Positions 1-62,438 of a stretch of 62,438 bases of DNA are shown piece after piece (position 1 is the first letter of the stretch; every line of letters begins with the position of its first letter). The stretch comes from a virus: positions 1 to 62,438 of IMG/VR virus record IMGVR_UViG_3300050821_004048, one strand, 5' to 3'. The notes beneath the pieces were generated by a model. It ran no database searches. It had not been told where the DNA came from and saw only the letters and a list, made by a program, of their open reading frames with translations. A program made the translations under genes and the position numbers.

Positions 1-310
1 CATTGATGCCGTGCTGGCGCACTATACGGGCGCTGTTTCCTGTCGTCTGCCATTCCTTGGCGGTGTCGCAGTCCAGGATCACCAAGCCCGAGCGCTCCGG
101 CATGACCCCTACCGCATTGCCTTCCGCCACCCAATCGGAGATGGCCTCCCAGTCGGCTTCCAAGCCGTCCCAATACCCTGGGGCTGCCGCTGCGGTCATT
201 CCCTTCAAGGGGACGCGGTCGGGTCCCAGCGCCAAGTAGCGCCAGGTGGGGTCCAGGTGTTCTGGACACGGTGGATCACCGCGTGGTATGGTTCCTTCAT
301 TACTGGACAT
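1..310 (-). CDS. Prim-pol type DNA primase/polymerase, N-terminal part (cut by window edge)
   Basis: Only the first 103 residues lie in the window; the gene continues past the left edge. The start is ATG at 310, preceded by AAGGGAATGTACT. Visible hallmarks of the archaeo-eukaryotic primase (prim-pol) N-terminal domain are RVPLKGM (residues 32-38), the W-rich stretch at 47-60, GVMPERSG (68-75) and LVILDCD (76-82), whose Asp80 and Asp82 fit the metal-binding pair of this family. Such proteins prime, and sometimes extend, DNA at phage origins and often carry a C-terminal helicase. Here the helicase part, if any, is outside the window. It would work with the family A polymerase at 12958-14736. 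The domain call is confident; the full domain layout cannot be seen. Confidence 0.8.
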   Translation of the reverse strand, partial: MSSNEGTIPRGDPPCPEHLDPTWRYLALGPDRVPLKGMTAAAAPGYWDGLEADWEAISDWVAEGNAVGVMPERSGLVILDCDTAKEWQTTGNSARIVRQHGIN

Positions 311-347
311 AGTACATTCCCTTGCTGCTGTGTCTGGCAATAATGAG

Positions 348-375
348 GGGCGCGGCCTACCCGGGGCACGCGCCC
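348..375 (-). terminator. GC hairpin between the primase gene and its upstream neighbour
   Basis: A 7-bp GC stem (GGGCGCG/CGCGCCC) lies in the 196-bp gap 311-506. There is no T-run, so it may be a regulatory hairpin rather than a terminator. A TAGAAT element (minus strand, 398-393) could be a -10 box, but I see no matching -35. No gene is visible in this gap. Confidence 0.3.
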
Positions 376-506
376 TTCATGCTTTCCTGATCATTCTAGT
401 CTGACCCTGCCCGCCCGGTGGACGGACAGCATCCCAGGCATGGCGCCCACCGAACGGACAGAGGACGCCAGACTAGCTGCGGTGATCTCGGTTGTCCATG
501 AATCGA

Positions 507-704
507 TCAGATCTCTCTTTTGAGGATCTTACGACAAAGCCAGGTGGCCCAGGCCCAGAACCAGGCACGCGACCGGTGAGAATCTATGTGCACGCTGTAT
601 TCGAATCCTTCTGCGGCACGGTGATCTACCAGGGGCCCATAGGCGAAATACCGGTGCCAACCATTGTTTATGGTCTTTCCCTTGTAGGAGACGGGGAGTT
701 TCAT
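507..704 (-). CDS. Small protein of unknown function, Trp-rich C-terminus
   Basis: A 65-residue protein. The ATG at 704 is chosen because AAAGGGAGG sits six bases upstream; a longer reading to 752 has no better ribosome site. The C-terminal third is unusual: WFWAWATWLC followed by RKILKREI, which could be a short membrane-associated or protein-contact helix with a basic end. No family is recognised. It overlaps the 3' end of the next upstream gene by four bases, so it is probably translated from the same message as the 701-1302 genes. Confidence 0.6.
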   Translation of the reverse strand: MKLPVSYKGKTINNGWHRYFAYGPLVDHRAAEGFEYSVHIDSHRSRAWFWAWATWLCRKILKREI

Positions 705-952
705 CGGGTCCTCCCTTTGCGGCTCGGGTCCTGAACCCATCCGATCTTCCATTCGTCACTGCCGAGTGCGGCCAGATTCCACGGTCCGCTGTCCCCGGAT
801 CGTCCGAATCCTAGAGAGATGATCTCCCGCGTATCGGGGTGGAGGCCGACCCACTTGCAGTCGAACTGCGGGACGACCGTCGGAGAATGGTACGGGGCGT
901 CCTGGAGATAGAAGGTGTTCGGCGAGAAGAAGGCTTCTTCCATCATCATCAT
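701..952 (-). CDS. Small protein of unknown function
   Basis: About 83 residues. The start is uncertain because four ATG codons follow each other (952, 949, 946, 943); the first overlaps the stop of the upstream gene (AATGATG), which suggests coupled translation. The protein is rich in aromatic residues and prolines, with a charged end (DPSRKGRTR). No motif is recognised. Its end overlaps the start of the next gene by four bases. Confidence 0.6.
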   Translation of the reverse strand: MMMMEEAFFSPNTFYLQDAPYHSPTVVPQFDCKWVGLHPDTREIISLGFGRSGDSGPWNLAALGSDEWKIGWVQDPSRKGRTR

Positions 953-1302
953 TTCCCTGCTTTCCTGATTACGACAGTTCCTCGGTATGGATTGCGGTTG
1001 ACCCGCAACCGCCATTTATTGGCAGGAACAATGATAGTCATCCTGCGTTTTACACCCCACTCCCGAATAGCACAGAGAGCGGATTTTCTTTGACACTGCC
1101 AATAGTCTTCTTTGGATATCGATGTAAGGTGCCATACCTCCTTGCGAAGGTGGCACGGGTAGATCCGGCATTCTTTGCGGCTTGGATCCAGCATTCCTTT
1201 GCGCTGCACATCACGTAGGGCGTATTCAGCAGCCTGGAGTGAGTAGTAGATCTCCTTGCCACATGGACAGAGAACGTGATGGATGCCGCGTACTTCCCGC
1301 AT
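949..1302 (-). CDS. Small zinc-ribbon-like protein
   Basis: A 117-residue basic protein starting at ATG 1302 (AGGTGATG upstream). Cysteines occur as LCPCGK (residues 11-16), a Cys-x-x-x-Tyr-x-Cys pattern (RKECRIYPC, about 42-50) and a later pair (about 69-76), followed by WHLTS. This CPCGK...Y.C...WHLTS layout is common in small actinophage proteins that look like a degenerate zinc ribbon reading RNA or DNA. That resemblance comes from memory of such proteins and is not a firm family assignment. The stop codon overlaps the ATG of the next gene. Confidence 0.65.
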   Translation of the reverse strand: MREVRGIHHVLCPCGKEIYYSLQAAEYALRDVQRKGMLDPSRKECRIYPCHLRKEVWHLTSISKEDYWQCQRKSALCAIREWGVKRRMTIIVPANKWRLRVNRNPYRGTVVIRKAGK

Positions 1303-1308
1303 GACACA

Positions 1309-1467
1309 TCACCTGCCACTGTCCTCGTGTGACTTCTTGACCAGGTGCTGACCGAACTCCAGGTGCGCGCCCGTGACGGTGGTCCAGTCCCTGGACTTCC
1401 AGCCATACAGACAGTGGCACCAGGATCCGTTACGAGCCGTCCAGTACAGGAACGGATGGCAGTTCAT
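1309..1467 (-). CDS. Very small protein, His/Cys/Trp-rich
   Basis: 52 residues, from an ATG at 1467 that overlaps the upstream stop (ATGA). The sequence is dense in Trp, His and Cys in its first half (NCHPFLYW...GSWCHCLYGW) and could bind a metal through Cys3, His4, Cys18, His19 and Cys20. The overlaps on both sides and the unbroken frame argue that it is real. Function unknown. Confidence 0.5.
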   Translation of the reverse strand: MNCHPFLYWTARNGSWCHCLYGWKSRDWTTVTGAHLEFGQHLVKKSHEDSGR

Positions 1468-1664
1468 GACAGCTTGTTGATGCGCAACCAGGCACCGAGG
1501 GCGGCATGCAGCTCCTTGACCTGTTGAGTGCTCAACTGGCCGGAGCAACAGTGGCTGTGCAACCACACGGTGGCAGGAGTCACCCGGACGTTAAAGTCGT
1601 CATTCGTGGAATCCACGATGATGTTTTCACCGGAACGAAGACGTTCCATCGGGCTCTTGACCAT
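1464..1664 (-). CDS. Small protein of unknown function
   Basis: 66 residues, starting at ATG 1664, whose A is shared with the upstream TGA stop. There is a central beta-type stretch (NIIVDSTNDDFNVRVTPATV), a Cys-Cys pair (HCCSG), then a helical end with VKELHAALGAWL. It sits in a chain of tightly overlapping genes (507-1906) that look like one operon driven from the promoter at 1942-1970. No function can be assigned. Confidence 0.6.
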   Translation of the reverse strand: MVKSPMERLRSGENIIVDSTNDDFNVRVTPATVWLHSHCCSGQLSTQQVKELHAALGAWLRINKLS

Positions 1665-1906
1665 CAGTAGCCGCCCTTGCGAACACGATTGGCGACATAC
1701 AGCAAGCAGTCGTCCCAGTCGCTACGAGAGATGTCAGACTTCCGGACAAAGTCCAGGTCAGCAGCGATCTTCTCTCGGATCTCCTTTTCGATTGCGTCCC
1801 AGTAGTGGGCCAATGTCTCGGCGATCGTGTTCTGGGACCGTCCGGGGTTGGTTCGGTCGATGTAGACCAGACGGGTGATCTCGACGGGAATGTTTTCCGG
1901 TTCCAT
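1664..1906 (-). CDS. Small protein of unknown function, first gene of its operon
   Basis: 80 residues. ATG 1906 is chosen because the purine-rich leader CAGGAAGGGAAAGAC directly precedes it and a promoter lies just upstream; the longer reading to 2056 would run through that promoter and its hairpin. A charged, mostly helical middle (HYWDAIEKEIREKIAADLDF) is followed by SDWDDCLLYVANRVRKGGY. No family is recognised. Confidence 0.65.
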   Translation of the reverse strand: MEPENIPVEITRLVYIDRTNPGRSQNTIAETLAHYWDAIEKEIREKIAADLDFVRKSDISRSDWDDCLLYVANRVRKGGY

Positions 1907-1941
1907 GTCTTTCCCTTCCTGAGTTTCTCTTCCTGGGGACC

Positions 1942-1970
1942 ACTCTACGCCGAAGCGGGGTGGGTGTCCA
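1942..1970 (-). promoter_or_regulatory. Promoter for the 507-1906 operon
   Basis: -35 TGGACA (1970-1965), 17-bp spacer, -10 TAGAGT (1947-1942), which is the TTGACR/TAGRRT form. The -35 sits inside a hairpin (1955-1976; arms GCGGGGTGG/CCACCCCGC) that also follows the TerD-like gene, so terminator and promoter overlap. Confidence 0.7.
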
Positions 1971-1976
1971 CCCCGC
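1955..1976 (-). terminator. Hairpin after the TerD-like gene, overlapping a promoter
   Basis: Nine-bp GC stem with a four-base loop, 19 bases past the TerD-like stop codon. No clear T-run. It may end transcription of the gene above, or act as an operator, because it contains the -35 box of the next promoter. Confidence 0.5.
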
Positions 1977-1994
1977 TCGGCAATGTCTCCTGGG

Positions 1995-2573
1995 TCAGAC
2001 GTATCGCTTGGCCAGGTCCAGGAGCTGCTGACGGGATCGGGCGTTGCCCAGCTCATTGATGACCGTCACCGACCATCCGGCGCCGTACGACCGCGTGGCC
2101 TTGGCGACGACTGCCGCGTTTCCCTGGGCGTCGATGTCCGGCATGAAGTCGCCGATCTTCACCTGCCCACTGGACAGATCGTACACGTTGAGAGTGATGC
2201 CCTCCACGTTGTCGAACGAGACGCCTTCCTTGTAGGCCGAGACGATGAACACCAGCGTATCGATGCTGGCCGGGATCCGCTCCAGGTCGGCTCGGATGAA
2301 CTCGTCATCGCCGGAGGACTTTCCCGTACGGCTGTCGCCGTCGCTGCGCAGGGTGCCGTCATCGAAGGCGTCCTGGTTGTCGAACCAGCACATTCGCTTG
2401 GCGGAACCTCCGGACAGCGCCACAGCGCACAGGTCCAGGTCGGTTCCGACCATCTTGCGCAAGCGCCCGAAGAGGCCCTTCTGGCCGCCTCCGGAAGTCT
2501 TCCAGGCCGCACCGACACCGAGATGGGTGACGGTTCCGAGGGTCTCAGGCTGGTCCTTGATCATGTTGAGCAT
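1995..2573 (-). CDS. TerD-like stress/tellurite-resistance family protein
   Basis: 192 residues from ATG 2573 (leader AAAAGGAATGAC). The body matches the TerD fold as I know it: GAAWK near the N-terminus, LDLCAVALS, a WFDNQDAFDDGT block, GDSRTGKSSGDDE, FIRADLERIP, LVFIVSAYKEGVSF and a final ATRSYGAGW. The GDDE acidic cluster is the calcium-binding part in cellular TerD proteins. In bacteria TerD is linked to tellurite, phage and colicin resistance. Its role in a phage is unknown; it may interfere with a host Ter system or serve as a stress chaperone. An N-terminal insertion (SGGGQKGLFGRLRKMVG) lengthens the usual GAAW-to-LDLD spacing. Confidence 0.82.
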   Translation of the reverse strand: MLNMIKDQPETLGTVTHLGVGAAWKTSGGGQKGLFGRLRKMVGTDLDLCAVALSGGSAKRMCWFDNQDAFDDGTLRSDGDSRTGKSSGDDEFIRADLERIPASIDTLVFIVSAYKEGVSFDNVEGITLNVYDLSSGQVKIGDFMPDIDAQGNAAVVAKATRSYGAGWSVTVINELGNARSRQQLLDLAKRYV

Positions 2574-2574
2574 G

Positions 2575-2838
2575 TCATTCCTTTTCGTTGTTCTTCTCGA
2601 TGGTGAAAGAGGTTCGCCGGACGTTGTAGACGGACAGATGACGATTGCCGAACTTGTGGGGAACCCCCGCAGGCCACAGGGCGTATGCCACACCGTCCGG
2701 GTAGTGGATCTCTTGGTCCGGGCACGGGTACGGTTCAAGGATTTCCGTGATCCTGTACAGCGTCTGGATTTTCCGCTGCCCGTACCGGACGACAGTGCCG
2801 ACCAGTACAGGAGCGTCTCCGGGTGTGTAGTCGGTCAC
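2575..2838 (-). CDS. Small beta-rich protein of unknown function
   Basis: 87 residues. The GTG at 2838 overlaps the upstream stop codon (GTGA), so translation is probably coupled. The early part reads like a small beta barrel (VLVGTVVRYGQRKIQTLYRI), followed by an aromatic, proline-rich stretch with YALWPAGVPHKFG. The last residues (EKNNEKE) are encoded by the purine-rich leader of the TerD-like gene, so the 3' end may be little constrained. No family is recognised. Confidence 0.6.
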   Translation of the reverse strand: MTDYTPGDAPVLVGTVVRYGQRKIQTLYRITEILEPYPCPDQEIHYPDGVAYALWPAGVPHKFGNRHLSVYNVRRTSFTIEKNNEKE

Positions 2839-3338
2839 AGTAGCGGTCGGGTGACGTGAAGCGAAGATCCGACACGGGAGGCGCCGTAACCGGATCGCAT
2901 AAGGATATCCGCGTACCACGCCAGCATGTTCGCACGTTCCTCTTTGATGTCCTGATCGTTGTCCATGTCATCCGGCGCTACCCATCGGACAGTTACGATT
3001 CCCTGGACGCCGGATTCCGTCACCTTGAACCCACCGTATTGGATCGGACCGAATCGTGTCTTGCGGACAATGGCCCGACCGAGCGGCTTGCCGTCCTCGT
3101 CGTCCCGGTACCTGCCGAGGCATATACTGACCGTGGTGGCAGTGGCCTGGCGCTGCTTCTTGACCAGCTCAGAAGCAGGCGGAGGGTTCTCCTCACACAG
3201 GATGTCTTCCACGATCTGATCAGCCAGATCCTGACCGTCACAGAACAACTCGCGAACTTCGGTGCTGTCGTAGGCGTGACCTCGCACGAACTCGGCCACG
3301 GACTTGCGGACGGTCTCGGTGAGATTCTCGCGGTTCAT
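2835..3338 (-). CDS. Protein of unknown function; shares a C-terminal module with 5123-5659
   Basis: 167 residues from ATG 3338, preceded by the leader AAGGAAGCGAACAGGAAGCG and promoter 3376-3405. The first 60 residues are helical and acidic. From about residue 105 the protein resembles the end of the 5123-5659 product: TESGV, a V-x-V-x-W/Y-V strand, a short acidic stretch, an amphipathic helix with WYADIL, then GY and a final L-H/Y-V-x/S-RP. This suggests a duplicated domain, probably for binding nucleic acid or another protein; no function is known. Confidence 0.65.
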   Translation of the reverse strand: MNRENLTETVRKSVAEFVRGHAYDSTEVRELFCDGQDLADQIVEDILCEENPPPASELVKKQRQATATTVSICLGRYRDDEDGKPLGRAIVRKTRFGPIQYGGFKVTESGVQGIVTVRWVAPDDMDNDQDIKEERANMLAWYADILMRSGYGASRVGSSLHVTRPLL

Positions 3339-3375
3339 GGTAGTTCTCGCTTCCTGTTCGCTTCCTTGTGTCTCT

Positions 3376-3405
3376 AGTATGCCTGACGAACCGGCACGTT
3401 GTCAA
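3376..3405 (-). promoter_or_regulatory. Promoter for 2835-3338
   Basis: -35 TTGACA (3405-3400), 18-bp spacer, -10 CATACT (3381-3376). The TGA inside TTGACA is the stop codon of the 3402-3605 gene, so gene end and promoter are fused. Confidence 0.65.
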
Positions 3406-3605
3406 CAGGTAGTGGGATCCACCTGTTCCCGCAGGAGTTCCAGCTCTCGCAAGACCTTCTTCAGATCATCGGTGATCAGTGGGTAGAAGGCGTACGGCCA
3501 CGAATCGGACTTGAACTCGTTCCCGTAGGCGATCTCTGGACCCAGATTGACCATGTCGGGGAACTTGGCCAAGTAAGTGCGAATACGCTGCTCTGCTTCA
3601 CTCAT
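3402..3605 (-). CDS. Small acidic helical protein
   Basis: 67 residues from ATG 3605, which overlaps the end of the upstream gene (ATGAGTGA). The first half has helix-like EAEQRIRTYLAKF and the last third is a leucine-rich amphipathic helix (DLKKVLRELELLREQV) that may dimerise. The stop codon lies within the -35 box of the next promoter. Function unknown. Confidence 0.6.
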   Translation of the reverse strand: MSEAEQRIRTYLAKFPDMVNLGPEIAYGNEFKSDSWPYAFYPLITDDLKKVLRELELLREQVDPTTC

Positions 3606-3951
3606 TGTCTCTGAATTCATTCATGTCCGCGAAGAACTCCGGATCGATCTTTTCGGCCTGCTCATCAGTCAGAGCAGCCTCGAACAATTGTTGAGTCTTC
3701 TGCATTTTCCAGGCATACCAATGGCACCAGTTGCCGAAAGACAACCAGGCGTCTCCCAGAGTCTTGTCTTCCGGTCCGATCTTGAAGGTCCACCCCCAGG
3801 GGTTGATCAGGCAGAACGGCAGGTTCTTGTACTCTCCCCACCAGCAAGGGTCCTGATCGATCAGCCATTCGAGGAAAAGGCCGATTCGACGGCTCTCGTA
3901 GGCGTGGAGACAGAATCCGTCTTTTCCGTAGGAGATGTTCCAGTGCTTCAC
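3598..3951 (-). CDS. Trp-rich small protein of unknown function
   Basis: 117 residues from a GTG at 3951 that overlaps the upstream stop (GTGA). Strikingly rich in tryptophan and other aromatics: HWNISYGKDGFCLHAYES near the start, LEWLIDQDPCWWGEY, LINPWGWTFKIGPEDKTLG, and GNWCHWYAWK. A helical acidic tail follows. Such Trp-rich phage proteins are known but not functionally assigned. Confidence 0.65.
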   Translation of the reverse strand: MKHWNISYGKDGFCLHAYESRRIGLFLEWLIDQDPCWWGEYKNLPFCLINPWGWTFKIGPEDKTLGDAWLSFGNWCHWYAWKMQKTQQLFEAALTDEQAEKIDPEFFADMNEFRDNE

Positions 3952-4238
3952 CGTTCCTCATTCCTTTTGACGTGCATGTATAGGGGAATGGTATTTATGG
4001 TGAGCCATCCAAGTACTTCGTAAAAAGAATCCAACTCGTACGATTGGACGGTGACCTTGGTCGGCTCCCAGGTGATGTACTCGTCCACCTCTTCTGGCGG
4101 GATGCCCCAGGACTTTATCAGATAGGAGACGAACAGGCTCACTTCATCACGAGGAAAAGCAAGCTCGGGATCCTGCTGCTCTTGAGTCTTGAGGTCATCG
4201 AAGGACACACGAAGCGTCCAGCGGAGGCGTTCGGTCAT
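3948..4238 (-). CDS. Small protein of unknown function
   Basis: 96 residues from ATG 4238 with the leader GACGGAAGGATCAAGAA. Mixed alpha/beta: RWTLRVSFDDL at the start, a helical EVSLFVSYLIKSWGIPPEEV middle and a hydrophobic FYEVLGWLTINTIPLYM near the end before a charged tail. It starts the 3402-4238 set of overlapping genes. No motif is recognised. Confidence 0.6.
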   Translation of the reverse strand: MTERLRWTLRVSFDDLKTQEQQDPELAFPRDEVSLFVSYLIKSWGIPPEEVDEYITWEPTKVTVQSYELDSFYEVLGWLTINTIPLYMHVKRNEER

Positions 4239-4278
4239 TTCTTGATCCTTCCGTCATTACTCGCGTAATGCCTACTGA

Positions 4279-4297
4279 TTTCGAAGAGCCTTCGAAA
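4279..4297 (-). terminator. Hairpin after the 4305-4796 gene
   Basis: Eight-bp stem TTTCGAAG/CTTCGAAA. Reading leftward, the stop codon is followed by a T-rich run and then this hairpin, so the T-run is on the wrong side for a classical terminator. It may be a processing site. Confidence 0.4.
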
Positions 4298-4304
4298 ATA
4301 AAAC

Positions 4305-4796
4305 TCAGATCGCCATCTCCTTCATCAGCTCCCACAGCGCTTTGGCGATGTTTTCGGCGTTCGAGGCGGTGAACTGACGGCGCATCTCGAACTTGTTCCC
4401 GTTCGGGTCCTGCACCAGAAGCGACGTACAGGCGTGACCGGCCCGTCCAACAGTGATGATGTACTTGTCGGGAGTCGTCATGTGACCCATCTTGTTCCAG
4501 TCGGACATGCCGACCGTCTCCACCACATCCTGAATGAAACGGGTCTTCTTGTTGGCCTTGCGGATCTTCTTCGGCTTGTTCTCGACCACCAACGGCTGGT
4601 TCTTGGAGCAGTAGCCAGACGAAGCAGTGCCACCACCGAGCATTGAGATCTGGTGCTTGACCGCTGTCTCACTGTCGTATGTGCCCACATAGCTGCTTCC
4701 CTGAAGCTTGCACGGGCAGTTGATGTGCAGGTAGTACTTCATGAACCGGTTGTCGCCAAAGCCGACGATACGCTTTGCAAGGCGAATGGTGTTCAC
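4305..4796 (-). CDS. Protein of unknown function with a possible Cys metal site
   Basis: 163 residues when started at the GTG at 4796, which has AAGGAG six bases upstream; ATG 4811 (168 residues) is the alternative. Early residues carry HINCPCKL and, about 40 residues later, SGYCSKN, a possible metal site. The middle is strongly basic (NKPKKIRKANKKTRF), which suggests contact with nucleic acid. The second half resembles a compact alpha/beta fold ending in an amphipathic helix (NAENIAKALWELMKEM). No family is recognised. Promoter 4839-4867 lies directly upstream. Confidence 0.65.
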   Translation of the reverse strand: MNTIRLAKRIVGFGDNRFMKYYLHINCPCKLQGSSYVGTYDSETAVKHQISMLGGGTASSGYCSKNQPLVVENKPKKIRKANKKTRFIQDVVETVGMSDWNKMGHMTTPDKYIITVGRAGHACTSLLVQDPNGNKFEMRRQFTASNAENIAKALWELMKEMAI

Positions 4797-4838
4797 GATG
4801 TTCTCCTTCATTCCTGTTCCTGTCCTGCTGTTGAGACA

Positions 4839-4867
4839 ACTCTAGCAGGTGTTGGTTCAATTGTCCA
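4839..4867 (-). promoter_or_regulatory. Promoter for 4305-4796
   Basis: -35 TGGACA (4867-4862), 17-bp spacer, extended -10 TGC-TAGAGT (4844-4839). One of the best matches to the recurring motif in this window. Confidence 0.75.
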
Positions 4868-4870
4868 CAC

Positions 4871-5068
4871 CTATTGACCAGGGCACTTCTCTGGGGGATG
4901 CCCTTGCCGCATGCTCTTCGCTCGTTCCCATGCGTGCTGAGGACAGTCCGGATCGGCCTTGGCCACCTCGATCAGGCCGCACGGCTCCTTAGGACAAGGG
5001 CAGACCTCTTCGAGTGGATGCCCATACCAAGAACGTCCGATATGCCAGTTTATGCGATTGTCTTCCAT
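4871..5068 (-). CDS. Small Cys/His-rich (zinc-type) protein
   Basis: 65 residues from ATG 5068 (GGAGGAGAAG upstream). The cysteine order is C-P-C-x4-C, then D-C-P-Q-H and a final K-C-P-G. Similar short actinophage proteins have a CxC...C...CPxH...RxGHP...CP layout, so it is probably a structured zinc-binding miniprotein. Its role is unknown. The 3' end lies within four bases of the promoter for the next gene. Confidence 0.65.
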
Positions 5069-5093
5069 GAACTTCTCCTCCGAGGAATGCCGA

Positions 5094-5119
5094 AGCGGCG
5101 GTGCCTAAGCACCGCCGCT
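5094..5119 (-). terminator. Hairpin terminator after 5123-5659
   Basis: Perfect 11-bp stem AGCGGCGGTGC/GCACCGCCGCT with a four-base loop, three bases past the TAA stop. No T-run. Confidence 0.6.
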
Positions 5120-5122
5120 CAG

Positions 5123-5659
5123 TTACTGCACAGGCGGACGGCTCACATACAGAGTGCCGCCGTTGTTGATCACATCATACCCAAGGCTTGTCAGGTAGGT
5201 GGTGTAGTCCTTCAACAGGACCTTCCCGACCTTCCAGGTCGTCTCTTCCGGCTCGTCGGCAGCCGGAACGTACGAGACGAACACACGATTGGTGACACCG
5301 CTTTCCGAAGCCCGGTATCCACTGCGCTCCACGTTACCGTACAGAGGAACCGCAGGACGGTACTTGTCAAACCGAGTATCATCCGTCCCCCGGAAACTAC
5401 CTAGAGCACGACTCACGACAACAGCAGTAGCCAGGCTCTTCTTAGGACGCTTGGGAAGCGGCCCCGATCCCAGTGGACGGGCAATCCAGGACAACTGCTT
5501 GAACTTGTTTCGTCCAGTGAAATCCAATTGGATGAAACCCCGGTCCCGCAGAGCACAGACCGTGGCGAGACTGACGCCATTACCGTCCTCCACAGATCCA
5601 TCAGAGTGGATCATATCGTAAGCGACTCGCATTTTCGGTGTGAGGTTGAGCGGATCCAC
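5123..5659 (-). CDS. Protein of unknown function, possible winged-helix N-terminus
   Basis: 178 residues from a GTG at 5659 with the long purine leader ACAGGAAGAGAAAAGGAAGG. Residues 10-50 (VAYDMIHSDGSVEDG, VSLATVCALRDRGFIQLD) look like a small winged helix in which a conserved helix precedes a beta wing; this is inferred from pattern only. The C-terminal 60 residues resemble the end of the 2835-3338 product (SESGV...VSYVP...YTTYLTSLGY...LYVSRP). It may be a DNA-binding regulator, but there is no proof. Confidence 0.65.
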   Translation of the reverse strand: MDPLNLTPKMRVAYDMIHSDGSVEDGNGVSLATVCALRDRGFIQLDFTGRNKFKQLSWIARPLGSGPLPKRPKKSLATAVVVSRALGSFRGTDDTRFDKYRPAVPLYGNVERSGYRASESGVTNRVFVSYVPAADEPEETTWKVGKVLLKDYTTYLTSLGYDVINNGGTLYVSRPPVQ

Positions 5660-5721
5660 AGAACTCCCTTCCTTTTCTCTTCCTGTCTTCTACTGTACAG
5701 GATATTTGGGAACAACACAAA

Positions 5722-5749
5722 GGCCAGCGGCGACACAGCGCCGCTGGCC
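5722..5749 (-). terminator. Hairpin terminator after the ParB-like gene
   Basis: An 11-bp GC stem (GGCCAGCGGCG/CGCCGCTGGCC), six bases past the stop codon, with no strong T-run. It separates the ParB-like gene from the 5123-5659 promoter. Confidence 0.6.
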
Positions 5750-5755
5750 CATGCA

Positions 5756-6574
5756 TCAGCGCGGGTCCGGAATAGCTTCCTCCACACCGTGGATCAGGCG
5801 CTCCAGGGGACGATCCTCACGGTAGGCGTTCCAGGCGCGGATGATGTACGCCAAGGATCGGGCGCTGGTCACCTTGGCCTTGGTGTCGCGGTCGTTGGAC
5901 GCACGCTTGCGCAGCGTGTGGACCGGGTGTCCGGTCGACAGCTCTGCACCGTCGGCGAGGCGCTGGAAGAACCACGGGGCCTTCTCGGGGTCGATCTGGG
6001 ACAGCAGGTGATGCGCCACAGCGAGGGGGGTCGGCGAGATGGCCCGGTAGTCCACGAAAATCCGCTTGGCGATTTCCACAGATCGACGGATGCTCGGGTT
6101 CTCCTCCAGAAGGACGTCCTTCTCGGACATCGTGGGAGACGGGTTGGACGCCCAACGGCGGTCACCACGGTTCCAGCGCCAGATCTGGCCGAGCGTAGAA
6201 GACAGAAGCGCTGCGTGGGTCTCGTTCTCCAGACGGTAGCGGTCGCCGTCGGTGCGCTTGCGACCTCCGTCCATGGACCGCTGGGTCTCGTTCGGCAGAC
6301 CAGTGACGAGGAACGTCCAGATCCCCACACCGGCCAACGGGATGGCCATCAGGCGATGCTGGCCGTCCAAGATGGTGCCGTCCACGGCGATCTTGATGGC
6401 CTCACCATTGAGAACCCAGGAGTCCGAACGCATGTCGCGGGCGAGGTTCTCGACGTAGCGTCCCTGGATGGTTCGGTTGTGGTTGTTCTTGTTGAGCAAG
6501 TCCAGAGCCATCTGCGGTGTGATGAAGACCTTCACGGCCTCGGGCTCGGGAGTGATGTACACGATGTCGGTCAT
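5756..6574 (-). CDS. ParB/Srx-like nuclease-domain protein
   Basis: 272 residues from ATG 6574 (leader GAGGAAGCGAACAGAGAAGG). The N-terminal 100 residues match ParB-like domains found alone in actinophages: ITPQMALDLLNKNN, NRTIQGRYVENLARDM, WVLNGEAIKI and the signature DGTILDGQHRLMAI, where the DGQHR block forms the nucleotide-binding or catalytic loop. A helical C-terminal part follows. In chromosomal ParB this fold is a CTP switch; in phages stand-alone versions are proposed nucleases or regulators. A second ParB-like domain is fused to the portal protein (48276-50990), so the phage carries two. No CTPase claim can be made from sequence alone. Confidence 0.85.
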   Translation of the reverse strand: MTDIVYITPEPEAVKVFITPQMALDLLNKNNHNRTIQGRYVENLARDMRSDSWVLNGEAIKIAVDGTILDGQHRLMAIPLAGVGIWTFLVTGLPNETQRSMDGGRKRTDGDRYRLENETHAALLSSTLGQIWRWNRGDRRWASNPSPTMSEKDVLLEENPSIRRSVEIAKRIFVDYRAISPTPLAVAHHLLSQIDPEKAPWFFQRLADGAELSTGHPVHTLRKRASNDRDTKAKVTSARSLAYIIRAWNAYREDRPLERLIHGVEEAIPDPR

Positions 6575-6676
6575 ATTCCTTGATCCTTCTCTGTTCGCTT
6601 CCTCAGCCTGGGTTCAGGCAAGGTTTGGTTCCTACTGTACTGAGCTGCCTCACCCAAAAAGCGTGGCGACAAGAGG

Positions 6677-6868
6677 TCAGTGACCGGTGCCGTTGCTGTC
6701 CAACGCGTCCAGGATCTGAGCATCCGTCATGCTGTGGTTGGACTCCAGCTCAGCGTTGCGCTTCTGGGTGGCGGTCTTCTCTTTCTTGACCGTCTTGTCG
6801 GTCCGGTCCCGGGTCAGGGGCGGGTTGTCGCCACTGGAGCTACCACTGTTCCTACTGAAGATTCCCAT
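6677..6868 (-). CDS. Small charged protein, probably disordered
   Basis: 63 residues from ATG 6868, directly after the leader GAAACAGGAAGAAGGAACG. It begins MGIFSRN and is low in hydrophobics, with a Lys/Thr/Asp-rich middle (DRTDKTVKKEKTATQK) and an acidic helical end (MTDAQILDALDSN). The start resembles the 21244-21453 product (MGFFSSK), which has the same size class and leader; they may be distant paralogues. Function unknown. Confidence 0.6.
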   Translation of the reverse strand: MGIFSRNSGSSSGDNPPLTRDRTDKTVKKEKTATQKRNAELESNHSMTDAQILDALDSNGTGH

Positions 6869-6916
6869 CGTTCCTTCTTCCTGTTTCAAGCTGACTGTGT
6901 GTCGGCCAGTGAGTTC

Positions 6917-6946
6917 ACACTAGCACGAGATGATCTGTGTTGTCCA
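6917..6946 (-). promoter_or_regulatory. Promoter for 6677-6868
   Basis: -35 TGGACA (6946-6941), 18-bp spacer, extended -10 TGC-TAGTGT (6922-6917). It lies between the 6958-7329 stop and the leader of the next gene. Confidence 0.7.
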
Positions 6947-6957
6947 CACCTACTTGG

Positions 6958-7329
6958 TCAGATCATTCCCTTCGTGTCCTTGAGGAACCGGCGCCACGCA
7001 GCTGCCATTGCCTTGTCCTCGATGCGGTGAATGTCCGAGGTGCTCTGGCTCGGCTCCCACACGGTGAGGATCTCCTGAGCTTGGAGTCGAAACAGGTCCA
7101 GGTGGGTGGAAGCAGTGACCGTGTGATCGTCCAGCTGGGTCAGGACCAGACGCCAGACAGCGGCCAGTTCCTGCGATCGGATCAGGGTGTCCAGCGTTCC
7201 GACATATACCCGGATTCCCTCCATCTCTTGCTTCAGCTGCTTCCGAGCGCCAGTCAGGTTGCGTTCGTAGCTTGCGGCGGTGGACCGTAACGCCTTCTCG
7301 ATGTCGGCGTCGGACATTCTCTTACTCAT
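6958..7329 (-). CDS. Helical protein of unknown function
   Basis: 123 residues from ATG 7329, preceded by the repeated leader GAACGAAGGAAGAGGAACGAG. Nearly all helix by composition, with alternating charged and hydrophobic positions (ADIEKALRSTAASYERNLTG, RKQLKQEMEGI, QELAAVWRLVLTQLDD, MAAAWRRFLKD). A coiled-coil or helical bundle is likely. No family is recognised. It has its own promoter at 7366-7395. Confidence 0.65.
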   Translation of the reverse strand: MSKRMSDADIEKALRSTAASYERNLTGARKQLKQEMEGIRVYVGTLDTLIRSQELAAVWRLVLTQLDDHTVTASTHLDLFRLQAQEILTVWEPSQSTSDIHRIEDKAMAAAWRRFLKDTKGMI

Positions 7330-7609
7330 CTCGTTCCTCTTCCTTCGTTCCTCGTTGTGGGCCCCACACTACCAGAGCCCCAACAGATTTGTCTACACCT
7401 TTGTTGTCGTACACCTCGGTGCCACCCACCTCCCTGTAGGAGATCCAGGGCAACTGGTACCCACAACCCAGACCCAGCCCGCAGCCGTATTTTACTGTCG
7501 GATGCAGCGGACTGTTTCGTGCGGTGATCTTGTGACCGCAAGACAAGGTGATGAGGTATCGGGTACCCGTCCGTGCGATGCGGTGCGGATCATTGAACAC
7601 GCGGGTCAT
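7322..7609 (-). CDS. Small zinc-type protein; 3' end overlaps the next promoter and leader
   Basis: 95 residues from ATG 7609 (leader GGAACGAGGAACGGAACGAAGC). A core of LSCGHKI and later YGCGLGLGCGYQLPW looks like a small zinc-binding unit with CGH and C-x5-C elements. From residue 67 onward the codons run through the promoter (7366-7395) and purine leader of the downstream gene, giving the odd tail RGTKEEERDE. The functional part is therefore probably the first 65-70 residues. Similar small CGH...YQLPW proteins occur in actinophages; function unknown. Confidence 0.6.
   Translation of the reverse strand: MTRVFNDPHRIARTGTRYLITLSCGHKITARNSPLHPTVKYGCGLGLGCGYQLPWISYREVGGTEVYDNKGVDKSVGALVVWGPQRGTKEEERDE
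7366..7395 (-). promoter_or_regulatory. Promoter for 6958-7329
   Basis: -35 TAGACA (7395-7390), 18-bp spacer, -10 TAGTGT (7371-7366) with a TG just upstream. It lies inside the 3' end of the 7322-7609 reading frame. Confidence 0.65.
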
Positions 7610-7638
7610 GCTTCGTTCCGTTCCTCGTTCCGGCGACC

Positions 7639-7667
7639 AATCTAGCACCGTCCCCCTCTACTGTCCA
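7639..7667 (-). promoter_or_regulatory. Leftward promoter of the divergent region
   Basis: -35 TGGACA (7667-7662), 17-bp spacer, extended -10 TGC-TAGATT (7644-7639). It drives 7322-7609. The rightward genes start from the other side of the same region, probably using a TGATACT-type -10 near 7698-7706, so 7610-7747 is the divergent control region. Confidence 0.7.
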
Positions 7668-7747
7668 CAGGTTCTCTCTATGGATCTCATCAGAGGTCCG
7701 TGATACTGTTTCCACCAGCAAGAACAACGGAAAGAAGGATGAGGAAC

Positions 7748-7957
7748 ATGGGCAAGCCGACTTACCGCACCGCACCGAAGGTCTCCCAGGAGAGTCGGAT
7801 GGACGCCTTCCTCATTACTGCGCACGGGGGCAAGGAACTGACGGTCATCGTCACCTCCGACATCTCCGAGGCCCTGCGGCAGGCCCGACAGGAAGAGGTC
7901 GTGCGCGAGGCGATTCAGCGTGATGGCGGGATCTGGATCATGCCGCTGCGGAGTTGA
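7748..7957 (+). CDS. Small protein of unknown function, first rightward gene
   Basis: 69 residues from ATG 7748, placed after the leader AACGGAAAGAAGGATGAGGAAC; upstream in-frame codons overlap the promoter region. The order is a basic start (GKPTYRTAPKVSQESR), a beta strand LTVIVTSDISEALRQ, then a helix with RQEEVVREAIQRDGG and the end IWIMPLRS. A small alpha/beta fold is likely; no family is recognised. Confidence 0.6.
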   Translation: MGKPTYRTAPKVSQESRMDAFLITAHGGKELTVIVTSDISEALRQARQEEVVREAIQRDGGIWIMPLRS

Positions 7958-7966
7958 ATGAAGGTG

Positions 7967-7996
7967 TTGACAACCTGCTCCTCTGTAGGGCAGGAT
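7967..7996 (+). promoter_or_regulatory. Promoter for 8027-8335
   Basis: -35 TTGACA (7967-7972), 18-bp spacer, weak -10 CAGGAT (7991-7996), then a TGTGGACA-like repeat and the leader GAACGGAACAGGAAGGAA before the ATG. Confidence 0.5.
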
Positions 7997-8026
7997 GTGG
8001 ACATCGAACGGAACAGGAAGGAATAG

Positions 8027-8335
8027 ATGATGGCCGACAAGCAGATGTACCACATGAAGGACGACGCCAGATACGCTGGGGAGTTCAGTCTCACCGAGGA
8101 TGAGGCGGTTCAGCTCCGTACCAAAGGGTGGCTGGTCGTTAGAGTGGCCGACACCCGGGCCGCTCCGCAAGGCCACATGCATGTGGTGAGTGCAGACGGT
8201 CACTACCTCGGTGCCCGTATGCTCACGCAACTGGCTGCCGCCGATCTTCAGCGGATGGGGATGCACCTGGTGCATGTCGGCGATGCTTCCAAGGATCCGT
8301 ACGAGGTTCGTGCAATCCGGCAATCCATGGAGTAG
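8027..8335 (+). CDS. Small protein of unknown function
   Basis: 102 residues; two ATGs in a row (8027, 8030) follow the leader AACAGGAAGGAATAG. The composition suggests a compact alpha/beta domain: FSLTEDEAVQLRTKGW, a strand WLVVRVADT, then HMHVVSADGHYLGARML and LHLVHVGDAS-type strand patterns. His and Met are frequent. No family is recognised. It is followed closely by the zinc/AT-hook gene. Confidence 0.6.
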   Translation: MMADKQMYHMKDDARYAGEFSLTEDEAVQLRTKGWLVVRVADTRAAPQGHMHVVSADGHYLGARMLTQLAAADLQRMGMHLVHVGDASKDPYEVRAIRQSME

Positions 8336-8344
8336 CATGGAACC

Positions 8345-8626
8345 ATGTCTACATATCCGATCACCAAGTACGAATGCCGCCTATGCGTCATTGTGCGGTG
8401 TCCGGAATGCGATTGGACCAGTCCGCAGTATCGTCTCATTCCGAACTTCAGTCCGTGCATGGACTGCGGTGCGGAATGGTGGCAGCTGATCTCACGACCT
8501 GCGAGGCATCGCCGAGATCACGATCATCTCCAGCCGTTCTGGACAAGGCTCCGGGTAACTGGTACTCTGGGTCCAGACGGAAAGAAGCGAGGAAGAGGAA
8601 GACCGCGCAAGAACGAGTTGCGTTGA
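8345..8626 (+). CDS. Small zinc-finger protein with AT-hook tail
   Basis: 93 residues from ATG 8345. Two Cys pairs (RCPECDW at about 18-24 and PCMDCGAEWW at about 37-46) make a probable zinc ribbon, with a further Cys pair (ECRLC) before it. The C-terminus is KKRGRGRPRKNE, a clear AT-hook type GRP core that binds the minor groove of AT-rich DNA. The combination suggests a small DNA-binding protein, perhaps a regulator or nucleoid-type factor. The role is inferred. The ribosome site is weak, so expression may be modest. Confidence 0.72.
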   Translation: MSTYPITKYECRLCVIVRCPECDWTSPQYRLIPNFSPCMDCGAEWWQLISRPARHRRDHDHLQPFWTRLRVTGTLGPDGKKRGRGRPRKNELR

Positions 8627-8669
8627 TGAACTCCCACGGGCGTACAAGGGGTTGCACGTCCGTGGGTCA

Positions 8670-8785
8670 TGGGCCCACCAGTGGTGAGAAAAATAGACGG
8701 CACTGCTTATCCATCTGCGCAGTCGGTGGCCGTCGACTCATCCGGAGGTATCGCGCGTAGCCGGTTCGAATCCGGCTGGGTCCAC
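8670..8785 (+). tRNA. 116-nt tRNA-like RNA (copy 1), anticodon not assignable
   Basis: Acceptor arms TGGGCCC (8670-8676) and GGGTCCA (8778-8784) pair, and a perfect T arm (AGCCG TTCGAAT-type loop CGGCT) precedes the 3' arm, but the interior is about 30 nt too long for a class II tRNA. A hairpin with arms ACTGC/GCAGT stands where an anticodon arm would be, but with a 12-base loop. The whole element resembles the copy at 9031-9146 in length and interior. It could be a tRNA with an extended arm, a decayed tRNA or a new tRNA-like RNA. Low confidence as a working tRNA. Confidence 0.4.
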
Positions 8786-9030
8786 GGATTATCCGTAAAG
8801 ACTGGATAGTCTTTCCCGTGAGGAATGCGGGAATTTATAATGAATGCTGGAGGACGCTCTAGATCCGGTGGGGGATTGGGTGACAGAATTCCTGATCTCG
8901 TTTGAACCGCAACCGGGTAGTTTGTTGTAGAGAACCAGGTCGAATTGCCTCTAGGTAATGGGTCCGTGGCTGCTATACCCTCACAGGGATAAAGACGGCG
9001 ATGGAAGGTGCGGCCAACCTGATCTTGGTA
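8786..9030 (+). other. Non-coding stretch between the two tRNA-like RNAs
   Basis: No convincing reading frame on either strand; a 158-codon minus frame across 8707-9183 is the typical shadow of tRNA sequences. There is a clear hairpin AAAGACT/AGTCTTT (about 8797-8814). Other short inverted repeats are present, but no third T arm of normal form. Confidence 0.4.
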
Positions 9031-9146
9031 GGTAGTGTGGCAGAGCGGCCAATTGCTCCGGTCCTCACAGGTACCTCTGTAGAGACTGGCGACGGTGCGG
9101 ATAGGTACATCTGTTGCGTCCGTGGGTTCGAATCCCACCACTACTG
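9031..9146 (+). tRNA. 116-nt tRNA-like RNA (copy 2), anticodon not assignable
   Basis: Acceptor arms GGTAGTG (9031-9037) and CACTACT (9139-9145) pair with one G-U, and a perfect T arm (GTGGG, TTCGAAT, CCCAC) ends at 9138. The D arm looks normal (GCA, GAGCGGCCAAT, TGC). Then comes a hairpin CTCACAG/CTGTAGAG with a six-base loop and a long GC-rich arm. Same total length as 8670-8785, with similar interior blocks. The anticodon cannot be assigned safely. Confidence 0.45.
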
Positions 9147-9303
9147 CGGGACCGTGACGATTACGGTACGGACTCTCGATCATGCGTGAGATACTTGATC
9201 GATCTATGTGCCGATATTAGGCCCCGGATAGCATCGCACCAACTCAACGTATCGTCAGAAGGTGTAGTGGGGCAGCCATGCCCTCGCCGAACGCAAATGG
9301 TTG

Positions 9304-9341
9304 GTGTGACCCGTACCGAGGAAGAGCGGTACGGGTCACAC
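9304..9341 (+). terminator. Long hairpin between tRNA-like RNAs and the next promoter
   Basis: Perfect 15-bp stem (GTGTGACCCGTACCG and its complement) with an eight-base loop, ending three bases before the -35 box of the next promoter. No T-run. It may insulate the RNA genes from the 9415 gene or act as an operator. Confidence 0.6.
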
Positions 9342-9343
9342 TG

Positions 9344-9373
9344 TTGACACAGGCCACCCCCAGGGTGCATGCT
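9344..9373 (+). promoter_or_regulatory. Promoter for 9415-9744
   Basis: -35 TTGACA (9344-9349), 18-bp spacer, -10 CATGCT (9368-9373) preceded by TG. The leader AAGGAACAGGAACCGAAGGA follows before the ATG. Confidence 0.65.
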
Positions 9374-9414
9374 GGAGTCAGCAAGGAACAGGAACCGAAG
9401 GAAGAAGGAAGATC

Positions 9415-9744
9415 ATGCCTCGCTACAAGGACGAGTGGTTCACCAAGACCCGCAAGTACCTCGCGTCCACCGTGCGGTGGACCAGCACTTCTCCCGATGA
9501 GAACGGAAAGTTCGCCCGCCAGGTCACTCTGACATCGGATTTGAACGGCAGGCTTGTCAGTCTCGCCATGAGTCCGGCAGAAGCCAGAGCTGTGGGAATT
9601 CGGCTCATGCAACACGCATGCGGAGTAGAGGAGTGGAACAAGAAGCAGAAGGACGGCGACAACTACACGGACCAACAGGAATGGGCCGTAGAACGTGCTG
9701 ATGTCGGTGGTACTCCTGATTATCCACGGGTCAAGGATGAGTAA
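9415..9744 (+). CDS. Small protein of unknown function
   Basis: 109 residues from ATG 9415 after a long purine leader. Reads as a beta-rich start (RKYLASTVRWTSTS, ARQVTLTSDLNGRLVSLAM), then a helix with SPAEARAVGIRLMQHAC, and an acidic polar tail. No motif is recognised. It is transcribed from its own promoter. Confidence 0.65.
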   Translation: MPRYKDEWFTKTRKYLASTVRWTSTSPDENGKFARQVTLTSDLNGRLVSLAMSPAEARAVGIRLMQHACGVEEWNKKQKDGDNYTDQQEWAVERADVGGTPDYPRVKDE

Positions 9745-9818
9745 TACCATCAAGATCTTCAATAACACCACGTGACCTGGTACCATAGGAACGAGGAACA
9801 GACGAAAGGAAAGAGAAC

Positions 9819-10325
9819 ATGATGAACGCCAACTACAATTCCGAGATCAACGCCGCAAATTCACTGATCCGTGTGACGGACAGTGCCGGTGTCAAGGAAT
9901 TCATGGGGGTCCTCCTCAGCGATGTGACCACCGAGGATCCACGAGTCAATCGATGGACCGACATGCAGCTGTACAAGGTGACGGATGGGACCGGCCGGTA
10001 CGTTCTCTACATCATCGGCCGCAGCGTCGTTTACCATGAGTACAAGGGAATCTGCAACTCAGGCGTACGAACCACGACAACTGCGCTTCCCGAAGATTCG
10101 GAGCCTTGCCCTCGCTGCGAGCCGACCCTTCTCGAAACTGTCGTGGCTCTGGAGGAGGATCGGTACACCATCCACGTTTGCGCGAACGCACAGGAAGTCC
10201 TCTCCAACCTGCGCAACCGGCGCTCCGGCAACACGATCAGCGGACCGGCCCAGCGCCTGCTGAGCGAAGCGTCGATCGGTGACGACGGGATCCGTAGCGC
10301 CATTCACACGGTTGAGCGGATCTAA
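9819..10325 (+). CDS. Protein of unknown function with a Cys pair
   Basis: 168 residues from ATG 9819 (leader ACGAAAGGAAAGAGAAC). The N-terminal half is beta-rich (DMQLYKVTDG, RYVLYIIGRSVVYHEYKG). EPCPRCEPTLL, with an earlier single Cys (GICNSG), could form a metal site. The C-terminal half is helical and basic (QEVLSNLRNRRSGN). No family is recognised. The next promoter lies within 20 bases of its stop codon. Confidence 0.65.
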   Translation: MMNANYNSEINAANSLIRVTDSAGVKEFMGVLLSDVTTEDPRVNRWTDMQLYKVTDGTGRYVLYIIGRSVVYHEYKGICNSGVRTTTTALPEDSEPCPRCEPTLLETVVALEEDRYTIHVCANAQEVLSNLRNRRSGNTISGPAQRLLSEASIGDDGIRSAIHTVERI

Positions 10326-10341
10326 TGGAACGACCTGGGTG

Positions 10342-10370
10342 TGGACATCGGATCCACACCCGGGTAAGCT
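10342..10370 (+). promoter_or_regulatory. Promoter for 10410-11237, embedded in an inverted repeat
   Basis: -35 TGGACA (10342-10347), 17-bp spacer, -10 TAAGCT (10365-10370). A 13-bp inverted repeat with a seven-base loop (10333-10365; arms ACCTGGGTGTGGA/TCCACACCCGGGT) covers the -35 and spacer and reaches the first base of the -10, so it could be an operator or the terminator of the gene above. Confidence 0.7.
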
Positions 10371-10409
10371 GTGGACATCAAGCAGGAACAGGAACAGGAA
10401 GGAACGACC

Positions 10410-11237
10410 ATGTCATTCACCCCTGAGCAATTCGCCAAGGTCCAGAAGCTCAAGGACATCGTGGACAAGCGAGCTGAAGACCTCAAGAAGCTCAGCGGCA
10501 TTCCGTATCTGGACGCCAGTCGTGAACTGGAGGCGGCCGTTGGCCGTCTCGGTGCCCTCATGCAGAAGTACAGCATCACCAACGAGGACATTCGCCGCAA
10601 GGCTGGCGGAGCCCCTCGCGAAGAGTTGATCGTGGATTGGTATTTCAACCTGTCGACCAAGGGTGGCCATGGACTTTCCCGTATCACGGCTGTCGGACAT
10701 GTGGTCCGTGCGATGGGTGGCAAGTACGCGTTCTGGAATAACGTCTACGACTGCTACATGAAGATCACAGCTCCCGAGAGCGTCATCGAGAACATGAAGA
10801 TCCTGTTCCCCACACTGGTCCTTCAGATGGAGAACCTGGCCAACCGGTTCTCCCGTGACGAGGCCAGGAACCACCGAGAGATCTGGTGGCGCAGTATAGA
10901 CCCCAAGCAGAGCGTGCTGAACCGGCGCGGATTCATACAGGGGTTCGGCGTCGGCGTGGCCAACCGCATCACCATGGCGCAACGTGAGGACATCACCGAG
11001 GACTACGCCAAGAACGGTGAATCAGGCGGTTATGCACTGGTGGTCCTGACCCGACAGCAGCGCGTAGAAGCTCAGTATCGTGCGCAGAACCCGAACTTCT
11101 ACGACAAGGACGGCAAGGAGAAGCCCGGCACCAGGCACCAGGAGTTCAGTGGGGACGCCTTCGGATCCGGCCACCAGGCCGGTATGGCGTTCGCTTCGCC
11201 GAAGATTGGCGGAAGCCGAACCTCCATCAACAGCTGA
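10410..11237 (+). CDS. DUF2786-type protein
   Basis: 275 residues from ATG 10410 (leader CAGGAACAGGAAGGAACGACC). The N-terminal 60 residues follow the DUF2786 pattern: a long helix, ASRELEAAVGRLGALMQKYSITNEDI, in which an A-x2-L-M-x-KY-x-I core is typical. The remainder is alpha/beta with IVDWYFNLSTKGG, VGHVVRAMGGKYAFW and a long helical part with NRRGFIQGFGVGVANRI, as in the companion C-terminal domain seen in actinobacterial homologues. Function is unknown in the family. The domain call is from recalled pattern, not a search. Confidence 0.7.
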   Translation: MSFTPEQFAKVQKLKDIVDKRAEDLKKLSGIPYLDASRELEAAVGRLGALMQKYSITNEDIRRKAGGAPREELIVDWYFNLSTKGGHGLSRITAVGHVVRAMGGKYAFWNNVYDCYMKITAPESVIENMKILFPTLVLQMENLANRFSRDEARNHREIWWRSIDPKQSVLNRRGFIQGFGVGVANRITMAQREDITEDYAKNGESGGYALVVLTRQQRVEAQYRAQNPNFYDKDGKEKPGTRHQEFSGDAFGSGHQAGMAFASPKIGGSRTSINS

Positions 11238-11307
11238 CACCACTGTACTTACTGCTGCCGGTCGAGTAGACTGGCATCAGTTCAACCAGGAAGAGAAGAG
11301 GAACGAA

Positions 11308-12441
11308 GTGAGCAAGATCAAGGACATCGTCAGTCTCAAGGGCGACGGCGGGGGCAACATTCCCGACATCAGTGATGAAGGCATCGCTGCATCGGCTCAC
11401 CTCATCTGGACCAGCATCAGTGAGTCGCTGAACCGGGCCACCGCCGAGAGGCAGACCCAGCGCAAGAACGGTCAGCCGGGGTTTCTCTGGAACGGATCCG
11501 TCAACAGTGTAGTCAACGCCCTCTGGCCAGCCCTATCTGGAGGTTACCTTGCTGACAAGGATGAGGCGAACGACATCCGTATCGTACTTAACAGGTACCT
11601 GCGGCAGAGTCACAATCTCATCTGCCAACGCAATGGTGGCAACGGGTACAAATCGGTTTGGTGGATCAGCGAGCACTGGTCGTCGCTTACTATCACCCAC
11701 ACTCAGGAAGATCATGTAAACGAGCAGGAAGAGGCTTCAGTGATCGAGAAGTCCATCATGGAAGAGTCAGCTACCGAGGCTGTCATGTTCACATGTCGTG
11801 ACGAAGAGTGCGGATACAGCACCGAGTTCACGCAGATCCGTTCCAGTCACGAGAAGCGTACCCACAACTTCGTCTACCGTGATGATGTCCGGGTCGACCT
11901 GGACGAAAATCCCATCACGGACGTGGAGATCGCAGAGATCGTCCTCAAGATCGCAAAGAAGCTGGAGTTCGCGGAGACAGGCTACTACTTCTTCCGTGAG
12001 GCTCGGAAAATCGATCCCCGCGTCTCCAAGATTCAGATTCGTCGCATGTTGAAGACTCTGACCGAACATCCGGATTCTCTACTCAATGAATACGGATCTG
12101 CCTACTACACCAGGTATGGCATCGCCGAACCTCAGAAGAAGGAAGATCCGATTCTCGACACCGATTTCAACTTCATGGACGCCGCCCAGACCATTGCTGG
12201 TACGGCAGAGAAGATCACGTCGAAGTCTTCTCTGGACCAGCACATTCCTGCTCTGGAGAGTCTTCTGGCAGATCTCCGAGACATGGACTCGGAAGAGGCC
12301 GATCTGATTGCTCTCCGTAAGGAACTCAGTGAGGTCACCGAGGAACGAGACAGGCTCTCCGCAGAACTCGTGATCGTTCGAAACCAGCGAAACGAAGCAC
12401 AGAGCACACTCGATATGATCCGCAAGAATCTGCTGAAGTAG
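11308..12441 (+). CDS. Protein with C2H2-like finger and C-terminal coiled coil
   Basis: 377 residues from the GTG at 11308, preceded by AAGAGAAGAGGAACGAA. The N-terminal 130 residues form a globular helical domain with PGFLWNGSVNSVVNALWPAL and NGGNGYKSVWWISEHW. The middle has a C2H2-like finger (MFTCRDEECGYS...SHEKRTHNF). Then come a charged helical part and a final coiled coil (DLIALRKELSEVTEERDRLS onwards). It may be a DNA- or RNA-binding regulator or a recombination accessory protein. No family is recognised. Confidence 0.65.
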   Translation: MSKIKDIVSLKGDGGGNIPDISDEGIAASAHLIWTSISESLNRATAERQTQRKNGQPGFLWNGSVNSVVNALWPALSGGYLADKDEANDIRIVLNRYLRQSHNLICQRNGGNGYKSVWWISEHWSSLTITHTQEDHVNEQEEASVIEKSIMEESATEAVMFTCRDEECGYSTEFTQIRSSHEKRTHNFVYRDDVRVDLDENPITDVEIAEIVLKIAKKLEFAETGYYFFREARKIDPRVSKIQIRRMLKTLTEHPDSLLNEYGSAYYTRYGIAEPQKKEDPILDTDFNFMDAAQTIAGTAEKITSKSSLDQHIPALESLLADLRDMDSEEADLIALRKELSEVTEERDRLSAELVIVRNQRNEAQSTLDMIRKNLLK

Positions 12442-12452
12442 AAAGGAACGAC

Positions 12453-12845
12453 ATGACTGACAAGATTGAGGCCGCTACCGATGGTAGCGGCCTCGGCCGT
12501 TGTGCCGACGACATGATGCTCATCGGACTGGACAAGAAGGTCACCCGGAAGCAGGAGAAGCTCACCGACAGGGAAGCCCAGCAGTTAGTGCAGCGCATGG
12601 CTGCCATGACGGTACGGCGCTACGCCAACCGCCATGCCTGCGCACAGGCGTTGGTGAACGCCTGCAATCATCTGGACCACCAGAGAGACTCTCTTGATCT
12701 TTTGGATCTCTTGGAGATGCTGGACCTACCAGAGGAGTACGATCCTCCGACCGAAGAAGATCGGGAAGCCCTCCTGGAGAGCCTCCCCCGTACGTCCTCC
12801 TTCGACAGACAGAAGCCAGGGGACACGATCATTCGCAAGAAGTGA
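12453..12845 (+). CDS. Acidic helical protein of unknown function
   Basis: 130 residues from ATG 12453 (GAAAGGAACGAC upstream), 11 bases after the previous gene, so probably co-transcribed. A basic first half with VTRKQEKLTDREAQQLVQRM is followed by an acidic, Leu/Asp-rich helix (DSLDLLDLLEMLDLPEEYD). Function unknown. Confidence 0.65.
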   Translation: MTDKIEAATDGSGLGRCADDMMLIGLDKKVTRKQEKLTDREAQQLVQRMAAMTVRRYANRHACAQALVNACNHLDHQRDSLDLLDLLEMLDLPEEYDPPTEEDREALLESLPRTSSFDRQKPGDTIIRKK

Positions 12846-12866
12846 TCTCCCCTGATACGATCGGAC

Positions 12867-12940
12867 CCAGAGGGTTCGGTTCGGAAGTCGTGGCGGCGGT
12901 ATCGGGTTACTAGGCACAGCGCGTGCCACCGCCACTTCAA
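12867..12940 (+). promoter_or_regulatory. Long stem-loop upstream of the DNA polymerase gene
   Basis: Outer arms containing GGCGG/CCGCC with flanking GAAGT/ACTTC, and an inner hairpin GGCAC/GTGCC, fill most of the gap before the polymerase gene. There is no T-run. It could be a terminator for the 12453 gene or a leader that controls polymerase expression. Boundaries are approximate. Confidence 0.4.
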
Positions 12941-12957
12941 GGAAGAGATGAGATCAG

Positions 12958-14736
12958 ATGGCCGATTCCCTTCTTGACAACGTCTCTCTGAATTTGGTAG
13001 AGACGATAGACGACCTCTTCGCGTTCAAGCGCTGGGTAGGGGAACGTCGAGAAAGCCCACTAGGCATTGACACGGAATCTGGAAACCTCAGTCCGTGGAA
13101 ATCTGATCTGCGGCTCGTCCAGTTCGGTGATTTGCACACAGGGTGGGCACTCCCCTGGGACGACTGGAAAGGAGCGATCAAAGAAATCATCACCAGCTGG
13201 GAAGGTGAGTGGGTCTGCCACAACCTTCCGTTCGAGCAGAAGTTCTTCAAGATCCACGGAGGGGTCCAACTCCCCTGGGACAGGTGCCACGACACCCTGG
13301 TCCAGGCCAAGCTGGACGACCCCATGAGGCCCGCCGGACTGAAGCCGCTGTCATCCAAGCTGGTGGACCGTACCGCAGCACAGGGCCAGAAAGCCCTGGA
13401 CGACGGCATGAAGGCCCAAGGGTGGACCTGGGCAACCGTTCCCATCACCTTCGCCCCATACTGGGTCTATGGTGCCCTGGACCCCGTTCTGACGGTACAC
13501 ATCCACCAGCAACTGTATCCCCGCGTCCGTGCGGCTGCCCCAGAAGCGTACGACCTGGAGATGGCCGTCCTGCGAATCTGCACGGCAATGATGATCAAAG
13601 GCATCAAAGTCGACGTTCCGTACGTTCGGGAATCCATCGAGAAGTTCGAGGCATTCAGTACGGCCACCAGGACGTGGCTCAAGGCTGTCCACGGGATTAC
13701 CAGCCCGCTGTCCGGAGGCCAGATCTCCAGGGCTTTCATCGAATTCGGTTGCGAAATCACCAGATTCACTGATGGAGGAGCCCCGCAGATGGACAAAGAA
13801 ACTCTGACACAATTCAAGAAGTTCGCAAAAGATCCACGGGCACGGCAGCTGGCTGAATACGTTCTCGCGGTACGCCACACCGAGAAGATGAAAGGCAGCT
13901 ACCTGGAGAATTTCCTGGAGATGCGGGACTCTGAGGATCTGATCCACACCAGCATCAATACGCTGGCGGCACGGACAGGCCGTATGTCCGCCACGGATCC
14001 GGCACTCCAGACTCTGGACCGGGATGACAAGACGGTGCGCGGGTCGTTTATTCCTAGAGAAGATAATGCCTTCATCACCTGCGACTTGGATCAGGTGGAG
14101 GGACGTCTAGGTGCACATTTCTCCGAGGACCCAGGACTGATGGAGGCATTCCACAAGTCCGACCACGGCGGCACGGACTTCTTCTGCGAGATCGGTAGCA
14201 GTGTTTATTTGGAGCCCATCGATAAGAAGGATCCCCGCCGAAACATCATCAAGACCATCTTCTACCGTTCCCAGTTTGGTGGAGGCGACAATGTCACTGC
14301 CATGGCGGAAGCAACTGGGGTTCCATTCGACCAGATGCACCAGGCCAAAGAACTGTTCGATGAGAGGTTCCCCGGCATCAAGCAGATGCTGACCGAAGTG
14401 TCCCAGGAATCCAAGCAGAACAATCCTCCGTACATCCGCAGCCCGCTCGGCCGCAAGCTCACTCTGGAACGCGGACAAGAGTACACCCAGGGCTACAACG
14501 CCTTGATTCAGGGACATGGGGCTGAGTACTTCAAGCAGCGGCTGGTGATTCTCGACGCGGCAGGATTCGGTGATGCCATGGTTCTCCCCGTACACGATGA
14601 GATCATTCTCGAAGTGCATCGTGATGATGTTGAAGAGGCCGCGAAGACCGTGGAAGACTGCATGACGGACCGCACGAATTACAAGGTGCCGCTGACCGCA
14701 GGCGCGAAGATCCTCCACGAGAGGTGGGAGAAGTAA
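12958..14736 (+). CDS. DNA polymerase, family A, with 3'-5' exonuclease domain
   Basis: 592 residues from ATG 12958. The exonuclease domain begins with GIDTES (residues 36-41; Asp38 and Glu40 are the metal ligands) and WVCHNLPFEQKFF (85-97). Polymerase motif A is CDLDQVEGR (375-383; Asp376), motif B is RRNIIKTIFYRSQFGG (427-442) and motif C is LPVHDEIILEV (543-553; His546-Asp547-Glu548). At 592 residues it lacks the 5' nuclease part of bacterial PolI, as in many phage enzymes. It is the replicative polymerase of this phage, acting with the primase at the left edge and the helicase at 15249. The next gene starts within its last codons. Confidence 0.96.
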   Translation: MADSLLDNVSLNLVETIDDLFAFKRWVGERRESPLGIDTESGNLSPWKSDLRLVQFGDLHTGWALPWDDWKGAIKEIITSWEGEWVCHNLPFEQKFFKIHGGVQLPWDRCHDTLVQAKLDDPMRPAGLKPLSSKLVDRTAAQGQKALDDGMKAQGWTWATVPITFAPYWVYGALDPVLTVHIHQQLYPRVRAAAPEAYDLEMAVLRICTAMMIKGIKVDVPYVRESIEKFEAFSTATRTWLKAVHGITSPLSGGQISRAFIEFGCEITRFTDGGAPQMDKETLTQFKKFAKDPRARQLAEYVLAVRHTEKMKGSYLENFLEMRDSEDLIHTSINTLAARTGRMSATDPALQTLDRDDKTVRGSFIPREDNAFITCDLDQVEGRLGAHFSEDPGLMEAFHKSDHGGTDFFCEIGSSVYLEPIDKKDPRRNIIKTIFYRSQFGGGDNVTAMAEATGVPFDQMHQAKELFDERFPGIKQMLTEVSQESKQNNPPYIRSPLGRKLTLERGQEYTQGYNALIQGHGAEYFKQRLVILDAAGFGDAMVLPVHDEIILEVHRDDVEEAAKTVEDCMTDRTNYKVPLTAGAKILHERWEK

Positions 14737-15197
14737 TCACCAACCACAACTATCGAGTGGTCGTCTGGATTGATCCGGGTAAAGACACCGGTTGGGCTAT
14801 ATACGATTTCCTAACTCACCGGTTTTCCAGTGGCGAAGGGGATTTCTTCACCGTCGGAGATATGCTCCAGGATCTTCTATGGGTTCATTCGACACATGCC
14901 GCCATAGGTTGTGAAGCATTCCTTGTCACCCCCACAGGAAGTCAGACCGCAGATCCTGAATACAGCCTGAAGACCATCGGAATGGTGGAATGGCTATGCC
15001 ACAGGAACAGTGCCACGCTTCTACCAGAAGTTCCATCGTCCAGTCGTAATCTCGGCCGTGATGGAGGTAAGCGGGAGAAACTTGACTGGTACAGGCCAGG
15101 CAAAGGCCACGCCAACGATGCGACAGCCCATCTTTTGGCATGGCTCCTACGAGAACATCAGCTTCCGAAGCATCTGATGGAAAAGCTCTTCGCATGA
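14724..15197 (+). CDS. RuvC-like Holliday junction resolvase
   Basis: 157 residues from a GTG at 14724 that overlaps the polymerase stop. The RNase H-like fold shows an Asp in WIDPGKDTGW (Asp17), a Glu in IGCEAFLVT (Glu64) and a C-terminal KGHANDATAHLLAWLL with Asp132 and His136, the usual D...E...D/H layout. Such small RuvC-like enzymes cut branched DNA before packaging or during recombination. It sits between polymerase and helicase, which fits a replication-recombination role. Confidence 0.82.
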   Translation: MGEVITNHNYRVVVWIDPGKDTGWAIYDFLTHRFSSGEGDFFTVGDMLQDLLWVHSTHAAIGCEAFLVTPTGSQTADPEYSLKTIGMVEWLCHRNSATLLPEVPSSSRNLGRDGGKREKLDWYRPGKGHANDATAHLLAWLLREHQLPKHLMEKLFA

Positions 15198-15248
15198 TGA
15201 CCTTCCCGTGGTAGGGTAGATCAGTACCGACCAGGAAGGACTAAGGAA

Positions 15249-17249
15249 TTGACCCTCGCCGAACGCGTGGACAATGTCATCCACATCACCACCTCTTACC
15301 AGGAACGACATCTCACTGCACAGATTCCTGGCGCCAATTTTTCCAAGGATCTGAACGTCTGGAAGGCCCCTCTTAGTTGGGCTACCTGCGTGGCGATGCG
15401 AGGTGTGTTCAAGAAGAATCTGGAAATAGGTCCGATACTGGCCGAGTGGTCCTGGAATGTGTGGAACACACGCATCAATCCGGCCAATTCCATGCGCAAC
15501 GCACTGGAGTTGGAGGACTACGGCCATTCCGAATTGAACGATATTGAAGAAGGCCACACACTCAAGCTGTTCCCGTATCAGCAGGTTGACGCTGAATTCA
15601 TGGTGGTGAATAGGCGCGCCCTCTTGGCCAACCCTCCAGGGCTCGGCAAGACGGGTGCCACCATCCGTACTCTTCAGCTGCTCAAGGCACGAGGAGAGAA
15701 TCCCTACCCAGCTGTCATCATCTGCCCGAACTCTCTGAAGTTCACGGTGTGGCAAGAAGGGTTCCAGCAGTGGGCCCCTGAAGTGTCCGCAGTCGTCATC
15801 GACGGTACTCCTGCCAAGCGTCGCAAGCAGCTGGCAGCGGCCAAGGATTGGGCTGCCTCGAATGACACAGTCGTGATCCTCAACTGGGAAGCCGTACGCC
15901 TGCATTCACGTCTCGCCCCGTACGGGAACATCGCCCTGACCGATGCCGAGACGGCTCCCAAAGAACTGAACAGTCTGGGCCACAAGACTGTCATCTTCGA
16001 TGAGGCCCACAAGATGAAGGACCCGGCGGCCAAGCAGACGCGGGCAGCCTGGTACGTGGCGCACCAGGCCACTAACCGCTACGCGTTGACCGGCACGCCT
16101 GTGGCGAATGACATCAGCGATATGTGGGGTATTCTCCACGCGATCGAACCCACGTGGTTCCCGTCCAAGACCAAGTTCATCAGCCGGTACGCGGCGCTGT
16201 CGCACAACTACTTCGGTGGTGCTGAAGTTGTTGGTCTCAATGCGGTGACTCAGGACGAGTTGTTCGCCATTGTCGATCCCATCATGCGTCGGTTGCCCAA
16301 AGAGGCTGCACTCCCCCAGCTTCCGCCCAAGCTGCCTGTTCAGTATCGGCACACGCCGATGACGCCCAAGCAGCAGAAGGCGTACGACCAGATGCGCGAC
16401 ATGATGATTGCGCAGTTGAATGAGATCCTGGTTGCCCCCAACCCGTTGTCCAAGCTGACGCGCCTGCTCCAGTTCGCTTCGGCTTCTGCGGAAATCAGTG
16501 AAGTGAAGATTAGGACATCTGTTGAAGAATTCCATGTCACTCTGACGAGCAAGGATATTCAGGCCATGCTCAATGAACACGGTGATGAAATTCTCTTGTT
16601 CGAGGACATGATGTTCTCGGCTATTCGTAAATATTTCCGAGCCAGTGACAAGCGACGGCCCAGGTTCCTTAGAGCTGAACTCAAGTTCGAGGCAGGTCAG
16701 AGGGTAGCTCTCTTCCGAGAGGTGAAGGAGGAATACCAAGACGTCCTTCTCACCGATCCGTCCAGCAAGGTGGACGACATGGTGGAGCTGCTGGACGAGA
16801 TGGGTGAGGACTCTCTCGTGGTCGGTGCGGTCTCCCGGCAGCTCATCGAGATCGCAGCCAGGCGCCTTGACAAGCTGAAGATCCCCCATGGCCTGGTGAC
16901 TGGGGCACAGACTCCTCTGGAGCGCCAGCAGGCCGTCAAGGACTTCCAGGACGGCAAGACGCGGGTTATCCTTCTGACCCTGGGGGCGGGCGCTGAGGGC
17001 CTCACCTTGACCCGTGCTGACACCATGCTTTTTATGCAAAGATCTTGGTCAGAAATTCAGAATGCTCAGGCGGAAGATAGAATTCACCGGATTGGTTCAG
17101 AACATCATTCTCAGGTGCGGATCATTGAGCAGATCACGCCGGACAGTGTGGAAGAGAACAAGCGCTCCCTGTTGGAAGGCAAGCAGATGCGCATGGAAGA
17201 AGTCGTACGGGACGCCGAATCTTTGCTGAAGCTGCTGGGAGCTAAGTGA
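15249..17249 (+). CDS. SNF2-type DEAH helicase/ATPase
   Basis: 666 residues from a TTG at 15249, after AGGAAGGACTAAGGAA. Motif I is PPGLGKT (129-135), motif II VIFDEAHKMKD (248-258), motif III YALTGTPVAND, and the second lobe ends with motif VI AEDRIHRIGSE, typical of SNF2-like enzymes such as HepA/SMARCAL1-type remodellers. The first 100 residues look like a small N-terminal domain of the kind found in SMARCAL1/HARP-type proteins (ERHLTAQIPGANFSKDLNVW). It probably remodels forks or anneals DNA in replication. It overlaps the next gene by four bases (GTGA). Confidence 0.93.
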   Translation: MTLAERVDNVIHITTSYQERHLTAQIPGANFSKDLNVWKAPLSWATCVAMRGVFKKNLEIGPILAEWSWNVWNTRINPANSMRNALELEDYGHSELNDIEEGHTLKLFPYQQVDAEFMVVNRRALLANPPGLGKTGATIRTLQLLKARGENPYPAVIICPNSLKFTVWQEGFQQWAPEVSAVVIDGTPAKRRKQLAAAKDWAASNDTVVILNWEAVRLHSRLAPYGNIALTDAETAPKELNSLGHKTVIFDEAHKMKDPAAKQTRAAWYVAHQATNRYALTGTPVANDISDMWGILHAIEPTWFPSKTKFISRYAALSHNYFGGAEVVGLNAVTQDELFAIVDPIMRRLPKEAALPQLPPKLPVQYRHTPMTPKQQKAYDQMRDMMIAQLNEILVAPNPLSKLTRLLQFASASAEISEVKIRTSVEEFHVTLTSKDIQAMLNEHGDEILLFEDMMFSAIRKYFRASDKRRPRFLRAELKFEAGQRVALFREVKEEYQDVLLTDPSSKVDDMVELLDEMGEDSLVVGAVSRQLIEIAARRLDKLKIPHGLVTGAQTPLERQQAVKDFQDGKTRVILLTLGAGAEGLTLTRADTMLFMQRSWSEIQNAQAEDRIHRIGSEHHSQVRIIEQITPDSVEENKRSLLEGKQMRMEEVVRDAESLLKLLGAK

Positions 17250-18187
17250 CCGAGTTCAGTAACAGCGCCATCAAAACTTTCAAGACCTGCCGCCGCAAGT
17301 ACTGGCTGACATACGTTCGCAAGTTCACCGTCAAGCCCAGCAAGCGGATTCCGCATGGCGTTGCTGAACTCGGTACGCGTGTCCACCTAGCGCTGGAGGC
17401 GTACTACGGATACAACCTGGATCCACTGGCGGTACTGAACCTGGTGTACCAGTGGGCCGTTCAGGAGTATCCGAATTTCGCTGAAGACCTCACCAAAGAA
17501 CATGCCTGGGCTGCCGTCATGACGGAGGGCTATCTTCAGTGGTCGTCCGAGAACGGTACGGATGTCGGTCTGGACGTCATCGCCACCGAGCGCATTGTTT
17601 CACGTGAAACCGTGCTGCCGGACGGTCGTGCCGTCTCCCTGGTAGGCAAACTGGATCAGACAATCCGACGCCAGTCCGACGGGGCTATTCTGACGCGCGA
17701 CTGGAAGACCGTCGGCACGCTCACCAAGGCGAACGCACTTCTGCGTGACGAGCAAATGCGCTTCTACACTATGCTTCAGGCATTGAGCGCCCGTGAGTCG
17801 GGTGAGCGGTCCACGGGCGTTCTCTACACCATGCTGCTCCGGTCCAAGCGAACCGCACGCGCCAAAGGCCCGTTCTACGAGCAGATCGAAGTCTCGTTCA
17901 ACCGGCACGACTTGAACAGCATGTGGCTGCGTAGCATCGAGACGGTACGGGAGATCCTTGATTTCACCGCACGTCTTGAGAACGGGGAGGACCACCGTTC
18001 CGTCGCTTACCCTAATCCGGATATCCACTGCACTTGGTGCCCGTTCGTATCTGTGTGCCATTTGGCAGACGACGGATCAAGATTTGAAGACGCTCTGTCA
18101 TACGAGTTCTCCCCGGGAGACCCCTGGGCTTATTACGGAAACGAACTGATTGACAAAGTCTTGGCAGCGTTCGATAGACATAGATGA
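17246..18187 (+). CDS. RecB/Cas4-like PD-(D/E)XK nuclease with probable Fe-S cluster
   Basis: 313 residues from a GTG at 17246. An N-terminal SAIKTFKTCRRKYWLTYV is followed by GTRVHLALEAYY, the catalytic LVGKLDQTI and LTRDWKT (Asp and the D-x-K pair), and a C-terminal HCTWCPFVSVCH. The first Cys (in FKTCRRKYW) together with the last three match the four-Cys iron-sulphur cluster of Cas4/AddB-like nucleases. It likely makes 3' single strands for the RecA-like protein at 18698. Confidence 0.9.
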   Translation: MTEFSNSAIKTFKTCRRKYWLTYVRKFTVKPSKRIPHGVAELGTRVHLALEAYYGYNLDPLAVLNLVYQWAVQEYPNFAEDLTKEHAWAAVMTEGYLQWSSENGTDVGLDVIATERIVSRETVLPDGRAVSLVGKLDQTIRRQSDGAILTRDWKTVGTLTKANALLRDEQMRFYTMLQALSARESGERSTGVLYTMLLRSKRTARAKGPFYEQIEVSFNRHDLNSMWLRSIETVREILDFTARLENGEDHRSVAYPNPDIHCTWCPFVSVCHLADDGSRFEDALSYEFSPGDPWAYYGNELIDKVLAAFDRHR

Positions 18188-18234
18188 CCCAGTAGGGTAA
18201 AGTCGTAAATAGACTTTCTCACTGGAGGTGTCTG

Positions 18235-18705
18235 ATAGCCGGACGTACCTGTATCCCGGGATGCACCTGTGGAAGGCACCGTGGAAAGGATTTCACGGGC
18301 CACAGTTACACCAGCAGGCACAAGCATGTTTATCGTGCTCGTGGAAAAGCCAGTGAATATCCCTGCATCAAGTGCAGTAAACCAGCTCGTGAATGGTCTC
18401 GTATACATGATCGTGATGGAACTGACCCACACGCAGACTATATGCCTATGTGTGTGAAATGTCATCGACATTACGATGAATGGGGCAAGAACATCAGTGA
18501 AGTGAAGAAACGCTATTGGGCAGGAATACCTGTTGAAGAGCGTAACAAATCACCAGAAACCAGATCCAAAAACTCTGAAGCCCAGAAAACCAGATGGGCC
18601 AATATGGATCCGGATAAGAAGTCAGAGATTTCCAAGAAGATAAGTGAAAGCAACAAGCGAACCAAGCGGTTGAACAAGAATAGGGAAAACACTTCTAGTG
18701 AGTGA
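18235..18705 (+). CDS. HNH endonuclease-like protein with NUMOD3-like tail; ATA start proposed
   Basis: 156 residues if read from ATA 18235, which has GGAGGT five bases upstream; no ATG, GTG or TTG occurs in frame before ATG 18442, yet the codons from 18235 clearly encode a Cys-rich domain. That domain has RTCIPGCTCGRH, then YPCIKCSKPAREWSRIHD and MPMCVKCHRHYDEW, a four-Cys zinc site around an HNH-type core. The tail (SKNSEAQKTRW...SEISKKISESNKR) has the short KxxS-type repeats seen in NUMOD3 motifs of homing endonucleases. It is more AT-rich than its neighbours and separates two recombination genes, so it is a likely mobile insertion. The start codon is uncertain. Confidence 0.7.
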   Translation: MAGRTCIPGCTCGRHRGKDFTGHSYTSRHKHVYRARGKASEYPCIKCSKPAREWSRIHDRDGTDPHADYMPMCVKCHRHYDEWGKNISEVKKRYWAGIPVEERNKSPETRSKNSEAQKTRWANMDPDKKSEISKKISESNKRTKRLNKNRENTSSE

Positions 18706-19438
18706 AGACCATTTCGGCCTCAACATGATCGTGTATGGAAAATCCAAGCAAGGAAAGTCGTTTCTCGGAGACACCACTCCAGCCCCACGGCTGGTCTTGG
18801 ATGCTGAAATGGGAAGCCGGTTCACTCCCAGCAAGAAGATTGTCTGGGATCCGGTGATGTACGCTCCTCCGGTTCCTGACGGAACCTGGGACACAGCCAT
18901 CGTTTATGTACGTGATTATCAAACCGTACTGAAGGCGTATGAGTGGTTGAACAGCGGACAGCACCCGTTCAAGTCAGTCGTTCTCGACTCAATTTCTGAG
19001 ACGCAACAGCGTTGCGTAGATGAAATTGCCGGATCCGACATCATGAAGACGCAGGATTGGGGGACCTTGCTTCGAAAGGTGTCCGAACTGGTGCGCAATC
19101 TTCGAGACCTCACCACCCACCCAGTAACTCCACTGGATTCGGTCATCCTCATCGGTATGGCCAAGCGGGATGATGACGGATGGCGCCCATTTGTTCAGGG
19201 TTCCCTCGCTACGGTACTCCCCTACCACGTGGATTGCTGCGCATGGCTCGAAGTGGTGGCCGGTGAGGACGGGGTTCCGGTACGGCGTTTGTTCGTCGGA
19301 CCACTTCCCGGATATCTCACCGGAGAGCGAGTAGGAGGCCGACTCGGACCTTACATCGACAACCCGAATATCACGGATATGCTCCGCATGATCCGTGGCA
19401 ACGAAGACACGAACATCGAGACGGAGAAGACTGACTAA
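18698..19438 (+). CDS. RecA-like ATPase, Sak4/RAD55-type
   Basis: 246 residues from a GTG at 18698 that overlaps the HNH stop. Walker A is YGKSKQGKS (13-21) and Walker B is SVVLDSIS (93-100). The length and minimal core match the Sak4 single-strand annealing and strand-exchange ATPases of phages. It is followed immediately by the SSB-like gene (ATG at the stop), so the two probably act together on single-stranded DNA made by the 17246 nuclease. Confidence 0.85.
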   Translation: MSEDHFGLNMIVYGKSKQGKSFLGDTTPAPRLVLDAEMGSRFTPSKKIVWDPVMYAPPVPDGTWDTAIVYVRDYQTVLKAYEWLNSGQHPFKSVVLDSISETQQRCVDEIAGSDIMKTQDWGTLLRKVSELVRNLRDLTTHPVTPLDSVILIGMAKRDDDGWRPFVQGSLATVLPYHVDCCAWLEVVAGEDGVPVRRLFVGPLPGYLTGERVGGRLGPYIDNPNITDMLRMIRGNEDTNIETEKTD

Positions 19439-20115
19439 TGGGCTCGTTTTCGTGGGGAGATCTGAAGAAGGCCGCTGAGGACGCCGGATTCGTTCTGGTT
19501 CCGAAGGGTACGTACGACGTCACCGTCACCAAGTCCGAGGCCAAGAAGACCGGCACCGGCAAGGACCAGATCAAGGTGACCTTCAAGATCTTGAGCGGTC
19601 CGATGGCAGGCAAGCCACTGCCGAACAGTTTCGTGATCAGCCCGGAAAGTGGCGTAGCGCTCGGGTTCTTCTTCCGTCACATGAAGGCCATGGGGCTGGA
19701 CAGTTCGTACTTCGCCACACTTCCTGTCGGTGACGTCGGCATGAAGAAGCTGGCGAACGATCTGCTCGGCAAGACTTGCCAGGTCGATGTGATCGATGAC
19801 GACAAGTGGAACGAAGAACTCCGCAACAAGATCACGTCGATCCGGGCGATCTCTGGAGCAATGGGGGCAGCTCCGGCCGGAGTCCCACAGGTGGTCCCTC
19901 AGCCGGTTCCGCAGCCGCAGCCGGTCGCCCAGCCCCAGCCTGCTGCGGCAGCTCCTCAGCCGGTCGCCCAGCCTGCTCCCGTACCGGTTCCGCAGCCGGT
20001 CGTGGAGGATCCTGCTACCGAGGGGCCAGGTAACGTCGTTGACGATGAGCTGGTTGACGAGGAGCCGACCAGTTCAGTAATAGACGAGATCAAGCCTCCG
20101 GATCTTCCGTTCTAA
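19438..20115 (+). CDS. SSB-like (DUF669-type) protein with acidic DLPF tip
   Basis: 225 residues. The N-terminal 140 residues form a beta-rich domain (FVLVPKGTYDVTVTKSEAKK, KDQIKVTFKILSGPMAG, LPNSFVISPES) like DUF669-type ssDNA-binding proteins. The middle is a Pro/Gln/Val linker made of short repeats (PQPVAQ and PVPQP types, about 148-190). The end is acidic and stops in PPDLPF, closely like the DDDIPF tip with which bacterial SSB recruits partners. The context next to the Sak4-type ATPase supports this. No other SSB is seen in the window. Confidence 0.82.
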   Translation: MGSFSWGDLKKAAEDAGFVLVPKGTYDVTVTKSEAKKTGTGKDQIKVTFKILSGPMAGKPLPNSFVISPESGVALGFFFRHMKAMGLDSSYFATLPVGDVGMKKLANDLLGKTCQVDVIDDDKWNEELRNKITSIRAISGAMGAAPAGVPQVVPQPVPQPQPVAQPQPAAAAPQPVAQPAPVPVPQPVVEDPATEGPGNVVDDELVDEEPTSSVIDEIKPPDLPF

Positions 20116-20124
20116 AACCGTCCA

Positions 20125-20161
20125 CACCTGGCTCCGGCCATGATAGTGTCGGAGCCAGGTG
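20125..20161 (+). terminator. Hairpin between the SSB-like gene and the tRNA cluster
   Basis: Twelve-bp stem (CACCTGGCTCCG and its complement) with a 13-base loop, ending three bases before the tRNA-Pro. The loop holds TGATAGTGT, which resembles a -10 box, and GTCCACAC lies just before, so terminator and tRNA promoter may overlap. Confidence 0.55.
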
Positions 20162-20163
20162 AA

Positions 20164-20236
20164 CGGGATGTGGCGCAGTTGGTAGCGCGCTTGCTTTGGG
20201 AGCAAGATGTCGTCGGTTCGAATCCGGCTATCCCGA
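20164..20236 (+). tRNA. tRNA-Pro (TGG)
   Basis: 73 nt. Acceptor CGGGATG/TATCCCG, D arm GCGC...GCGC, anticodon arm CTTGC TTTGGGA GCAAG, and a normal TTCGAAT T loop. CCA is not encoded. Anticodon TGG reads CCA and related Pro codons. Confidence 0.95.
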
Positions 20237-20237
20237 C

Positions 20238-20276
20238 GCAGGGTAATATGCAGGTTCGATTCCTGTCCGGTTCCTA
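20238..20276 (+). pseudogene. 3' half of a tRNA (fragment)
   Basis: A T-arm-like segment (AGG TTCGATT CCT) with a 3' acceptor-like CCGGTTC, but with no D arm, anticodon arm or matching 5' acceptor upstream. It looks like the end of a deleted tRNA. Confidence 0.45.
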
Positions 20277-20288
20277 GTAGTGCACTGC

Positions 20289-20355
20289 TATACTGGTAGC
20301 CTAATGGTAAGGCAGTCCCGAGTCAGCGATGTTGGATCGAAACCAACCATCCATT
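20289..20355 (+). pseudogene. Degenerate tRNA-like remnant
   Basis: Has a good D arm (GCC TAATGGTAA GGC) and a T arm (GTTGG ATCGAAA CCAAC), but the anticodon stem does not pair and the acceptor arms do not match. The T loop starts with A instead of T, as in eukaryotic initiator tRNAs. Probably decayed. Confidence 0.4.
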
Positions 20356-20387
20356 AGGATGTAGCTCAAGCGGTAGAGCACTGGCGT
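20356..20387 (+). pseudogene. 5' half of a tRNA (fragment)
   Basis: AGGATGTAGCTCAAGCGGTA with GAGC completes a D arm and then runs into the acceptor of tRNA-Asp without an anticodon arm. It is probably the surviving 5' half of a tRNA lost by recombination. Confidence 0.45.
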
Positions 20388-20461
20388 GGTGCTGTAGCTC
20401 AGCTGGTTAGAGCGCTTCCCTGTCAAGGAAGAGGTCGCGGGTTCAAGTCCCGTCAGTGCCG
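20388..20461 (+). tRNA. tRNA-Asp (GTC)
   Basis: 74 nt. Acceptor GGTGCTG/CAGTGCC with two G-U pairs; anticodon arm CTTCC CTGTCAA GGAAG; T loop TTCAAGT. CCA not encoded. Confidence 0.95.
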
Positions 20462-20477
20462 CGTGACAATTCAATAA

Positions 20478-20550
20478 GCCGTCGTGGGCTAATGGGAAAG
20501 CCGCGAGATTTAGGTTCTCGTGAATGGGGGTTCGAATCCCTCCGACGGTA
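20478..20550 (+). tRNA. tRNA-Leu (TAG) with short variable loop
   Basis: 73 nt. Acceptor GCCGTCG/CGACGGT, anticodon arm CGAGA TTTAGGT TCTCG, discriminator A. The variable loop is only five bases (TGAAT), whereas bacterial tRNA-Leu normally has a long variable arm. G37 and A73 agree with leucine. Confidence 0.88.
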
Positions 20551-20551
20551 C

Positions 20552-20625
20552 TGCGGGGTAGTGGAGTTCGGTACCACGCTGGGCCCATAACCCAGAGGTC
20601 GCCAGTTCAAATCTGGCTCCCGCCA
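20552..20625 (+). tRNA. Initiator-type tRNA-Met (CAT)
   Basis: 74 nt. The anticodon stem has the three consecutive G-C pairs that mark initiator tRNAs (CTGGG/CCCAG). Position 1 (T) does not pair with position 72 (C), another initiator hallmark. The anticodon loop is CCCATAA, with C instead of the near-universal T at position 33. T loop TTCAAAT. CCA not encoded. Close in sequence to actinobacterial tRNA-fMet as I recall it. Confidence 0.88.
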
Positions 20626-20642
20626 CTCACATAATTGAATAG

Positions 20643-20717
20643 GCCCCGATGACGGTAACTGGCAAACCTAGTTCACTCAAAATGAACTGTCTGTGGGTTC
20701 GACTCCCACTCGGGGTA
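20643..20717 (+). tRNA. tRNA-Leu (CAA) with short variable loop
   Basis: 75 nt. Acceptor GCCCCGA/TCGGGGT, D arm with AACTGGCAA loop (leucine-like), anticodon arm GTTCA CTCAAAA TGAAC, discriminator A. The variable loop is five bases (TGTCT), so it too lacks the long arm usual for leucine. Confidence 0.88.
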
Positions 20718-20850
20718 CGACGTATCGGTGCCATTATGAAGACGGAGCTACGAGGCAACGCGCTTGGATCTAGGCTCGCGGTATGAGATCTCTGCATTTT
20801 CTCGTGCAAATGCAGAGGTCGGTACAGCAGGTGCGCACCTGCTGTACCTT
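20718..20850 (+). other. Structured spacer inside the tRNA cluster
   Basis: No tRNA or gene. It contains a 10-bp hairpin (20790-20817; CTCTGCATTT/AAATGCAGAG) and, right after it, a perfect palindrome (20821-20848). These may be processing or termination signals, or remnants of lost RNAs. Confidence 0.5.
20821..20848. repeat. Perfect 28-bp palindrome
   Basis: Two 14-base arms (GGTACAGCAGGTGC and its exact complement) with no spacer, two bases before tRNA-Tyr. As RNA it would form a hairpin; as DNA it is a potential dimer-binding site or cruciform. Confidence 0.85.
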
Positions 20851-20930
20851 GGAGGGTTACCCAAGTGGCCAAAGGGAGCTGACTGTAAATCAGCCGTTCA
20901 TCTACGCAGGTTCGAATCCTGCACCCTCCA
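20851..20930 (+). tRNA. tRNA-Tyr (GTA)
   Basis: 80 nt class II. Acceptor GGAGGGT/ACCCTCC, anticodon arm GCTGA CTGTAAA TCAGC, 11-base variable region, T loop TTCGAAT. CCA not encoded. Confidence 0.95.
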
Positions 20931-20931
20931 C

Positions 20932-21002
20932 GCCTTATTAGCTCAACGGTAGAGCGCTACGCTTCCAACGTAGATACGCCAGTTCGACACTGGCATGAGG
21001 CT
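20932..21002 (+). tRNA. tRNA-Gly (TCC)
   Basis: 71 nt. Acceptor GCCTTAT/ATGAGGC, anticodon arm CTACG CTTCCAA CGTAG, T loop TTCGACA. CCA not encoded. Confidence 0.93.
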
Positions 21003-21006
21003 CTGA

Positions 21007-21079
21007 TCTCTCGTAGCTCAGTTGGCAGAGCGGACGACTGTTAATCGTCTTGTCGCAGGTTCGACCCCTGCCGAGAGAG
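21007..21079 (+). tRNA. tRNA-Asn (GTT)
   Basis: 73 nt. Acceptor TCTCTCG/CGAGAGA, anticodon arm GACGA CTGTTAA TCGTC, T loop TTCGACC. CCA not encoded. Confidence 0.95.
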
Positions 21080-21083
21080 CGTA

Positions 21084-21165
21084 GGAAGCTACCGTGCACG
21101 GGTACAAACTGGTCTTGAAAACCAGGGCGGGGTGAAACCCGGGGGTTCGAGTCCTCTAGCTTCCG
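21084..21165 (+). tRNA. tRNA-Ser (TGA)
   Basis: 82 nt class II. Acceptor GGAAGCT/AGCTTCC, anticodon arm CTGGT CTTGAAA ACCAG, and a proper long variable arm (GGGGTGAAACCC). This contrasts with the two leucine tRNAs that lack such an arm. CCA not encoded. Confidence 0.93.
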
Positions 21166-21171
21166 CTGGTG

Positions 21172-21200
21172 TGGACAACGGTCTGCACAGGTGCTACGGT
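21172..21200 (+). promoter_or_regulatory. Promoter for 21244-21453
   Basis: -35 TGGACA (21172-21177), 17-bp spacer, extended -10 TGC-TACGGT (21195-21200), then the leader AGGAACGAACGACAGAAGGA. Confidence 0.72.
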
Positions 21201-21243
21201 GGTAACACCAACCAGGAACGAACGACAGAAGGAAGAGATCATC

Positions 21244-21453
21244 ATGGGATTCTTCAGCAGCAAGATGACGCAAGGTTCTGACGGCGACCGGAACGACTAC
21301 CAGAACGGTGCAGGAGCGGACGACCTCACCAAGGCCGACAAGAACGCCAACCGACAGACGAGCATGATCGCTGCACAGCGCGGGGCCAACCGCCGATGGG
21401 GCAAGCCTGCCGAGTCGCAGGGCGACGACATCGAGAAGCGCAACTCTAAGTAA
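21244..21453 (+). CDS. Small polar, probably disordered protein
   Basis: 69 residues from ATG 21244. Starts MGFFSSKM, then a stretch rich in Asp, Gly, Asn and Lys (GSDGDRNDYQNGAGADDLTK), a short basic region (QRGANRRWGKPAE) and a charged end. It resembles the 6677-6868 product in its start, size and leader. Followed by a clear terminator. Function unknown. Confidence 0.6.
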   Translation: MGFFSSKMTQGSDGDRNDYQNGAGADDLTKADKNANRQTSMIAAQRGANRRWGKPAESQGDDIEKRNSK

Positions 21454-21475
21454 GTAGTACGTAGATATCGACAAT

Positions 21476-21510
21476 CTATGGGGCGGTCCTCGGGCCGCCT
21501 CATAGGTTTT
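21476..21510 (+). terminator. Intrinsic terminator
   Basis: A GC-rich stem (CTATG, GGCGGTCC and complements GGCCGCC, CATAG) followed by GTTTT; the best classical terminator in the rightward block. Confidence 0.8.
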
Positions 21511-21526
21511 CAGAGAGGTACAAAGT

Positions 21527-21850
21527 GTGCTCGTGGGTTTGTTGATCGATGGTGAGATGTTCCACGTCTACGATAAGGACGTGCACGCAGGATATACCGT
21601 ACTAGCCAGGGAACTGGAACATCGTTTCCCGGAGCGGACATTGCGTGTGACCCGTCAACAAGTCCATATGTGGTCCACCAGAAGAGACCAGAACAACTTC
21701 CCGCAGCAGTATCGTGTCGCCACTCTCAGTGGCAAGATCAAGAACCTGTACAAGATCGAAGAAGTAGTCGATTGGTACCGTACCTACGTACCGAGTCGTG
21801 GAGGCCGAACCCGTACTGTCGCTGTGGACAACTCCCAACCAAGCGAGTAG
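21527..21850 (+). CDS. Probable DNA-binding protein
   Basis: 107 residues from a GTG at 21527 with GAGAGGTACAAAGT upstream. VLARELEHRFPERTLRVTRQ and QVHMWSTRRDQNNFPQQ resemble a helix-turn-helix in which the second helix reads DNA, followed by KIEEVVDWYRTYVPSRGGR, a C-terminal helix of the kind seen in small AlpA/MerR-like phage regulators. The similarity is by pattern only. It could regulate early or middle genes. Confidence 0.55.
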   Translation: MLVGLLIDGEMFHVYDKDVHAGYTVLARELEHRFPERTLRVTRQQVHMWSTRRDQNNFPQQYRVATLSGKIKNLYKIEEVVDWYRTYVPSRGGRTRTVAVDNSQPSE

Positions 21851-21873
21851 AGTTCTCGATGCCAACAGGAAAA

Positions 21874-21904
21874 CGGGTGGCAAGCCTCTACGGCCCGCCA
21901 CCCG
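21874..21904 (+). terminator. Hairpin after 21527-21850
   Basis: Eight-bp stem CGGGTGGC/GCCACCCG with a 15-base loop and no T-run, ending 21 bases before the next ATG. Confidence 0.5.
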
Positions 21905-21925
21905 GTATTGAAAGGAATGATGGAG

Positions 21926-22483
21926 ATGAACGAGAAGGCTTCCTGGAACAGATTCCTGGGTCTGCGCACCCATGTGATTGTTTCGCCGGAGGGTGGCCGC
22001 AGACGTGTGTGGGATCGCATGGCCGACCTGGAGAATCAGTTGGCGCAAGCTCACCAGAAGATCCAGATTCTGGAAAACAATCTGGCCGACGTGAACGATG
22101 CCTGGGGTGCCTCTCTGGCAGAGCTGGACTCCGCCAACGAACGGGCCGATGTTATCAAAGGCAGACTGGAGCTAGCGGTCCAAGCTAATCAAGTCAACAT
22201 GAGCCGTGTCGACTTCGTGTTCCCCGAGCGTCCGAAGACCGAATTCATTGATCAGGCCACCTACCCGATCGACATCACATCGCTTCGTGCCGATCTTTCC
22301 GAACCGATCACCGGCAAGGTAACCCAGATGAATCCGGATACGGGTGACCACGAGACGGTAGAAACCCCTCTGGACAAGTTGACCAAAGACACAGAGGAAT
22401 TTCGTCTCAGCCTGGTTCGTGTAGCCCAACGCGGGGTGTTCTTCGCCTCGCCGACCCACGTCCCCGGCATGAAGGCCAGTTGA
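21926..22483 (+). CDS. Coiled-coil protein, last rightward gene
   Basis: 185 residues; ATG 21926 chosen for spacing from AAAGGA (ATGs at 21917 and 21920 are alternatives). After a basic N-terminus, residues 30-85 are a heptad-type coiled coil (MADLENQLAQAHQKIQILEN...ELDSANERADVIKGR). The C-terminal half is a small globular part with YPIDITSLRADLSEP. No family is recognised. Its stop lies 16 bases before the shared terminator. Confidence 0.65.
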   Translation: MNEKASWNRFLGLRTHVIVSPEGGRRRVWDRMADLENQLAQAHQKIQILENNLADVNDAWGASLAELDSANERADVIKGRLELAVQANQVNMSRVDFVFPERPKTEFIDQATYPIDITSLRADLSEPITGKVTQMNPDTGDHETVETPLDKLTKDTEEFRLSLVRVAQRGVFFASPTHVPGMKAS

Positions 22484-22499
22484 TTCAAGAACGATCAAA

Positions 22500-22531
22500 G
22501 ACGCCCCACTCAGCTCGCCGGGTGGGGCGTC
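22500..22531. terminator. Bidirectional terminator between convergent gene blocks
   Basis: Ten-bp GC stem (GACGCCCCAC/GTGGGGCGTC) with a 12-base loop at the meeting point of the rightward and leftward halves. It overlaps the last codons of the lysin gene. Confidence 0.7.
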
Positions 22532-23409
22532 GCCGCGTCTGCGATGGCCTTCTGTACGGCTGCGACAATCGCTGCCTCATCAAGACCGTGCTGCGCGCTG
22601 AGTTGACCAATGAGGGCGGTGATCGCAGCGGTACTCGCGGCGATCTGCCGTTCCAACTCGCTGGTCTTGTTCTCTGCGACTTGGTCGCGCCATGCCTGGA
22701 CCGTGCCCATGCGGGCCTCGCCGCCGGACAGCGGGTCAGGCTCGGTGTGGTTCCACACGGCTAGGGCAACCGCTGCAATGTCTTCTGGTGTCACAATGTC
22801 CTCCGATGGTGTCGTAGTGGTCGGCTGTACGGTCAGCACGGCCCACGCCCGCAGAGCTGCGGAGTCGGCAAGTGGGCAGTAGTCCGCATCAATAGGGTTG
22901 TCGTTGTACTGGTGGAACACCCACGGGGCATGAATGCCAGGATCACCGGCGGCTCGTCCCGAGGTGGCGATCCACAGGAAGTCGGCACAGAATCCGCTTG
23001 TGTCGACGTTGTTCCAGTAGTCCGCGTTGCAGTACATGCCGACGCGGTTGTTCGGCATCTTCGCCTTGACATACCGCAGCCACGCGTCCTTGTACGCTAC
23101 CTGCTGGCCGTGAGGTACCAACGCGTTGCTGCTGTCGTATCCCTCCCAGTCGAGGATGATCACGTCTCCCGGCTGCCACGCGACCCGCGAGAGGAAGAAG
23201 TCTGCCTCAGCCCGTGGAGAGTTTCCCATGAACGGGTAGTGGTAGCCGCCCCAGACCAGGCCGTCGGCCTTGGCGTGGTCGCGCTGTCGTGTCCACAGCG
23301 GATTGACGTACGACAAGCCTTCGGTGACCTTGACGAAAGCAAACGACAGGCCGTTTGTGTTGGGCTGCGCAGACTGGAAACTGGACCAGTCCTGACCGTA
23401 GATTCCTAT
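22510..23409 (-). CDS. Endolysin, GH25 muramidase; ATA start proposed
   Basis: About 299 residues if read from ATA 23409, which has AAGGA eight bases upstream. The first standard start (TTG 23316) would remove the conserved beginning, GIYGQDWSSFQ, whose Asp is part of the GH25 active site. Other GH25 features are VKVTEGLSYVNP, WGGYHYPF, ILDWEGYD (Asp-x-Glu pair) and VGMYCNADYW. After about residue 200 comes a helical C-terminal domain (VALAVWNHTEPDP, GEARMGTVQAWRDQVAENK) of the type that targets the lysin or forms oligomers in actinophages. It degrades the host cell wall at lysis, next to two membrane proteins. The start codon is uncertain. Confidence 0.88.
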   Translation of the reverse strand: MGIYGQDWSSFQSAQPNTNGLSFAFVKVTEGLSYVNPLWTRQRDHAKADGLVWGGYHYPFMGNSPRAEADFFLSRVAWQPGDVIILDWEGYDSSNALVPHGQQVAYKDAWLRYVKAKMPNNRVGMYCNADYWNNVDTSGFCADFLWIATSGRAAGDPGIHAPWVFHQYNDNPIDADYCPLADSAALRAWAVLTVQPTTTTPSEDIVTPEDIAAVALAVWNHTEPDPLSGGEARMGTVQAWRDQVAENKTSELERQIAASTAAITALIGQLSAQHGLDEAAIVAAVQKAIADAATPHPAS

Positions 23410-23422
23410 CGGCTCAATCCTT

Positions 23423-23863
23423 TCAAGAGATCAGATTTCGTACGTATACTTCGGCTTCGAAATCCGAAGCACTTGCGTGGTGAATTCCACCGTGGCCTCG
23501 ATGGTGCTTTGCGCAATAGAAGACCAGATTGGAACCTGATTCCACCCAGGCACCGATCTCGTTCTGATCTGAAATTCCTGGGTAATCATGTTCCAGCAGG
23601 GCGAGGTCGACACCGTTCTGCATACTGAATTCCACATGGCTGTGATGAAGTTCGAGGCCCCCGCCGCATTCCGACACATCACCGCTTCGTCTTTCGGCGA
23701 AATGGCAGACGGCCGTTTCCACATGGGTCTTCCGATAGTGTTCGAAATCCTTGTAGTGCGGATCGTCGGTACGGGCCGGATGCTCCGGGTAGGCAATGGT
23801 GTAGTGGTTGGTGACACCCTGGGAATGGGCCGCCACGACCTTGCTTTCGGTCTGGTCTGTCAT
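23423..23863 (-). CDS. HNH-like protein of the lysis cassette
   Basis: 146 residues from ATG 23863, overlapping the upstream stop (ATGA). The first 55 residues are polar. The core has a Cys (SECGGGLELHHSHVEF), then MQNGVDLALLEHDYPG and NLVFYCAKHHRGHGGIHHAS, which fits an HNH nuclease core with one half of a zinc site; the remaining Cys residues (CHFAERR, YCAKHH) may complete it. Similar proteins lie among lysis genes in actinophages, where their role is unclear. Confidence 0.7.
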   Translation of the reverse strand: MTDQTESKVVAAHSQGVTNHYTIAYPEHPARTDDPHYKDFEHYRKTHVETAVCHFAERRSGDVSECGGGLELHHSHVEFSMQNGVDLALLEHDYPGISDQNEIGAWVESGSNLVFYCAKHHRGHGGIHHASASDFEAEVYVRNLIS

Positions 23864-24240
23864 GCTGCCGGGCCTCCATTCAGAGAAATCGAGTGGAGAT
23901 CTGTCACCATGACCTCTACCCGGTCCATTGTCAGGGCCATGTGGGTCATGGCCTCGTGATCGGCCGCAGCCTTGGCGTCCCTCTTGAAGTCTGCCAAGTT
24001 CTGGGACCTCTGGAGGGCTGGAAGGGCCCACCACTGGATCCAGTTGCTGGAGATGACTCCTAGGACCACCTTGGCACTGTTGGGCAGTGGGAGGACCAGC
24101 AGCGGGACGATGAGAGCCGCGTCGAACATGACCACGGAAGCCAGAACCTTGTCCGTGACCCATCCTAGGAACCGGTCATGGAAGCTGGCAGAAGCCTGCC
24201 TTAGTTCCTGGTACGGGTGGTTGACATTAGGGTGAGGCAC
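23860..24240 (-). CDS. Membrane protein, holin candidate 2
   Basis: 126 residues from a GTG at 24240 that shares one base with the upstream stop (TAGTG). Two hydrophobic stretches (LASVVMFDAALIVPLLVLPL and AKVVLGVISSNWIQWWALPA) are followed by a charged helical tail. Position between the tail genes and the lysin fits a holin or antiholin. No catalytic motif. The family is recalled only as a common actinophage membrane protein. Confidence 0.65.
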   Translation of the reverse strand: MPHPNVNHPYQELRQASASFHDRFLGWVTDKVLASVVMFDAALIVPLLVLPLPNSAKVVLGVISSNWIQWWALPALQRSQNLADFKRDAKAAADHEAMTHMALTMDRVEVMVTDLHSISLNGGPAA

Positions 24241-24548
24241 TATTTTCCACCTCTCAGAAACTGCAATATACTGATAACCATCATTGCTAGTGCGATGAAT
24301 GAAGGAACGATCCACTTAGTCCATTCACGAGTAATTCCTTCATTAGTGACTTCAACCTGTCGAGTAGTTTCCAGGACATCTACCCGCTTGCTGTCGTATT
24401 GGACCTTTTTCGACAGTTCCACCAATTCTGTTCTGTCAGCCTTGGTATCCAATTTTACATATAGCCGGTCGATGGACGTCTTGATTCCGTCGAGCAGCTC
24501 TTTGATGCTGTAACTGATCGATCCGCTGGAGTGCTCTTCGTCAGCCAC
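24240..24548 (-). CDS. Single-span membrane protein with coiled coil, holin candidate 1
   Basis: 102 residues from a GTG at 24548. A long N-terminal helix with heptad-like spacing (IKELLDGIKTSIDRLYVKL...ELVELSKKVQYDSKRVDVLE) leads to one C-terminal membrane span (WIVPSFIALAMMVISILQFL) and a short positive end (RGGK). This hemolysin XhlA-like layout is common in phage lysis cassettes and acts with a second membrane protein, here the downstream gene. Confidence 0.7.
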   Translation of the reverse strand: MADEEHSSGSISYSIKELLDGIKTSIDRLYVKLDTKADRTELVELSKKVQYDSKRVDVLETTRQVEVTNEGITREWTKWIVPSFIALAMMVISILQFLRGGK

Positions 24549-24576
24549 CTATGTCGTCACCACCCTCACACTGTTG

Positions 24577-26931
24577 TCAGGCTATCTGGACTACACCAGT
24601 AGGGGGCCACATGGCTCCAGTTGTCGGATACGTGATCTGTGAAACCGGAGAAATATATGACGTGACTTCCGGTGAAACAGCGAGAGTGATGTTCGATAGA
24701 TAAAGAACATTGCTCACGGAAGGAGTTCCGCCCTCGGTAGGAACGAGAGTCCCCTGAGATGCTCCGGCGGGTACCTGGAAATAGTTGGTCAGGTAAGTCC
24801 ATGTAGCTGCCGGGACACTGACTGAATTACTAGAGGTAGACAAGAAATTGTTTGACGAGTCGTACCAGTTCACAGACAGAGATACACTGCTGTATCCGGT
24901 AGGAGAATAAACCCAACCATTTGCCAAATACCAGTTAGGTGCATTGGAAGGTCCTATGTCAGTCAGTGTAGGACCCTTATTGGATTCCACGTACACAGTG
25001 GCAGATGTCCCGTTAGGGGTCATCAGGCCAGAGAACGAGAATCCTCCATGAACCTGCGCGTTCGATTGCACGAAAGTACAGTTGGTAGGTGTCCAGTTGG
25101 CCACACCTGAAGTGAACGTTGAATTGAGGTTCAGCGGGTTGTTAGGTTTCTGTACGGATTCGAGGTCTCCTGTGAGTAGACCAGCATGGTTGTACACAAA
25201 TGTGGATGTTCTGGTGGCGTGATTGCTGTCTGCTGTATTTCCTGTATTGGTGGGGTCTTCCCAGGTATGGAGAATTTCACCTGAAGCTGTCCCGTCATAG
25301 ACAGACAGCAGCATGCTCCATGTATTGCCGAGAAAACTGGTGGACCATGACCCACCATGACGACTCGACTGGAGAGCATTGAAAGGCAATGGACTGGCAT
25401 CTCCGAACCCATACTGGGTCCCTACTGCTGGGGAAGGAATTCGGTGTTGTTGAAACACCACATGGTATACATTTCCCGGAGTCAATCCAGTAGCTGCAAG
25501 GGGGATAGACATAATTGGAGCAGGTGTCAAACTAGTGTAATACGTTTTTGACTGAGGAATATTAGGATTGATCATCAGCCACACATCATTACCAGAATTA
25601 TATGAGGCAACCAATTCTACGCCTGCTTCACGCCATTGTTGCGTGATCCACTGGTCAGCTGGTCCATCAGTAGGGGATACGCTCAAAGTCTGTATAGCAT
25701 TTGTGTATGTTGTAGAGGTTGTATACCCTCCTACAGCAGACACGGACGAATCAGTGATAGCTGTATCCCATCCAGGAGCATAAGCCCACATGGCCACAGG
25801 AAGACTAGGACCAGTATTCCATGTGTTCAATGATCCGTCTGGATTTATGTACGCGTAATAAACGTTGTTGACGGCTGTACCAAAAAGAATAGTAGAACCA
25901 CCAGCAACAATCATCCAATTACCTATGACGGCAACAACAGGACTGTGGATGAAAATAGGAAGGCTGGATACGAGATTCCAAGAACTCAACTGCCCATTGT
26001 TTACAGTAGCCGAATAAACAGTGTTGAGTACTGACGGTCCTGTCGAGTCATATCCGCCGACCATATACACGGTATTTCCGAAAGAAGCTCCGCTGGCCTG
26101 CTGAATAGGTCTGGGAAGACTGGCCTGGGAACTCCAACTGCTTACTGCTCCGGTGTTGGGGTCCCATCCGGCAACCCACACTTGGGTAAGGGATCCGGTG
26201 CCGTCATTTCCTCCGGCAAATACAAGAGAATCTTGAGTAGTAACAACTGTGGACCAGAAGGCACCTTTGGGAACCGTAGGATTAGAAACTCCTAGACCGA
26301 TAGTGTTTCCTCCGGTATAAGGTACTACCGTGATATTTCCTACTGGTACCGATGTTTCCCCACCGGCCAGAATTGTGTAATTACCGGAAGTAAATACAGA
26401 GGCGCTTTGGGCCGCTCCTCCACTACCGTCTCCAGCAGGTCCAGCCCATGCATTGGAGTTGATACTTCCTGTTGCGTATCTGCTGTTGTACCTGGCTGTG
26501 GCCAGCGGCTTCGTGCTGTTAGCCAACCCTGTGAGATCTCCTAGGTTGGAAATCCACGAAGCAGGAATTGTGGCAGAAGCGATCGGACTAGTGGTAACAG
26601 GCGATCCTGACCCATTGTCATTGCATAGGCTGACAGATACATCGCTGCCGGTCCCGAAAGACGACATAGGAATAGTGATGCGCCCTATGGATGTTTTTCC
26701 AGCAGGCATGGTGAAAGGCTGAGCATAGTCAGTACTGTTTCCCGGAACAACCATAGTAAATCGAGTACCGCCAAATGGGGTGACGATATTGGCACCTTCA
26801 TACACGGTATTGATGTTGTGAGTACCCAAAAGTTGATTGACATTGGAAGAAGAGTTAACGGAGTTTTGGTCCCCCTCTACTCCATTAACTGGAGACTGCC
26901 AAAGAGGAGTTGTGTTCACATTCTCACCCAC
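24577..26931 (-). CDS. Tail fibre protein with Kelch propeller inserted in a beta domain
   Basis: 784 residues from a GTG at 26931. It starts with the same domain as 27401-28162 and 29615-30367 (VNQLLGTH...TVYEG, then a beta sandwich). After about residue 150 this domain is interrupted by Kelch-type repeats up to about 430: GGNDGTGSLTQVWVAGWDP, VYMVGGYDSTGPSVLNTV, WMIVAGGS and VSAVGGYTTS are blades with the GG and W signatures. The sandwich then resumes (IPLAATGLTPGNVYHVVF, VYDGTASGEILHTWED, FVYNHAGLLTGDLE). The last 150 residues are another beta domain. Likely a host-binding fibre. Confidence 0.78.
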   Translation of the reverse strand: MGENVNTTPLWQSPVNGVEGDQNSVNSSSNVNQLLGTHNINTVYEGANIVTPFGGTRFTMVVPGNSTDYAQPFTMPAGKTSIGRITIPMSSFGTGSDVSVSLCNDNGSGSPVTTSPIASATIPASWISNLGDLTGLANSTKPLATARYNSRYATGSINSNAWAGPAGDGSGGAAQSASVFTSGNYTILAGGETSVPVGNITVVPYTGGNTIGLGVSNPTVPKGAFWSTVVTTQDSLVFAGGNDGTGSLTQVWVAGWDPNTGAVSSWSSQASLPRPIQQASGASFGNTVYMVGGYDSTGPSVLNTVYSATVNNGQLSSWNLVSSLPIFIHSPVVAVIGNWMIVAGGSTILFGTAVNNVYYAYINPDGSLNTWNTGPSLPVAMWAYAPGWDTAITDSSVSAVGGYTTSTTYTNAIQTLSVSPTDGPADQWITQQWREAGVELVASYNSGNDVWLMINPNIPQSKTYYTSLTPAPIMSIPLAATGLTPGNVYHVVFQQHRIPSPAVGTQYGFGDASPLPFNALQSSRHGGSWSTSFLGNTWSMLLSVYDGTASGEILHTWEDPTNTGNTADSNHATRTSTFVYNHAGLLTGDLESVQKPNNPLNLNSTFTSGVANWTPTNCTFVQSNAQVHGGFSFSGLMTPNGTSATVYVESNKGPTLTDIGPSNAPNWYLANGWVYSPTGYSSVSLSVNWYDSSNNFLSTSSNSVSVPAATWTYLTNYFQVPAGASQGTLVPTEGGTPSVSNVLYLSNITLAVSPEVTSYISPVSQITYPTTGAMWPPTGVVQIA

Positions 26932-27401
26932 TCCACGGTCATGCTGCTGGTCATCGCACCATTTACGTCAGTATTGAGGTTTCCGCCGCTGGTCTGGAAC
27001 GTCTCCATCTTGAACGTATCGCCTACTACTGCCTGAACGAACACGCGTGGAAGAACGATACTGTTAACAGATGTGGAAGAAGCAGGAATTTCTACCTGGC
27101 TTCCAGTAATGTTGGTGGAAGCATTGTATACAAACAAGGCATCACGGACACCAGTCGCATTGGCTGTCCACAGAACGATGCCGTTGAGTGAATAGAGACC
27201 AGAGACTTTCACCGTATAAACAGTAGGGCTTCCCGCACTCCACCCAGTCCAGGTGTCAAACTGGGCAGCTCCGAAAATGACCGCCGAGGCAGAACCTCCA
27301 GTGGCAATCGTCTGCCCCACTGTCTGTGTAAGGTATGCAACCGGCTTGTTGTCGTGGAACGACTGCCGGGCTGCTACCAACGTACCGAGAGTGTCAGACA
27401 T
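26916..27401 (-). CDS. Tail fibre head protein, C1q/TNF-like trimer fold
   Basis: 161 residues from ATG 27401, whose A is shared with the upstream TGA. The pattern VAYLTQTVGQTIATG, YTVKVSGLYSLNGIVLWTAN, DALFVYNAST, VFVQAVVGDTFKMETFQTSGG and TVEWVRM matches the jelly-roll of C1q/TNF-like phage fibre heads (tissue-like trimers). It probably caps a fibre and binds a surface sugar. It overlaps the Kelch gene by 16 bases. Confidence 0.75.
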   Translation of the reverse strand: MSDTLGTLVAARQSFHDNKPVAYLTQTVGQTIATGGSASAVIFGAAQFDTWTGWSAGSPTVYTVKVSGLYSLNGIVLWTANATGVRDALFVYNASTNITGSQVEIPASSTSVNSIVLPRVFVQAVVGDTFKMETFQTSGGNLNTDVNGAMTSSMTVEWVRM

Positions 27402-28162
27402 CAGGAAACTCCCGTGAGAAGTCCATTAGAATAAGAGTACGTTCGATACGATTGAAGGTAGCCGGAAGCCGTTTGCCCGGCTGTGTATTCGCCGTACGTA
27501 CTGATTTCTCCGGTGGCGGTGTACGTAGAAACTGTCCACCTGGATCCGCTGTCTTCCACCACTGCTGTAAGAAGACCACTAGCTGTCTGGTCGAACACCT
27601 GGTACTCGAAACCGTATCCTTGAGCTGTCCATGTGACGCCATCAGGACTGGTAGAGGCTCCTGACACCTGGTTGGACTGAAACCAGGTGTAGGAATTGGA
27701 TACGTTTCCTGCGGCGGCTACCACAATCCAATATGTCGTACTGGCAGTTAGACCAGTTGCGGGAAGTGGGTATATCAGTTTAACCGTGTTGGTTCCGCCG
27801 CTGGCCAGATTGGCATATTCAGCAGTGATTGTCGTACTCACCAGTGCGGACCCAGCGGGGGCACCAGCGGAGTTGGCGAACAGGCCAACAGTCGTCGTTG
27901 CCAGACTGGAGCCGGATGTCGTAGTCGTCGTCACAGGGACGATGACGTACCCGATAGCCGTCTGCCCACCAGCCGTCGTAAACGACTGCGCCAGGTACGT
28001 TCCGTTGGTGTTGGTGGTTGTTGATCCTGCGGTAGTCTGCGCGGCGGTCTGTACGGCGGCGTACAGCTCATTGGACGGGTGAGGGCCGAGGAACTGGTTG
28101 ATCTGGGACGCCAGCGGCGGCTGACCTGTTGTAGCAGCCTCCCAGGCAGGTATTCCTGTCAC
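27401..28162 (-). CDS. Minor tail/fibre protein, paralogue of 29615-30367
   Basis: 253 residues from a GTG at 28162 (GTGA overlap). A conserved N-terminal SQINQFLGPHPSNELY leads into a beta sandwich (TAIGYVIVPVT, TTVGLFANSAGAPAGSALV, YPLPATGLTASTTYWIVVAA), then an asparagine- and tyrosine-rich second part ending SYSNGLLTGVS. It aligns along its full length with the 29615 product and, in two pieces, with the Kelch fibre. Probably a tail-tip fibre or a trimer adaptor. Confidence 0.72.
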   Translation of the reverse strand: MTGIPAWEAATTGQPPLASQINQFLGPHPSNELYAAVQTAAQTTAGSTTTNTNGTYLAQSFTTAGGQTAIGYVIVPVTTTTTSGSSLATTTVGLFANSAGAPAGSALVSTTITAEYANLASGGTNTVKLIYPLPATGLTASTTYWIVVAAAGNVSNSYTWFQSNQVSGASTSPDGVTWTAQGYGFEYQVFDQTASGLLTAVVEDSGSRWTVSTYTATGEISTYGEYTAGQTASGYLQSYRTYSYSNGLLTGVS

Positions 28163-29613
28163 GAGATGGCCGCCCAGTAGCTAACGCCCTCTTGTGTACT
28201 CGCCGATAGGGTGATCGATCCGGGGAGAGAGGTGTTAGCCGTACTGTTGATAGCGAACCTGTAGTTGGCCGCCGTCAAACCAGCATTGATCGTACTCGAT
28301 GCTCCGGCGAGGCCGTTCAATCGGGCCAGGGCGGGGCCTGTAGTCCCGTTGCACACGAAGGCAACGTAGTAGGTGCCCGCCGCCGCTGCGTAGGGGGTGA
28401 CAAGAGGTGTGGTATACAAGCCGGTGGTGGCGGCCCACGAAGTCGACAGGGATGCGGACGTGCCACGCAGGGTGCCCGTGGAGTCGTAGATACCGGCGAA
28501 ACTCTGGCTTGCGGTGAGGCCCGACCCGACCGTATTGACCTGGTACAGGATGTTGGTGATCGTCGCTGCGTATCGGAGATTCATCTTTACCAGGTGGATA
28601 ACACCCGATGTGGATAGCGCAGTGGAGTTTGTAGGTGTTGCCGCGTCGTATGCCCAAGCAAGCAAATTTTGGTCTGACGGCTGAAAAGTGGCAGTCGGGA
28701 GAGGAACCCCGTTCACCGTGAGCTGGTCGGTGTTACCCAGTTCCAGGTGGTTGTACGTAGTGGTACCGGAATTCGGCCACAGGTTTTGCAGGTTCGGATT
28801 GACAGCACCGTTGTTCTGGACGTTAGCCGTTACCGATGTCTGAACTGTTCCACCAGTAACCGTAGGGGCGATCACACCAGAACTGATTCTCAATCCGATG
28901 TTGTTCAACTCGCAGTACGGATTGATGATAGTCGTGCCGTGGGCCCCCGTGTCCAGGAAGATTCCATTGCCTGCGGCGTTCTCAATATCTGGGTGGATCA
29001 GCGTGGTGGAGTGCGTATTGGTGATATACACGCCAGAGCTTCCGACATCGTCGCCCTGGGGAACCAGGTGGGCATCTATAACGGTATTGGAATGAGATGT
29101 TCCAGCAATATTGATTCCGGAACTGGAAGTGCCACCGTAGTTGATTCTACATGCTCTAATCTCATTATAGTGGCATGTACTGGCATTCATGAGAACACCG
29201 ACCAGCGGAGCCACACCAGATGATCCGCCAGCATCGATTAGAACACGTTCAATTGTGGATGAGTTGAAGTTGCTGGCGTCAATCGCCGTACCCAGATGGG
29301 ATGCTCCAGTCTGGGAGATACGCATGTCACGGATGAACACTCGGGTGTTGGCAGATGTGGCCTTGAGTGCGGGAGTGACGGTACTTCCGTTGTACTGGAT
29401 CTGAGATCCCCACCCACTGCCAACGATCTGCGTACCTGATACGGCAACAGTCAACGAGGCGGTGATCACATAGATACCCGTAGGGAAAAACACCGTGCTG
29501 CCGTTTGTAGAAACGGCATTAAGAGCAGCTTGAATGGCAGCAGTGTCATCGTTGACACCATTTCCAAGGGCTCCGAAATCCTGAGGTGTCACGTACCCTA
29601 CGAGAAAAGGCAT
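28159..29613 (-). CDS. Tailspike-like protein with pectate-lyase beta-helix
   Basis: 484 residues from ATG 29613. The N-terminus is the classic DFGALGNGVNDDTAAIQAAL of pectate-lyase-3 type phage spikes, followed by beta-helix coils (GTQIVGSGWGSQIQYNG, TRVFIRDMRISQTGAS, GINIAGTSHSNTV) up to about residue 310. The final 170 residues form a separate beta module shared with 41211-41999 and 51066-54071. It may be an enzymatic spike that cuts cell-surface polysaccharide, or only a stalk; active-site residues cannot be assigned. Confidence 0.8.
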   Translation of the reverse strand: MPFLVGYVTPQDFGALGNGVNDDTAAIQAALNAVSTNGSTVFFPTGIYVITASLTVAVSGTQIVGSGWGSQIQYNGSTVTPALKATSANTRVFIRDMRISQTGASHLGTAIDASNFNSSTIERVLIDAGGSSGVAPLVGVLMNASTCHYNEIRACRINYGGTSSSGINIAGTSHSNTVIDAHLVPQGDDVGSSGVYITNTHSTTLIHPDIENAAGNGIFLDTGAHGTTIINPYCELNNIGLRISSGVIAPTVTGGTVQTSVTANVQNNGAVNPNLQNLWPNSGTTTYNHLELGNTDQLTVNGVPLPTATFQPSDQNLLAWAYDAATPTNSTALSTSGVIHLVKMNLRYAATITNILYQVNTVGSGLTASQSFAGIYDSTGTLRGTSASLSTSWAATTGLYTTPLVTPYAAAAGTYYVAFVCNGTTGPALARLNGLAGASSTINAGLTAANYRFAINSTANTSLPGSITLSASTQEGVSYWAAIS

Positions 29614-29614
29614 A

Positions 29615-30367
29615 TCAAATCACTCCGGTGAGAAGTCCGTTGGTGTACGATAGCGTATTGAAACTCTGCACATAACTACTGCCTTGCGCAACGGTGTACT
29701 GATCTATTGTCTGAATCTGCCCAGTACTGTTGTAGGAGAATACTGACCATCGTGCTCCGTTGTCTTCGTAAATCATATTCAGAAGGCCGGACGAAGTCTC
29801 GTCGTAAATTTGGTACATGAGTCCGTAAGACTGGGAAGTCCAGCTGATTCCGTCCGTTGAAGTTGTCGTACCAGTGACCTGGTTTGACCTCTGCCACACG
29901 TAGTAGTTGGTGGATGTGCCGACCGGACTGGTCACCAGATGATAACGTGTACTAGCTGTAAGTCCGCTGACGGCCAACGGAATACTGACCCAGAATGAAG
30001 AATCGTATATGTACTGGACGGATACGAGAACCGATGCAAGGGCCGATCCAGTAGGAACCCCACTACTGTCTGCGTAGATTCCCAGTACAAGGGACGGGAC
30101 GGAAGCCAGTGTGGGAGATCCCCCGACAGTACTGATTTGCAGTCCTACAGATCCCACAGATGTTTGGCCAGCAACGGTACTGAAAGCCTGGTCTAGATAC
30201 TGCCCCTGGGTAGTGGTGAATACTGCTGTGCCAGTTCCCTGACTGCTCTTCAGTACGCCGCCCTGATACAAGAACGTGGCGGTGTGGGACCCCAAGAGCT
30301 GGTTGACGAAGCCGGAATTTCCCTGATGCCCCGCTGTTGCAGCCAGCCATGTGGGAGTGACACTCAT
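29615..30367 (-). CDS. Minor tail/fibre protein, paralogue of 27401-28162
   Basis: 250 residues from ATG 30367. It starts with FVNQLLGSHTATFLYQGG, followed by a sandwich (GSVGLQISTVGG, LVLGIYADSSGVPTGSALA, SIPLAVSGLTASTRYHLVTS) and the end TNGLLTGVI after NQVTGTTTSTDGISWTSQSY. The close match to 27401-28162 shows a duplication with the beta-helix spike between the copies, which suggests each copy serves as an attachment base for a different fibre. Confidence 0.72.
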   Translation of the reverse strand: MSVTPTWLAATAGHQGNSGFVNQLLGSHTATFLYQGGVLKSSQGTGTAVFTTTQGQYLDQAFSTVAGQTSVGSVGLQISTVGGSPTLASVPSLVLGIYADSSGVPTGSALASVLVSVQYIYDSSFWVSIPLAVSGLTASTRYHLVTSPVGTSTNYYVWQRSNQVTGTTTSTDGISWTSQSYGLMYQIYDETSSGLLNMIYEDNGARWSVFSYNSTGQIQTIDQYTVAQGSSYVQSFNTLSYTNGLLTGVI

Positions 30368-30368
30368 G

Positions 30369-30932
30369 TCACACCCCAGCTATGGTGAATGATGCCTGCA
30401 AGATCAACGTGTTAGTTGGAGTGACAGTGACCGTTGGGGAAAACGCCCAGTGATCTATGAGGAACCCTGACGAAGTACCACTAGTGGCGTTAGCGAAAAC
30501 CCCGGCTTCCGTAACCGTCCACGTTGTCGCCGGTGAAGGGAAATAGAACAGCCAGGTGGCCAGGGCATTGATGGACGGTGTGGCGGGGGAAGAAGCTCCG
30601 GCCCCCACAGTCTGCCTGCTGAGTTCGGTGAAGAGCGATGTGTTCGAGGCCGCTACGGTTCCTGTACCGGATCCCACGGCTCCCCACAGAGGAGTCAGAT
30701 ACGACGGACTTGTCACACCAAGATTCGCAGCCTGGTCCTGGATTCCGGACCACACCAGAGCCGCAGCGATGACGGTCAGGCCCGACGTACACATGATGTT
30801 GTCGCCCTCACGGAAGTCGACAACATTCTCGTTCTCGTCTAGAACTGTGAGGGACAGATGACCGTTGATCCCGAATACTGCCGGACTGGGATCGATCTTT
30901 TTTGGTGTCACGACCAACTGAAACTTCCCCAC
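30369..30932 (-). CDS. Minor tail protein
   Basis: 187 residues from a GTG at 30932. Beta-rich: GHLSLTVLDENENVVDFREG, then a small helical stretch (TSGLTVIAAALVWSG), TPLWGAVGSGTGTVAAS, ELSRQTVGAGA, and an end with TNTLILQASFTIAGV. The WGxxGxGxGTxxAxxxxTxL...R pattern is typical of tail-tip proteins in actinophages, often just after the hub gene. Probably part of the tail tip. Confidence 0.68.
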   Translation of the reverse strand: MGKFQLVVTPKKIDPSPAVFGINGHLSLTVLDENENVVDFREGDNIMCTSGLTVIAAALVWSGIQDQAANLGVTSPSYLTPLWGAVGSGTGTVAASNTSLFTELSRQTVGAGASSPATPSINALATWLFYFPSPATTWTVTEAGVFANATSGTSSGFLIDHWAFSPTVTVTPTNTLILQASFTIAGV

Positions 30933-31117
30933 TCTCCAGAATCCCAGTTCGGACCGACCTGGACGACTGCTGTCATCGTATCGTGTGAGGTCATGCCCTC
31001 GTTGGTTTCCGCAAACACACCGATAGCGGTAACGACTCCACCGGTCTGCTGGGTGTTCTGCTGGTTCAAAGCCCCTAGAACATCAACGAGTGTATACGGT
31101 CGGTAAACACCAGGCAC
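30908..31117 (-). CDS. Small tail-tip protein
   Basis: 69 residues from a GTG at 31117 (TAGGAGATGATCA upstream). Reads VYRPYTLVDVLGALNQQ, TGGVVTAIGVFAET, AVVQVGPNWDSGEW, suggesting a small beta protein that packs on the hub. It overlaps the next gene by 25 bases, so translation is probably coupled. No family recognised. Confidence 0.6.
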   Translation of the reverse strand: MPGVYRPYTLVDVLGALNQQNTQQTGGVVTAIGVFAETNEGMTSHDTMTAVVQVGPNWDSGEWGSFSWS

Positions 31118-31127
31118 TGATCATCTC

Positions 31128-32510
31128 CTACAGTCTGATGGCTGTTATCTGCGCCACACGATATCCGCCCGGACCAAAATTGATACTGTTGGAAATGACG
31201 ATAAATGTATCGTTGATCCCCGGTATATAGCTGTTCTCTGAATCAGGAATGAATTGATTAACAATTGTACACACCTGACCAGATCTAACCCATCCCAACC
31301 AGTCTTCCGAAGTAGAGAACGTGTATCTCTCCGCAGCGAACGAGTACTCAGTTCTTTGCCTCAGAGCACGTGCCAATGCCATGGGGACCGTGGTAAGAGA
31401 CGTATCGGAGATGTATTCGGAAAATACTCCTCCATTGGGTCCAGTATACGTGGCTTGAGAATTGAAATCGTTGGACTGAGCGATGATAGGAACCAAATAG
31501 TCGTACCACAGCCGGATGGTCTGTCCTGCGGGGGGGATAGTCTCTGCGATGAGGAACCACCCACCAACACTGTTCTGAGCGATTTGCCAGGGATCGGTAC
31601 TGGTCTGTCCGGCACTTACCGGAGTGACTGATGTAGGGACCCCATTGATCGACAGTACGGGAGATCCAGTGACAGTGAACCGCAAAGGCCACGACGACTG
31701 CACACCATTGGACTGCCAGATATCTGTAGGGGGATTACTTGTTGTACCGAAGGTGATCGCCTGGTTTGCACCCTGAACAAGAGTTCTGTTTCGGACAGAC
31801 GTACCATCCCATTCGTAGGAGAACCCACCCCCTACCTGGAAGTGACCTTCTGTAGTGGATCCTCCGACAGTAGGGCTGGTGGTGAAAGTGACACCACTGT
31901 TCTGCGCTGTTGTCGCATCGTAGAAGTGGAGGTTTCGGTTCTCGTCTACGTACCATCCGTACGGAGTAACCTGCCCGGCCAACTGCGCCAGATTCCTCCA
32001 CGCCTGAGACAACGTAGTGTAGTTAGATACGAAACTTGCAAGCTGCGGGCCCGGAGCTACAAACCCTCCGTTCGATGTGCTGGCAGCAGTGATTCCGCAG
32101 TTTGCCTGCTGGGTCAGGGAGATGACAATCTGGTCGACTGTCTGGCCGATGAAAGTCCCCTGCACGATCGCATTATCCGCATAGAATGTGTAATCAGTGC
32201 ATTGCAATTGCCATTCATTGCGGTTAGGACTGGTGACGTCCAGAACCGGATCATCAACTACTCCGGCGAACAGTGTTACCCCAGCGATGTTGTCGAAGAA
32301 CGAGATCTGACTGAATACCGGGATGTAGAAATTCGGTGTCGTCACATACTCATCGACAAGTGTGAGTGTCGCTGTGTCACCCTGGCGACCGAAATTCTGT
32401 GTGATCGTCGGAGTGGTGCTGACCCCCGACCAAGCGAGCTTGTTGCTGTAGTTGGTCGGGGATCCGCCGGGCGGTGTGATGGTCAGTGTGATGTTAGGAG
32501 TGGCGACCAT
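31128..32510 (-). CDS. Baseplate hub / tail-tip protein (gp27/Tal-like)
   Basis: 460 residues from ATG 32510. Early ITITPPGGSPTNYSNKLAW and RQGDTATLTLVDEYV, then FAGVVDDPVLDVTSPNRNEW, LQCTDYTFYADNAIVQG, TTLSQAWRNLAQLAGQVTPY, GWYVDENRNLHFYDA and a late SVRNRTLVQGANQAI. Short beta domains and the phrases VQCTDYxxYAD and YVDxNRxLHFY are typical of tail-hub proteins that sit under the tape measure and hold fibres. It follows the tape measure by three bases, which fits. A separate distal-tail (Dit) gene is not seen. Confidence 0.72.
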   Translation of the reverse strand: MVATPNITLTITPPGGSPTNYSNKLAWSGVSTTPTITQNFGRQGDTATLTLVDEYVTTPNFYIPVFSQISFFDNIAGVTLFAGVVDDPVLDVTSPNRNEWQLQCTDYTFYADNAIVQGTFIGQTVDQIVISLTQQANCGITAASTSNGGFVAPGPQLASFVSNYTTLSQAWRNLAQLAGQVTPYGWYVDENRNLHFYDATTAQNSGVTFTTSPTVGGSTTEGHFQVGGGFSYEWDGTSVRNRTLVQGANQAITFGTTSNPPTDIWQSNGVQSSWPLRFTVTGSPVLSINGVPTSVTPVSAGQTSTDPWQIAQNSVGGWFLIAETIPPAGQTIRLWYDYLVPIIAQSNDFNSQATYTGPNGGVFSEYISDTSLTTVPMALARALRQRTEYSFAAERYTFSTSEDWLGWVRSGQVCTIVNQFIPDSENSYIPGINDTFIVISNSINFGPGGYRVAQITAIRL

Positions 32511-32513
32511 GAA

Positions 32514-35500
32514 TTATGTCCTGATCCTTACGCCGCCGGATGGGAGGATCTGTGTGGCTACGCGGCGACCGAGCTTGTTCACCAACTGGTCCATGGCCTG
32601 GTCCCCCATCACCTGACTCCCCCGGAGGTCGAATACGACGCTCCCGCTGCTTGCTCCTGCTCCTCCACCAGCAGACAGGGCCGACAGGCCACCCCCAGCA
32701 CTGAGGGGGTTCAGGAGGTTCGCCTGAGCAGACCTAGCCAGACTGCTGGAAGCAGCCGCTACAAGGCCGGAGGAAGAATTCATACCGCTCGCCAGCATCT
32801 TACCGACATTAGCTCCAGCGATATCCATTCCGCCAGATCCGCTGAGAGGACCGGTCTTCGCCGGACTGTGGGGGAAGAAACTGCTGATGGTGCTAGCGAC
32901 CCCACTAATAGTACTGGTGATGCCTCCGACAGCTGATTTGATTCCGCTGATCAATCCCTTGATCAGGTTGGCCCCGGCATCATAAAGAAGCGTACCGAAA
33001 TTTGAAACCGCATCAGTGATGAATTTGATAATGTCGTGCCAGGCATCGGACAGAAGTTTGCCCATGTCATTCCAGGCTTGACCCCAGTGGCCGGTAATCA
33101 GATCCAGAACGATGGCTAGGATATTCTCTACGAAATGAATTCCGATAGTGACAGCATCGGAAATCAATCCCCAAGCCAACTTCAAAACATCTACTACTGC
33201 GCCCCAAACGATTTTCCAAACAGCAAGGATGTCCTTGAGGGTGGGAAGGATTACCAAGTTCCACGCAATGACCAGAATAGTTGCGATAATACCCCAGGCA
33301 ACCTTCCAGATATCCTCTATCTCAGTACCGTGCTGCTTCCACCAGGTGCTGAATTCATCTAGCCTTGCCTTCAGCCACTTCAATACATTGTCATCGAACC
33401 AGTGGACCAACTTTTCCACTTCTTTGACAAGGGTGTCCCAAGCGTCCTTGAAATCTTCCTTATGGGAATCGAACCAGCTGATGACATCTTTGATACCAGC
33501 AACGACTTTTGGAAGGATATCAGTACGGAACCAGTCGATAATGGCTCCAGCAGCAAACCACGCTACTTTGAAATTCGTCATCATGAATTTACCGACATCA
33601 TCAACAACCGTACGGAAAATCTTGAAATGCTGATATGCATACATTACTGCATACCCGAGACCGATGATAACCGTAGCAATCAGGATCTCAGGACCAGCGG
33701 CAACTGCCGCAGCAGTACCAAGAGCAATAATAGCTCCTACCAATACACCAGCTATGATGGCAGCCAATGCTTTAGCTGCAACAGCATTGTTAGACATCCA
33801 CTTGGCGGCATCAACAAAATATCCGGCAGCCTTCTGAACATAAGGAAGGAGAACCATACCGATCTTGACACCCAGAGCTTCCACACCGGCCTTGGCCTCG
33901 GACATCTGCTGAGCGAAAGTCTTTTGAATGGTATTCCAGTTGTCTACTTTGCCAGCAGACTTGTCAGCAGACTCCTGAATAGCAGCAACAGAATTGTTGA
34001 AATACAGCCCACCATCAGCGCTCAACATAAGAGCCGTACGAAGACCCACCTGCCCACCAGTCAACTTGGACAGAGCAGCGTTGAACGTCTGGGACACAGG
34101 AGTGTTGGCTGACACCAACTTGTTGAACGATCCCATTCCCTCGTTCAGTGTAAGGAACTGCTTACCCATCTTGTACTGCGTAGGATCAAGCGCACCAATA
34201 GCCTTGTTGTAATCGGTGACGCCAATGGCCCCTGACTGAAGCTTGTCTGCCAGATCCTTAATTGGACCAGGCATCTGGGAAAGCATAGTCTTAGCATTGG
34301 CAGCTGCATTGGTGGATTGTTGAAGGGTGTCGATAAATACCTGACCACCCTTTGTATTCTTACCGATGGCGTCAACCAGAATAGACAGAGTTCCGGAAAG
34401 ACCGTTCTTGCCAAGATTGTTTGACACGTCGTTCATGTTCAAGCCGAGCTGCTGCGCCTCGTCCGTCATGATAGACGTGGGCTTCTGCAAGGAAGTGATA
34501 AGATGGCCAAGGTTCTGGGTGGCCTGCTGCGCTGTCATGTTCTGCGACGTCATGGTGGCGATGGCGCCACCCACCTCAGCAAGACTGATCTTGGCAGACG
34601 CAGCGATAGGAACGACAGCACCAAGAGATGTCGTCAAATCCTGCATTCTCAAGTCACCAGCGGCTGTTGTGGCGATCAGCTCGTTCATAATCTTGGCAGC
34701 GTCGCCTGCTCCAGCACCATAGGCAACCATGGTACCAGCCAGCGTCTTGGTTGTGGTGTCCAGATTGGCGTTACCGACTTTGGCGCCCTCTGCCGCTACT
34801 CGCATAACATCCAGGCCGCCTTGTGCAACATGGAATCCGGCCGACTCCACGTGGTACATGGCAGTAGACAGATCATTAGCTGAAAATCCGACTTGAGCAG
34901 CCATGTCGATGAGGCCGTTTTGTACGGTTTTCAATGCACCAGCTGTTTCGCCAGCATCGGTCACCAGGTGGGTGGAAGAAGACTGGAAATCAGTGGCAGC
35001 CTTGACAGCCAGATACCCAGCAGCAGCAAAAGCCGCAGCAATACCCAAATAAGCCGTACTACTGGCTGACTTGGTAGTTGCTGCGGCCTCTTCATTCGTA
35101 CCGGCCGCAGCTTCTGCTACAGCAGCCTGCCGCTCCTGTGCGGCGGCCAGCTCTGTAGCCGCAGCCGCAGCCGCCGTATCAGCTGCTGCCAGCTGATCAG
35201 TGGCTGCGGCCAGAGCTTCGTCACCACCCAGACCACTGGCCCGGGTGTCCATCAAATTCTGCTCGGCAGCAGCCTGCTCCTGAGTCGCCAATGTCAGCTT
35301 GGCCTGAGACCCAGATACACGATCGTTGGCCAAGGACAGAGCATCTGCTCCAGAAGCAGTCTTGAGCAGACTGTCATCAATAGCTGCTCCTGCTTCATCT
35401 GCTATCCCCGCAGCACGAGCCATTGTGTCTGTGAAATCACTGATAACAGCAGCAGCACGCTCGAAGATGGATGAGGCTTTGTCCTGGGCATCCAGGATGG

Positions 35501-35528
35501 CCATGACGGTAAACGCCTCAAGACCCAC
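32514..35528 (-). CDS. Tape-measure protein
   Basis: 1004 residues from a GTG at 35528 (AGAGGAGAAAC upstream). Alternating helical Ala/Gln-rich N-terminus, then a TP901-type core (FQSSSTHLVTDAGETAGALK, GFSANDLSTAMYHVESAGFHV, AEGAKVGNANLDTTTKTLAG), a hydrophobic segment (ALAAIIAGVLVGAIIALGTA) and a Trp-rich C-terminal half. The length would set a tail of roughly 150 nm on the usual 0.15 nm per residue rule (inference). It is preceded by two frameshifted chaperone genes as expected. Confidence 0.95.
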   Translation of the reverse strand: MGLEAFTVMAILDAQDKASSIFERAAAVISDFTDTMARAAGIADEAGAAIDDSLLKTASGADALSLANDRVSGSQAKLTLATQEQAAAEQNLMDTRASGLGGDEALAAATDQLAAADTAAAAAATELAAAQERQAAVAEAAAGTNEEAAATTKSASSTAYLGIAAAFAAAGYLAVKAATDFQSSSTHLVTDAGETAGALKTVQNGLIDMAAQVGFSANDLSTAMYHVESAGFHVAQGGLDVMRVAAEGAKVGNANLDTTTKTLAGTMVAYGAGAGDAAKIMNELIATTAAGDLRMQDLTTSLGAVVPIAASAKISLAEVGGAIATMTSQNMTAQQATQNLGHLITSLQKPTSIMTDEAQQLGLNMNDVSNNLGKNGLSGTLSILVDAIGKNTKGGQVFIDTLQQSTNAAANAKTMLSQMPGPIKDLADKLQSGAIGVTDYNKAIGALDPTQYKMGKQFLTLNEGMGSFNKLVSANTPVSQTFNAALSKLTGGQVGLRTALMLSADGGLYFNNSVAAIQESADKSAGKVDNWNTIQKTFAQQMSEAKAGVEALGVKIGMVLLPYVQKAAGYFVDAAKWMSNNAVAAKALAAIIAGVLVGAIIALGTAAAVAAGPEILIATVIIGLGYAVMYAYQHFKIFRTVVDDVGKFMMTNFKVAWFAAGAIIDWFRTDILPKVVAGIKDVISWFDSHKEDFKDAWDTLVKEVEKLVHWFDDNVLKWLKARLDEFSTWWKQHGTEIEDIWKVAWGIIATILVIAWNLVILPTLKDILAVWKIVWGAVVDVLKLAWGLISDAVTIGIHFVENILAIVLDLITGHWGQAWNDMGKLLSDAWHDIIKFITDAVSNFGTLLYDAGANLIKGLISGIKSAVGGITSTISGVASTISSFFPHSPAKTGPLSGSGGMDIAGANVGKMLASGMNSSSGLVAAASSSLARSAQANLLNPLSAGGGLSALSAGGGAGASSGSVVFDLRGSQVMGDQAMDQLVNKLGRRVATQILPSGGVRIRT

Positions 35529-35733
35529 GATTGTTTCTCCTCTGCTGCGCCTGTTCTTCTCTTTGAATCATCTGCATGAAGAACAGGTAGTCCTGGATTT
35601 CCTGAGCAGGTCTGCGGCTCAGATCATCGCGAGTGAGGCCGAGGCTTTTCCAGAACTCTCTCTCGATCAGGAACGTGTTCAACGACGGGGGTCCTGCCGT
35701 CCCCATGCGGATCGCTGCTGACGTCTCCATCAC
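35518..35733 (-). CDS. Tail assembly chaperone, second (T-type) frame
   Basis: A 71-codon frame that overlaps the upstream chaperone frame by about 110 bases. Its product (FLIEREFWKSLGLTRDDLSR, PAQEIQDYLFFMQMIQREEQ) is the typical C-terminal extension made by ribosomal frameshifting. The frame is offset +1 (equivalently -2) from the first, and a run ACCCCCG lies at 35692-35686, where tRNA-Pro could slip back two bases and pair again with CCC. A GTG at 35733 could also start it alone. Confidence 0.72.
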   Translation of the reverse strand: MMETSAAIRMGTAGPPSLNTFLIEREFWKSLGLTRDDLSRRPAQEIQDYLFFMQMIQREEQAQQRRNNRGS

Positions 35734-36091
35734 GAAACTGCTGGGACTCCTCAGAACTCCGTGGAGAGTTCATTGAGTCCACCGCCTCCCATAGCTGGTC
35801 GAAAATGACCCCCGGGAGATTCTGAATGCTTCGCAGAGTGAGAGGCCAGATCGTACCGTCCTCGTCATCCAGATTCCAAGCGGAGACGGCCGCGAGAACG
35901 GACAGCTGACGGAACTTGGCGACATCCGGATTAGGTACGGTCTTGCCGTCCACAAAAGTCATGGCGGACAGAGACCGCTCGGCAGCCTCCCTCCCACCCT
36001 GACTCACGTGTTCCAGAATATCGACCCAGTAGTCCCGCTCGGAATCCACGACAATACGCTTGACCCCGGAATAGACGGAGAGAAAACCCAT
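35624..36091 (-). CDS. Tail assembly chaperone, first (G-type) frame
   Basis: 155 residues from ATG 36091 (AAGAGGCAGCG upstream). Position between tail tube and tape measure, size and the overlap with a second frame identify the G/GT pair that coats the tape measure during tail assembly. The start MGFLSVYSGVKRIVVDSERD and the region LSVLAAVSAWNLDDEDGTIW are in keeping with actinophage G proteins. The last 35 codons are also the frameshift region. Confidence 0.82.
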   Translation of the reverse strand: MGFLSVYSGVKRIVVDSERDYWVDILEHVSQGGREAAERSLSAMTFVDGKTVPNPDVAKFRQLSVLAAVSAWNLDDEDGTIWPLTLRSIQNLPGVIFDQLWEAVDSMNSPRSSEESQQFRDGDVSSDPHGDGRTPVVEHVPDRERVLEKPRPHSR

Positions 36092-36104
36092 CGCTGCCTC
36101 TTTC

Positions 36105-37325
36105 TTAGTAGTTCAGGTAGACGTTGTTGATGACAGTGGCCTGCACAGTGAATTGCGAAGACCCAGTCAAAGGACGGGAAGCTTCAAAGCTGATGGTCGA
36201 CATGATCACGTCTTCCATCTTCACGTCGTTGGCGAACTTGTTGAGAACGATCTGCGGCAGGGTGACGGTTACGGTTCCAGCACTGGACGGGTGCACAAGA
36301 GTGAATACCAGGGATCCCAGGGTCCCATTCTGCATACGGGTGAAGTCACCGTATGTGGCATCGTTCAGGCTGGACCACACTACATCGAATGTACCCGAAG
36401 TGTGGACGGTGACCGGCGTGATGAACGAAGGTCCGTGGTTCCCGGAATAGGTGTAGGTCTCCTTGAGACCGTTATCCACCGAAATGCTGATGTTCTGGGC
36501 ATCGTACCGTGCATTGGAAAAGGCGGTGAGTGTTGCTTCCGCGAATACGAATGGTACTTCGTTGGTAATAGAGACGGTTGTGGGACTGGTAAGGATCGCC
36601 ACTGACTGACCCATCAAGTCAGCCGTGATATCAGCCGGGTTGTTACCTACCGGAACCTTCAGATCGAACTTGTTAACTCGGCAGCCTGCGAACTGGAGGC
36701 TTTGGAACGATCCGAGGTTCTTCTCCACAGTCAGTGACGGAAGCGTGTTCGTCTGACTGATTGTGTGGGTGTACGGGGCAACCACACCGACGACCGCAGC
36801 AGCTGTAAGGTGGGCATACGTGAGCGGCTGGTCCAGAGTGAACGTCGTACCGCTAACTGTGATCTTGCGGCATTCCGCAGTCGTGGTAGGTCCGGATCCG
36901 TTCACATCGATCTGAACGACCTGACCGGTAGTAAACCCTGATGCTGATGCAACAGTAATTGTCGTAGCTCCGGCTGACACTCCGCCGTTGAGAGTGGTGG
37001 ATCCGGTTCCCACCGTTCCTGTGACACCAAGAGAAGGCTGTGCGTCGGCTCCGATCGAAGCGACCAGAAGTTCCATGGCGTTCGACGGGAACAGAGGTCC
37101 GGCGACAGCTCCATGGAACTTGTACTCGCCGTACATGTTGTAGACCTGGAGGTCTCTCATCGCCTGCATGACGTGCGGCGAGAACCAGCCAGGATCCATC
37201 TCCATGGTGTTGCTGGTCATGGGAAGGAACGTAGTGGCTGCTACCGGAGTGCCGAAGGTTACTTCCTTGGCGATTCCGGTAGCAGAGAGGGAACCGTAAC
37301 GCTCGATAACTGTCGGAAACGGCAT
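36105..37325 (-). CDS. Major tail (tube) protein with an inserted domain
   Basis: 406 residues from ATG 37325 (AAGGAGAATCT upstream). It begins TGIAKEVTFGTPVAATTFLP, as in tail tube proteins, and has a large beta content throughout. Residues about 100-170 (TTLNGGVSAGATTITVASAS, GFTTGQVVQIDVNG, LDQPLTYAHL) look like a small inserted beta domain that is also present in the neck protein 38729-39688. Just upstream of the chaperones and tape measure, as expected. It forms the tail tube. Confidence 0.85.
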   Translation of the reverse strand: MPFPTVIERYGSLSATGIAKEVTFGTPVAATTFLPMTSNTMEMDPGWFSPHVMQAMRDLQVYNMYGEYKFHGAVAGPLFPSNAMELLVASIGADAQPSLGVTGTVGTGSTTLNGGVSAGATTITVASASGFTTGQVVQIDVNGSGPTTTAECRKITVSGTTFTLDQPLTYAHLTAAAVVGVVAPYTHTISQTNTLPSLTVEKNLGSFQSLQFAGCRVNKFDLKVPVGNNPADITADLMGQSVAILTSPTTVSITNEVPFVFAEATLTAFSNARYDAQNISISVDNGLKETYTYSGNHGPSFITPVTVHTSGTFDVVWSSLNDATYGDFTRMQNGTLGSLVFTLVHPSSAGTVTVTLPQIVLNKFANDVKMEDVIMSTISFEASRPLTGSSQFTVQATVINNVYLNY

Positions 37326-37334
37326 AGATTCTCC

Positions 37335-37610
37335 TTAGATGGCCGGAGCGTCAGCAGCAGTTTCCTGCCCGTCAGCTGAATTGGTGTCGGCAGAGGTATC
37401 ACCATCTACCGAAGCTGAGGAATTACGGCGACGACTCTTGGCTACCGGCTCGTCAGCAAGAGAATCAGTGACTTCTTCGATGTCGATTCGAACGGTGTAC
37501 CCAGCAGATTCGTCGTCGGGAACATCGAACTCGTCCCCCGGAAGAAGTTCGTACCCCTTGTCTACAAACGTGGTAGGAGTATGTCCGATGTAGCGAAGAC
37601 GCAAAATCAT
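37335..37610 (-). CDS. Small protein of the neck region
   Basis: 91 residues from ATG 37610, overlapping the upstream stop. A basic first 20 residues with RLRYIGHTPTTFVDKGYELL, then LPGDEFDVPDDESAGYTV, and a low-complexity acidic tail of Ser, Ala, Asp and Thr (SVDGDTSADTNSADGQETAA). Such small proteins lie between connectors and tail tube in many actinophages; function unknown. Confidence 0.62.
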   Translation of the reverse strand: MILRLRYIGHTPTTFVDKGYELLPGDEFDVPDDESAGYTVRIDIEEVTDSLADEPVAKSRRRNSSASVDGDTSADTNSADGQETAADAPAI

Positions 37611-38065
37611 GCCTTTCTGAACTGTGCTTCTACGTTGTCTTTGAAACTCTGTGCAATCAGTGGAGAAAGCCGCATCATGGCATTGCGGGCAAAAGGATTC
37701 GGCTTGGTACCAGGGTGATTGACCATGGCGGAATACACCAGATCCCCTCCCCGTGCTACAAATCGAAGACGTCTGGCATTGCGTGGAAGAATGACGTGCG
37801 GAGCAGTACCGTTCTCCACATAGGAAGCATACGGAACATCACTGCCGAACTCTAGAGCGATACTGGATAGTCCGGAAGCCCTACGGAATTTGATGGAATC
37901 CCGCAGACGACCACTTCCAGTCCCCTTGCCAACCGGGGCTTCCGCTCTGAGTTCGGCTTCCACGATAGGACCCATTTCGTTGGCCCATTCTCTGGAAGCC
38001 TGGATCCAGCTGAACCGCTGGAATATGCTGGAGTTTCCCGGATCGAATTCCATACGGTACGTCAT
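37607..38065 (-). CDS. Neck protein, HK97 gp10-like
   Basis: 152 residues from ATG 38065 (ATGA overlap with the upstream stop); the longer reading to 38164 has no better site. The phrases RAEAPVGKGTGSGRLRDSIK and DVPYASYVENGTAPHVI are the signature of the HK97 gp10-like family, which closes the head-to-tail joint. LRFVARGGDLVYSAMVNHPG, typical of that fold, follows. It assembles at the neck together with the 38062 and 38729 products. Confidence 0.85.
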   Translation of the reverse strand: MTYRMEFDPGNSSIFQRFSWIQASREWANEMGPIVEAELRAEAPVGKGTGSGRLRDSIKFRRASGLSSIALEFGSDVPYASYVENGTAPHVILPRNARRLRFVARGGDLVYSAMVNHPGTKPNPFARNAMMRLSPLIAQSFKDNVEAQFRKA

Positions 38066-38505
38066 GCCTGCAACACCTCCATGACATCCATAGCGATGCG
38101 GGACGAGTAGTAGAGCATGCGAAGCGTGGCCGGGGTTCGCTCCGGAGGGTACTCCAGATCCCATGATTCACCAATAGACTGAACCTGGGACACTTGCCCT
38201 GTGGTGGGATCGGTTATTACCACGGGCATCGTTGTGGACCAGAGCTTTGTCAGAACGGCATCGATGATAAGAGGGAATTCCTGGTCCACGTTGGAGTCGT
38301 CCGGTGTGGTCAGGTATACCAGGTAGATATCGATGGTCCAGTCCAGCCTCTTGAATCCGGCAGCCGGGGCGATACCTCGCGGCATCGTCTGGCGTTTGCC
38401 TCGATTCCGTGCACCCCAGATGTACGCACGGGGACCATCTATGTCTTCCACCGTAGGTGGCGTGATATATGCCTCGATCGGCTGTGCGATAGTAGGTACC
38501 GCCAA
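38062..38505 (-). CDS. Neck/tail-terminator-like protein; start uncertain, possibly ATT 38553
   Basis: At least 147 residues. The annotated start is TTG 38505, but the frame stays open upstream, and the codons from ATT 38553 read IPLNSIQIYVAGLLDGLA, which joins smoothly to the first beta strand of related neck proteins. A weak SD-like GGTGGTG precedes ATT. The protein has PPTVEDIDGPRAYIWG, LDWTIDIYLVYLTTPDDSNV and SWDLEYPPERTPATLRMLYY, in line with a tail terminator or head-completion protein. Function inferred from order: portal, capsid, connectors, this gene, then gp10-like. Confidence 0.7.
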   Translation of the reverse strand: MAVPTIAQPIEAYITPPTVEDIDGPRAYIWGARNRGKRQTMPRGIAPAAGFKRLDWTIDIYLVYLTTPDDSNVDQEFPLIIDAVLTKLWSTTMPVVITDPTTGQVSQVQSIGESWDLEYPPERTPATLRMLYYSSRIAMDVMEVLQA

Positions 38506-38557
38506 GCCGTCCAGAAGACCGGCTACGTATATCTGAATTGAGTTGAGAGGAATATTA

Positions 38558-38725
38558 TCACCACCGACCTTTAGGAGCGTTCACAGTACGTCCACGGAAA
38601 AGCTTGCTGATGACTCTTTTAGAAAGCTTCTTAGTGGCACCCGAACGTCGATGCACAGTTTTTGCTTTCACTTTGGAAGCATGAGAACTAGTACTAGAGC
38701 GACGGGGAACCTTGGGAGTGGCCAT
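38558..38725 (-). CDS. Small strongly basic protein
   Basis: 55 residues from ATG 38725, shorter than common annotation cut-offs. Extremely basic with Lys/Arg/Ser/Thr throughout (TPKVPRRSSTSSHASKVK, HRRSGATKKLSKRVISK, FRGRTVNAPKGRW). It may bind DNA near the head vertex or neutralise charge in the neck. The gene lies between two neck genes with a tight fit on both sides and its frame has no stop, which supports it. Confidence 0.62.
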   Translation of the reverse strand: MATPKVPRRSSTSSHASKVKAKTVHRRSGATKKLSKRVISKLFRGRTVNAPKGRW

Positions 38726-38728
38726 GAA

Positions 38729-39688
38729 CTAGATCACCCTCTTGAACGGATCCAAAAGAAGCTCATATTCGGTCTTCATGTCTGATACACCATGGCCGCC
38801 GGTTGTCAAAGATCCTGGGATATTCTGGATCGACACTGACGTGATACCGGCTTCCAGAGCCTGAGCAGCAGCAGCCAAGGTAGCCGCCCACAGGACGTTC
38901 TGAGGCAGCGATGAGACCAGTACGGTCGTCGGTACGGTTCCGGTGTGGGAGAAGCTCAGAGGAGCCGCCAGGTGGAGCGTTCCAGGGCCCGCTGGGGCCG
39001 TCCCACCATTGTTCGGAAGCACCAAAGGAGTCGTCGCTGTAACAGATGACACACTGATGACTTCGGTACTGGATCCGTCATAGATGAATGCCGACGCTCC
39101 AGTGAATCCGGTGACATCGTCCACTGCAATCGATGTGGCTCCGGAAGCAACCGTTGTTGTCAGTCCCGCGTGCGGCCAACCGTTGACGTATGTCGTGGAG
39201 AACCGACATCCATTGCGACCGTTCCACCATCCTCCATACCCAGGGGACAGCAGAATTGATTGACCTCCCTCACCGGCACCTGACGGGGCAGAGCTTCCGT
39301 ACAGACCTACCACCGGATTTTCGACGTCGAACATCCCAGCAGCGACCTGAGTCCAACTTCGAGGGAAGGTATTGGCTGACGTCTGCATGGCGAGAATCTG
39401 AGTGATTGGCCAGCGCTGGAGAATCAGTCTGACGTTCTGTGTACCGGGCTGAATGGTCACACGGTAGTTCGGGCCGGACAGTACTTCGGTGTCGACTGTG
39501 GATCGGAGAACCTGATTGCAATAGCTTGTAAACTATCGACAATTCCTGTAGCTCTCCAGCATATATTAGTTTGTTCAGCAACTTGTTGTGGTGTGGTGGC
39601 TTTAGGAAATGGAATGATCGACCACGAAATACCATAAACCAGTCGGAGCATTAGTGATCATACTAGGAGTCACGTAAGGCGTCGACAT
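38729..39688 (-). pseudogene. Neck connector protein gene broken by two compensating frame shifts
   Basis: An ATG at 39688, with a full-strength AAAGGAGGTGAT site, starts MSTPYVTPSMITNAPTG. After an apparent extra T in a TTT run (39636-39638) the homologous protein continues in another frame (GISWSIIPFPKATTPQQ, NICWRATGIVDS), and after an apparent missing T (39530-39532) it returns to the first frame (NQVLRSTVDTEVLSGPNYRV) and runs to 38729. The rest has the head-connector pattern, with an inserted AGAT-type beta domain (TVASGATSIAVDDVTGFTGA). If real, three pieces would be made. If a sequence error, it is one gene of about 319 residues. The piece from a GTG at 39460 could be translated alone. 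Confidence 0.75.
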
Positions 39689-39772
39689 GGGGCATCACCT
39701 CCTTTCGTGCTCAGGCCGGTCGGCCACTCCCCCGGACGGTCGGCCCCGTCGCGGGGGTTCTTCGTTACTAGT
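39689..39772 (-). promoter_or_regulatory. GC-rich spacer with a repeated GGCCGACCG
   Basis: Between the small zinc-protein gene and the neck operon. Contains two copies of GGCCGACCG and a hairpin of CCCCCGCGACGGGG type; no T-run. It may mark the end of one transcript and the start of another. Confidence 0.35.
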
Positions 39773-39943
39773 CTATTCCAGGTATCGATCACGCTCATAG
39801 CGAGCGCACCGAGAGCACAGCCACCGGTCGGTTAACCACGTTCCGTGTCTGTCGCAAAATGCTGAATTGCAAAGGTAGCAATGATTGACGGGAGGGCGAC
39901 CTCGTCTGGGACACAACGCACAAGTGTGTCGTCCTCTAACCAA
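39773..39943 (-). CDS. Small Cys-rich zinc-type protein
   Basis: 56 residues; the second TTG (39943) has GGGAGGG five bases upstream. Cysteine pairs are CALC, CYLC and CSRC with a further FCDRHG, giving six to seven Cys plus His, which can form two small zinc sites. It sits between the 39968 gene and the neck operon and is one of a set of zinc-ribbon genes in the head module. Below normal annotation length cut-offs, so easily missed. Confidence 0.6.
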   Translation of the reverse strand: MVRGRHTCALCPRRGRPPVNHCYLCNSAFCDRHGTWLTDRWLCSRCARYERDRYLE

Positions 39944-39967
39944 CAAACCCTCCCGTCACACGGCGGA

Positions 39968-40603
39968 CTACTTGATCAAAGCCTCGCGAATGACAGCGAT
40001 CTGGTCATCACGAGAACGAGCCGTCTTTACATCCAACTGCTTGGCAAGCTCACGAAGCTCACCGATACTGAGGCTTTCCAGATCTTCTGGTACGGAATTC
40101 TCCGTCACTACGGGAGCAGCCAATTCCTTACCACGATCAGAACTGACAGCCTCGTTGAGGGAAGAACCGCAATCGGCACAGAAGCTAGATACCTGAGAAT
40201 TGCGGTGACCGTTCTTGCACAAACGAATTTCTTCGATAGTTTCCGGAAGTGCTGGCTTCTGGTCCATCATGTACTTCATGAACTGACCCATGACTTCAGG
40301 AAGAGCACCGAGCTTGGCCAGCTGCTCCAGGGCCGAAGCCGTGGACTGGGCCTGCTCGACCATGCCGCGCTTCTCTACGTCCTCGCGGGTCGTAATCTCG
40401 TCCGGAGTCTCTGGAATGCTCAACGGGGTGATAGCCCACAGGGGGTCGCTCCGAAGGAAATCCTCACAGCCGTTGTGGCATGTCAGAGCCCAGATCTTCG
40501 CTGGTGCACCGTTGATAACGGGTCGACCGTGGCCTTCGCCACAGCCTCCGTGATCGCGGGAGATTCCGACATAGCACAGATCGCTCCGTGCGTAGATTGT
40601 CAT
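39968..40603 (-). CDS. Zinc-ribbon protein of the head module
   Basis: 211 residues from ATG 40603. The first 60 residues, starting TIYARSDLCYVGIS and GGCGEGHGRPVINGAPAKIW, hold a Cys/His set (CHNGCEDF later) that resembles a known actinophage family as I recall it. The middle is a coiled helix (QSTASALEQLAKLGALPEVMGQ). A second Cys set is LCKNGHRN...SFCADCGSS (zinc ribbon), and the end is a HeH/SAP-like helix pair (LSIGELRELAKQLDVK). Function unknown; perhaps a scaffold or portal-associated factor. Confidence 0.65.
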   Translation of the reverse strand: MTIYARSDLCYVGISRDHGGCGEGHGRPVINGAPAKIWALTCHNGCEDFLRSDPLWAITPLSIPETPDEITTREDVEKRGMVEQAQSTASALEQLAKLGALPEVMGQFMKYMMDQKPALPETIEEIRLCKNGHRNSQVSSFCADCGSSLNEAVSSDRGKELAAPVVTENSVPEDLESLSIGELRELAKQLDVKTARSRDDQIAVIREALIK

Positions 40604-40631
40604 ATGCGCATCCTTTTCTGGTTGAAGCGGA

Positions 40632-40910
40632 TCAGACCGTGAAGGTCTCTACACCGCATTTGGGGCAGGAAGAATTCCAGACATTCCAAAGACGGCCGCA
40701 ATCAGGACACTGTTTTCCTTCCTTCGTACCGAAAGAAAGAGCGCCCTTGGCTGAAACCAATCCTGTGTCTCCGTATTGGCCGGAATTGATCGCTGAAGCA
40801 TGTCGGTCGTCCACCTCGATCTGACCGCCCGGCCTGCTGGCGGTGTACTTGGTGCCGTCCTTGGCATCGATTCCGGAGCATCCCGGAGGCAACTGCACCT
40901 TCACACCCAT
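40632..40910 (-). CDS. Small protein with C-terminal zinc ribbon
   Basis: 92 residues from ATG 40910 (GAGGTCGCAT upstream). The first half is beta-rich (VQLPPGCSGIDAKDGTKYTA) and the end is a clear ribbon: KQCPDCGRLW...SSCPKCGVETF with two CxxC knuckles. It follows the capsid and decoration genes, so it may be part of the head or control assembly. Confidence 0.68.
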   Translation of the reverse strand: MGVKVQLPPGCSGIDAKDGTKYTASRPGGQIEVDDRHASAINSGQYGDTGLVSAKGALSFGTKEGKQCPDCGRLWNVWNSSCPKCGVETFTV

Positions 40911-40923
40911 ATGCGACCTCTAT

Positions 40924-41208
40924 CTAATTCGGGACGGAGATGAGAGAACTGATGATAGCGGTTCCGCCGATTCCGGTTCCATACAACGTCACAGGACCGG
41001 ATCCGGGTGGAATCGGTACAGTAATGCTCTGCCCGGCGTTGACAATCAATCCGTTGGTACTGGTAGTACCGGCCGAAGATGTACCGACACTCACAGCTGC
41101 GCCAGATCCCAAGGCACTCAAAACGAGTGTACAAGGGCCCGGCGGTACATCAACGATCTTTGTAACTGTGGGGGACGCCGACAGGAACACCTGAAACGGA
41201 TGGATCAT
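40924..41208 (-). CDS. Small beta-rich head-associated protein
   Basis: 94 residues from ATG 41208, two bases after the upstream stop. Reads as a compact beta sandwich: TKIVDVPPGPCTLVLSALGS, VSVGTSSAGTTSTNGLIVNA, QSITVPIPPGSGPVTLYG. The position after the decoration-type gene suggests a second decoration or fibre-base protein. Similar in style to the 42064-42396 product but not clearly homologous. Confidence 0.6.
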   Translation of the reverse strand: MIHPFQVFLSASPTVTKIVDVPPGPCTLVLSALGSGAAVSVGTSSAGTTSTNGLIVNAGQSITVPIPPGSGPVTLYGTGIGGTAIISSLISVPN

Positions 41209-41210
41209 CG

Positions 41211-41999
41211 TTAGTTGATACCCGTCCAGAAGGTGTATGCACCTGTTGCAGTGTTCGACGCCATGGTGATCGTGGCAGGCATCGCCGTGGTGTTTCCGGT
41301 GGTGGCCGATACCGCGAACGGGTACTTGGCAGCAGTGTTGCCGAACGTGGTGGCAGAACCGAAGTTAGCGACACTGGTGGTGACGGTAACCTGACCGGTG
41401 TAGCAGGTCAGTACTGGCTGCGTACTAGCGTTGAAGAAGAATCCGACGTAGTAGTTTCCACCAGATGGAACAGTGTACGGAGCCGTCAAAGCAGCCTGAA
41501 TAGCTCCGGTGTTGGTACCGATCGTAGTTGTCAGATCAGCAGTGGTGGCAACCAGAGTACCGGCTGAGTTGAAAACACCACCGAAGTTCTGACCAGTTGT
41601 CGGAGTGGCCGCCGCCGTGGCAATGCTGAACCAGAGGTTGGTGACGACAGTACCGGCGGCCAGCGGAACCTTTGCCAGGTAAAGACGTCCGGCGGTTGTT
41701 ACCGCGCTACCTGTACCTGTGGCGAATAGATACGGGTAGTTGTAGGCGATAAGACCGTACGAACTAGGAGAGATTACCTCAGTGGTGTCATTCCACGAAG
41801 TTCCGTTGATTGTCGGGGGATTAACAGAGAAGGTTCCACTGATCGTGGTCGTACCGTTGAGGGCAACGGTTGATCCGGTATTAGCGGTTAGTGATGCACC
41901 CGAACGAACCTGAAGAGGGCCGTCGAACCAGATTCCTCGCATATCCAGAGCTGTTCCGGCTGGAGGAAGAAGTCCTAGGTCAGAGCCACCAACTGGCAT
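41211..41999 (-). CDS. Head fibre/decoration-type protein with shared terminal module
   Basis: 262 residues from ATG 41999. The first 80 residues contain LRPPAG-type and simple beta stretches (GSTVALNGTTTISGTFSVNP). From about residue 90 to the end it carries a module also found at the C-termini of 28159-29613 and 51066-54071: GRLYLAKVPLAAGTVV, TTGQNFGGVFNSAGTL, GGNYYVGFFFNAST, KYPFAVSATTG and the end FWTGIN. Its location next to the capsid genes suggests it decorates the head, with the same module type used on the tail. Confidence 0.68.
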   Translation of the reverse strand: MPVGGSDLGLLPPAGTALDMRGIWFDGPLQVRSGASLTANTGSTVALNGTTTISGTFSVNPPTINGTSWNDTTEVISPSSYGLIAYNYPYLFATGTGSAVTTAGRLYLAKVPLAAGTVVTNLWFSIATAAATPTTGQNFGGVFNSAGTLVATTADLTTTIGTNTGAIQAALTAPYTVPSGGNYYVGFFFNASTQPVLTCYTGQVTVTTSVANFGSATTFGNTAAKYPFAVSATTGNTTAMPATITMASNTATGAYTFWTGIN

Positions 42000-42021
42000 A
42001 TGTGATCTCCTTGGGGATGAG

Positions 42022-42054
42022 AGGCGGGGCCTTCAGAGTAGTGAGGCCCCGCCT
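42022..42054 (-). terminator. Hairpin after 42064-42396
   Basis: Ten-bp stem (AGGCGGGGCC/GGCCCCGCCT) with a 13-base loop. The high stability suggests a terminator or processing site between two head genes. No T-run. Confidence 0.6.
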
Positions 42055-42063
42055 GATCAACGA

Positions 42064-42396
42064 TTAGACGTTGGCGTCGACTGTGGCCGGGGCTACCAGA
42101 ACGGTTGAGGAACCGCTAGCGGTAATCGCGTACAGATCGCCGTTGGTGCTCGACTGCTTGGCACCGAATCCGTTGATGGTCACCTGGGCACCAGCCGGAA
42201 CGCGTAGGCCGGTGATGGCGGTAACACCAGTGAAGCTGCCCACGAAGATCGTGACTGAACCAGTGTTGATGAGTGTGATGTCTCCGAGCGTGACGCCAGA
42301 CGGGATGTTGGTCGCGTCGGTGTCGTAGATCAGGGAAGACGAGCTGGTGACGGCGCTGGACTGAACCGCCGCCGTACCGCTGGCGAAGATGGCCAT
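42064..42396 (-). CDS. Small head decoration-type protein
   Basis: 110 residues from ATG 42396 (GAAGGAGGAAAGGCTTT upstream). Reads as a small beta barrel: GTAAVQSSAVTSSSSLIYD, GDITLINTGSVTIFVGSF, GLRVPAGAQVTINGFGAK and a final VLVAPATVDANV. It follows the major capsid gene and is preceded and followed by hairpins. The pattern and place fit a decoration (cement) protein, but no family can be named with certainty. Confidence 0.6.
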   Translation of the reverse strand: MAIFASGTAAVQSSAVTSSSSLIYDTDATNIPSGVTLGDITLINTGSVTIFVGSFTGVTAITGLRVPAGAQVTINGFGAKQSSTNGDLYAITASGSSTVLVAPATVDANV

Positions 42397-42421
42397 AAAG
42401 CCTTTCCTCCTTCGAGGGGAA

Positions 42422-42450
42422 GGGTACGGGAATCCAATGTTCCCGTACCC
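42422..42450 (-). terminator. Terminator-like hairpin between major capsid and decoration genes
   Basis: 11-bp stem (GGGTACGGGAA/TTCCCGTACCC), seven-base loop, followed by TTCCCCT. It may reduce read-through from the capsid gene or protect mRNA ends. Confidence 0.65.
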
Positions 42451-42460
42451 TGGAGTCGGA

Positions 42461-44275
42461 TTAGCTGAACGGAGTAGTATCGCTTACCTGAAGGCCCTGA
42501 ATAAGGCCGGAATACTGTGGTGCGTGTGAAACCAGCGCACCGTACATGAAGATGCTGTACCGGAATGTGGCGTCGATGACGGGCCACGCAATGCTCACGT
42601 AGTCCTGAACCATGGTCATTTCCCAGGCATTCGCGACGTTGGTCCACGTCTGCGGCAGCTGGTAGGTCATCAGCATGGCGGTACCCTGGGTCAGCCAAGG
42701 GTGGACCACCATCTTGAGAATCGACCGGGTGATCGGGTTCTGGAACTCGGAGACAGCCGCACCGACACGAACACCGGGAACCTCGGACTGCTCCAGGTAC
42801 AGGCGGTAGTTCGTGGCGGAACCCTGGCTGATGACATCGTTCGAGAGGCGCATGATGTCGCCACCATCACCAACGATCTCAGCCGGGTCGGCCTTGAAGG
42901 CGCCCGGGTTGTTGGAGCTGTTGTTCTCCCACAGGGCGTCCAGCGCCGTGTAGATGGTGTTGTACGACAGGTGGGTACCCGCGTTGGCGGTGTAGTAGCC
43001 GCCCTGCCAGTTCGCCGGGTACACGCCTGAGGTGGCCGACTTACCCGCCAGGGTCGGGATGATGCCTTCCATGCGGGTACCCGAACCGGTGCCAGTGTCA
43101 GCAGCCGGAGGAGTAACTACGGCTGGAAGGGTCGCGAAACCCTGGAGGGTGTACTTGGTACCACCCACTCCGGTTGCCATCAAGTAGTAGCTGGTGCCGT
43201 CGTATCCATAGATGTTGTAAGTCATCGCACCCGGAACGGTCGGGATGGTGACATCCACAACCTGTCCCGAGGAAACCGAGAACGTGGTAGCAGCAGCACT
43301 GACGGCGGTGGAGCCGTAGTAGTTGACGGCCGCCACCTTGACCGAGGTGATGGTGGTGTTGAGTGCGGTCTCGTTCGAACCAGCAGTACGAACGGTCGCG
43401 GTCGGAGTTCCCGGAGTCGCCAGGTTGGTGCTGGTGGCTGCCAGCATCTGGTATTCCTCACCCAACATCATCTCCTGGAGGAGAATCAGGTTGGCGAGAG
43501 CCGAGATGTCCTCGAATCCCTGACCAGCGAACTGCGCCAACCACGAGAGGGACTCAGTCAGACCGAAGAAACGATACGGGACATTCAGGGTGACTTCGGT
43601 CTGCGAACCGGAACCAGGTAGGTTGAGCGGCCACGAAGTAGCCGCCAGAGAACCATTGGTCTGCACCAGTTCGGGGATCGAGATGTCAACGACACCCTGA
43701 CCACCAGTCTGTGAACCGGAGATACCGGTGAACACCTTCTCGATACGGCTGGTACCCTGACCGGCCGGACGAGGAAGCTTGTTGCGGAAAACCGTGTACA
43801 TCGGGTAGATGAGACGGCTCGGAGCAAGCAGGTCGAACGGCACCAGGCCGCTGACCGTACCGATACCCAGGTTACCGGCGGTGAAGCTCTTCAGAGCGTC
43901 CGCACCGCCCGGCATGGCCCCCAGGATCTGGGTGAGCTGGTCACCGATCGACGGGGCTGTCAGCGCGGTGCGCAGGCTTCCGAACTGGCCCAGAAACTGC
44001 GGGTTGAGACCCTTGACCACCGACGCCTTGTCGTTGAATCCACGATAGGTCTCACTACGCAGATCCAGCGCAGCCTGGTGGGCCTTGGTGGTGATCTGCA
44101 CCGGGTCGGTCAGCGGCGCGTTGCCGGTACCGACATAACCGGCACCCTTGACCATGTACGGCATACGGGCCTTCAGCATGTCGCCGAAGTGACCGTACTG
44201 GGCAGCCTCCTTGGAGGCTTCCTGGTTTGCAGGACCCGAAGTGGGGGTCAGAGCGTCCGTGAGAATGTCAGCCAC
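42461..44275 (-). CDS. Major capsid protein with an inserted beta domain
   Basis: 604 residues from a GTG at 44275 (GGAAAGGAGGGCCTCC upstream). The N-terminus is helical (ANQEASKEAAQYGHFGDMLK). Then come the HK97-like elements (GLVPFDLLAPSRLIYPMYTV, FRNKLPRPAGQGTSRIEKVF, WPLNLPGSGSQTEVTLNVPY, FFGLTESLSWLAQFAG), and the C-terminal half has QLPQTWTNVANAWEMTM. Residues about 286-398 (STNLATPGTPTATVRTAGS, VTIPTVPGAMTYNIYGYDGT, GGTKYTLQGF) look like a fibronectin type III-like insertion exposed on the shell. Standard major capsid position, after the protease. Confidence 0.92.
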   Translation of the reverse strand: MADILTDALTPTSGPANQEASKEAAQYGHFGDMLKARMPYMVKGAGYVGTGNAPLTDPVQITTKAHQAALDLRSETYRGFNDKASVVKGLNPQFLGQFGSLRTALTAPSIGDQLTQILGAMPGGADALKSFTAGNLGIGTVSGLVPFDLLAPSRLIYPMYTVFRNKLPRPAGQGTSRIEKVFTGISGSQTGGQGVVDISIPELVQTNGSLAATSWPLNLPGSGSQTEVTLNVPYRFFGLTESLSWLAQFAGQGFEDISALANLILLQEMMLGEEYQMLAATSTNLATPGTPTATVRTAGSNETALNTTITSVKVAAVNYYGSTAVSAAATTFSVSSGQVVDVTIPTVPGAMTYNIYGYDGTSYYLMATGVGGTKYTLQGFATLPAVVTPPAADTGTGSGTRMEGIIPTLAGKSATSGVYPANWQGGYYTANAGTHLSYNTIYTALDALWENNSSNNPGAFKADPAEIVGDGGDIMRLSNDVISQGSATNYRLYLEQSEVPGVRVGAAVSEFQNPITRSILKMVVHPWLTQGTAMLMTYQLPQTWTNVANAWEMTMVQDYVSIAWPVIDATFRYSIFMYGALVSHAPQYSGLIQGLQVSDTTPFS

Positions 44276-44302
44276 GGAGGCCCTCCTTTCCAGAGTTTCA
44301 TG

Positions 44303-44327
44303 GGAATCCGACTGGTATACGGATTCC
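44303..44327 (-). terminator. Hairpin between protease and major capsid genes
   Basis: Eight-bp stem (GGAATCCG/CGGATTCC) with a nine-base loop, 16 bases past the protease stop codon. No T-run; probably an mRNA processing or attenuation site. Confidence 0.45.
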
Positions 44328-44342
44328 TGAATTCAGCGGGAG

Positions 44343-47174
44343 TTACTTGTTGAGCGTGGGAAGTCCGCTCATCTTGCTGAGCTGTGCCCAGGCAGCCTCC
44401 CGCTGCTCCGGGTCGGGACTTGTGCGCCACAGGTGGCGCATATCATCCATCATGGCCAGCTGAGCACGCTCCGCGTTCTCAGCGACGGTCCGGACACCCT
44501 CCGGGATACCGGAAATCGCCTTATTGGCTGTGATGTTGTTCTGTGCGACGCCCCGGAAAGGGGCTTCGCGAGGATCGGCGAGATCACCCATGGCATCGAC
44601 AATCGCCTTGAGTTCCGTGAGCTGCTTGACAAGGTCTTCTGTGGCTTCCGCCACAGCCGACTTCACCAGATCAGGACTGATCCCGCCGGAAGTCTTGGTG
44701 ACAACCGGTTCATCGGCCGACTTGATTACCAGAGGAGTCTCACCCAGACGGGCACGGGCCTCGTCCAGTGTGATCTCTCCAGCCCATACGGCCTTCTCCA
44801 ACTCCTTGCGGAGCTTCTTCTCCGACTTCGCCACCTGCACGGTTTCCTCCGACTTCGAAGCCCCCACAGGAAGGGGTACGGGACGCTCTCCTGTCGGAGA
44901 CTGTCCACCCATTCCGGGGCCGTCCATCGGGCAGATGTCCGGGAAGGTCTGGGCAATGTGGTCGTGCATCGCAGCCATGGCCGAGCGAGCTACTTCACGC
45001 TCCGCGTTGCGGTAGTACGTACGACTCATACCTGGTGGAATCGGAGCGGCTTCGATGACAGCCGAATTCTTGTTGGACGGACTGTCTTCTGCCTGCCCCG
45101 CCGTAATCGGACCGCGATCGAAGTGAGAGGCACTCAAGTCACTGACTGGCACATGGGCGGTGTTCGAACCATCGTGGCCGAAACTGACCCGAGCCTGCCC
45201 GGCAGTGATGATCGGACGGCGGAATCGAGAAGCCGATAGTTCAGTCGGGGACGGGAAGCTCCCCGAACCAGAATTGGCGTCCTGGAACGACTTGTAGGCG
45301 GTTGTACCGATGTCCGCCACGATCTCTGGGTCAGCACTCTTGAGAGACACCGCGTGCTGCCACAGCTGAGCTGCGGCACGGGCTTCATCCATTGGAGCAC
45401 TGACCGCACTGTCCAGAGCCTTCTGCTGCCAGATACTCGTGTCGATGGTCGACAGCGAATATGTGGGGTGCGCCTTGGCAGCGATTTCCGGGTGATAAGC
45501 CGAGCACAGGAGATCGTGGATAGCGCCCATGTCCCCAGGAGCGCCGATCGACTTCAGACGACTGGACGCCTTCATCTCGACCTCCCTATCCGGAGTGGTC
45601 GGCAGTCCGGCGTCGTGCTCCAAGGATTCGATTGCTGCACCATCTGGCTCACGGTGCGCGGGAACCGGCTCAATGTCCGCTGCTCCCGTACCGACGGCTC
45701 CACCATCGGGGGTGGGCTTGCTGCTCTTCTCGGAAGCCATAGCCTTCTTGCCGCATCCCGAGCAGAACTTGTCGCCTTTGCCCATCTCCTTGCCGCAGCC
45801 TGTGCACGACATATCGTCGCCCTTGGTGATGCCGTCTTCAGTGTCGGCTACGGACTCGGCATTCTTCGTGGCAAGAGGGAGCTTGGCTCCGCACTTCTCG
45901 CACTTGCGAACATTGGTGTCGGCGTCGTATCCGGTGCCGCACTCCTTGCAGTCTTTCATGCCCTTGGTGGCATTGTCATCACTGTCGTCGCCGCTGTCCG
46001 AGTCGTCATCGTCATCGTCGGAATCATCGTTTTCAGATCCGCCGAACGGCTTGGCGGGCTTCCCGCCGAACGGCTTTCCCTTTTCGATGGTCTCATCGAC
46101 TTCTTCGACGGACTCTTCGCTCTTACCAGTCATGTCCTTCTTCCAACTTTCCGGCAACTCGGCCTCGAACGAGTCGCCTAGACGACGAGCGATACGGATG
46201 ATGTTTTCCTTCAACTGCTCGGACGAGTAGTTGTCGGATCCGGCTCGACCGATGGAAGAGGCAGCATCGGACACATCCCCAGGTGTGACAATCGGGAACG
46301 ATCGATCACGTCCGGCGAAGTTGGCGGAAGGAATCTTGTCCCGATCGACTCCACCGCCGACATTGGGATCCATCTGGCGCTTTTCCGCCAACTCACGGTG
46401 CTGGAGGAGCTTGGCAAGGTCCGCCGGACTGAAGGAGACGGATACATCCTTCGGAAGTTCGACAGAAACGGTGTCGGCAGACTTCTCAGCGTGGATTCTG
46501 ACGCCACTGGCAGGAAGGCTCGGATTGGTCAGGTGGGTACCAATCTTGACGGCAAGGTCATCCACGCCGTTTTCCGGCATAGAGGTGCCCTGGAGATCAA
46601 TAGTAACAGTATCTTCCGACTTCGTCAGCAAGTCGCTGTCACCAAACATCTTGCCGGTGAATTCAGCGTTACCCGTCTTGTCAGCCTTCGCGATTTCCAG
46701 GAAGCAAGAACGATTGGCCGGGGAGTCAACAAGGCTTACTTCTACGATTTTTCCGGCCTTGATGATTCCACCGCGAGCCTTCCCTGAAGGATCCCGTTCC
46801 ACCACAGGACGAGCAATTCCGATGGAGTAAGCCCGCAGGTGACCCTTCTTGACCATAATCTTTGCGGTCGGCTCGTCTACTGCGGCCTTGACCCAGTGGG
46901 CCCCGTCACCGTCGCGGTTGACTTCGACCTTCACACCAGATCCAGCAGGCATAGATGAAGCGTTGTGCTGTACACGAAGAGCCGGAGATGATTCCAGCCA
47001 TTCCTGAAGTGCTTTTCCTGAGAACGCCGAATCGACTACCTGCTCGTCTGTGTCAACTTCAGGTGTCGTCGCCTTCCCGTAGACATAGACAGTACCGTCT
47101 TCCCCCTCTTCCCACTTCATGATGGGGAACGAAGTTCGGATGATCTCGCTACTGTCGGTCAGTGTGGTTGCCAC
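44343..47174 (-). CDS. Capsid maturation protease with scaffold-like and zinc-ribbon regions
   Basis: 943 residues from a GTG at 47174 (TAGGAGGGGCCGC upstream). The first 160 residues are an HK97-type prohead protease: VYGKATTPEVDTDEQVVDSA, RVQHNASSMPAGSG with the likely catalytic His70, GHLRAYSIGIARPV with the likely Ser117, and EVSLVDSPAN. Then a long polar region (scaffold-like), an acidic patch (residues 382-400, Asp/Ser-rich) and two zinc ribbons (Cys409/412/425/428 and Cys457/460/471/474). The last 450 residues are mixed, with repeated SDLSASHFDRGPITAGQAED-like segments. It cleaves capsid and scaffold during head maturation. Confidence 0.92.
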   Translation of the reverse strand: MATTLTDSSEIIRTSFPIMKWEEGEDGTVYVYGKATTPEVDTDEQVVDSAFSGKALQEWLESSPALRVQHNASSMPAGSGVKVEVNRDGDGAHWVKAAVDEPTAKIMVKKGHLRAYSIGIARPVVERDPSGKARGGIIKAGKIVEVSLVDSPANRSCFLEIAKADKTGNAEFTGKMFGDSDLLTKSEDTVTIDLQGTSMPENGVDDLAVKIGTHLTNPSLPASGVRIHAEKSADTVSVELPKDVSVSFSPADLAKLLQHRELAEKRQMDPNVGGGVDRDKIPSANFAGRDRSFPIVTPGDVSDAASSIGRAGSDNYSSEQLKENIIRIARRLGDSFEAELPESWKKDMTGKSEESVEEVDETIEKGKPFGGKPAKPFGGSENDDSDDDDDDSDSGDDSDDNATKGMKDCKECGTGYDADTNVRKCEKCGAKLPLATKNAESVADTEDGITKGDDMSCTGCGKEMGKGDKFCSGCGKKAMASEKSSKPTPDGGAVGTGAADIEPVPAHREPDGAAIESLEHDAGLPTTPDREVEMKASSRLKSIGAPGDMGAIHDLLCSAYHPEIAAKAHPTYSLSTIDTSIWQQKALDSAVSAPMDEARAAAQLWQHAVSLKSADPEIVADIGTTAYKSFQDANSGSGSFPSPTELSASRFRRPIITAGQARVSFGHDGSNTAHVPVSDLSASHFDRGPITAGQAEDSPSNKNSAVIEAAPIPPGMSRTYYRNAEREVARSAMAAMHDHIAQTFPDICPMDGPGMGGQSPTGERPVPLPVGASKSEETVQVAKSEKKLRKELEKAVWAGEITLDEARARLGETPLVIKSADEPVVTKTSGGISPDLVKSAVAEATEDLVKQLTELKAIVDAMGDLADPREAPFRGVAQNNITANKAISGIPEGVRTVAENAERAQLAMMDDMRHLWRTSPDPEQREAAWAQLSKMSGLPTLNK

Positions 47175-47233
47175 GCGGCCCCTCCTATCGAAATTATGAT
47201 ATGGTTAGTGCTGAACAAGGGAGGTTTCAGCAC

Positions 47234-47875
47234 ATGCCAAAACCAGAATGCTCGGTTGAAGACTGTACGCGTCCTGCGCACTGCCGTGGTTGGTGCACCA
47301 TGCACTACGAGCGTTGGCGAACACACGGAGATCCTAAGAAAATTCTAGTGCCCAGAAGGGCACCAAGATTGCATTCAACAGATTTTGATGAAGAAGGTAA
47401 AGAATGCTCTACATGTAAGCGTCGACTTTCCCTGGACGCATATTACAAACGATCCAAAGCCGCCGACGGACTGATGTATCGGTGCAAGGATTGTTGTCGA
47501 GATGCGTACAACAAACGATATTCCGATGATCCAAACTTTCGAGAACAACGAGCCAGACACACCAGAAGCCACTATGAAGCCAACGCGGAAAAGATTCGCA
47601 GAAGCCGACGCAGGAATCTGAACAAATACGGTCTTACCATGGACCAGTTCGAAGAAATGAACGACAAACAGAATGGATTGTGTGCAATTTGTGGTAGATC
47701 CCCTTACGAGGGGCAGGAAAACCCTCGGAAGAGTCGTCTATCTGTAGATCATGATCATGAAACTGGCCGTGTACGTGGTCTACTATGCGATCCATGCAAC
47801 ACCGGTATAGGACTTTTCAAAGAAGATCCAAACCGAATGATGTCAGCAATCACTTATCTTCAGGAACGTGGTTAG
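47234..47875 (+). CDS. HNH homing-type endonuclease (recombination endonuclease VII-like), antisense to the late genes
   Basis: 213 residues from ATG 47234 (GGGAGGTTTCAGCAC). Two CxxC-rich parts at the start (KPECSVEDCTRPAHCRGWC, ECSTCKRRL) are followed by a basic helical region and a C-terminal endonuclease VII-type core: NGLCAICGRSPYEGQENPRK, LSVDHDHETGRVRGLLCDPC, NTGIGLFKEDP. It is oriented against every gene around it and ends inside the 47850-48029 gene by 26 bases, which identifies it as a mobile insertion between the portal and protease genes. Not needed for the capsid module. Confidence 0.9.
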   Translation: MPKPECSVEDCTRPAHCRGWCTMHYERWRTHGDPKKILVPRRAPRLHSTDFDEEGKECSTCKRRLSLDAYYKRSKAADGLMYRCKDCCRDAYNKRYSDDPNFREQRARHTRSHYEANAEKIRRSRRRNLNKYGLTMDQFEEMNDKQNGLCAICGRSPYEGQENPRKSRLSVDHDHETGRVRGLLCDPCNTGIGLFKEDPNRMMSAITYLQERG

Positions 47876-48029
47876 CAATTAAATCAGCCACTGTATCTGC
47901 AATGTTATGTACCGCATCGACCACAGATATATTCGATGCATCGGCAGCTGACTTCAAATCTTCCAGAGTGATGTGTCGGTGATCACCATGGTTCTTGTTC
48001 GGAAAGTGGCATCCGCAGCTAAGGCACAC
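47850..48029 (-). CDS. Small Cys-rich protein after the portal
   Basis: 59 residues, just under usual length cut-offs. GTG at 48029 with GAGAAGAG upstream. Starts CLSCGCHFPNKNHGDHRHIT, then a helix (LEDLKSAADASNISVVDAV). I recall this CxxCGC...D...DxRHIT pattern in small actinophage proteins placed just after the portal; function unknown. Its 3' end overlaps the antisense HNH gene. Confidence 0.68.
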   Translation of the reverse strand: MCLSCGCHFPNKNHGDHRHITLEDLKSAADASNISVVDAVHNIADTVADLIANHVPEDK

Positions 48030-48040
48030 CAGAACTCTTC

Positions 48041-48283
48041 TCAGTCGTCATCGTCATCAATAGATGAGGCCCCATCCCACCAGGACGGGGCTTCACCCAC
48101 CTTGAGTTTGGCTTCCCAGATACCTTCACGATCCTGGAGAACGTACCCGTAGTTGGTCATCACGGATCCGAAACGGACATCTACCTTCTCGCCAAGTTCC
48201 ACCAGCTGATTGAACGCATCAGCGATAACTCCTAGAAGAGCAGTGGGAGTCAGTTCAATCAGTGTGACGATTTCTTCAGGCAT
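48041..48283 (-). CDS. Small acidic protein after the portal
   Basis: 80 residues from ATG 48283 that overlaps the portal stop (ATGCCTGA). Helical (IVTLIELTPTALLGVIADAF, NQLVELGEKVDVRFGSV) then a beta stretch and a short, strongly acidic end of Asp residues. The position directly after the portal suggests an assembly factor or connector helper. No family recognised. Confidence 0.62.
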   Translation of the reverse strand: MPEEIVTLIELTPTALLGVIADAFNQLVELGEKVDVRFGSVMTNYGYVLQDREGIWEAKLKVGEAPSWWDGASSIDDDDD

Positions 48284-50990
48284 CGGCACTCTCTTCGTTC
48301 TTCTTGGGAAATTGCGAAGAATGCGTTTCGTCCCAAGGACCACTATCGGATTTCACAAAACCGACGTAGGCAGTCACCGGCTTGTCCAATTCCTTGTACG
48401 CCAGGGTCCGGTGATGACCATCGATCACCTTGATCTTACTGTCGCCCGGCTCTTGAACAGCAATGACCGGATGCAGATGACCCTTGCCGTTCTTGATTTC
48501 CTTGGCAAACTGATCGACCTTGTCGTCCTCGTGAGAAGCTGCCCAGGAATCTACGTCACCGAAATCAATACGATCCAGTGGAATCTGTACCGGGCCGATC
48601 CACCTGGCGTTCTTGACCCACCCCAAAACCTTCTCCGGATAGTTGGTCCGAAGCTGATTCAGAATGTGTTCGGCATCTACCGGATTGGGGTCGGAGAAGT
48701 CTGATGCACCCTTGTTGGTCCATATATCGTTGACATCATGAGGATGCTGGACAGGCCCTCCACCGCCAGCAGGAACAATCTCCTGCCATGTCAGCTCGTC
48801 GCTCCAGAACTCTTGGCCGTTGGTATCCACCAGACGTCGGCGCTTCAAAGCGTCCACCGCTTCAGCGATATCACTGCCGCCAGTCACCAGAAGATTGATG
48901 ATCTCCATGGAATCCTCGTCCAGATGCTTGGCTGCCCAAGTGGACACATCGCGACCCTTGCGAATGTGCCGGGCCATCGCCTCCAGTTCCGACAACACAG
49001 CTCGGGTCTGCGAAGCATCGCGCAGCGTCACGGACTTGGTAGAAGGCTTGCGGCCGACTGCACTGACACTCGAACCGGACCCGACAGCCTGACTCGCACC
49101 AGGCTTCTTCCGAGTAGTCGCACCAGCGGCTGGGGCAGCCTGTGCTCCTCCGCTCACCGTGGATCCGGAAGGAGCACTAGGAGGAGCCTTTCGGGGGGCA
49201 GGAGCTGGTGGTGCAGCGGCCGGAGTAGCGCCTGTAGAGGTCACTCCAGGGGAAGACTGAACCGATGGAACATCGCCGTCACTGGCACCGGAATCCGGCT
49301 GAAGACTCGTATCTGGAACCAGAAGCGGACCTTCCTGATAGCCGGTCTGACGGGCCATTGTCGCCTCGGTGAGCGGAATGAACCCAGCCCCTGGTGTAGC
49401 CCAACCCGGCTCTGCGGTCTCAACAAGACCCCAGGGCTGAAGATTGAACCGCTCGCGGGCTTCATCGATCGACCGAAGTCCGGCACTGACCTGGGTGACC
49501 ATGGTCTTGGTCAGTGTCTCTTCGTCCTCGGTGTCTTCAAGACCCTCGAATACGAACCTCATATCATCTTGCTGGCATACATCCTGCAAGATGTAATTCA
49601 TGATGTCGGTGATGTACTTCAGAAGAGGCTTGGTGGCCTTGCGGGTCTGAAGATCCTGTGCGGCCTGTGCCATCTGGCGAGCCGCACCAGTCGACATCGT
49701 GGTGGCGACCTTCGGGGCGATACCCAGTTCCATGGGGGCCACATCAAAGGCCATGCATACTTGATTCATGACGACTTCGTCAAACTGGTCAGCCAAAGTG
49801 TGCTCACGCTGAGGCATCACCTTAGAGTCAGCGGGAAGAACAATGATCTTGTGGTGCCAAGCGGGGTCGCCAGCAACCGCGTTCAGAGCGTCCTGGAGTT
49901 CTCGGATCTGGTTCGGTGTCATGTTGTTGTTGGCACCACCCGGGGAAATGTACACCGCCGGAACAGTGCCTTCCCGGAAGTAATCCAGTTGATATCCCTG
50001 CTTCTGGAGACCTGACATCACCGGAACCAGTGCGCGTTCGATTGGCGGGAAACCGTACGGAGTCCAGGTACGAGGAACGGTGGGAAGATACAGCAACTGG
50101 TCAGAACGGTATTTGTTCGTCTCCGCTCCGGTCAGGCCACCTTCCTTGATGTCTCGCTCCATGACGATCGACATCAGGTCGGTGCGAGGCACACCATACA
50201 GGTATTGCTGGTATCCAGGAGCCGGAGGGCGCGGCGTCGCTCCGTGAAGGTCGACCAGCGGCCGTATAGTGGCGCCGTTGATGAGTTCCAGGCAATCCAG
50301 GTCAGACCCTAGAAGTCCCTTCCTCTGGCCTCTACCCCACTTTTTCCGTACAACTAGGGACAACGCATCGAATACCAGAACTTCTTCAAGAAGAGCATCC
50401 ATGAAGGAGTTCCACGTGAAGTATTCAGGATCCGGCCTGCGGAAGAACCGGATAGCCTCTGCCCGGCGTTCTCCGAAATCTTTCATCTTCGCGTGACTGT
50501 TATGCATAGCCTTGGACGCGTCCCGCGTCGGCATGACGTCCCACTCCAGCCCGATGATCTCGGATTTCCGGAGCTGAATACAAGCACGGGCTACCGAATA
50601 CAGATCAGCAAGTGATCGAAGGGTATTGAAGTCGACCAGCTTGATTCCTTCACTACCGGGCTGCCCGGTGGGAAGGTTCCATCCGACCTGATACTCGTAC
50701 CGGCGCGCTTCCGCAAAGTCCGATCCCTCCGGTGGTGCATCCACTGGTACTGGAAGAATCGGGCTGAAGGGACCGAACGCACCATCGGTGAAGTCCCGTG
50801 GCGGCCTTGGTAGTGTCCCCCGATAGGCATTAGTCCATGACCCGTTGGAACTTCCGCTGTCCAGTTGTCCAGCAAGCGGAGAGTAGTTACCCGCATATGG
50901 AGCCTGAGACAACCCCTGCGTTGCTGGAGACGGCCGGGCTCCGCCCGGAATGGCCTTCACGCTGGAAATGATGGAGCCACGCGACGCCAT
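48276..50990 (-). CDS. Portal protein fused to a ParB-like domain
   Basis: 904 residues from ATG 50990 (AAGGAGGTGGTC upstream). The portal core spans about residues 80-520, with FDALSLVVRKKWGRGQRKGL, LLYLPTVPRTWTPYGFPPIE, PAVYISPGGANNNMTPNQIR and FDVAPMELGIAPKVATTMST. A disordered Pro/Ala-rich linker follows (about 590-660). Near residue 800-880 a ParB/Srx-like domain appears (VQIPLDRIDF, FAKEIKNGKGHLHPVIAVQE, VIDGHHRTLAYKELD). The DGHHR block matches the ParB-like signature. The portal is the DNA gate; the extra domain may bind nucleotide or DNA. The 5756-6574 ParB-like protein is separate and smaller. Confidence 0.93.
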   Translation of the reverse strand: MASRGSIISSVKAIPGGARPSPATQGLSQAPYAGNYSPLAGQLDSGSSNGSWTNAYRGTLPRPPRDFTDGAFGPFSPILPVPVDAPPEGSDFAEARRYEYQVGWNLPTGQPGSEGIKLVDFNTLRSLADLYSVARACIQLRKSEIIGLEWDVMPTRDASKAMHNSHAKMKDFGERRAEAIRFFRRPDPEYFTWNSFMDALLEEVLVFDALSLVVRKKWGRGQRKGLLGSDLDCLELINGATIRPLVDLHGATPRPPAPGYQQYLYGVPRTDLMSIVMERDIKEGGLTGAETNKYRSDQLLYLPTVPRTWTPYGFPPIERALVPVMSGLQKQGYQLDYFREGTVPAVYISPGGANNNMTPNQIRELQDALNAVAGDPAWHHKIIVLPADSKVMPQREHTLADQFDEVVMNQVCMAFDVAPMELGIAPKVATTMSTGAARQMAQAAQDLQTRKATKPLLKYITDIMNYILQDVCQQDDMRFVFEGLEDTEDEETLTKTMVTQVSAGLRSIDEARERFNLQPWGLVETAEPGWATPGAGFIPLTEATMARQTGYQEGPLLVPDTSLQPDSGASDGDVPSVQSSPGVTSTGATPAAAPPAPAPRKAPPSAPSGSTVSGGAQAAPAAGATTRKKPGASQAVGSGSSVSAVGRKPSTKSVTLRDASQTRAVLSELEAMARHIRKGRDVSTWAAKHLDEDSMEIINLLVTGGSDIAEAVDALKRRRLVDTNGQEFWSDELTWQEIVPAGGGGPVQHPHDVNDIWTNKGASDFSDPNPVDAEHILNQLRTNYPEKVLGWVKNARWIGPVQIPLDRIDFGDVDSWAASHEDDKVDQFAKEIKNGKGHLHPVIAVQEPGDSKIKVIDGHHRTLAYKELDKPVTAYVGFVKSDSGPWDETHSSQFPKKNEESADA

Positions 50991-51065
50991 GACCACCTCC
51001 TTACTGGTATACGAATGTTGTCATCTCCACTGATAGACCGGGTCATCCTACCTCTGACAGTGGCG

Positions 51066-54000
51066 TTATCCGATAGCTGACCAGAACAGACGAGGACTTC
51101 CTGAGATCGAATTGCTGGAAACGGTCAGCGGAGAAGGTAGTGATGTGGTGAACGGTCCCGCCTGCTGACAGAATCGGTAGTTCGTCGTGGTCAGTCCGAC
51201 GTTTTGCGTCTGGTTGTCAGCAGGAGTAGCGCGTCGATCAATGGTCGGGTTGGTGGAGGCGTTGAAGAAAAACCCGACCCAGTAGAGTCCTGCCGGGCCA
51301 GTGAATGGGGTGGTCCATGTAATGGTCTGAAGCCCAACAGATGCGGTGACAACAGAATCTATGCCCTTGGACGCGCACAATGTTCCGGCAGAATTGTAGA
51401 GACCGATCCAGTTCTGTCCTGCGGTAGCAGTGTTGCCGACAACCTGGGTTGAAATATACACCTTGGTAGTTGTGAAAGTCTGTCGAGGCTGCATTGCGAC
51501 TAGATAGAGAACGCCCTGTGACGGGATGGTGGTGGAAGAGGCGTCAGCAAAGATCGAATCGTACGTCCAGGCAGCCAAATTGGAGTCCGATGGTTCCCAA
51601 CTCGCTCCCGGCTGAGTAACGACAGTAGACAACCCCTGAGCCGAAACACCGATACAATTGATAATCTGGATTCCACTGCCAGTCGGCGGGACACTCGTGA
51701 AATTGCTGGTCGTACCGCCATTTGTCAAATCGCAGTTGCTGATCGTAACATTGGTGACAGTGGAATCGAAAATCCTGATTCCGTACGCCTGAGTCTTGCT
51801 CCCACCCTGATTGTCGCCGATCCGACATCCAGTGATGATAATATCAGCGGACGACTGGAATATGATGATTCCGGAATCTCCGGAAGTCAGTTGACTGGAA
51901 TTAAACACCCGAGCACCGGTGATAGTACCGTCAGTAGAACTAGAAGCACTGAATTTTCCGATGCTGATACCCTGCTGACCGGCATTGTGTACCTGAGTAC
52001 CGGTGATGCTGAATCCCTGAACATTGTTTAGGTGAATTCCGTCGATTGCGGTTGTGTCGATCACACCGCCGTTGAAAGAGATATCTACAGCGGCTGTTCC
52101 TACGCTGCCACCAGATGTTCCACCAACAACGATGAATCCGTATCCGACATTGTAGCAATCGACGTTGTTAACACTGTTGTGCTGATTGGAGCCGTTCAAG
52201 TTGACCATGTAGACGCCAGTGGAGCCGGTCTTGGTCAGATTGGAGACAGTGCAGCCAGTGACATTGCCATGCAAAGCATCACGGAAAAGAATTCCATTGT
52301 TGCCCGCACCATTACTGATGCCTATAAAAGTACATCCACTGACTTCGGTATAGACGGTACCGCTGCCGATTTCGATTCCGCAGTCACCGAAATTTCTTAC
52401 CGTACATCCGGTTACCACTGTGCCGACTACAGACCCAGTCACTGAAATGCTGGTTGTGGATCCCAAATTCTCACTGAGGAAAATGGCATCTGCATCTGTG
52501 GTGTCAATCATGCAATTGTTGATGTTATTGCCGTAGCAGCTGTAGGCATCACCATGATTGAGACCGATGAGGATTCCATACCCTACGGTTGTAATCTGAC
52601 AATCCTCCACCACACATCGGACAGCACCGCGAAGAATGATCCCAGCATTAGTAGACGGAGTGTTCTGTACCGTGACGTGAGAAATCTGGGACCAGGTGGT
52701 GTTGATCAGATAGATTGCAGCATTGGATGTAGCAGAAGAACCGGAACGGTTTCCATCGATGGTGAGACCACGCATGGTGAATCCGGTAATACCGGTTGCA
52801 GTGATAACACTGTTGGTGGAGCTGGCTGGTCGCTGAATCGTCGCCGGTCCGTACCAAGTCTGCCCAGATAGAGGGGCCAGGGAATCCGCTACATAGGTAC
52901 CCTGCGGGAAATACAGAGTCCCCCCTGTACCAGCCGATGTAATAGCCGTGCCGATGTTAGTCGCGTCTGTCGCCGACACTCCCGTGGCGGTGGCCACGGT
53001 TGTCACTCGTTGGTACCGGGCATCCAACTGGCCCAGAGGCAGATCATCGTACATCACGTACCAGATAGATCCGGAAACAGAGTACTGGAGATATACAGAC
53101 TGACTAACCAAAGACAGGGTAAGAGATGTAGCTCCGCCGGATTTGTTGAATACATCGCTTCCACCGCAAACTACTGTCACTGTATTGGAAGCAGAGGTAG
53201 TGATCATCTTTACGCCCACGACAGTAAAATCAGCAGGAGCCGTAGGAAGAGTAATCGTGATATTTCCTGAGGTAGCATCCACCGGAACGAAATCTCCGGC
53301 TACCACGTTGTAGTTGGCTACCTTGACCGAAGTAGGTGTTACCAGACCAGCCCACACCCGAGTTGATGATGCAGTTCCGCCCTGTGCGACAGGGAGAGGA
53401 GATGCAAGGTGCGTTCCCACCACCGTAGGAGACAAGGTGGTTCCACCAATGTCTCCAGCCACTTGAACAGCTCCTACTACACGGGAATCATTTCCCTGCG
53501 TAGCGGTTCCAGCAGAAGATCCGTAGGTTACTGTGAATGTGCGGTTGGCAGATAGATCACCTCCCCCCGACAGGCCAGTACCGGAAATGATCTGCCGAGA
53601 AACCGGAGGATACGCCGCATTGGCTCGTGTTACTTCTGTGGCTATAGAACTGTCTGTGTAGGCTTCAGCATTGGTCTGAGCCGTTGTAGCGGACCCGACG
53701 GCATCAAACGCCGTGGTGTTCTGTACGGCAGCAGTGCCTAGGCCCAGGCTCGTGCGGGCCCCAGCTGCTGTGGTGGCTGCTGTGCCTCCCTGCAATAGAG
53801 GCAGCGGAGAAGACAAGTGGGTGGATAGGATGAGAGGTACGGAATCGGTACCACCGATGTCGCCACCGATCTGTACGCCGTTTCCTCCGAATGGGTGAGA
53901 AGAACCCCACAAACCGGTAGTTTTAGGGCCGTAGTAGATCGTCGTGTCACTGGTGTTCAGATAGAAATCCCCATCAAAACCGATGGAGTTCGATGGTGCT

Positions 54001-54071
54001 CCCACTCCGCTGAGCCAACCACTACCGCGAGGTCCGGGAGTTCCCGCCCCAGATACAACAACCGTGGCCAT
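51066..54071 (-). CDS. Large beta-helix fibre protein (pectate-lyase fold) near the portal
   Basis: 1001 residues from ATG 54071 (GAGGGGGAACC upstream). The N-terminus has a collagen-like GTPGPRGSGW piece and a small FDGDFYLNTSDTTIYYGPK domain, then repeats of a GGD...SPTVVGTHLASPLPVAQGG type linker (two copies). From about 380 a long beta helix starts at GTYVADSLAPLSGQTWYG and runs to about 850 (SDADAIFLSENL-type coils). The last 170 residues are the shared terminal module (QNWIGLYNSAGTLCASKG, LYWVGFFFNASTNPTIDRR). A host-binding or capsid-attached fibre; its place between terminase and portal suggests a head fibre. Confidence 0.78.
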   Translation of the reverse strand: MATVVVSGAGTPGPRGSGWLSGVGAPSNSIGFDGDFYLNTSDTTIYYGPKTTGLWGSSHPFGGNGVQIGGDIGGTDSVPLILSTHLSSPLPLLQGGTAATTAAGARTSLGLGTAAVQNTTAFDAVGSATTAQTNAEAYTDSSIATEVTRANAAYPPVSRQIISGTGLSGGGDLSANRTFTVTYGSSAGTATQGNDSRVVGAVQVAGDIGGTTLSPTVVGTHLASPLPVAQGGTASSTRVWAGLVTPTSVKVANYNVVAGDFVPVDATSGNITITLPTAPADFTVVGVKMITTSASNTVTVVCGGSDVFNKSGGATSLTLSLVSQSVYLQYSVSGSIWYVMYDDLPLGQLDARYQRVTTVATATGVSATDATNIGTAITSAGTGGTLYFPQGTYVADSLAPLSGQTWYGPATIQRPASSTNSVITATGITGFTMRGLTIDGNRSGSSATSNAAIYLINTTWSQISHVTVQNTPSTNAGIILRGAVRCVVEDCQITTVGYGILIGLNHGDAYSCYGNNINNCMIDTTDADAIFLSENLGSTTSISVTGSVVGTVVTGCTVRNFGDCGIEIGSGTVYTEVSGCTFIGISNGAGNNGILFRDALHGNVTGCTVSNLTKTGSTGVYMVNLNGSNQHNSVNNVDCYNVGYGFIVVGGTSGGSVGTAAVDISFNGGVIDTTAIDGIHLNNVQGFSITGTQVHNAGQQGISIGKFSASSSTDGTITGARVFNSSQLTSGDSGIIIFQSSADIIITGCRIGDNQGGSKTQAYGIRIFDSTVTNVTISNCDLTNGGTTSNFTSVPPTGSGIQIINCIGVSAQGLSTVVTQPGASWEPSDSNLAAWTYDSIFADASSTTIPSQGVLYLVAMQPRQTFTTTKVYISTQVVGNTATAGQNWIGLYNSAGTLCASKGIDSVVTASVGLQTITWTTPFTGPAGLYWVGFFFNASTNPTIDRRATPADNQTQNVGLTTTNYRFCQQAGPFTTSLPSPLTVSSNSISGSPRLFWSAIG

Positions 54072-54080
54072 GGTTCCCCC

Positions 54081-54461
54081 TCAGAACTGTGAAGCAACGA
54101 GTCCGGCGAAAAGTGAACCATTGACCAGGGCTGTAGCATCAGCCAGATTCTGATCCATCCACAGGGTGTAAACGTACATCTGTTGAGAAAGACTGGCCAT
54201 CGCCGATGCCGAAACAGTAACCAGAAGTGTTGATGTTGAGGTCGTAACAGTGATGAATCCTGATGCAGTGGACGATGTACTATTGACACTGACTACTGGA
54301 ACTGTGATTCCTGTCTGGCTAGGATCCGTACGAATCACGAACTCAAATGTCTTGTTCGTGATATCCATCAACGTTCCATCGTCGTTGTAGAACTGATACG
54401 TCTGGTTGAGCTGGGAGCCGATAGCGGCAGCCAGTGAAACCGCACTAGGAAGATTACCCAC
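54081..54461 (-). CDS. Small fibre-base protein
   Basis: 126 residues from a GTG at 54461 (GGGAGCAATCA upstream). Reads like the N-terminal domain of baseplate upper proteins (QLNQTYQFYNDDGTLMDITN, KTFEFVIRTDPSQTGITVP), with beta strands and a C-terminal VYTLWMDQNLADATALVNGS. Probably a base for the large fibre protein at 51066-54071, which follows nine bases later. Confidence 0.62.
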   Translation of the reverse strand: MGNLPSAVSLAAAIGSQLNQTYQFYNDDGTLMDITNKTFEFVIRTDPSQTGITVPVVSVNSTSSTASGFITVTTSTSTLLVTVSASAMASLSQQMYVYTLWMDQNLADATALVNGSLFAGLVASQF

Positions 54462-54486
54462 TGATTGCTCCCAGATCTGCCAAATA

Positions 54487-54520
54487 ACAGGGACTGTGCG
54501 AATAATCGCACAGTCCCTGT
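54487..54520 (-). terminator. Perfect 15-bp hairpin between two fibre genes
   Basis: Stem ACAGGGACTGTGCGA and its complement with a four-base loop; TTATTT follows reading leftward. A good terminator candidate after 54538-54873. Confidence 0.75.
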
Positions 54521-54537
54521 ATCAAACGTATGCCAGA

Positions 54538-54873
54538 TCAGAGCAGATTGAGAACAGTCAACCCATGCGGACCGGCAGTAGCCTCTTCGTCCTCCATGGC
54601 AATAGCCTGGAAGTCAATCGTGTGTGTTCCGACTGAGAGCGTGGCATTGTACATCAGAGGAGCGTCCGGCGATCCCTTGATGACCTCAGTCCCGTCGATG
54701 GTGAAGCGGATTCGGGAATTTCTGCCATTGAGATTCAGAACATACCCCTGAATCATCATGACAGTCCCGGTACCGACAACAGTATCCGGAGTCCCGATGA
54801 GAGAAGTCCAGCTGTCGTCGTTAAGGGTGACATCCTGAACGGAATCAAAAGCCACAACGGTAAGAACGGCCAT
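54538..54873 (-). CDS. Small beta-sandwich protein
   Basis: 111 residues from ATG 54873 (GAGAGGAATTGAACC upstream). Reads as a single beta sandwich: VLTVVAFDSVQDVTLNDDSW, TGTVMMIQGYVLNLNGRNSR, RFTIDGTEVIKGSPDAPLMY and SVGTHTIDFQAIAMED. It is probably a carbohydrate-binding or fibre-tip domain made as a separate protein. It follows the large coiled-coil gene and is closed by a strong terminator. Confidence 0.65.
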   Translation of the reverse strand: MAVLTVVAFDSVQDVTLNDDSWTSLIGTPDTVVGTGTVMMIQGYVLNLNGRNSRIRFTIDGTEVIKGSPDAPLMYNATLSVGTHTIDFQAIAMEDEEATAGPHGLTVLNLL

Positions 54874-54886
54874 GGTTCAATTCCTC

Positions 54887-57031
54887 TCAGACCGACATGC
54901 GGGCATCGGATCCGCCCTGGTCGCTGCTGTCGTAGTAGCGGCGGCGACGCGGCGAGTACACGTTCTGCTCGGCTTCCACGTAGTCCCGGACATTGACGGT
55001 GATGTTTCCACCAGCAGACTTCTTCTCGCAATGATCGCAGCACGGATCCTTGCGGCACGGGTCAGGACGGCAGGACTCCAGCACATCGATCTTGGTCTTG
55101 AGCTGTGTCTCTGTTGCTAGACCACGGGCGTATCGGCGCTCGGCACCCTCTTCGTCCAGGTGACGGATCAGGTCGCGGGTACGACCCTCGTCATCACGCG
55201 AACGGCGCTCGAAGTTCTGCATCTCGAACAGGTTGCGGTCAGCCGTGGAGCGGATGAGATCGTGGGTACGATCCTCACGGTCACGCAAGTAGAGACGGGT
55301 TTCCAGCTCGTTCCGTGTGCCATCCGCACGAGTACGCTCGGCTTCGCGAGCCACCTCACCAGCAAGACCCTGAAGACGTACCTCAGTGCGACGATCGTGG
55401 TCGGAGAGGGCCTCAGCGGTCTCTTCGAACCCGTGACGAACCACGCCATCAGTGCGGCGCTCGGAGGCGTCAATGCGGTTGTCTAGACGTCGTTCGGTGT
55501 CACCGAAGTGAGTGGCAGTCCGACGCTCGAAGTCGGAAACACTCTCCGAGATCTCTTCGAGGTTGTGAGTGACGTCCTTGTCGATCTGGTGGCCCAGTCG
55601 ACGTTCGGCCGCGTCCAGATTGTGTCCGGAGCGACGCTCGAACTGGTCCAGATTGTGGGTTTCGCGACGCTCGGCGTCGTCCGCGTTCTTGGTAAGACGA
55701 CGCTCGGCGTCATCACCATTCTTGGTGAGACGACGCTCAGCATTGACTACATCTGATGTGATACGGCGTTCGCCACTGACAACATGGTCGGTAACACGAC
55801 CTTCGAACTGGCCGTTGTCGCGCGTCATCCGGTTCTCGGTATCCGAGAGCCGGGCCTCAATCGCGTCATTGCCCGTACGAACGGTGTTGTTTACCCGACG
55901 CTCCGCGTCGTTTGTGCGGTCAGCACCGCGACGCTCGGCACCATAGATGTCACGCTCGATATTGCGCTGAGCATCGCCAACAGCTTCGGCGGTCTCCTCG
56001 CCTACGTGATCGATCTTGTTGCCGACGCGGCGCTCGGTGTCGGCGACATTCTTGCCCAGGTCGCCGAATGCTTCGGAGTTCTCTTCTCCGTAGTGCCCCA
56101 GGCGATTATCGATGCGGCGCTCAGCGTCACTCAGGTGCTCATTGGTGTGAGCAAATCCGTGAGAAGTCTCGCGACGTCCACCATCGACGTTGTTGTCCAG
56201 CCAACGGGCGTTGGCGTCCTGGCCACCGTGCAGGTATCGGGTGTCCGCGTTCTGGGTGCTGCTCAGCCAACGGGCGTTCTCGTTGACGCTGTCACCGACA
56301 TCATCGATTTCGCGGTCGAGGTGGCGGGTATCCGCATTCTGACCGCTACGCAGCCAGCGGGCGCTGTCACCGACCTTGTCGCCAACTTCATCGATCTCAC
56401 GATCCAGCCAACGGCCCTGATCGCCGACCTGGCGGCTGAGATCCCGCTGTCCGCCATCAAGCCAGCGGGCATTGGCATCTACACGACCGTCAGTCTGGCG
56501 CTGACCCCGCTCCAGGTATTCGGTACTGTTGCGGACGTCGCGAGAGACGTCGTCAATCTCGCTGTCCAGCCAGCGAGAGTTCGCCTCCACCCGGTCATCG
56601 GTGCGGTGCTGACCGCGCTCCACACCAAGGAATCCATGATCTACATTACGATCTGTAGCAGCCTGTCCGCGCTCTACGCCCAGGAATCCGTGGTCCACAT
56701 TGCGGTCAGTAGCGGCCTGACCCTTGGCCAGCCCACTCACGCCGTTGTACAGATCGCGCTGAATGCTGTCCTGTCCACGGCTCAGGAACTGCGTGTCATT
56801 GTAGGACTGACGCTGGATATTCTGAGAATTCTCGTCAATGTCCTCAGCCAGGTTGCGCTGACCGCGTTCGACACCGAGGGCTGACGCCTCTACTCGGTGG
56901 TCGGTTACCCGCTGGCCGTTCTCCAGGCGAGCGAAGTTCTCGTTGTAGTCGTCGTGGTGGCGACGGTATCCATCGGCAGGATACGTGGTGACTACTGGCA
57001 GCATGGGGGTGGCGGCATTTACATCTACCAT
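54887..57031 (-). CDS. Giant hendecad-repeat coiled-coil protein with Cys cluster
   Basis: 714 residues from ATG 57031 (AAAGGAG four bases upstream). Residues about 100-650 are repeats: an exact 18-residue unit twice (AATDRNVDHGFLGVERGQ, 106-123 and 124-141), then 18-residue units beginning RWL, then 11-residue units such as DAERRLTKNGD and DDAERRLTKNA (about 430-490). Spacings of 11 and 18 (11 + 7) are the classic right-handed coiled-coil pattern. At the C-terminus a Cys cluster (C654, C659, C664, C665, C668) precedes a basic YSPRRRRYYDSSD region. The two 18-residue units are the same protein but clearly differ in DNA at silent positions. It could be a head or tail fibre or an internal scaffold. 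Upstream 57032-57300 may belong to it. Confidence 0.75.
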   Translation of the reverse strand: MVDVNAATPMLPVVTTYPADGYRRHHDDYNENFARLENGQRVTDHRVEASALGVERGQRNLAEDIDENSQNIQRQSYNDTQFLSRGQDSIQRDLYNGVSGLAKGQAATDRNVDHGFLGVERGQAATDRNVDHGFLGVERGQHRTDDRVEANSRWLDSEIDDVSRDVRNSTEYLERGQRQTDGRVDANARWLDGGQRDLSRQVGDQGRWLDREIDEVGDKVGDSARWLRSGQNADTRHLDREIDDVGDSVNENARWLSSTQNADTRYLHGGQDANARWLDNNVDGGRRETSHGFAHTNEHLSDAERRIDNRLGHYGEENSEAFGDLGKNVADTERRVGNKIDHVGEETAEAVGDAQRNIERDIYGAERRGADRTNDAERRVNNTVRTGNDAIEARLSDTENRMTRDNGQFEGRVTDHVVSGERRITSDVVNAERRLTKNGDDAERRLTKNADDAERRETHNLDQFERRSGHNLDAAERRLGHQIDKDVTHNLEEISESVSDFERRTATHFGDTERRLDNRIDASERRTDGVVRHGFEETAEALSDHDRRTEVRLQGLAGEVAREAERTRADGTRNELETRLYLRDREDRTHDLIRSTADRNLFEMQNFERRSRDDEGRTRDLIRHLDEEGAERRYARGLATETQLKTKIDVLESCRPDPCRKDPCCDHCEKKSAGGNITVNVRDYVEAEQNVYSPRRRRYYDSSDQGGSDARMSV

Positions 57032-57300
57032 ATACTCCTTTGTTTCACTGAGGTTCTGATCAGCGGTGCTAGCGGACTGCTCTGGCTGAAAAGAATGTTC
57101 CGCAGAAGGGGAAGCTTTACCAAGGCGGGTCCAGGCGGCTGTACCCGAAGTGTTCTGAGAACAGCTGAATACTTCATTAGTCGCAGTATTAACCCAAACA
57201 GACCCGACAGCATAACCGTGATCGACGTCATCGGTTGCCGTAGGGTCTGAGGTTGCTGTCAGGTTAGAACTGACGGTATCCAGATATCACTCTCAGTCAT
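57032..57300 (-). pseudogene. Apparent N-terminal domain of the coiled-coil protein, out of frame with its start
   Basis: Upstream of ATG 57031 the same frame stays open for about 84 codons and reads like a small carbohydrate-binding-type domain (TDDVDHGYAVGSVWVNTATN, SGTAAWTRLGKAS). It has no ATG, GTG or TTG in frame. A separate ATG at 57300 (overlapping the previous stop) opens a frame that reads MTESDIWIPSVLT and then stops. One missing C in the ACCTGACA run would join them to make a protein of about 804 residues. Either sequence error, a programmed shift, or decay. Confidence 0.55.
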
Positions 57301-57595
57301 CGTTGCTACTGGAGCTACTGACTTCAGCGACATCGGGATCACTGAAGTCAACAGGACTAAATCCTGGCGGTAGAGTTCTAGGCCATCTTGACACATTGAC
57401 CTCGGTCGGGTCAAGTCTACCGAAGTGCCATGTGACCTGACAATAGAGTTCGAAGTTCTGTACGAACATGTCAAGATCCTCCTTCTCCGTCCAGGAGAAT
57501 GGAGGACTGAGTCTGATCTCGGTCTTGGTAACAGGATTGAGGGCGAACATCACCCTGGTACCTAGCTCCGCAGACACATCACATACGAACCTCAC
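57293..57595 (-). CDS. Small protein, tandem paralogue of 57592-57954
   Basis: 100 residues when started at the GTG at 57595, which overlaps the upstream stop and has AGAGGAAGAC before it; a longer reading to 57712 would overlap the neighbour by over 100 bases. Its core ALNPVTKTEIRLSPPFSWTE and FELYCQVTWHFGRLDPTEV matches VINPITRSVIKIDPPFHFST and VEAYCLAAWNLGYLDPEEI in the upstream gene. A duplicated gene; function unknown. Confidence 0.66.
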   Translation of the reverse strand: MRFVCDVSAELGTRVMFALNPVTKTEIRLSPPFSWTEKEDLDMFVQNFELYCQVTWHFGRLDPTEVNVSRWPRTLPPGFSPVDFSDPDVAEVSSSSSNDD

Positions 57596-57954
57596 GCGCT
57601 GTCTTCCTCTGTCTTTCCGGGGCTTGACATAGATGGTGAGCGTGTCACCCACCCGTACGGAGAACTGATCTCCTCCGGGTCCAGGTAACCTAGATTCCAT
57701 GCTGCTAAACAATACGCTTCAACATGTTCGATGAACGATTCCAACTCTTCGTCAGTACTAAAGTGGAAAGGAGGATCAATTTTGATAACACTTCGTGTAA
57801 TCGGATTGATTACTGATTCCACCCGAGACCAATCGTTTTCGAACATCTTGTAATACGTTTTGCCGTCTGATGAAAACCATTTTATACATTCATCATTCGA
57901 GCACAAACTTATTCCATCAACGTTGTGTCGGCCGTCTGGATGATCTGTTGTCAT
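57592..57954 (-). CDS. Small protein, tandem paralogue of 57293-57595
   Basis: 120 residues from ATG 57954 with an upstream overlap of four bases. The N-terminal 45 residues (GISLCSNDECIKWFSSDGKT) are absent from the copy at 57293. The rest aligns with that copy through the phrases NPIT...KIDPPF and YCLAAWNLGYLDPEE. Position just after the small zinc-type protein and terminase; function unknown. Confidence 0.66.
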   Translation of the reverse strand: MTTDHPDGRHNVDGISLCSNDECIKWFSSDGKTYYKMFENDWSRVESVINPITRSVIKIDPPFHFSTDEELESFIEHVEAYCLAAWNLGYLDPEEISSPYGWVTRSPSMSSPGKTEEDSA

Positions 57955-58145
57955 GCAGTTGCCGTCCGAACGATGACCGGATTCAATTCCAGAGGGACAG
58001 CAAGCACAGTGGCGGCCCGAGGAGTGCTGTTATCCATGAACAGAACGTACCGATCAGTGAAAACGTACTCGTGGGCCTGAGTTGAGTACGTAGGATACGG
58101 GGCAACGGAACCCTGCTGGTACAGAGTTACTAGGTACGTGTTCAC
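57951..58145 (-). CDS. Small protein of unknown function
   Basis: 64 residues from ATG 58145, overlapping the upstream stop. Beta-rich: TYLVTLYQQGSVAPYPTY, EYVFTDRYVLFMDNST, ATVLAVPLELNPVIVRT. Tight gene spacing on both sides supports it. No family recognised. Confidence 0.6.
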   Translation of the reverse strand: MNTYLVTLYQQGSVAPYPTYSTQAHEYVFTDRYVLFMDNSTPRAATVLAVPLELNPVIVRTATA

Positions 58146-58555
58146 TCGTCGTCCTCTTCATAGACATCACTGGGGAACAAGACATCGGCTTCCCATTCAC
58201 CAGGAGGCCAGTGCTCAATATCCAGCACGGTTATGCCATCAGTGTGGCGGGACAGTTTCTTGATTCTAGGGCACGGCTGCTGTTCGGGATGGAGACCGGC
58301 CACCCGGGCATGCAGACCGGCGCAGAAATAGCAGGCACTGCGTTCCTTGACCGTCCCTTCGAAAATGGCCCGAGCGTCGGCCTTCTCTTCAGAGGACATT
58401 TCCCTCTGAACCGGAGGACCGGTAAGAGGTTCATGGGACACAAGGAAGTCAGCGATCTGCTCGGCCATAGAAGCACCTAGATCCCCACGAAAACCCAGGA
58501 CGTGCATCCATTGACCGGTCTGAGCCAGAAGTTCGTCACGGTCCAGGAACGGCAT
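58142..58555 (-). CDS. Small Cys-containing protein after terminase
   Basis: 137 residues from ATG 58555 within the end of the terminase gene. Helical first half (EQIADFLVSHEPLTGPPVQR); the middle has CYFCAGLHARVAGLHPEQ with a third Cys (PCPRIKKLSRH) and a C-terminal strand GITVLDIEHWPPGEW. The CxxC...C...PRI pattern is common in actinophage proteins near terminase and probably binds zinc. Function unknown. Confidence 0.65.
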   Translation of the reverse strand: MPFLDRDELLAQTGQWMHVLGFRGDLGASMAEQIADFLVSHEPLTGPPVQREMSSEEKADARAIFEGTVKERSACYFCAGLHARVAGLHPEQQPCPRIKKLSRHTDGITVLDIEHWPPGEWEADVLFPSDVYEEDDE

Positions 58556-60188
58556 CAAGCATCTCCTCTTCCTCGTCTACTACTGCATCTGGGTCAATCA
58601 CGGTAACACCGCAGAACGGACAGTTGGAACGTCTAATTCCGTTGGCGACCGACAGGAACCCGCGCTTGCAACCAGTGCAACGGGCTGTGCCGTACGCTTC
58701 GTGCCAATTCCCGGCTTGAGACCAGAAAGCCTGGACGACAGCATCTCCACGGTCGGTGGATCGTCCGATCCTCTTACGGATATCGTCTTTGGATTCGATC
58801 TTCAGCTTGCCACCGGAGAGCAGTTCACCGGCCTTCGGAGCTGTCAAATCTCCAAGTAGGTCGTCATCCGGCGGCAGACAGATTTCCGACCCTGCGGAAA
58901 TATCCAGCAGTTCTCGCAAATTCCACCATGCAGCGGCTCGGGCGTTGACGAACCCGATCTCTCCGGTCTTGTCCCGCTTGTTGCTTCTGGAAGCCGCGTT
59001 GAACGCTTGCACACGGGCGTTCTGCTCCCTCAGACGGTCCACCACACCCGCACCGATGCCGATGACGTCCACGATGGCCGTACAGTCGTTGTCGCCGTCC
59101 AGGATGGCCTTCACACGGCCTGTGGTAGCCATCGTGTCGTTGTGGGCGTAGGCCCGGATTTCCGTGATGATGTTGCCCTGTCGTACCGCCATACAGGTCT
59201 TGTCCGTGCCGGAGCGGGCGACGTCCACTCCCACAGTGTGAGGACGGCCGCCATCCGGCTTGCCGCTCTCCTCCCACTCCTTCCATCGATCAACAGCAGC
59301 TTCCACCCAACTAAGAGGAATAACACTGTCCTCTTCACCAGCGTAGAACTCACCGAGAACACGGTTCTGGTAGAGAGAGCTTTTCTCGCCCCACTGGGTT
59401 CTGCGCTGCTCGGCCCAATCAGCGGAGATCCGATTGGCCGAGATCGCCTCGTCCAGCGTGATGTGCTTGGTGTGCCAGTCCTCATACCCGGGCTTGCGTG
59501 AGTGGATGTCGTAAAAACGCCCCTGCGGCGGACCGGGAGTGGATACCGACAGAGCGAATACCTCGCCAGTACCGGAAAATGCACCTTCGATAGCGTTGAA
59601 TGTCTCGGCAGCGATAGCCTTGGATTCATCGAACACCACGAGAAGACTGTCAGCATGCGCGCCTTCAATCAGTGCCGGATTGGACGCAGCAGCAGCGAAA
59701 GCGTTTCCGTAGTTGAGCCGGAGAGTCAGGTTCTGGAGTTCCATCTGACTAAAAGGCTTACCATCACGAACTTTGTCCCACTTGAATCGTCCGGCCCACT
59801 TGCGAATTTCTGGCCAAAGATAGTTGATCAACTGGCGCCAGGCGCCAGCTGTGGTAACGATCTTCCAGTCGATTTTCATCGATTCGCGAGTAGTGGCGAA
59901 CCACAGAATTGTTATGGCAGAAATTGCCGATTTACCAGTTCCATGAGGGGCTCTCACGGCCATGCGGTGATGGTCCTGAAGCCCTTGAAGGACATCGGCC
60001 TGATAGGGAGCCAGACTGTACCGACCCCAGTCGATACAGTCTCGTGCGAACCCTACTGGATCGTCATAGTACTTAGCGACGCCAGTGTTCATTTGCGCAG
60101 CACGGTCCTGAAGCTTCTTGAGATCTCTCAATCTCTGAAGCTTCAGTTCCATGATGCTACTAGAACCAGCGAAAAAGTCTTCCGTCAC
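58536..60188 (-). CDS. terL: Terminase large subunit with C-terminal zinc ribbon
   Basis: 550 residues from a GTG at 60188 that overlaps the small subunit stop (GTGA). Walker A APHGTGKSA (80-88), Walker B LLVVFDE (182-188), and the nuclease acids GVDVARSGTD (Asp322), AIVDVIG (Asp374) and STDRGDAVVQAF (Asp482). After the nuclease domain come Cys504, Cys507, Cys523 and Cys526 (RCTGCKRGF...CPFCGVT), a zinc ribbon not usual in terminases, then an acidic end (VDEEEEMLD). It packages DNA into the prohead with the 60185 small subunit and the portal. Confidence 0.96.
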   Translation of the reverse strand: MTEDFFAGSSSIMELKLQRLRDLKKLQDRAAQMNTGVAKYYDDPVGFARDCIDWGRYSLAPYQADVLQGLQDHHRMAVRAPHGTGKSAISAITILWFATTRESMKIDWKIVTTAGAWRQLINYLWPEIRKWAGRFKWDKVRDGKPFSQMELQNLTLRLNYGNAFAAAASNPALIEGAHADSLLVVFDESKAIAAETFNAIEGAFSGTGEVFALSVSTPGPPQGRFYDIHSRKPGYEDWHTKHITLDEAISANRISADWAEQRRTQWGEKSSLYQNRVLGEFYAGEEDSVIPLSWVEAAVDRWKEWEESGKPDGGRPHTVGVDVARSGTDKTCMAVRQGNIITEIRAYAHNDTMATTGRVKAILDGDNDCTAIVDVIGIGAGVVDRLREQNARVQAFNAASRSNKRDKTGEIGFVNARAAAWWNLRELLDISAGSEICLPPDDDLLGDLTAPKAGELLSGGKLKIESKDDIRKRIGRSTDRGDAVVQAFWSQAGNWHEAYGTARCTGCKRGFLSVANGIRRSNCPFCGVTVIDPDAVVDEEEEMLDAVPGP

Positions 60189-60703
60189 GAAAACTTACCG
60201 GCGGACAGTTCCTTCTCCAGCTTGGAGATCTCGTCCTCAATGCTGTTGATGGTGAGAACCTCGCTGCGGGTAGGAGCGTCCAGACCCCAGAGCTTGGCGC
60301 GACGTTCCTTGATCTTCAAAATCCGGTCTACAACTTCAAGAGTGAAACGGTCGTCATCCATCGGCTCGCCATTGTCGTCACGGATGACCTTGCCCTGATT
60401 GATGATGACGTGCTTGTTCTGGAGAGTCTTCCAAGCCACCCATTCCAACTCATCCAGGCTACGCAACTCCATAATGCGGAGTTCGTCACTGGCGAATCTG
60501 GCCATCTCACCCAGCGCACGCTTGATAGAAGCCGCAGCACGCTGAGGATCGCCATTCATATTGAGTTTCTCGGCAATGACCTCCAGGGTCATTCCCTGGG
60601 CCTTGAGGCGGGCCGCCTCAGCGTCCCGTTCCTTGGACTTCCGATCGAAAACGGCTCCTTCTCTCGGAAGAGCAAGAAGGTAGACGTCATTGTTCTCGGC
60701 CAT
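60185..60703 (-). CDS. Terminase small subunit-like DNA-binding protein
   Basis: 172 residues from ATG 60703 (GAAGGCGG upstream); ATG 60769 is an alternative with AGGGGAC before it. A helix-turn-helix-like start (RDAEAARLKAQGMTLEVIAE, RAAASIKRALGEMARFASDE) is followed by a long helical oligomerisation segment (ELEWVAWKTLQNKHVIINQG) and a C-terminal helix. It lies directly before the large subunit with a four-base overlap, which supports the small-subunit role. Confidence 0.8.
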   Translation of the reverse strand: MAENNDVYLLALPREGAVFDRKSKERDAEAARLKAQGMTLEVIAEKLNMNGDPQRAAASIKRALGEMARFASDELRIMELRSLDELEWVAWKTLQNKHVIINQGKVIRDDNGEPMDDDRFTLEVVDRILKIKERRAKLWGLDAPTRSEVLTINSIEDEISKLEKELSAGKFS

Positions 60704-60745
60704 GGACCACCGCCTTCGTACGATCTTCTGTTGAAAAAGAACAAG

Positions 60746-60775
60746 ACCGGCTCTGCTGGAAGCAGACATACCGGT
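60746..60775 (-). promoter_or_regulatory. Stem-loop at the start of the small terminase gene
   Basis: Outer ACCGG/CCGGT and inner TCTGCT/AGCAGA arms form a two-part stem-loop. It covers the alternative ATG 60769, so it could hide one ribosome site and direct starts to 60703. Confidence 0.4.
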
Positions 60776-60832
60776 CCCCTAGGAAACACTATATACACGA
60801 ATGATGGGTTGCGCCACAAGAGATTGAACGCG

Positions 60833-60864
60833 AAAACGCCCCGGCCATCGGCCGGGGCGTTTTT
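60833..60864. terminator. Bidirectional intrinsic terminator
   Basis: GC stem (CGCCCCGGCC/GGCCGGGGCG) flanked by AAAA and TTTTT on the two sides, giving T-runs in both directions. It ends the 60876-62438 transcripts and separates them from terminase. Confidence 0.88.
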
Positions 60865-60875
60865 GTGCGAACGGA

Positions 60876-61259
60876 TCAGGCTGTAGCAGGGGTCTCAGCC
60901 GGAGCAACAGCCTCTTCAGCCAGTGCGGCAGTAGCAGTAGCGTGAGCCACCGCAGCTCCCTCGTTGGCCTTCTCGATGCCGAACTCCTGCACCATCTTCT
61001 CGTAGACGGCACCCAGCTCCTGAGTAATGCGCTCGGCTTCCTGGCGCTCAAACTGGAGGGCATCACTGACGGCCTGCTTGACAACCGTATCGAACGAGGC
61101 GAATACCTCCTTCATCTTGGCCTCCACAGCTGGAACTACGGTCTCGTTGAGGTGGTCGGCGAGACCCTTGACAGTGTCCTCCACTGCTGTCTTGTCCACC
61201 TCTGCCTTGTTGGACAGGTGGGTAAGAAGAGTGTGCAGCTTGTCGCCCAGAACAGACAT
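60876..61259 (-). CDS. Helical protein of unknown function
   Basis: 127 residues from ATG 61259 (GAGGAGAAAAC upstream). Almost entirely helical with repeated charged/hydrophobic alternation (LTHLSNKAEVDKTAVEDTVK, VPAVEAKMKEVFASFDTVVK, QFERQEAERITQELGAVYEK) and an Ala/Glu-rich C-terminus ending in PATA. A coiled-coil scaffold or internal protein is possible. Just before the terminator that ends this block. Confidence 0.66.
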   Translation of the reverse strand: MSVLGDKLHTLLTHLSNKAEVDKTAVEDTVKGLADHLNETVVPAVEAKMKEVFASFDTVVKQAVSDALQFERQEAERITQELGAVYEKMVQEFGIEKANEGAAVAHATATAALAEEAVAPAETPATA

Positions 61260-61279
61260 GTTTTCTCCTCGATGATGGG

Positions 61280-61564
61280 TTAGTTGACGAGTTCCGGCCA
61301 GTGCCATGTGCCACCGATTAGCTTCAAGGCATTGTCTGCATGCCAGTACTTTACGTGCTCGTTAAAGAACTGACCGGTGGGGTTTAGTACGCAGAGACTC
61401 ATACATGGGGTGTAGATTCCAGGAGTAGAGGAATCGTGGGTTTCGCACACATCAGTTATAATAGCGGCCCGGCATTTGCAAGGAAATGCTTGCGTACCGT
61501 CTTCACGAATCGGGGTTCCGTGGGATACGTAATGGACGATGCGACCAACTGATGCCTGTGTCAC
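61280..61564 (-). CDS. Small protein of unknown function (common in actinophages)
   Basis: 94 residues from a GTG at 61564 (GTGA overlap with the upstream stop). Pattern VGRIVHYVSHGTPIREDGTQ, CKCRAAIITDVCETH, MSLCVLNPTGQFFNEHVKYW and GGTWHWPE. I recognise this beta-barrel-type pattern from many actinophage small proteins of unknown role. Cys residues (CKC, VCETH) may matter. Confidence 0.75.
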   Translation of the reverse strand: MTQASVGRIVHYVSHGTPIREDGTQAFPCKCRAAIITDVCETHDSSTPGIYTPCMSLCVLNPTGQFFNEHVKYWHADNALKLIGGTWHWPELVN

Positions 61565-61824
61565 CGTAGACCCAATTCCTCAGAAATCTGAGTGAGATTA
61601 TCGGCCGCCAACAGCCGGACGAATGCGCTACGCATGTTTCGCTTGTGGTTGACGCGGGTCTGGCCAGAACGAGTAGGGACTTCAGGAACATGCTTCTTCC
61701 AGACGATCTCAGAAGCACTTCCGCCGTCACGGAATCCCTTGATACCGATCGTCGTACGGGAACGGGCCTCGTCCCGACTGTATGCCCGGCGAACCGATCG
61801 AGGGGCCCGTACAGGGTAGGTCAT
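61561..61824 (-). CDS. Small basic protein of unknown function
   Basis: 87 residues from ATG 61824. Strongly basic (RAPRSVRRAYSRDEARSRTT), with KRNMRSAFVRLLAADNLTQ and a C-terminal ISEELGLR helix. Could bind DNA. It overlaps the next gene by four bases. Confidence 0.62.
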   Translation of the reverse strand: MTYPVRAPRSVRRAYSRDEARSRTTIGIKGFRDGGSASEIVWKKHVPEVPTRSGQTRVNHKRNMRSAFVRLLAADNLTQISEELGLR

Positions 61825-61834
61825 GGATGTTCTC

Positions 61835-62098
61835 CTACATCGTCTGCTGAATGGCGTGGTACGCCTTGATCAGTTCGCTCGCTGGATAGACCCTGGCGTG
61901 GCGCCCACTGTGCCCGGCACTGGTCACCCGGCGCTTTCCGGAAGGGTGGATACTGAAGATCTTCACCAGGTTCCGTACTTCCCGCACTTCCAGATCAGGT
62001 GGACCTAGAAGCCTGGCTGCATCCGCCACAGTCCAGAGTTCTGGATCGTCCCCGACGGTTTTTAGGCCGTCAGACGACCAACCTCTTTTCGATGTCAT
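61835..62098 (-). CDS. Small DNA-binding protein with helix-turn-helix
   Basis: 87 residues when started at ATG 62098 (overlapping the upstream stop), with ELWTVADAARLLGPPDLEVR, a winged-helix/excisionase-like motif, followed by KIFSIHPSGKRRVTSAGHSG and an ARVYPASELIKAYHAI end. It may be a regulator of the late genes. No homologue is named. Confidence 0.68.
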   Translation of the reverse strand: MTSKRGWSSDGLKTVGDDPELWTVADAARLLGPPDLEVREVRNLVKIFSIHPSGKRRVTSAGHSGRHARVYPASELIKAYHAIQQTM

Positions 62099-62316
62099 CG
62101 GAACCATCCGAATGCCATATGACAAAAAAGCCACAAGCAGAAAGCACAGATAAAATAGCGAATAAACGTCCAGGCTGTTCCTAGACGTTCCAATCTCCAG
62201 ACATACTCGCTCAATGTGTACTGGGACTTACCAGTCCACAGAGCGGTAAGTTCAATAGCTAGAAAAGCCACGATCCATAGGATCCAAAGAGTGGCGTATA
62301 CATTTCCAGTCTTCAC
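62095..62316 (-). CDS. Small membrane protein
   Basis: 73 residues from a GTG at 62316 (GTGA overlap with the upstream stop). Two hydrophobic segments (VYATLWILWIVAFLAIEL and FIRYFICAFCLWLFCHMAFG) with a short polar link. Function unknown. Confidence 0.62.
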   Translation of the reverse strand: MKTGNVYATLWILWIVAFLAIELTALWTGKSQYTLSEYVWRLERLGTAWTFIRYFICAFCLWLFCHMAFGWFR

Positions 62317-62438
62317 GCCGCCTCCTTTCGGTAGGGTTCAGGAACTCGGTGGGTACCGTCCTGCCAGGTGAGGACCAACTCCCCGATATCACTGACCCCG
62401 AGAGACGCATATGTCCTATTGCCGTCGTTATCTAGGCA
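62313..62438 (-). CDS. 3' end of a gene cut by the right edge
   Basis: The last 41 codons are visible, reading ASLGVSDIGELVLTWQDGTH and ending RKEAA. The start is outside. It overlaps the next gene's GTG by four bases, so it belongs to the same leftward operon. Confidence 0.6.
   Translation of the reverse strand, partial: CLDNDGNRTYASLGVSDIGELVLTWQDGTHRVPEPYRKEAA

Follow-up and report, generated by a model that had tools for sequence, protein, structure and literature searches.

The window analysed here is a stretch of viral DNA of 62,438 nucleotides (IMG/VR record IMGVR_UViG_3300050821_004048). The gene under study, which we call the rod gene, has the open reading frame, coordinates and strand that were assigned to it in a preliminary description of the sequence. 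Its features, and those of three neighbouring genes, are listed below.

57032..57283, minus strand, in-frame N-terminal extension of 84 codons with the motif GYxVGSxWxNTxxxxxF..GxAxW
57035..57041, minus strand, Shine-Dalgarno sequence AAAGGAG of the short form of the rod
54887..57031, minus strand, short form of the rod protein, 714 aa (open reading frame; start backed by AAAGGAG-N3-ATG)
56192..56911, minus strand, 18-residue-repeat part, residues 41-280, period 3.60
56609..56716, minus strand, two identical 18-residue units, AATDRNVDHGFLGVERGQ
55352..56134, minus strand, 11-residue-repeat part, residues 300-560, period 3.67
55154..55309, minus strand, conserved core, residues 575-626, ELETRLYLRDREDRTHDLIR and following, inside an AlphaFold2 block of pLDDT 78-87
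55028..55072, minus strand, Cys cluster, residues 654-668
54977..55006, minus strand, short strand-like motif NITVNVRDYV, of low confidence in the predicted structure
54538..54873, minus strand, 111-aa TNF/C1q-like jelly-roll protein, the candidate knob (AlphaFold2 and VIA)
54081..54461, minus strand, 126-aa protein with a putative BppU-like domain (PHROG 1084, E 2e-5; minor tail protein, E 0.026)
51066..54071, minus strand, beta-helix spike (Pfam Beta_helix, 4e-11)

Relatives of the rod protein are carried by ten further IMG/VR contigs (L001, L005, L007-L011, L015, L019 and L020); the L001 rod is 57% identical to that of the window, and lengths range from 183 residues (L020) to a listed 932 (L007, whose true start may be later). 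Nothing significant was found in the INPHARED phages, including by tblastn of the family members, or in GTDB genomes, and a full-sensitivity profile search detected no rod homologue in phages with related terminases (TurkishDelight, phiAsp2, Intolerant, MT835568, MW202711 and Mwe-JY05). The search for related proteins in actinophages that had been proposed at the outset returned none in cultured actinophages, only uncultivated contigs. The best PHROG match of the rod had an E value of 0.021, and NCBIfam gave no match. Matches to the Pfam apolipoprotein family (E 7e-7; 29.6 bits, below the cut-off of 90) and to Apo A-IV (E 0.003) were obtained, and an apolipoprotein identity was rejected because the former is below the cut-off and the match is compositional. 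As judged by these sequence searches, the rod family is undescribed in Pfam, PHROGs and NCBIfam and occurs, among the databases searched, in uncultivated phages only. The rod may bear some likeness to coiled-coil proteins of gut phages.

Two translation starts may serve the rod gene. The purine-rich motif and the 3 nt before the short-form ATG are kept in L001, L005, L007, L010 and L011, and the rod frame stays open 5' of this ATG to 57283, its upstream limit being a pair of in-frame stops. The extension encoded there matches the L015 N-terminus (tblastn, E 3e-9), with the motif common to L005 and L015, and also matches PHROG 33012 (E 3e-7), where the motif is found close to the N-terminal end of a different large phage protein. 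Because this motif-bearing frame lies upstream of an internal ATG with its own conserved AAGGAG-type site, a long form may exist beside the short one. GTGATATCTG precedes the extension motif in both the window and L005, which makes the CTG at 57281-57283, after a Shine-Dalgarno-like sequence, a possible start codon for the long form. Antisense open reading frames of 366 to over 1000 aa also run across the rod genes, and we rejected them as meaningful since they are accounted for by the presence of only 0-4 TTA/CTA/TCA codons per rod gene. Synonymous shuffles yielded antisense runs of like length for the window, L007, L010 and L015 rod genes; for the L005 rod gene, the antisense run of 691 was longer than in all 200 synonymous shuffles (mean 417).

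The preliminary description placed 11- and 18-residue repeats at residues 100-650 and predicted from this spacing a right-handed coiled coil. The repeats are real, although they set in near residue 40 rather than 100: lag-identity peaks occurred at lags 18, 36, 29 and 54 in residues 41-280 (z 10.1, 8.2, 7.4 and 5.8) and at lags 11, 22, 44 and 33 in residues 281-640 (z 8.8 to 5.2). The coiled-coil periodicity analysis suggested at that time gave a hydrophobic period that rises from 3.60 in residues 41-280 to 3.67 in residues 281-640, with a power (21-32) far above the shuffled 95% level of 7-8, so that a right-handed supercoil is clearly predicted for the 11-residue C-terminal half only, 18/5 = 3.60 being nearly straight. 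In eight family members, a first region with a period of 3.605-3.615 is followed by a second of 3.66-3.675; the L009 and L019 rods have only the 3.60 part, and the L020 rod is too short for either.

Repeat-motif spacings across the family (11, 18, 22, 29, 33, 36, 40, 44, 47 and so on) fall on 11a+18b in 185 of 225 cases (82%, versus 25% in shuffled sequences), and the alignment gaps between the hendecad regions of the window and L001 measure 11 and 22 residues. Since such spacings hold the hydrophobic seam in place, rod units can be gained or lost. The hendecad seam is narrow, with one position per 11 residues about 80% hydrophobic and two at 50-60%; large hydrophobic residues make up only 18% of the hendecad part, and the rod is rich in Arg and Asn. 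One motif that recurs across the family is GQAATDRNVD. The two identical 18-mers (residues 106-123 and 124-141) differ at 11 of 54 bases, all silently, and in 11 of 18 codons, where 10.8 would be expected with independent codons. Silent differences at this chance level indicate that the copies are old and maintained by selection, in agreement with the earlier view that the repeat is not a recent DNA copy.

The C-terminal core (ELETRLYLRDREDRTHDLIR) is nearly invariant across the family, and LYLRDREDRT within it is invariant in all members. Residues 431-626 share 90% identity between the window and L001 even though 21 of 39 fourfold sites (54%) differ, which argues for constraint on the protein and against recent exchange; the terminases of the same pair are 67% identical and differ at 68 of 107 fourfold sites. 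The L010 and L011 rods show a dN/dS of about 0.18 for the core, as against about 1 over the last 40 residues. A motif of the NITVNVRDYV form was found again in all full-length rod relatives. The Cys cluster noted previously lies at residues 654-668, but it is a feature of some relatives only (present in L005, L007, L008 and L019, missing in L009, L010 and L011), and what had been called a basic tail proved to be a RRRRYY patch in a tail of near-neutral overall charge. The rod as a whole is acidic (pI 5.2).

The AlphaFold2 model of the rod (eight sequences; single chain) consists of helices throughout with no globular part, at a pLDDT of 78-87 over residues 540-640 and of 55 on average. We conclude with some force that the rod protein is a long helical rod. 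A predicted globular fold, or absence from virions together with a lack of homologues, had been named as what would speak against a long head or tail filament; the model is all helix, and relatives exist on the ten contigs above. The earlier interpretation is thus supported in part: the protein is predicted to be a long helical filament with homologues, encoded in a virion gene block, and it may belong to the head or the tail. The knob gene, the family-wide core and the in-frame extension at the N-terminus had no place in that description.

The product of 54538-54873 was modelled as an all-beta protein (pLDDT 86.7) that is predicted to have the jelly-roll topology of the TNF/C1q superfamily. 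In VIA-align, TNF/C1q-type trimers, including Pgp3, BclA, BC2L-C lectin, C1q, PRD1 P5 and the phi812 petal, matched it over about 100-110 residues at Z scores of 9.4-12.1, and nearly all of the 50 entries listed were TNF/C1q-like. Foldseek support was weaker than that from VIA (TM 0.4-0.6, modest E-values). If the model is right, this fold matches the tips of trimeric stalks. A separate IMG/VR scan with the knob protein returned five loci, in each of which (5/5) the gene directly follows a rod gene, and two of the contigs concerned, L008 and L009, contain no match to the window major capsid protein (MCP); rod and knob therefore appear to travel together. The L005, L007, L019 and L020 rods have no knob relative on their own contigs, which are fragments. 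In most members, the separately encoded knob protein may form the tip of a fibre, and it would then bind the rod.

The gene order TerS, TerL, two small genes, rod, knob, BppU-like, spike, portal, protease and MCP is conserved in L010, L011 and L015, and parts of it are kept in L005, L007 and L019, so that with the window and L001 the rod gene lies within a packaging/head block in eight contigs. The BppU likeness of the 54081-54461 product is our own reading of the sequence. Conservation of the spike in relatives is limited to the N-terminal ~60 residues, as expected of an anchor. The L009 and L020 rods lie near genes for thioredoxin and a gp63-like RNA ligase (PHROG 562), with no obvious fibre block. 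The window phage also encodes a tape measure protein besides its tail genes. The two small genes before the rod (139 and 120 aa; window 57293-57954) are tandem paralogues that are kept in relatives and gave no family match. At 44343-47174, a prohead protease (Peptidase_S78) is fused to a long stretch that contains zinc ribbons, and the window portal (48276-50996) carries a C-terminal ParB-like domain at residues 824-872 (PHROG 1033, E 4e-8), a similar stretch being visible by eye in the L005 portal.

We consider it rather likely that the product of the rod gene is a fibre shaft on the virion. This reading draws on the helical model without a globular part, the 3.60-then-3.67 order, the synteny, the pairing with the knob, the extension motif and the purifying selection. 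Against it stand the low overall pLDDT of the single-chain model, the four rods without a knob relative, the position of L009 and L020 outside an obvious fibre block, the lack of a receptor-binding domain on the rod chain itself, and a conservation that is strongest internally, near the C terminus, rather than at an N-terminal anchor.

The L009 and L020 neighbourhoods, and a core that stays constant in virions unrelated to one another, as contact with a host factor might require, would also suit a non-virion protein, either a cytoplasmic filament or a host-interaction factor during infection; given the packaging/head block location in eight contigs, the TNF/C1q-like partner and the fibre-type extension, we regard this as improbable. 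Somewhat more doubtful is a scaffold, core or assembly ruler, in which case the helical protein would lie within the procapsid and then be taken out or stay in the head: the head-gene block, the acidic and all-helical character and the ruler-like combination of variable length with constant ends fit it, but the usual slot is already filled by the protease with its long extra region, the family passes between phages that have no MCP in common, and the rod is paired with a TNF/C1q-like protein. It is very unlikely that the rod serves as a conduit for DNA in the manner of the phiX174 H tube, whose alpha-helical barrel is built from hendecads and heptads. H likewise has 11,3 hendecads (PMC7354561) and the rod is rich in Arg and Asn, yet the narrow seam points to a low-order bundle more than to a wide barrel. 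The H lumen has N, Q or R at 18 of 23 positions, with no such face evident in the rod, and the window phage has its own tape measure protein and tail genes. The weak apolipoprotein matches (E 7e-7 and 0.003) might point to an amphipathic helix protein that binds membranes or lipids. For the rod this is scarcely credible, because the score of 29.6 is well below the cut-off (90), 11-residue amphipathic helices give such matches through their composition, and large hydrophobics are so few in the hendecad part. Overall, the scaffold, the non-virion filament and the H-like tube are less likely than a fibre in view of the gene pairing, the spread of the family and the make-up of the seam.

For the fibre shaft, we propose that each chain would run as one nearly unbroken alpha helix for some 600 residues, a length of about 90 nm if each residue adds 1.5 A, and that the chains would oligomerise in parallel, probably as a trimer. 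The first half, with its 18-residue repeats (3.60), would give a nearly straight bundle and the second half, with its 11-residue repeats (3.67), a right-handed winding. Whole 11- or 18-residue units could be gained or lost with the helix phase intact, so that length would vary while both ends are retained. The conserved C-terminal core may set register and assembly, and in most members the TNF/C1q-type protein from the next gene would cap or dock on the rod as a knob. Position in the gene block would suggest attachment at the head or neck, and the fibre might make contact with the host.

Several known systems offer functional likenesses, which we do not put forward as homology. The head fibres of Staphylococcus phages P68 (gp14) and Andhra (gp13) have conserved ends and a variable coiled coil, with 481 and 285 residues (PMC9710869). 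Like the rod family (183 to over 900 aa), they combine a coiled-coil rod of varying length with ends that are conserved; a short beta element at the N-terminus, putative in the rod family, and a virion-gene neighbourhood are further likenesses. No sequence link was found, tblastn of family members against INPHARED giving no significant match. They differ in carrying the receptor-binding domain on the same chain, whereas the window knob has a separate gene, and in a known beta-prism anchor to capsid hexamers, where the rod family shows an optional N-terminal motif; the window rod is also far longer, with 18- and 11-residue repeats. T4 fibritin (wac), the neck whisker, is a long, trimeric, segmented coiled coil of 530 A at the head-tail joint (PMC3004832). 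The gp63-like RNA ligase near the L009 and L020 rods is a weak hint, possibly a coincidence, as the ligase may serve RNA repair; the rod periods of 3.60/3.67 depart from the heptad value of 3.50, and PHROG scans gave no fibritin family match for the rod. The P22/Sf6/HS1 tail needle has a three-stranded coiled-coil shaft with a varying number of repeats, which in Sf6 and HS1 carries a trimeric, TNF-like knob (PMC3741392), but the knob is fused to a heptad shaft, the phages are short-tailed and the needle is much shorter than the window rod. The trimeric coiled-coil adhesin NadA3 shares 11-residue repeats with the rod (PMC6191539), although it is a bacterial adhesin with only two undecads among heptads.

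A more specific and tentative hypothesis, which we hold to be possible rather than probable, is a two-gene appendage cassette that moves between unrelated phages. It would consist of a two-pitch rod, straight and then right-handed, and a separate TNF/C1q-type knob, with its reach tuned by the gain or loss of complete 11- and 18-residue units. Through two translation starts, some of the rods would receive a docking motif at the N-terminus that the others lack. If true, this would be a fibre family with phase-preserving length steps and the knob on its own gene. It would provide a natural series, from 183 to over 900 residues, for relating rod length and supercoil pitch to reach and adsorption, and the constant change from 3.60 to 3.67 would be a clean natural test of coiled-coil theory. 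It would also put a name to a part of many large uncultivated phages, the family being missing from the cultured phage records searched.

The contigs of the relatives hold further features of their own. L001 TerL (6018-8630) has an in-frame, intein-like insertion at the Walker A motif with a LAGLIDADG homing-endonuclease domain (Pfam 1e-6), which the window terminase lacks. In L019 (contig G008), at about 10513-18787, the MCP homologue is in three pieces and the portal match stops at residue 415; several of its virion genes seem to be interrupted by introns, inteins or insertions. L009 encodes a TROVE-domain (Ro60-like) protein at 2807-4414 (Pfam 2e-15). In L008, the element TGCTACRYTACTC occurs on one strand at 13 sites from 1491 to 15097 (13 matches versus 0.01 expected), often ahead of genes, and it resembles an extended -10 promoter.
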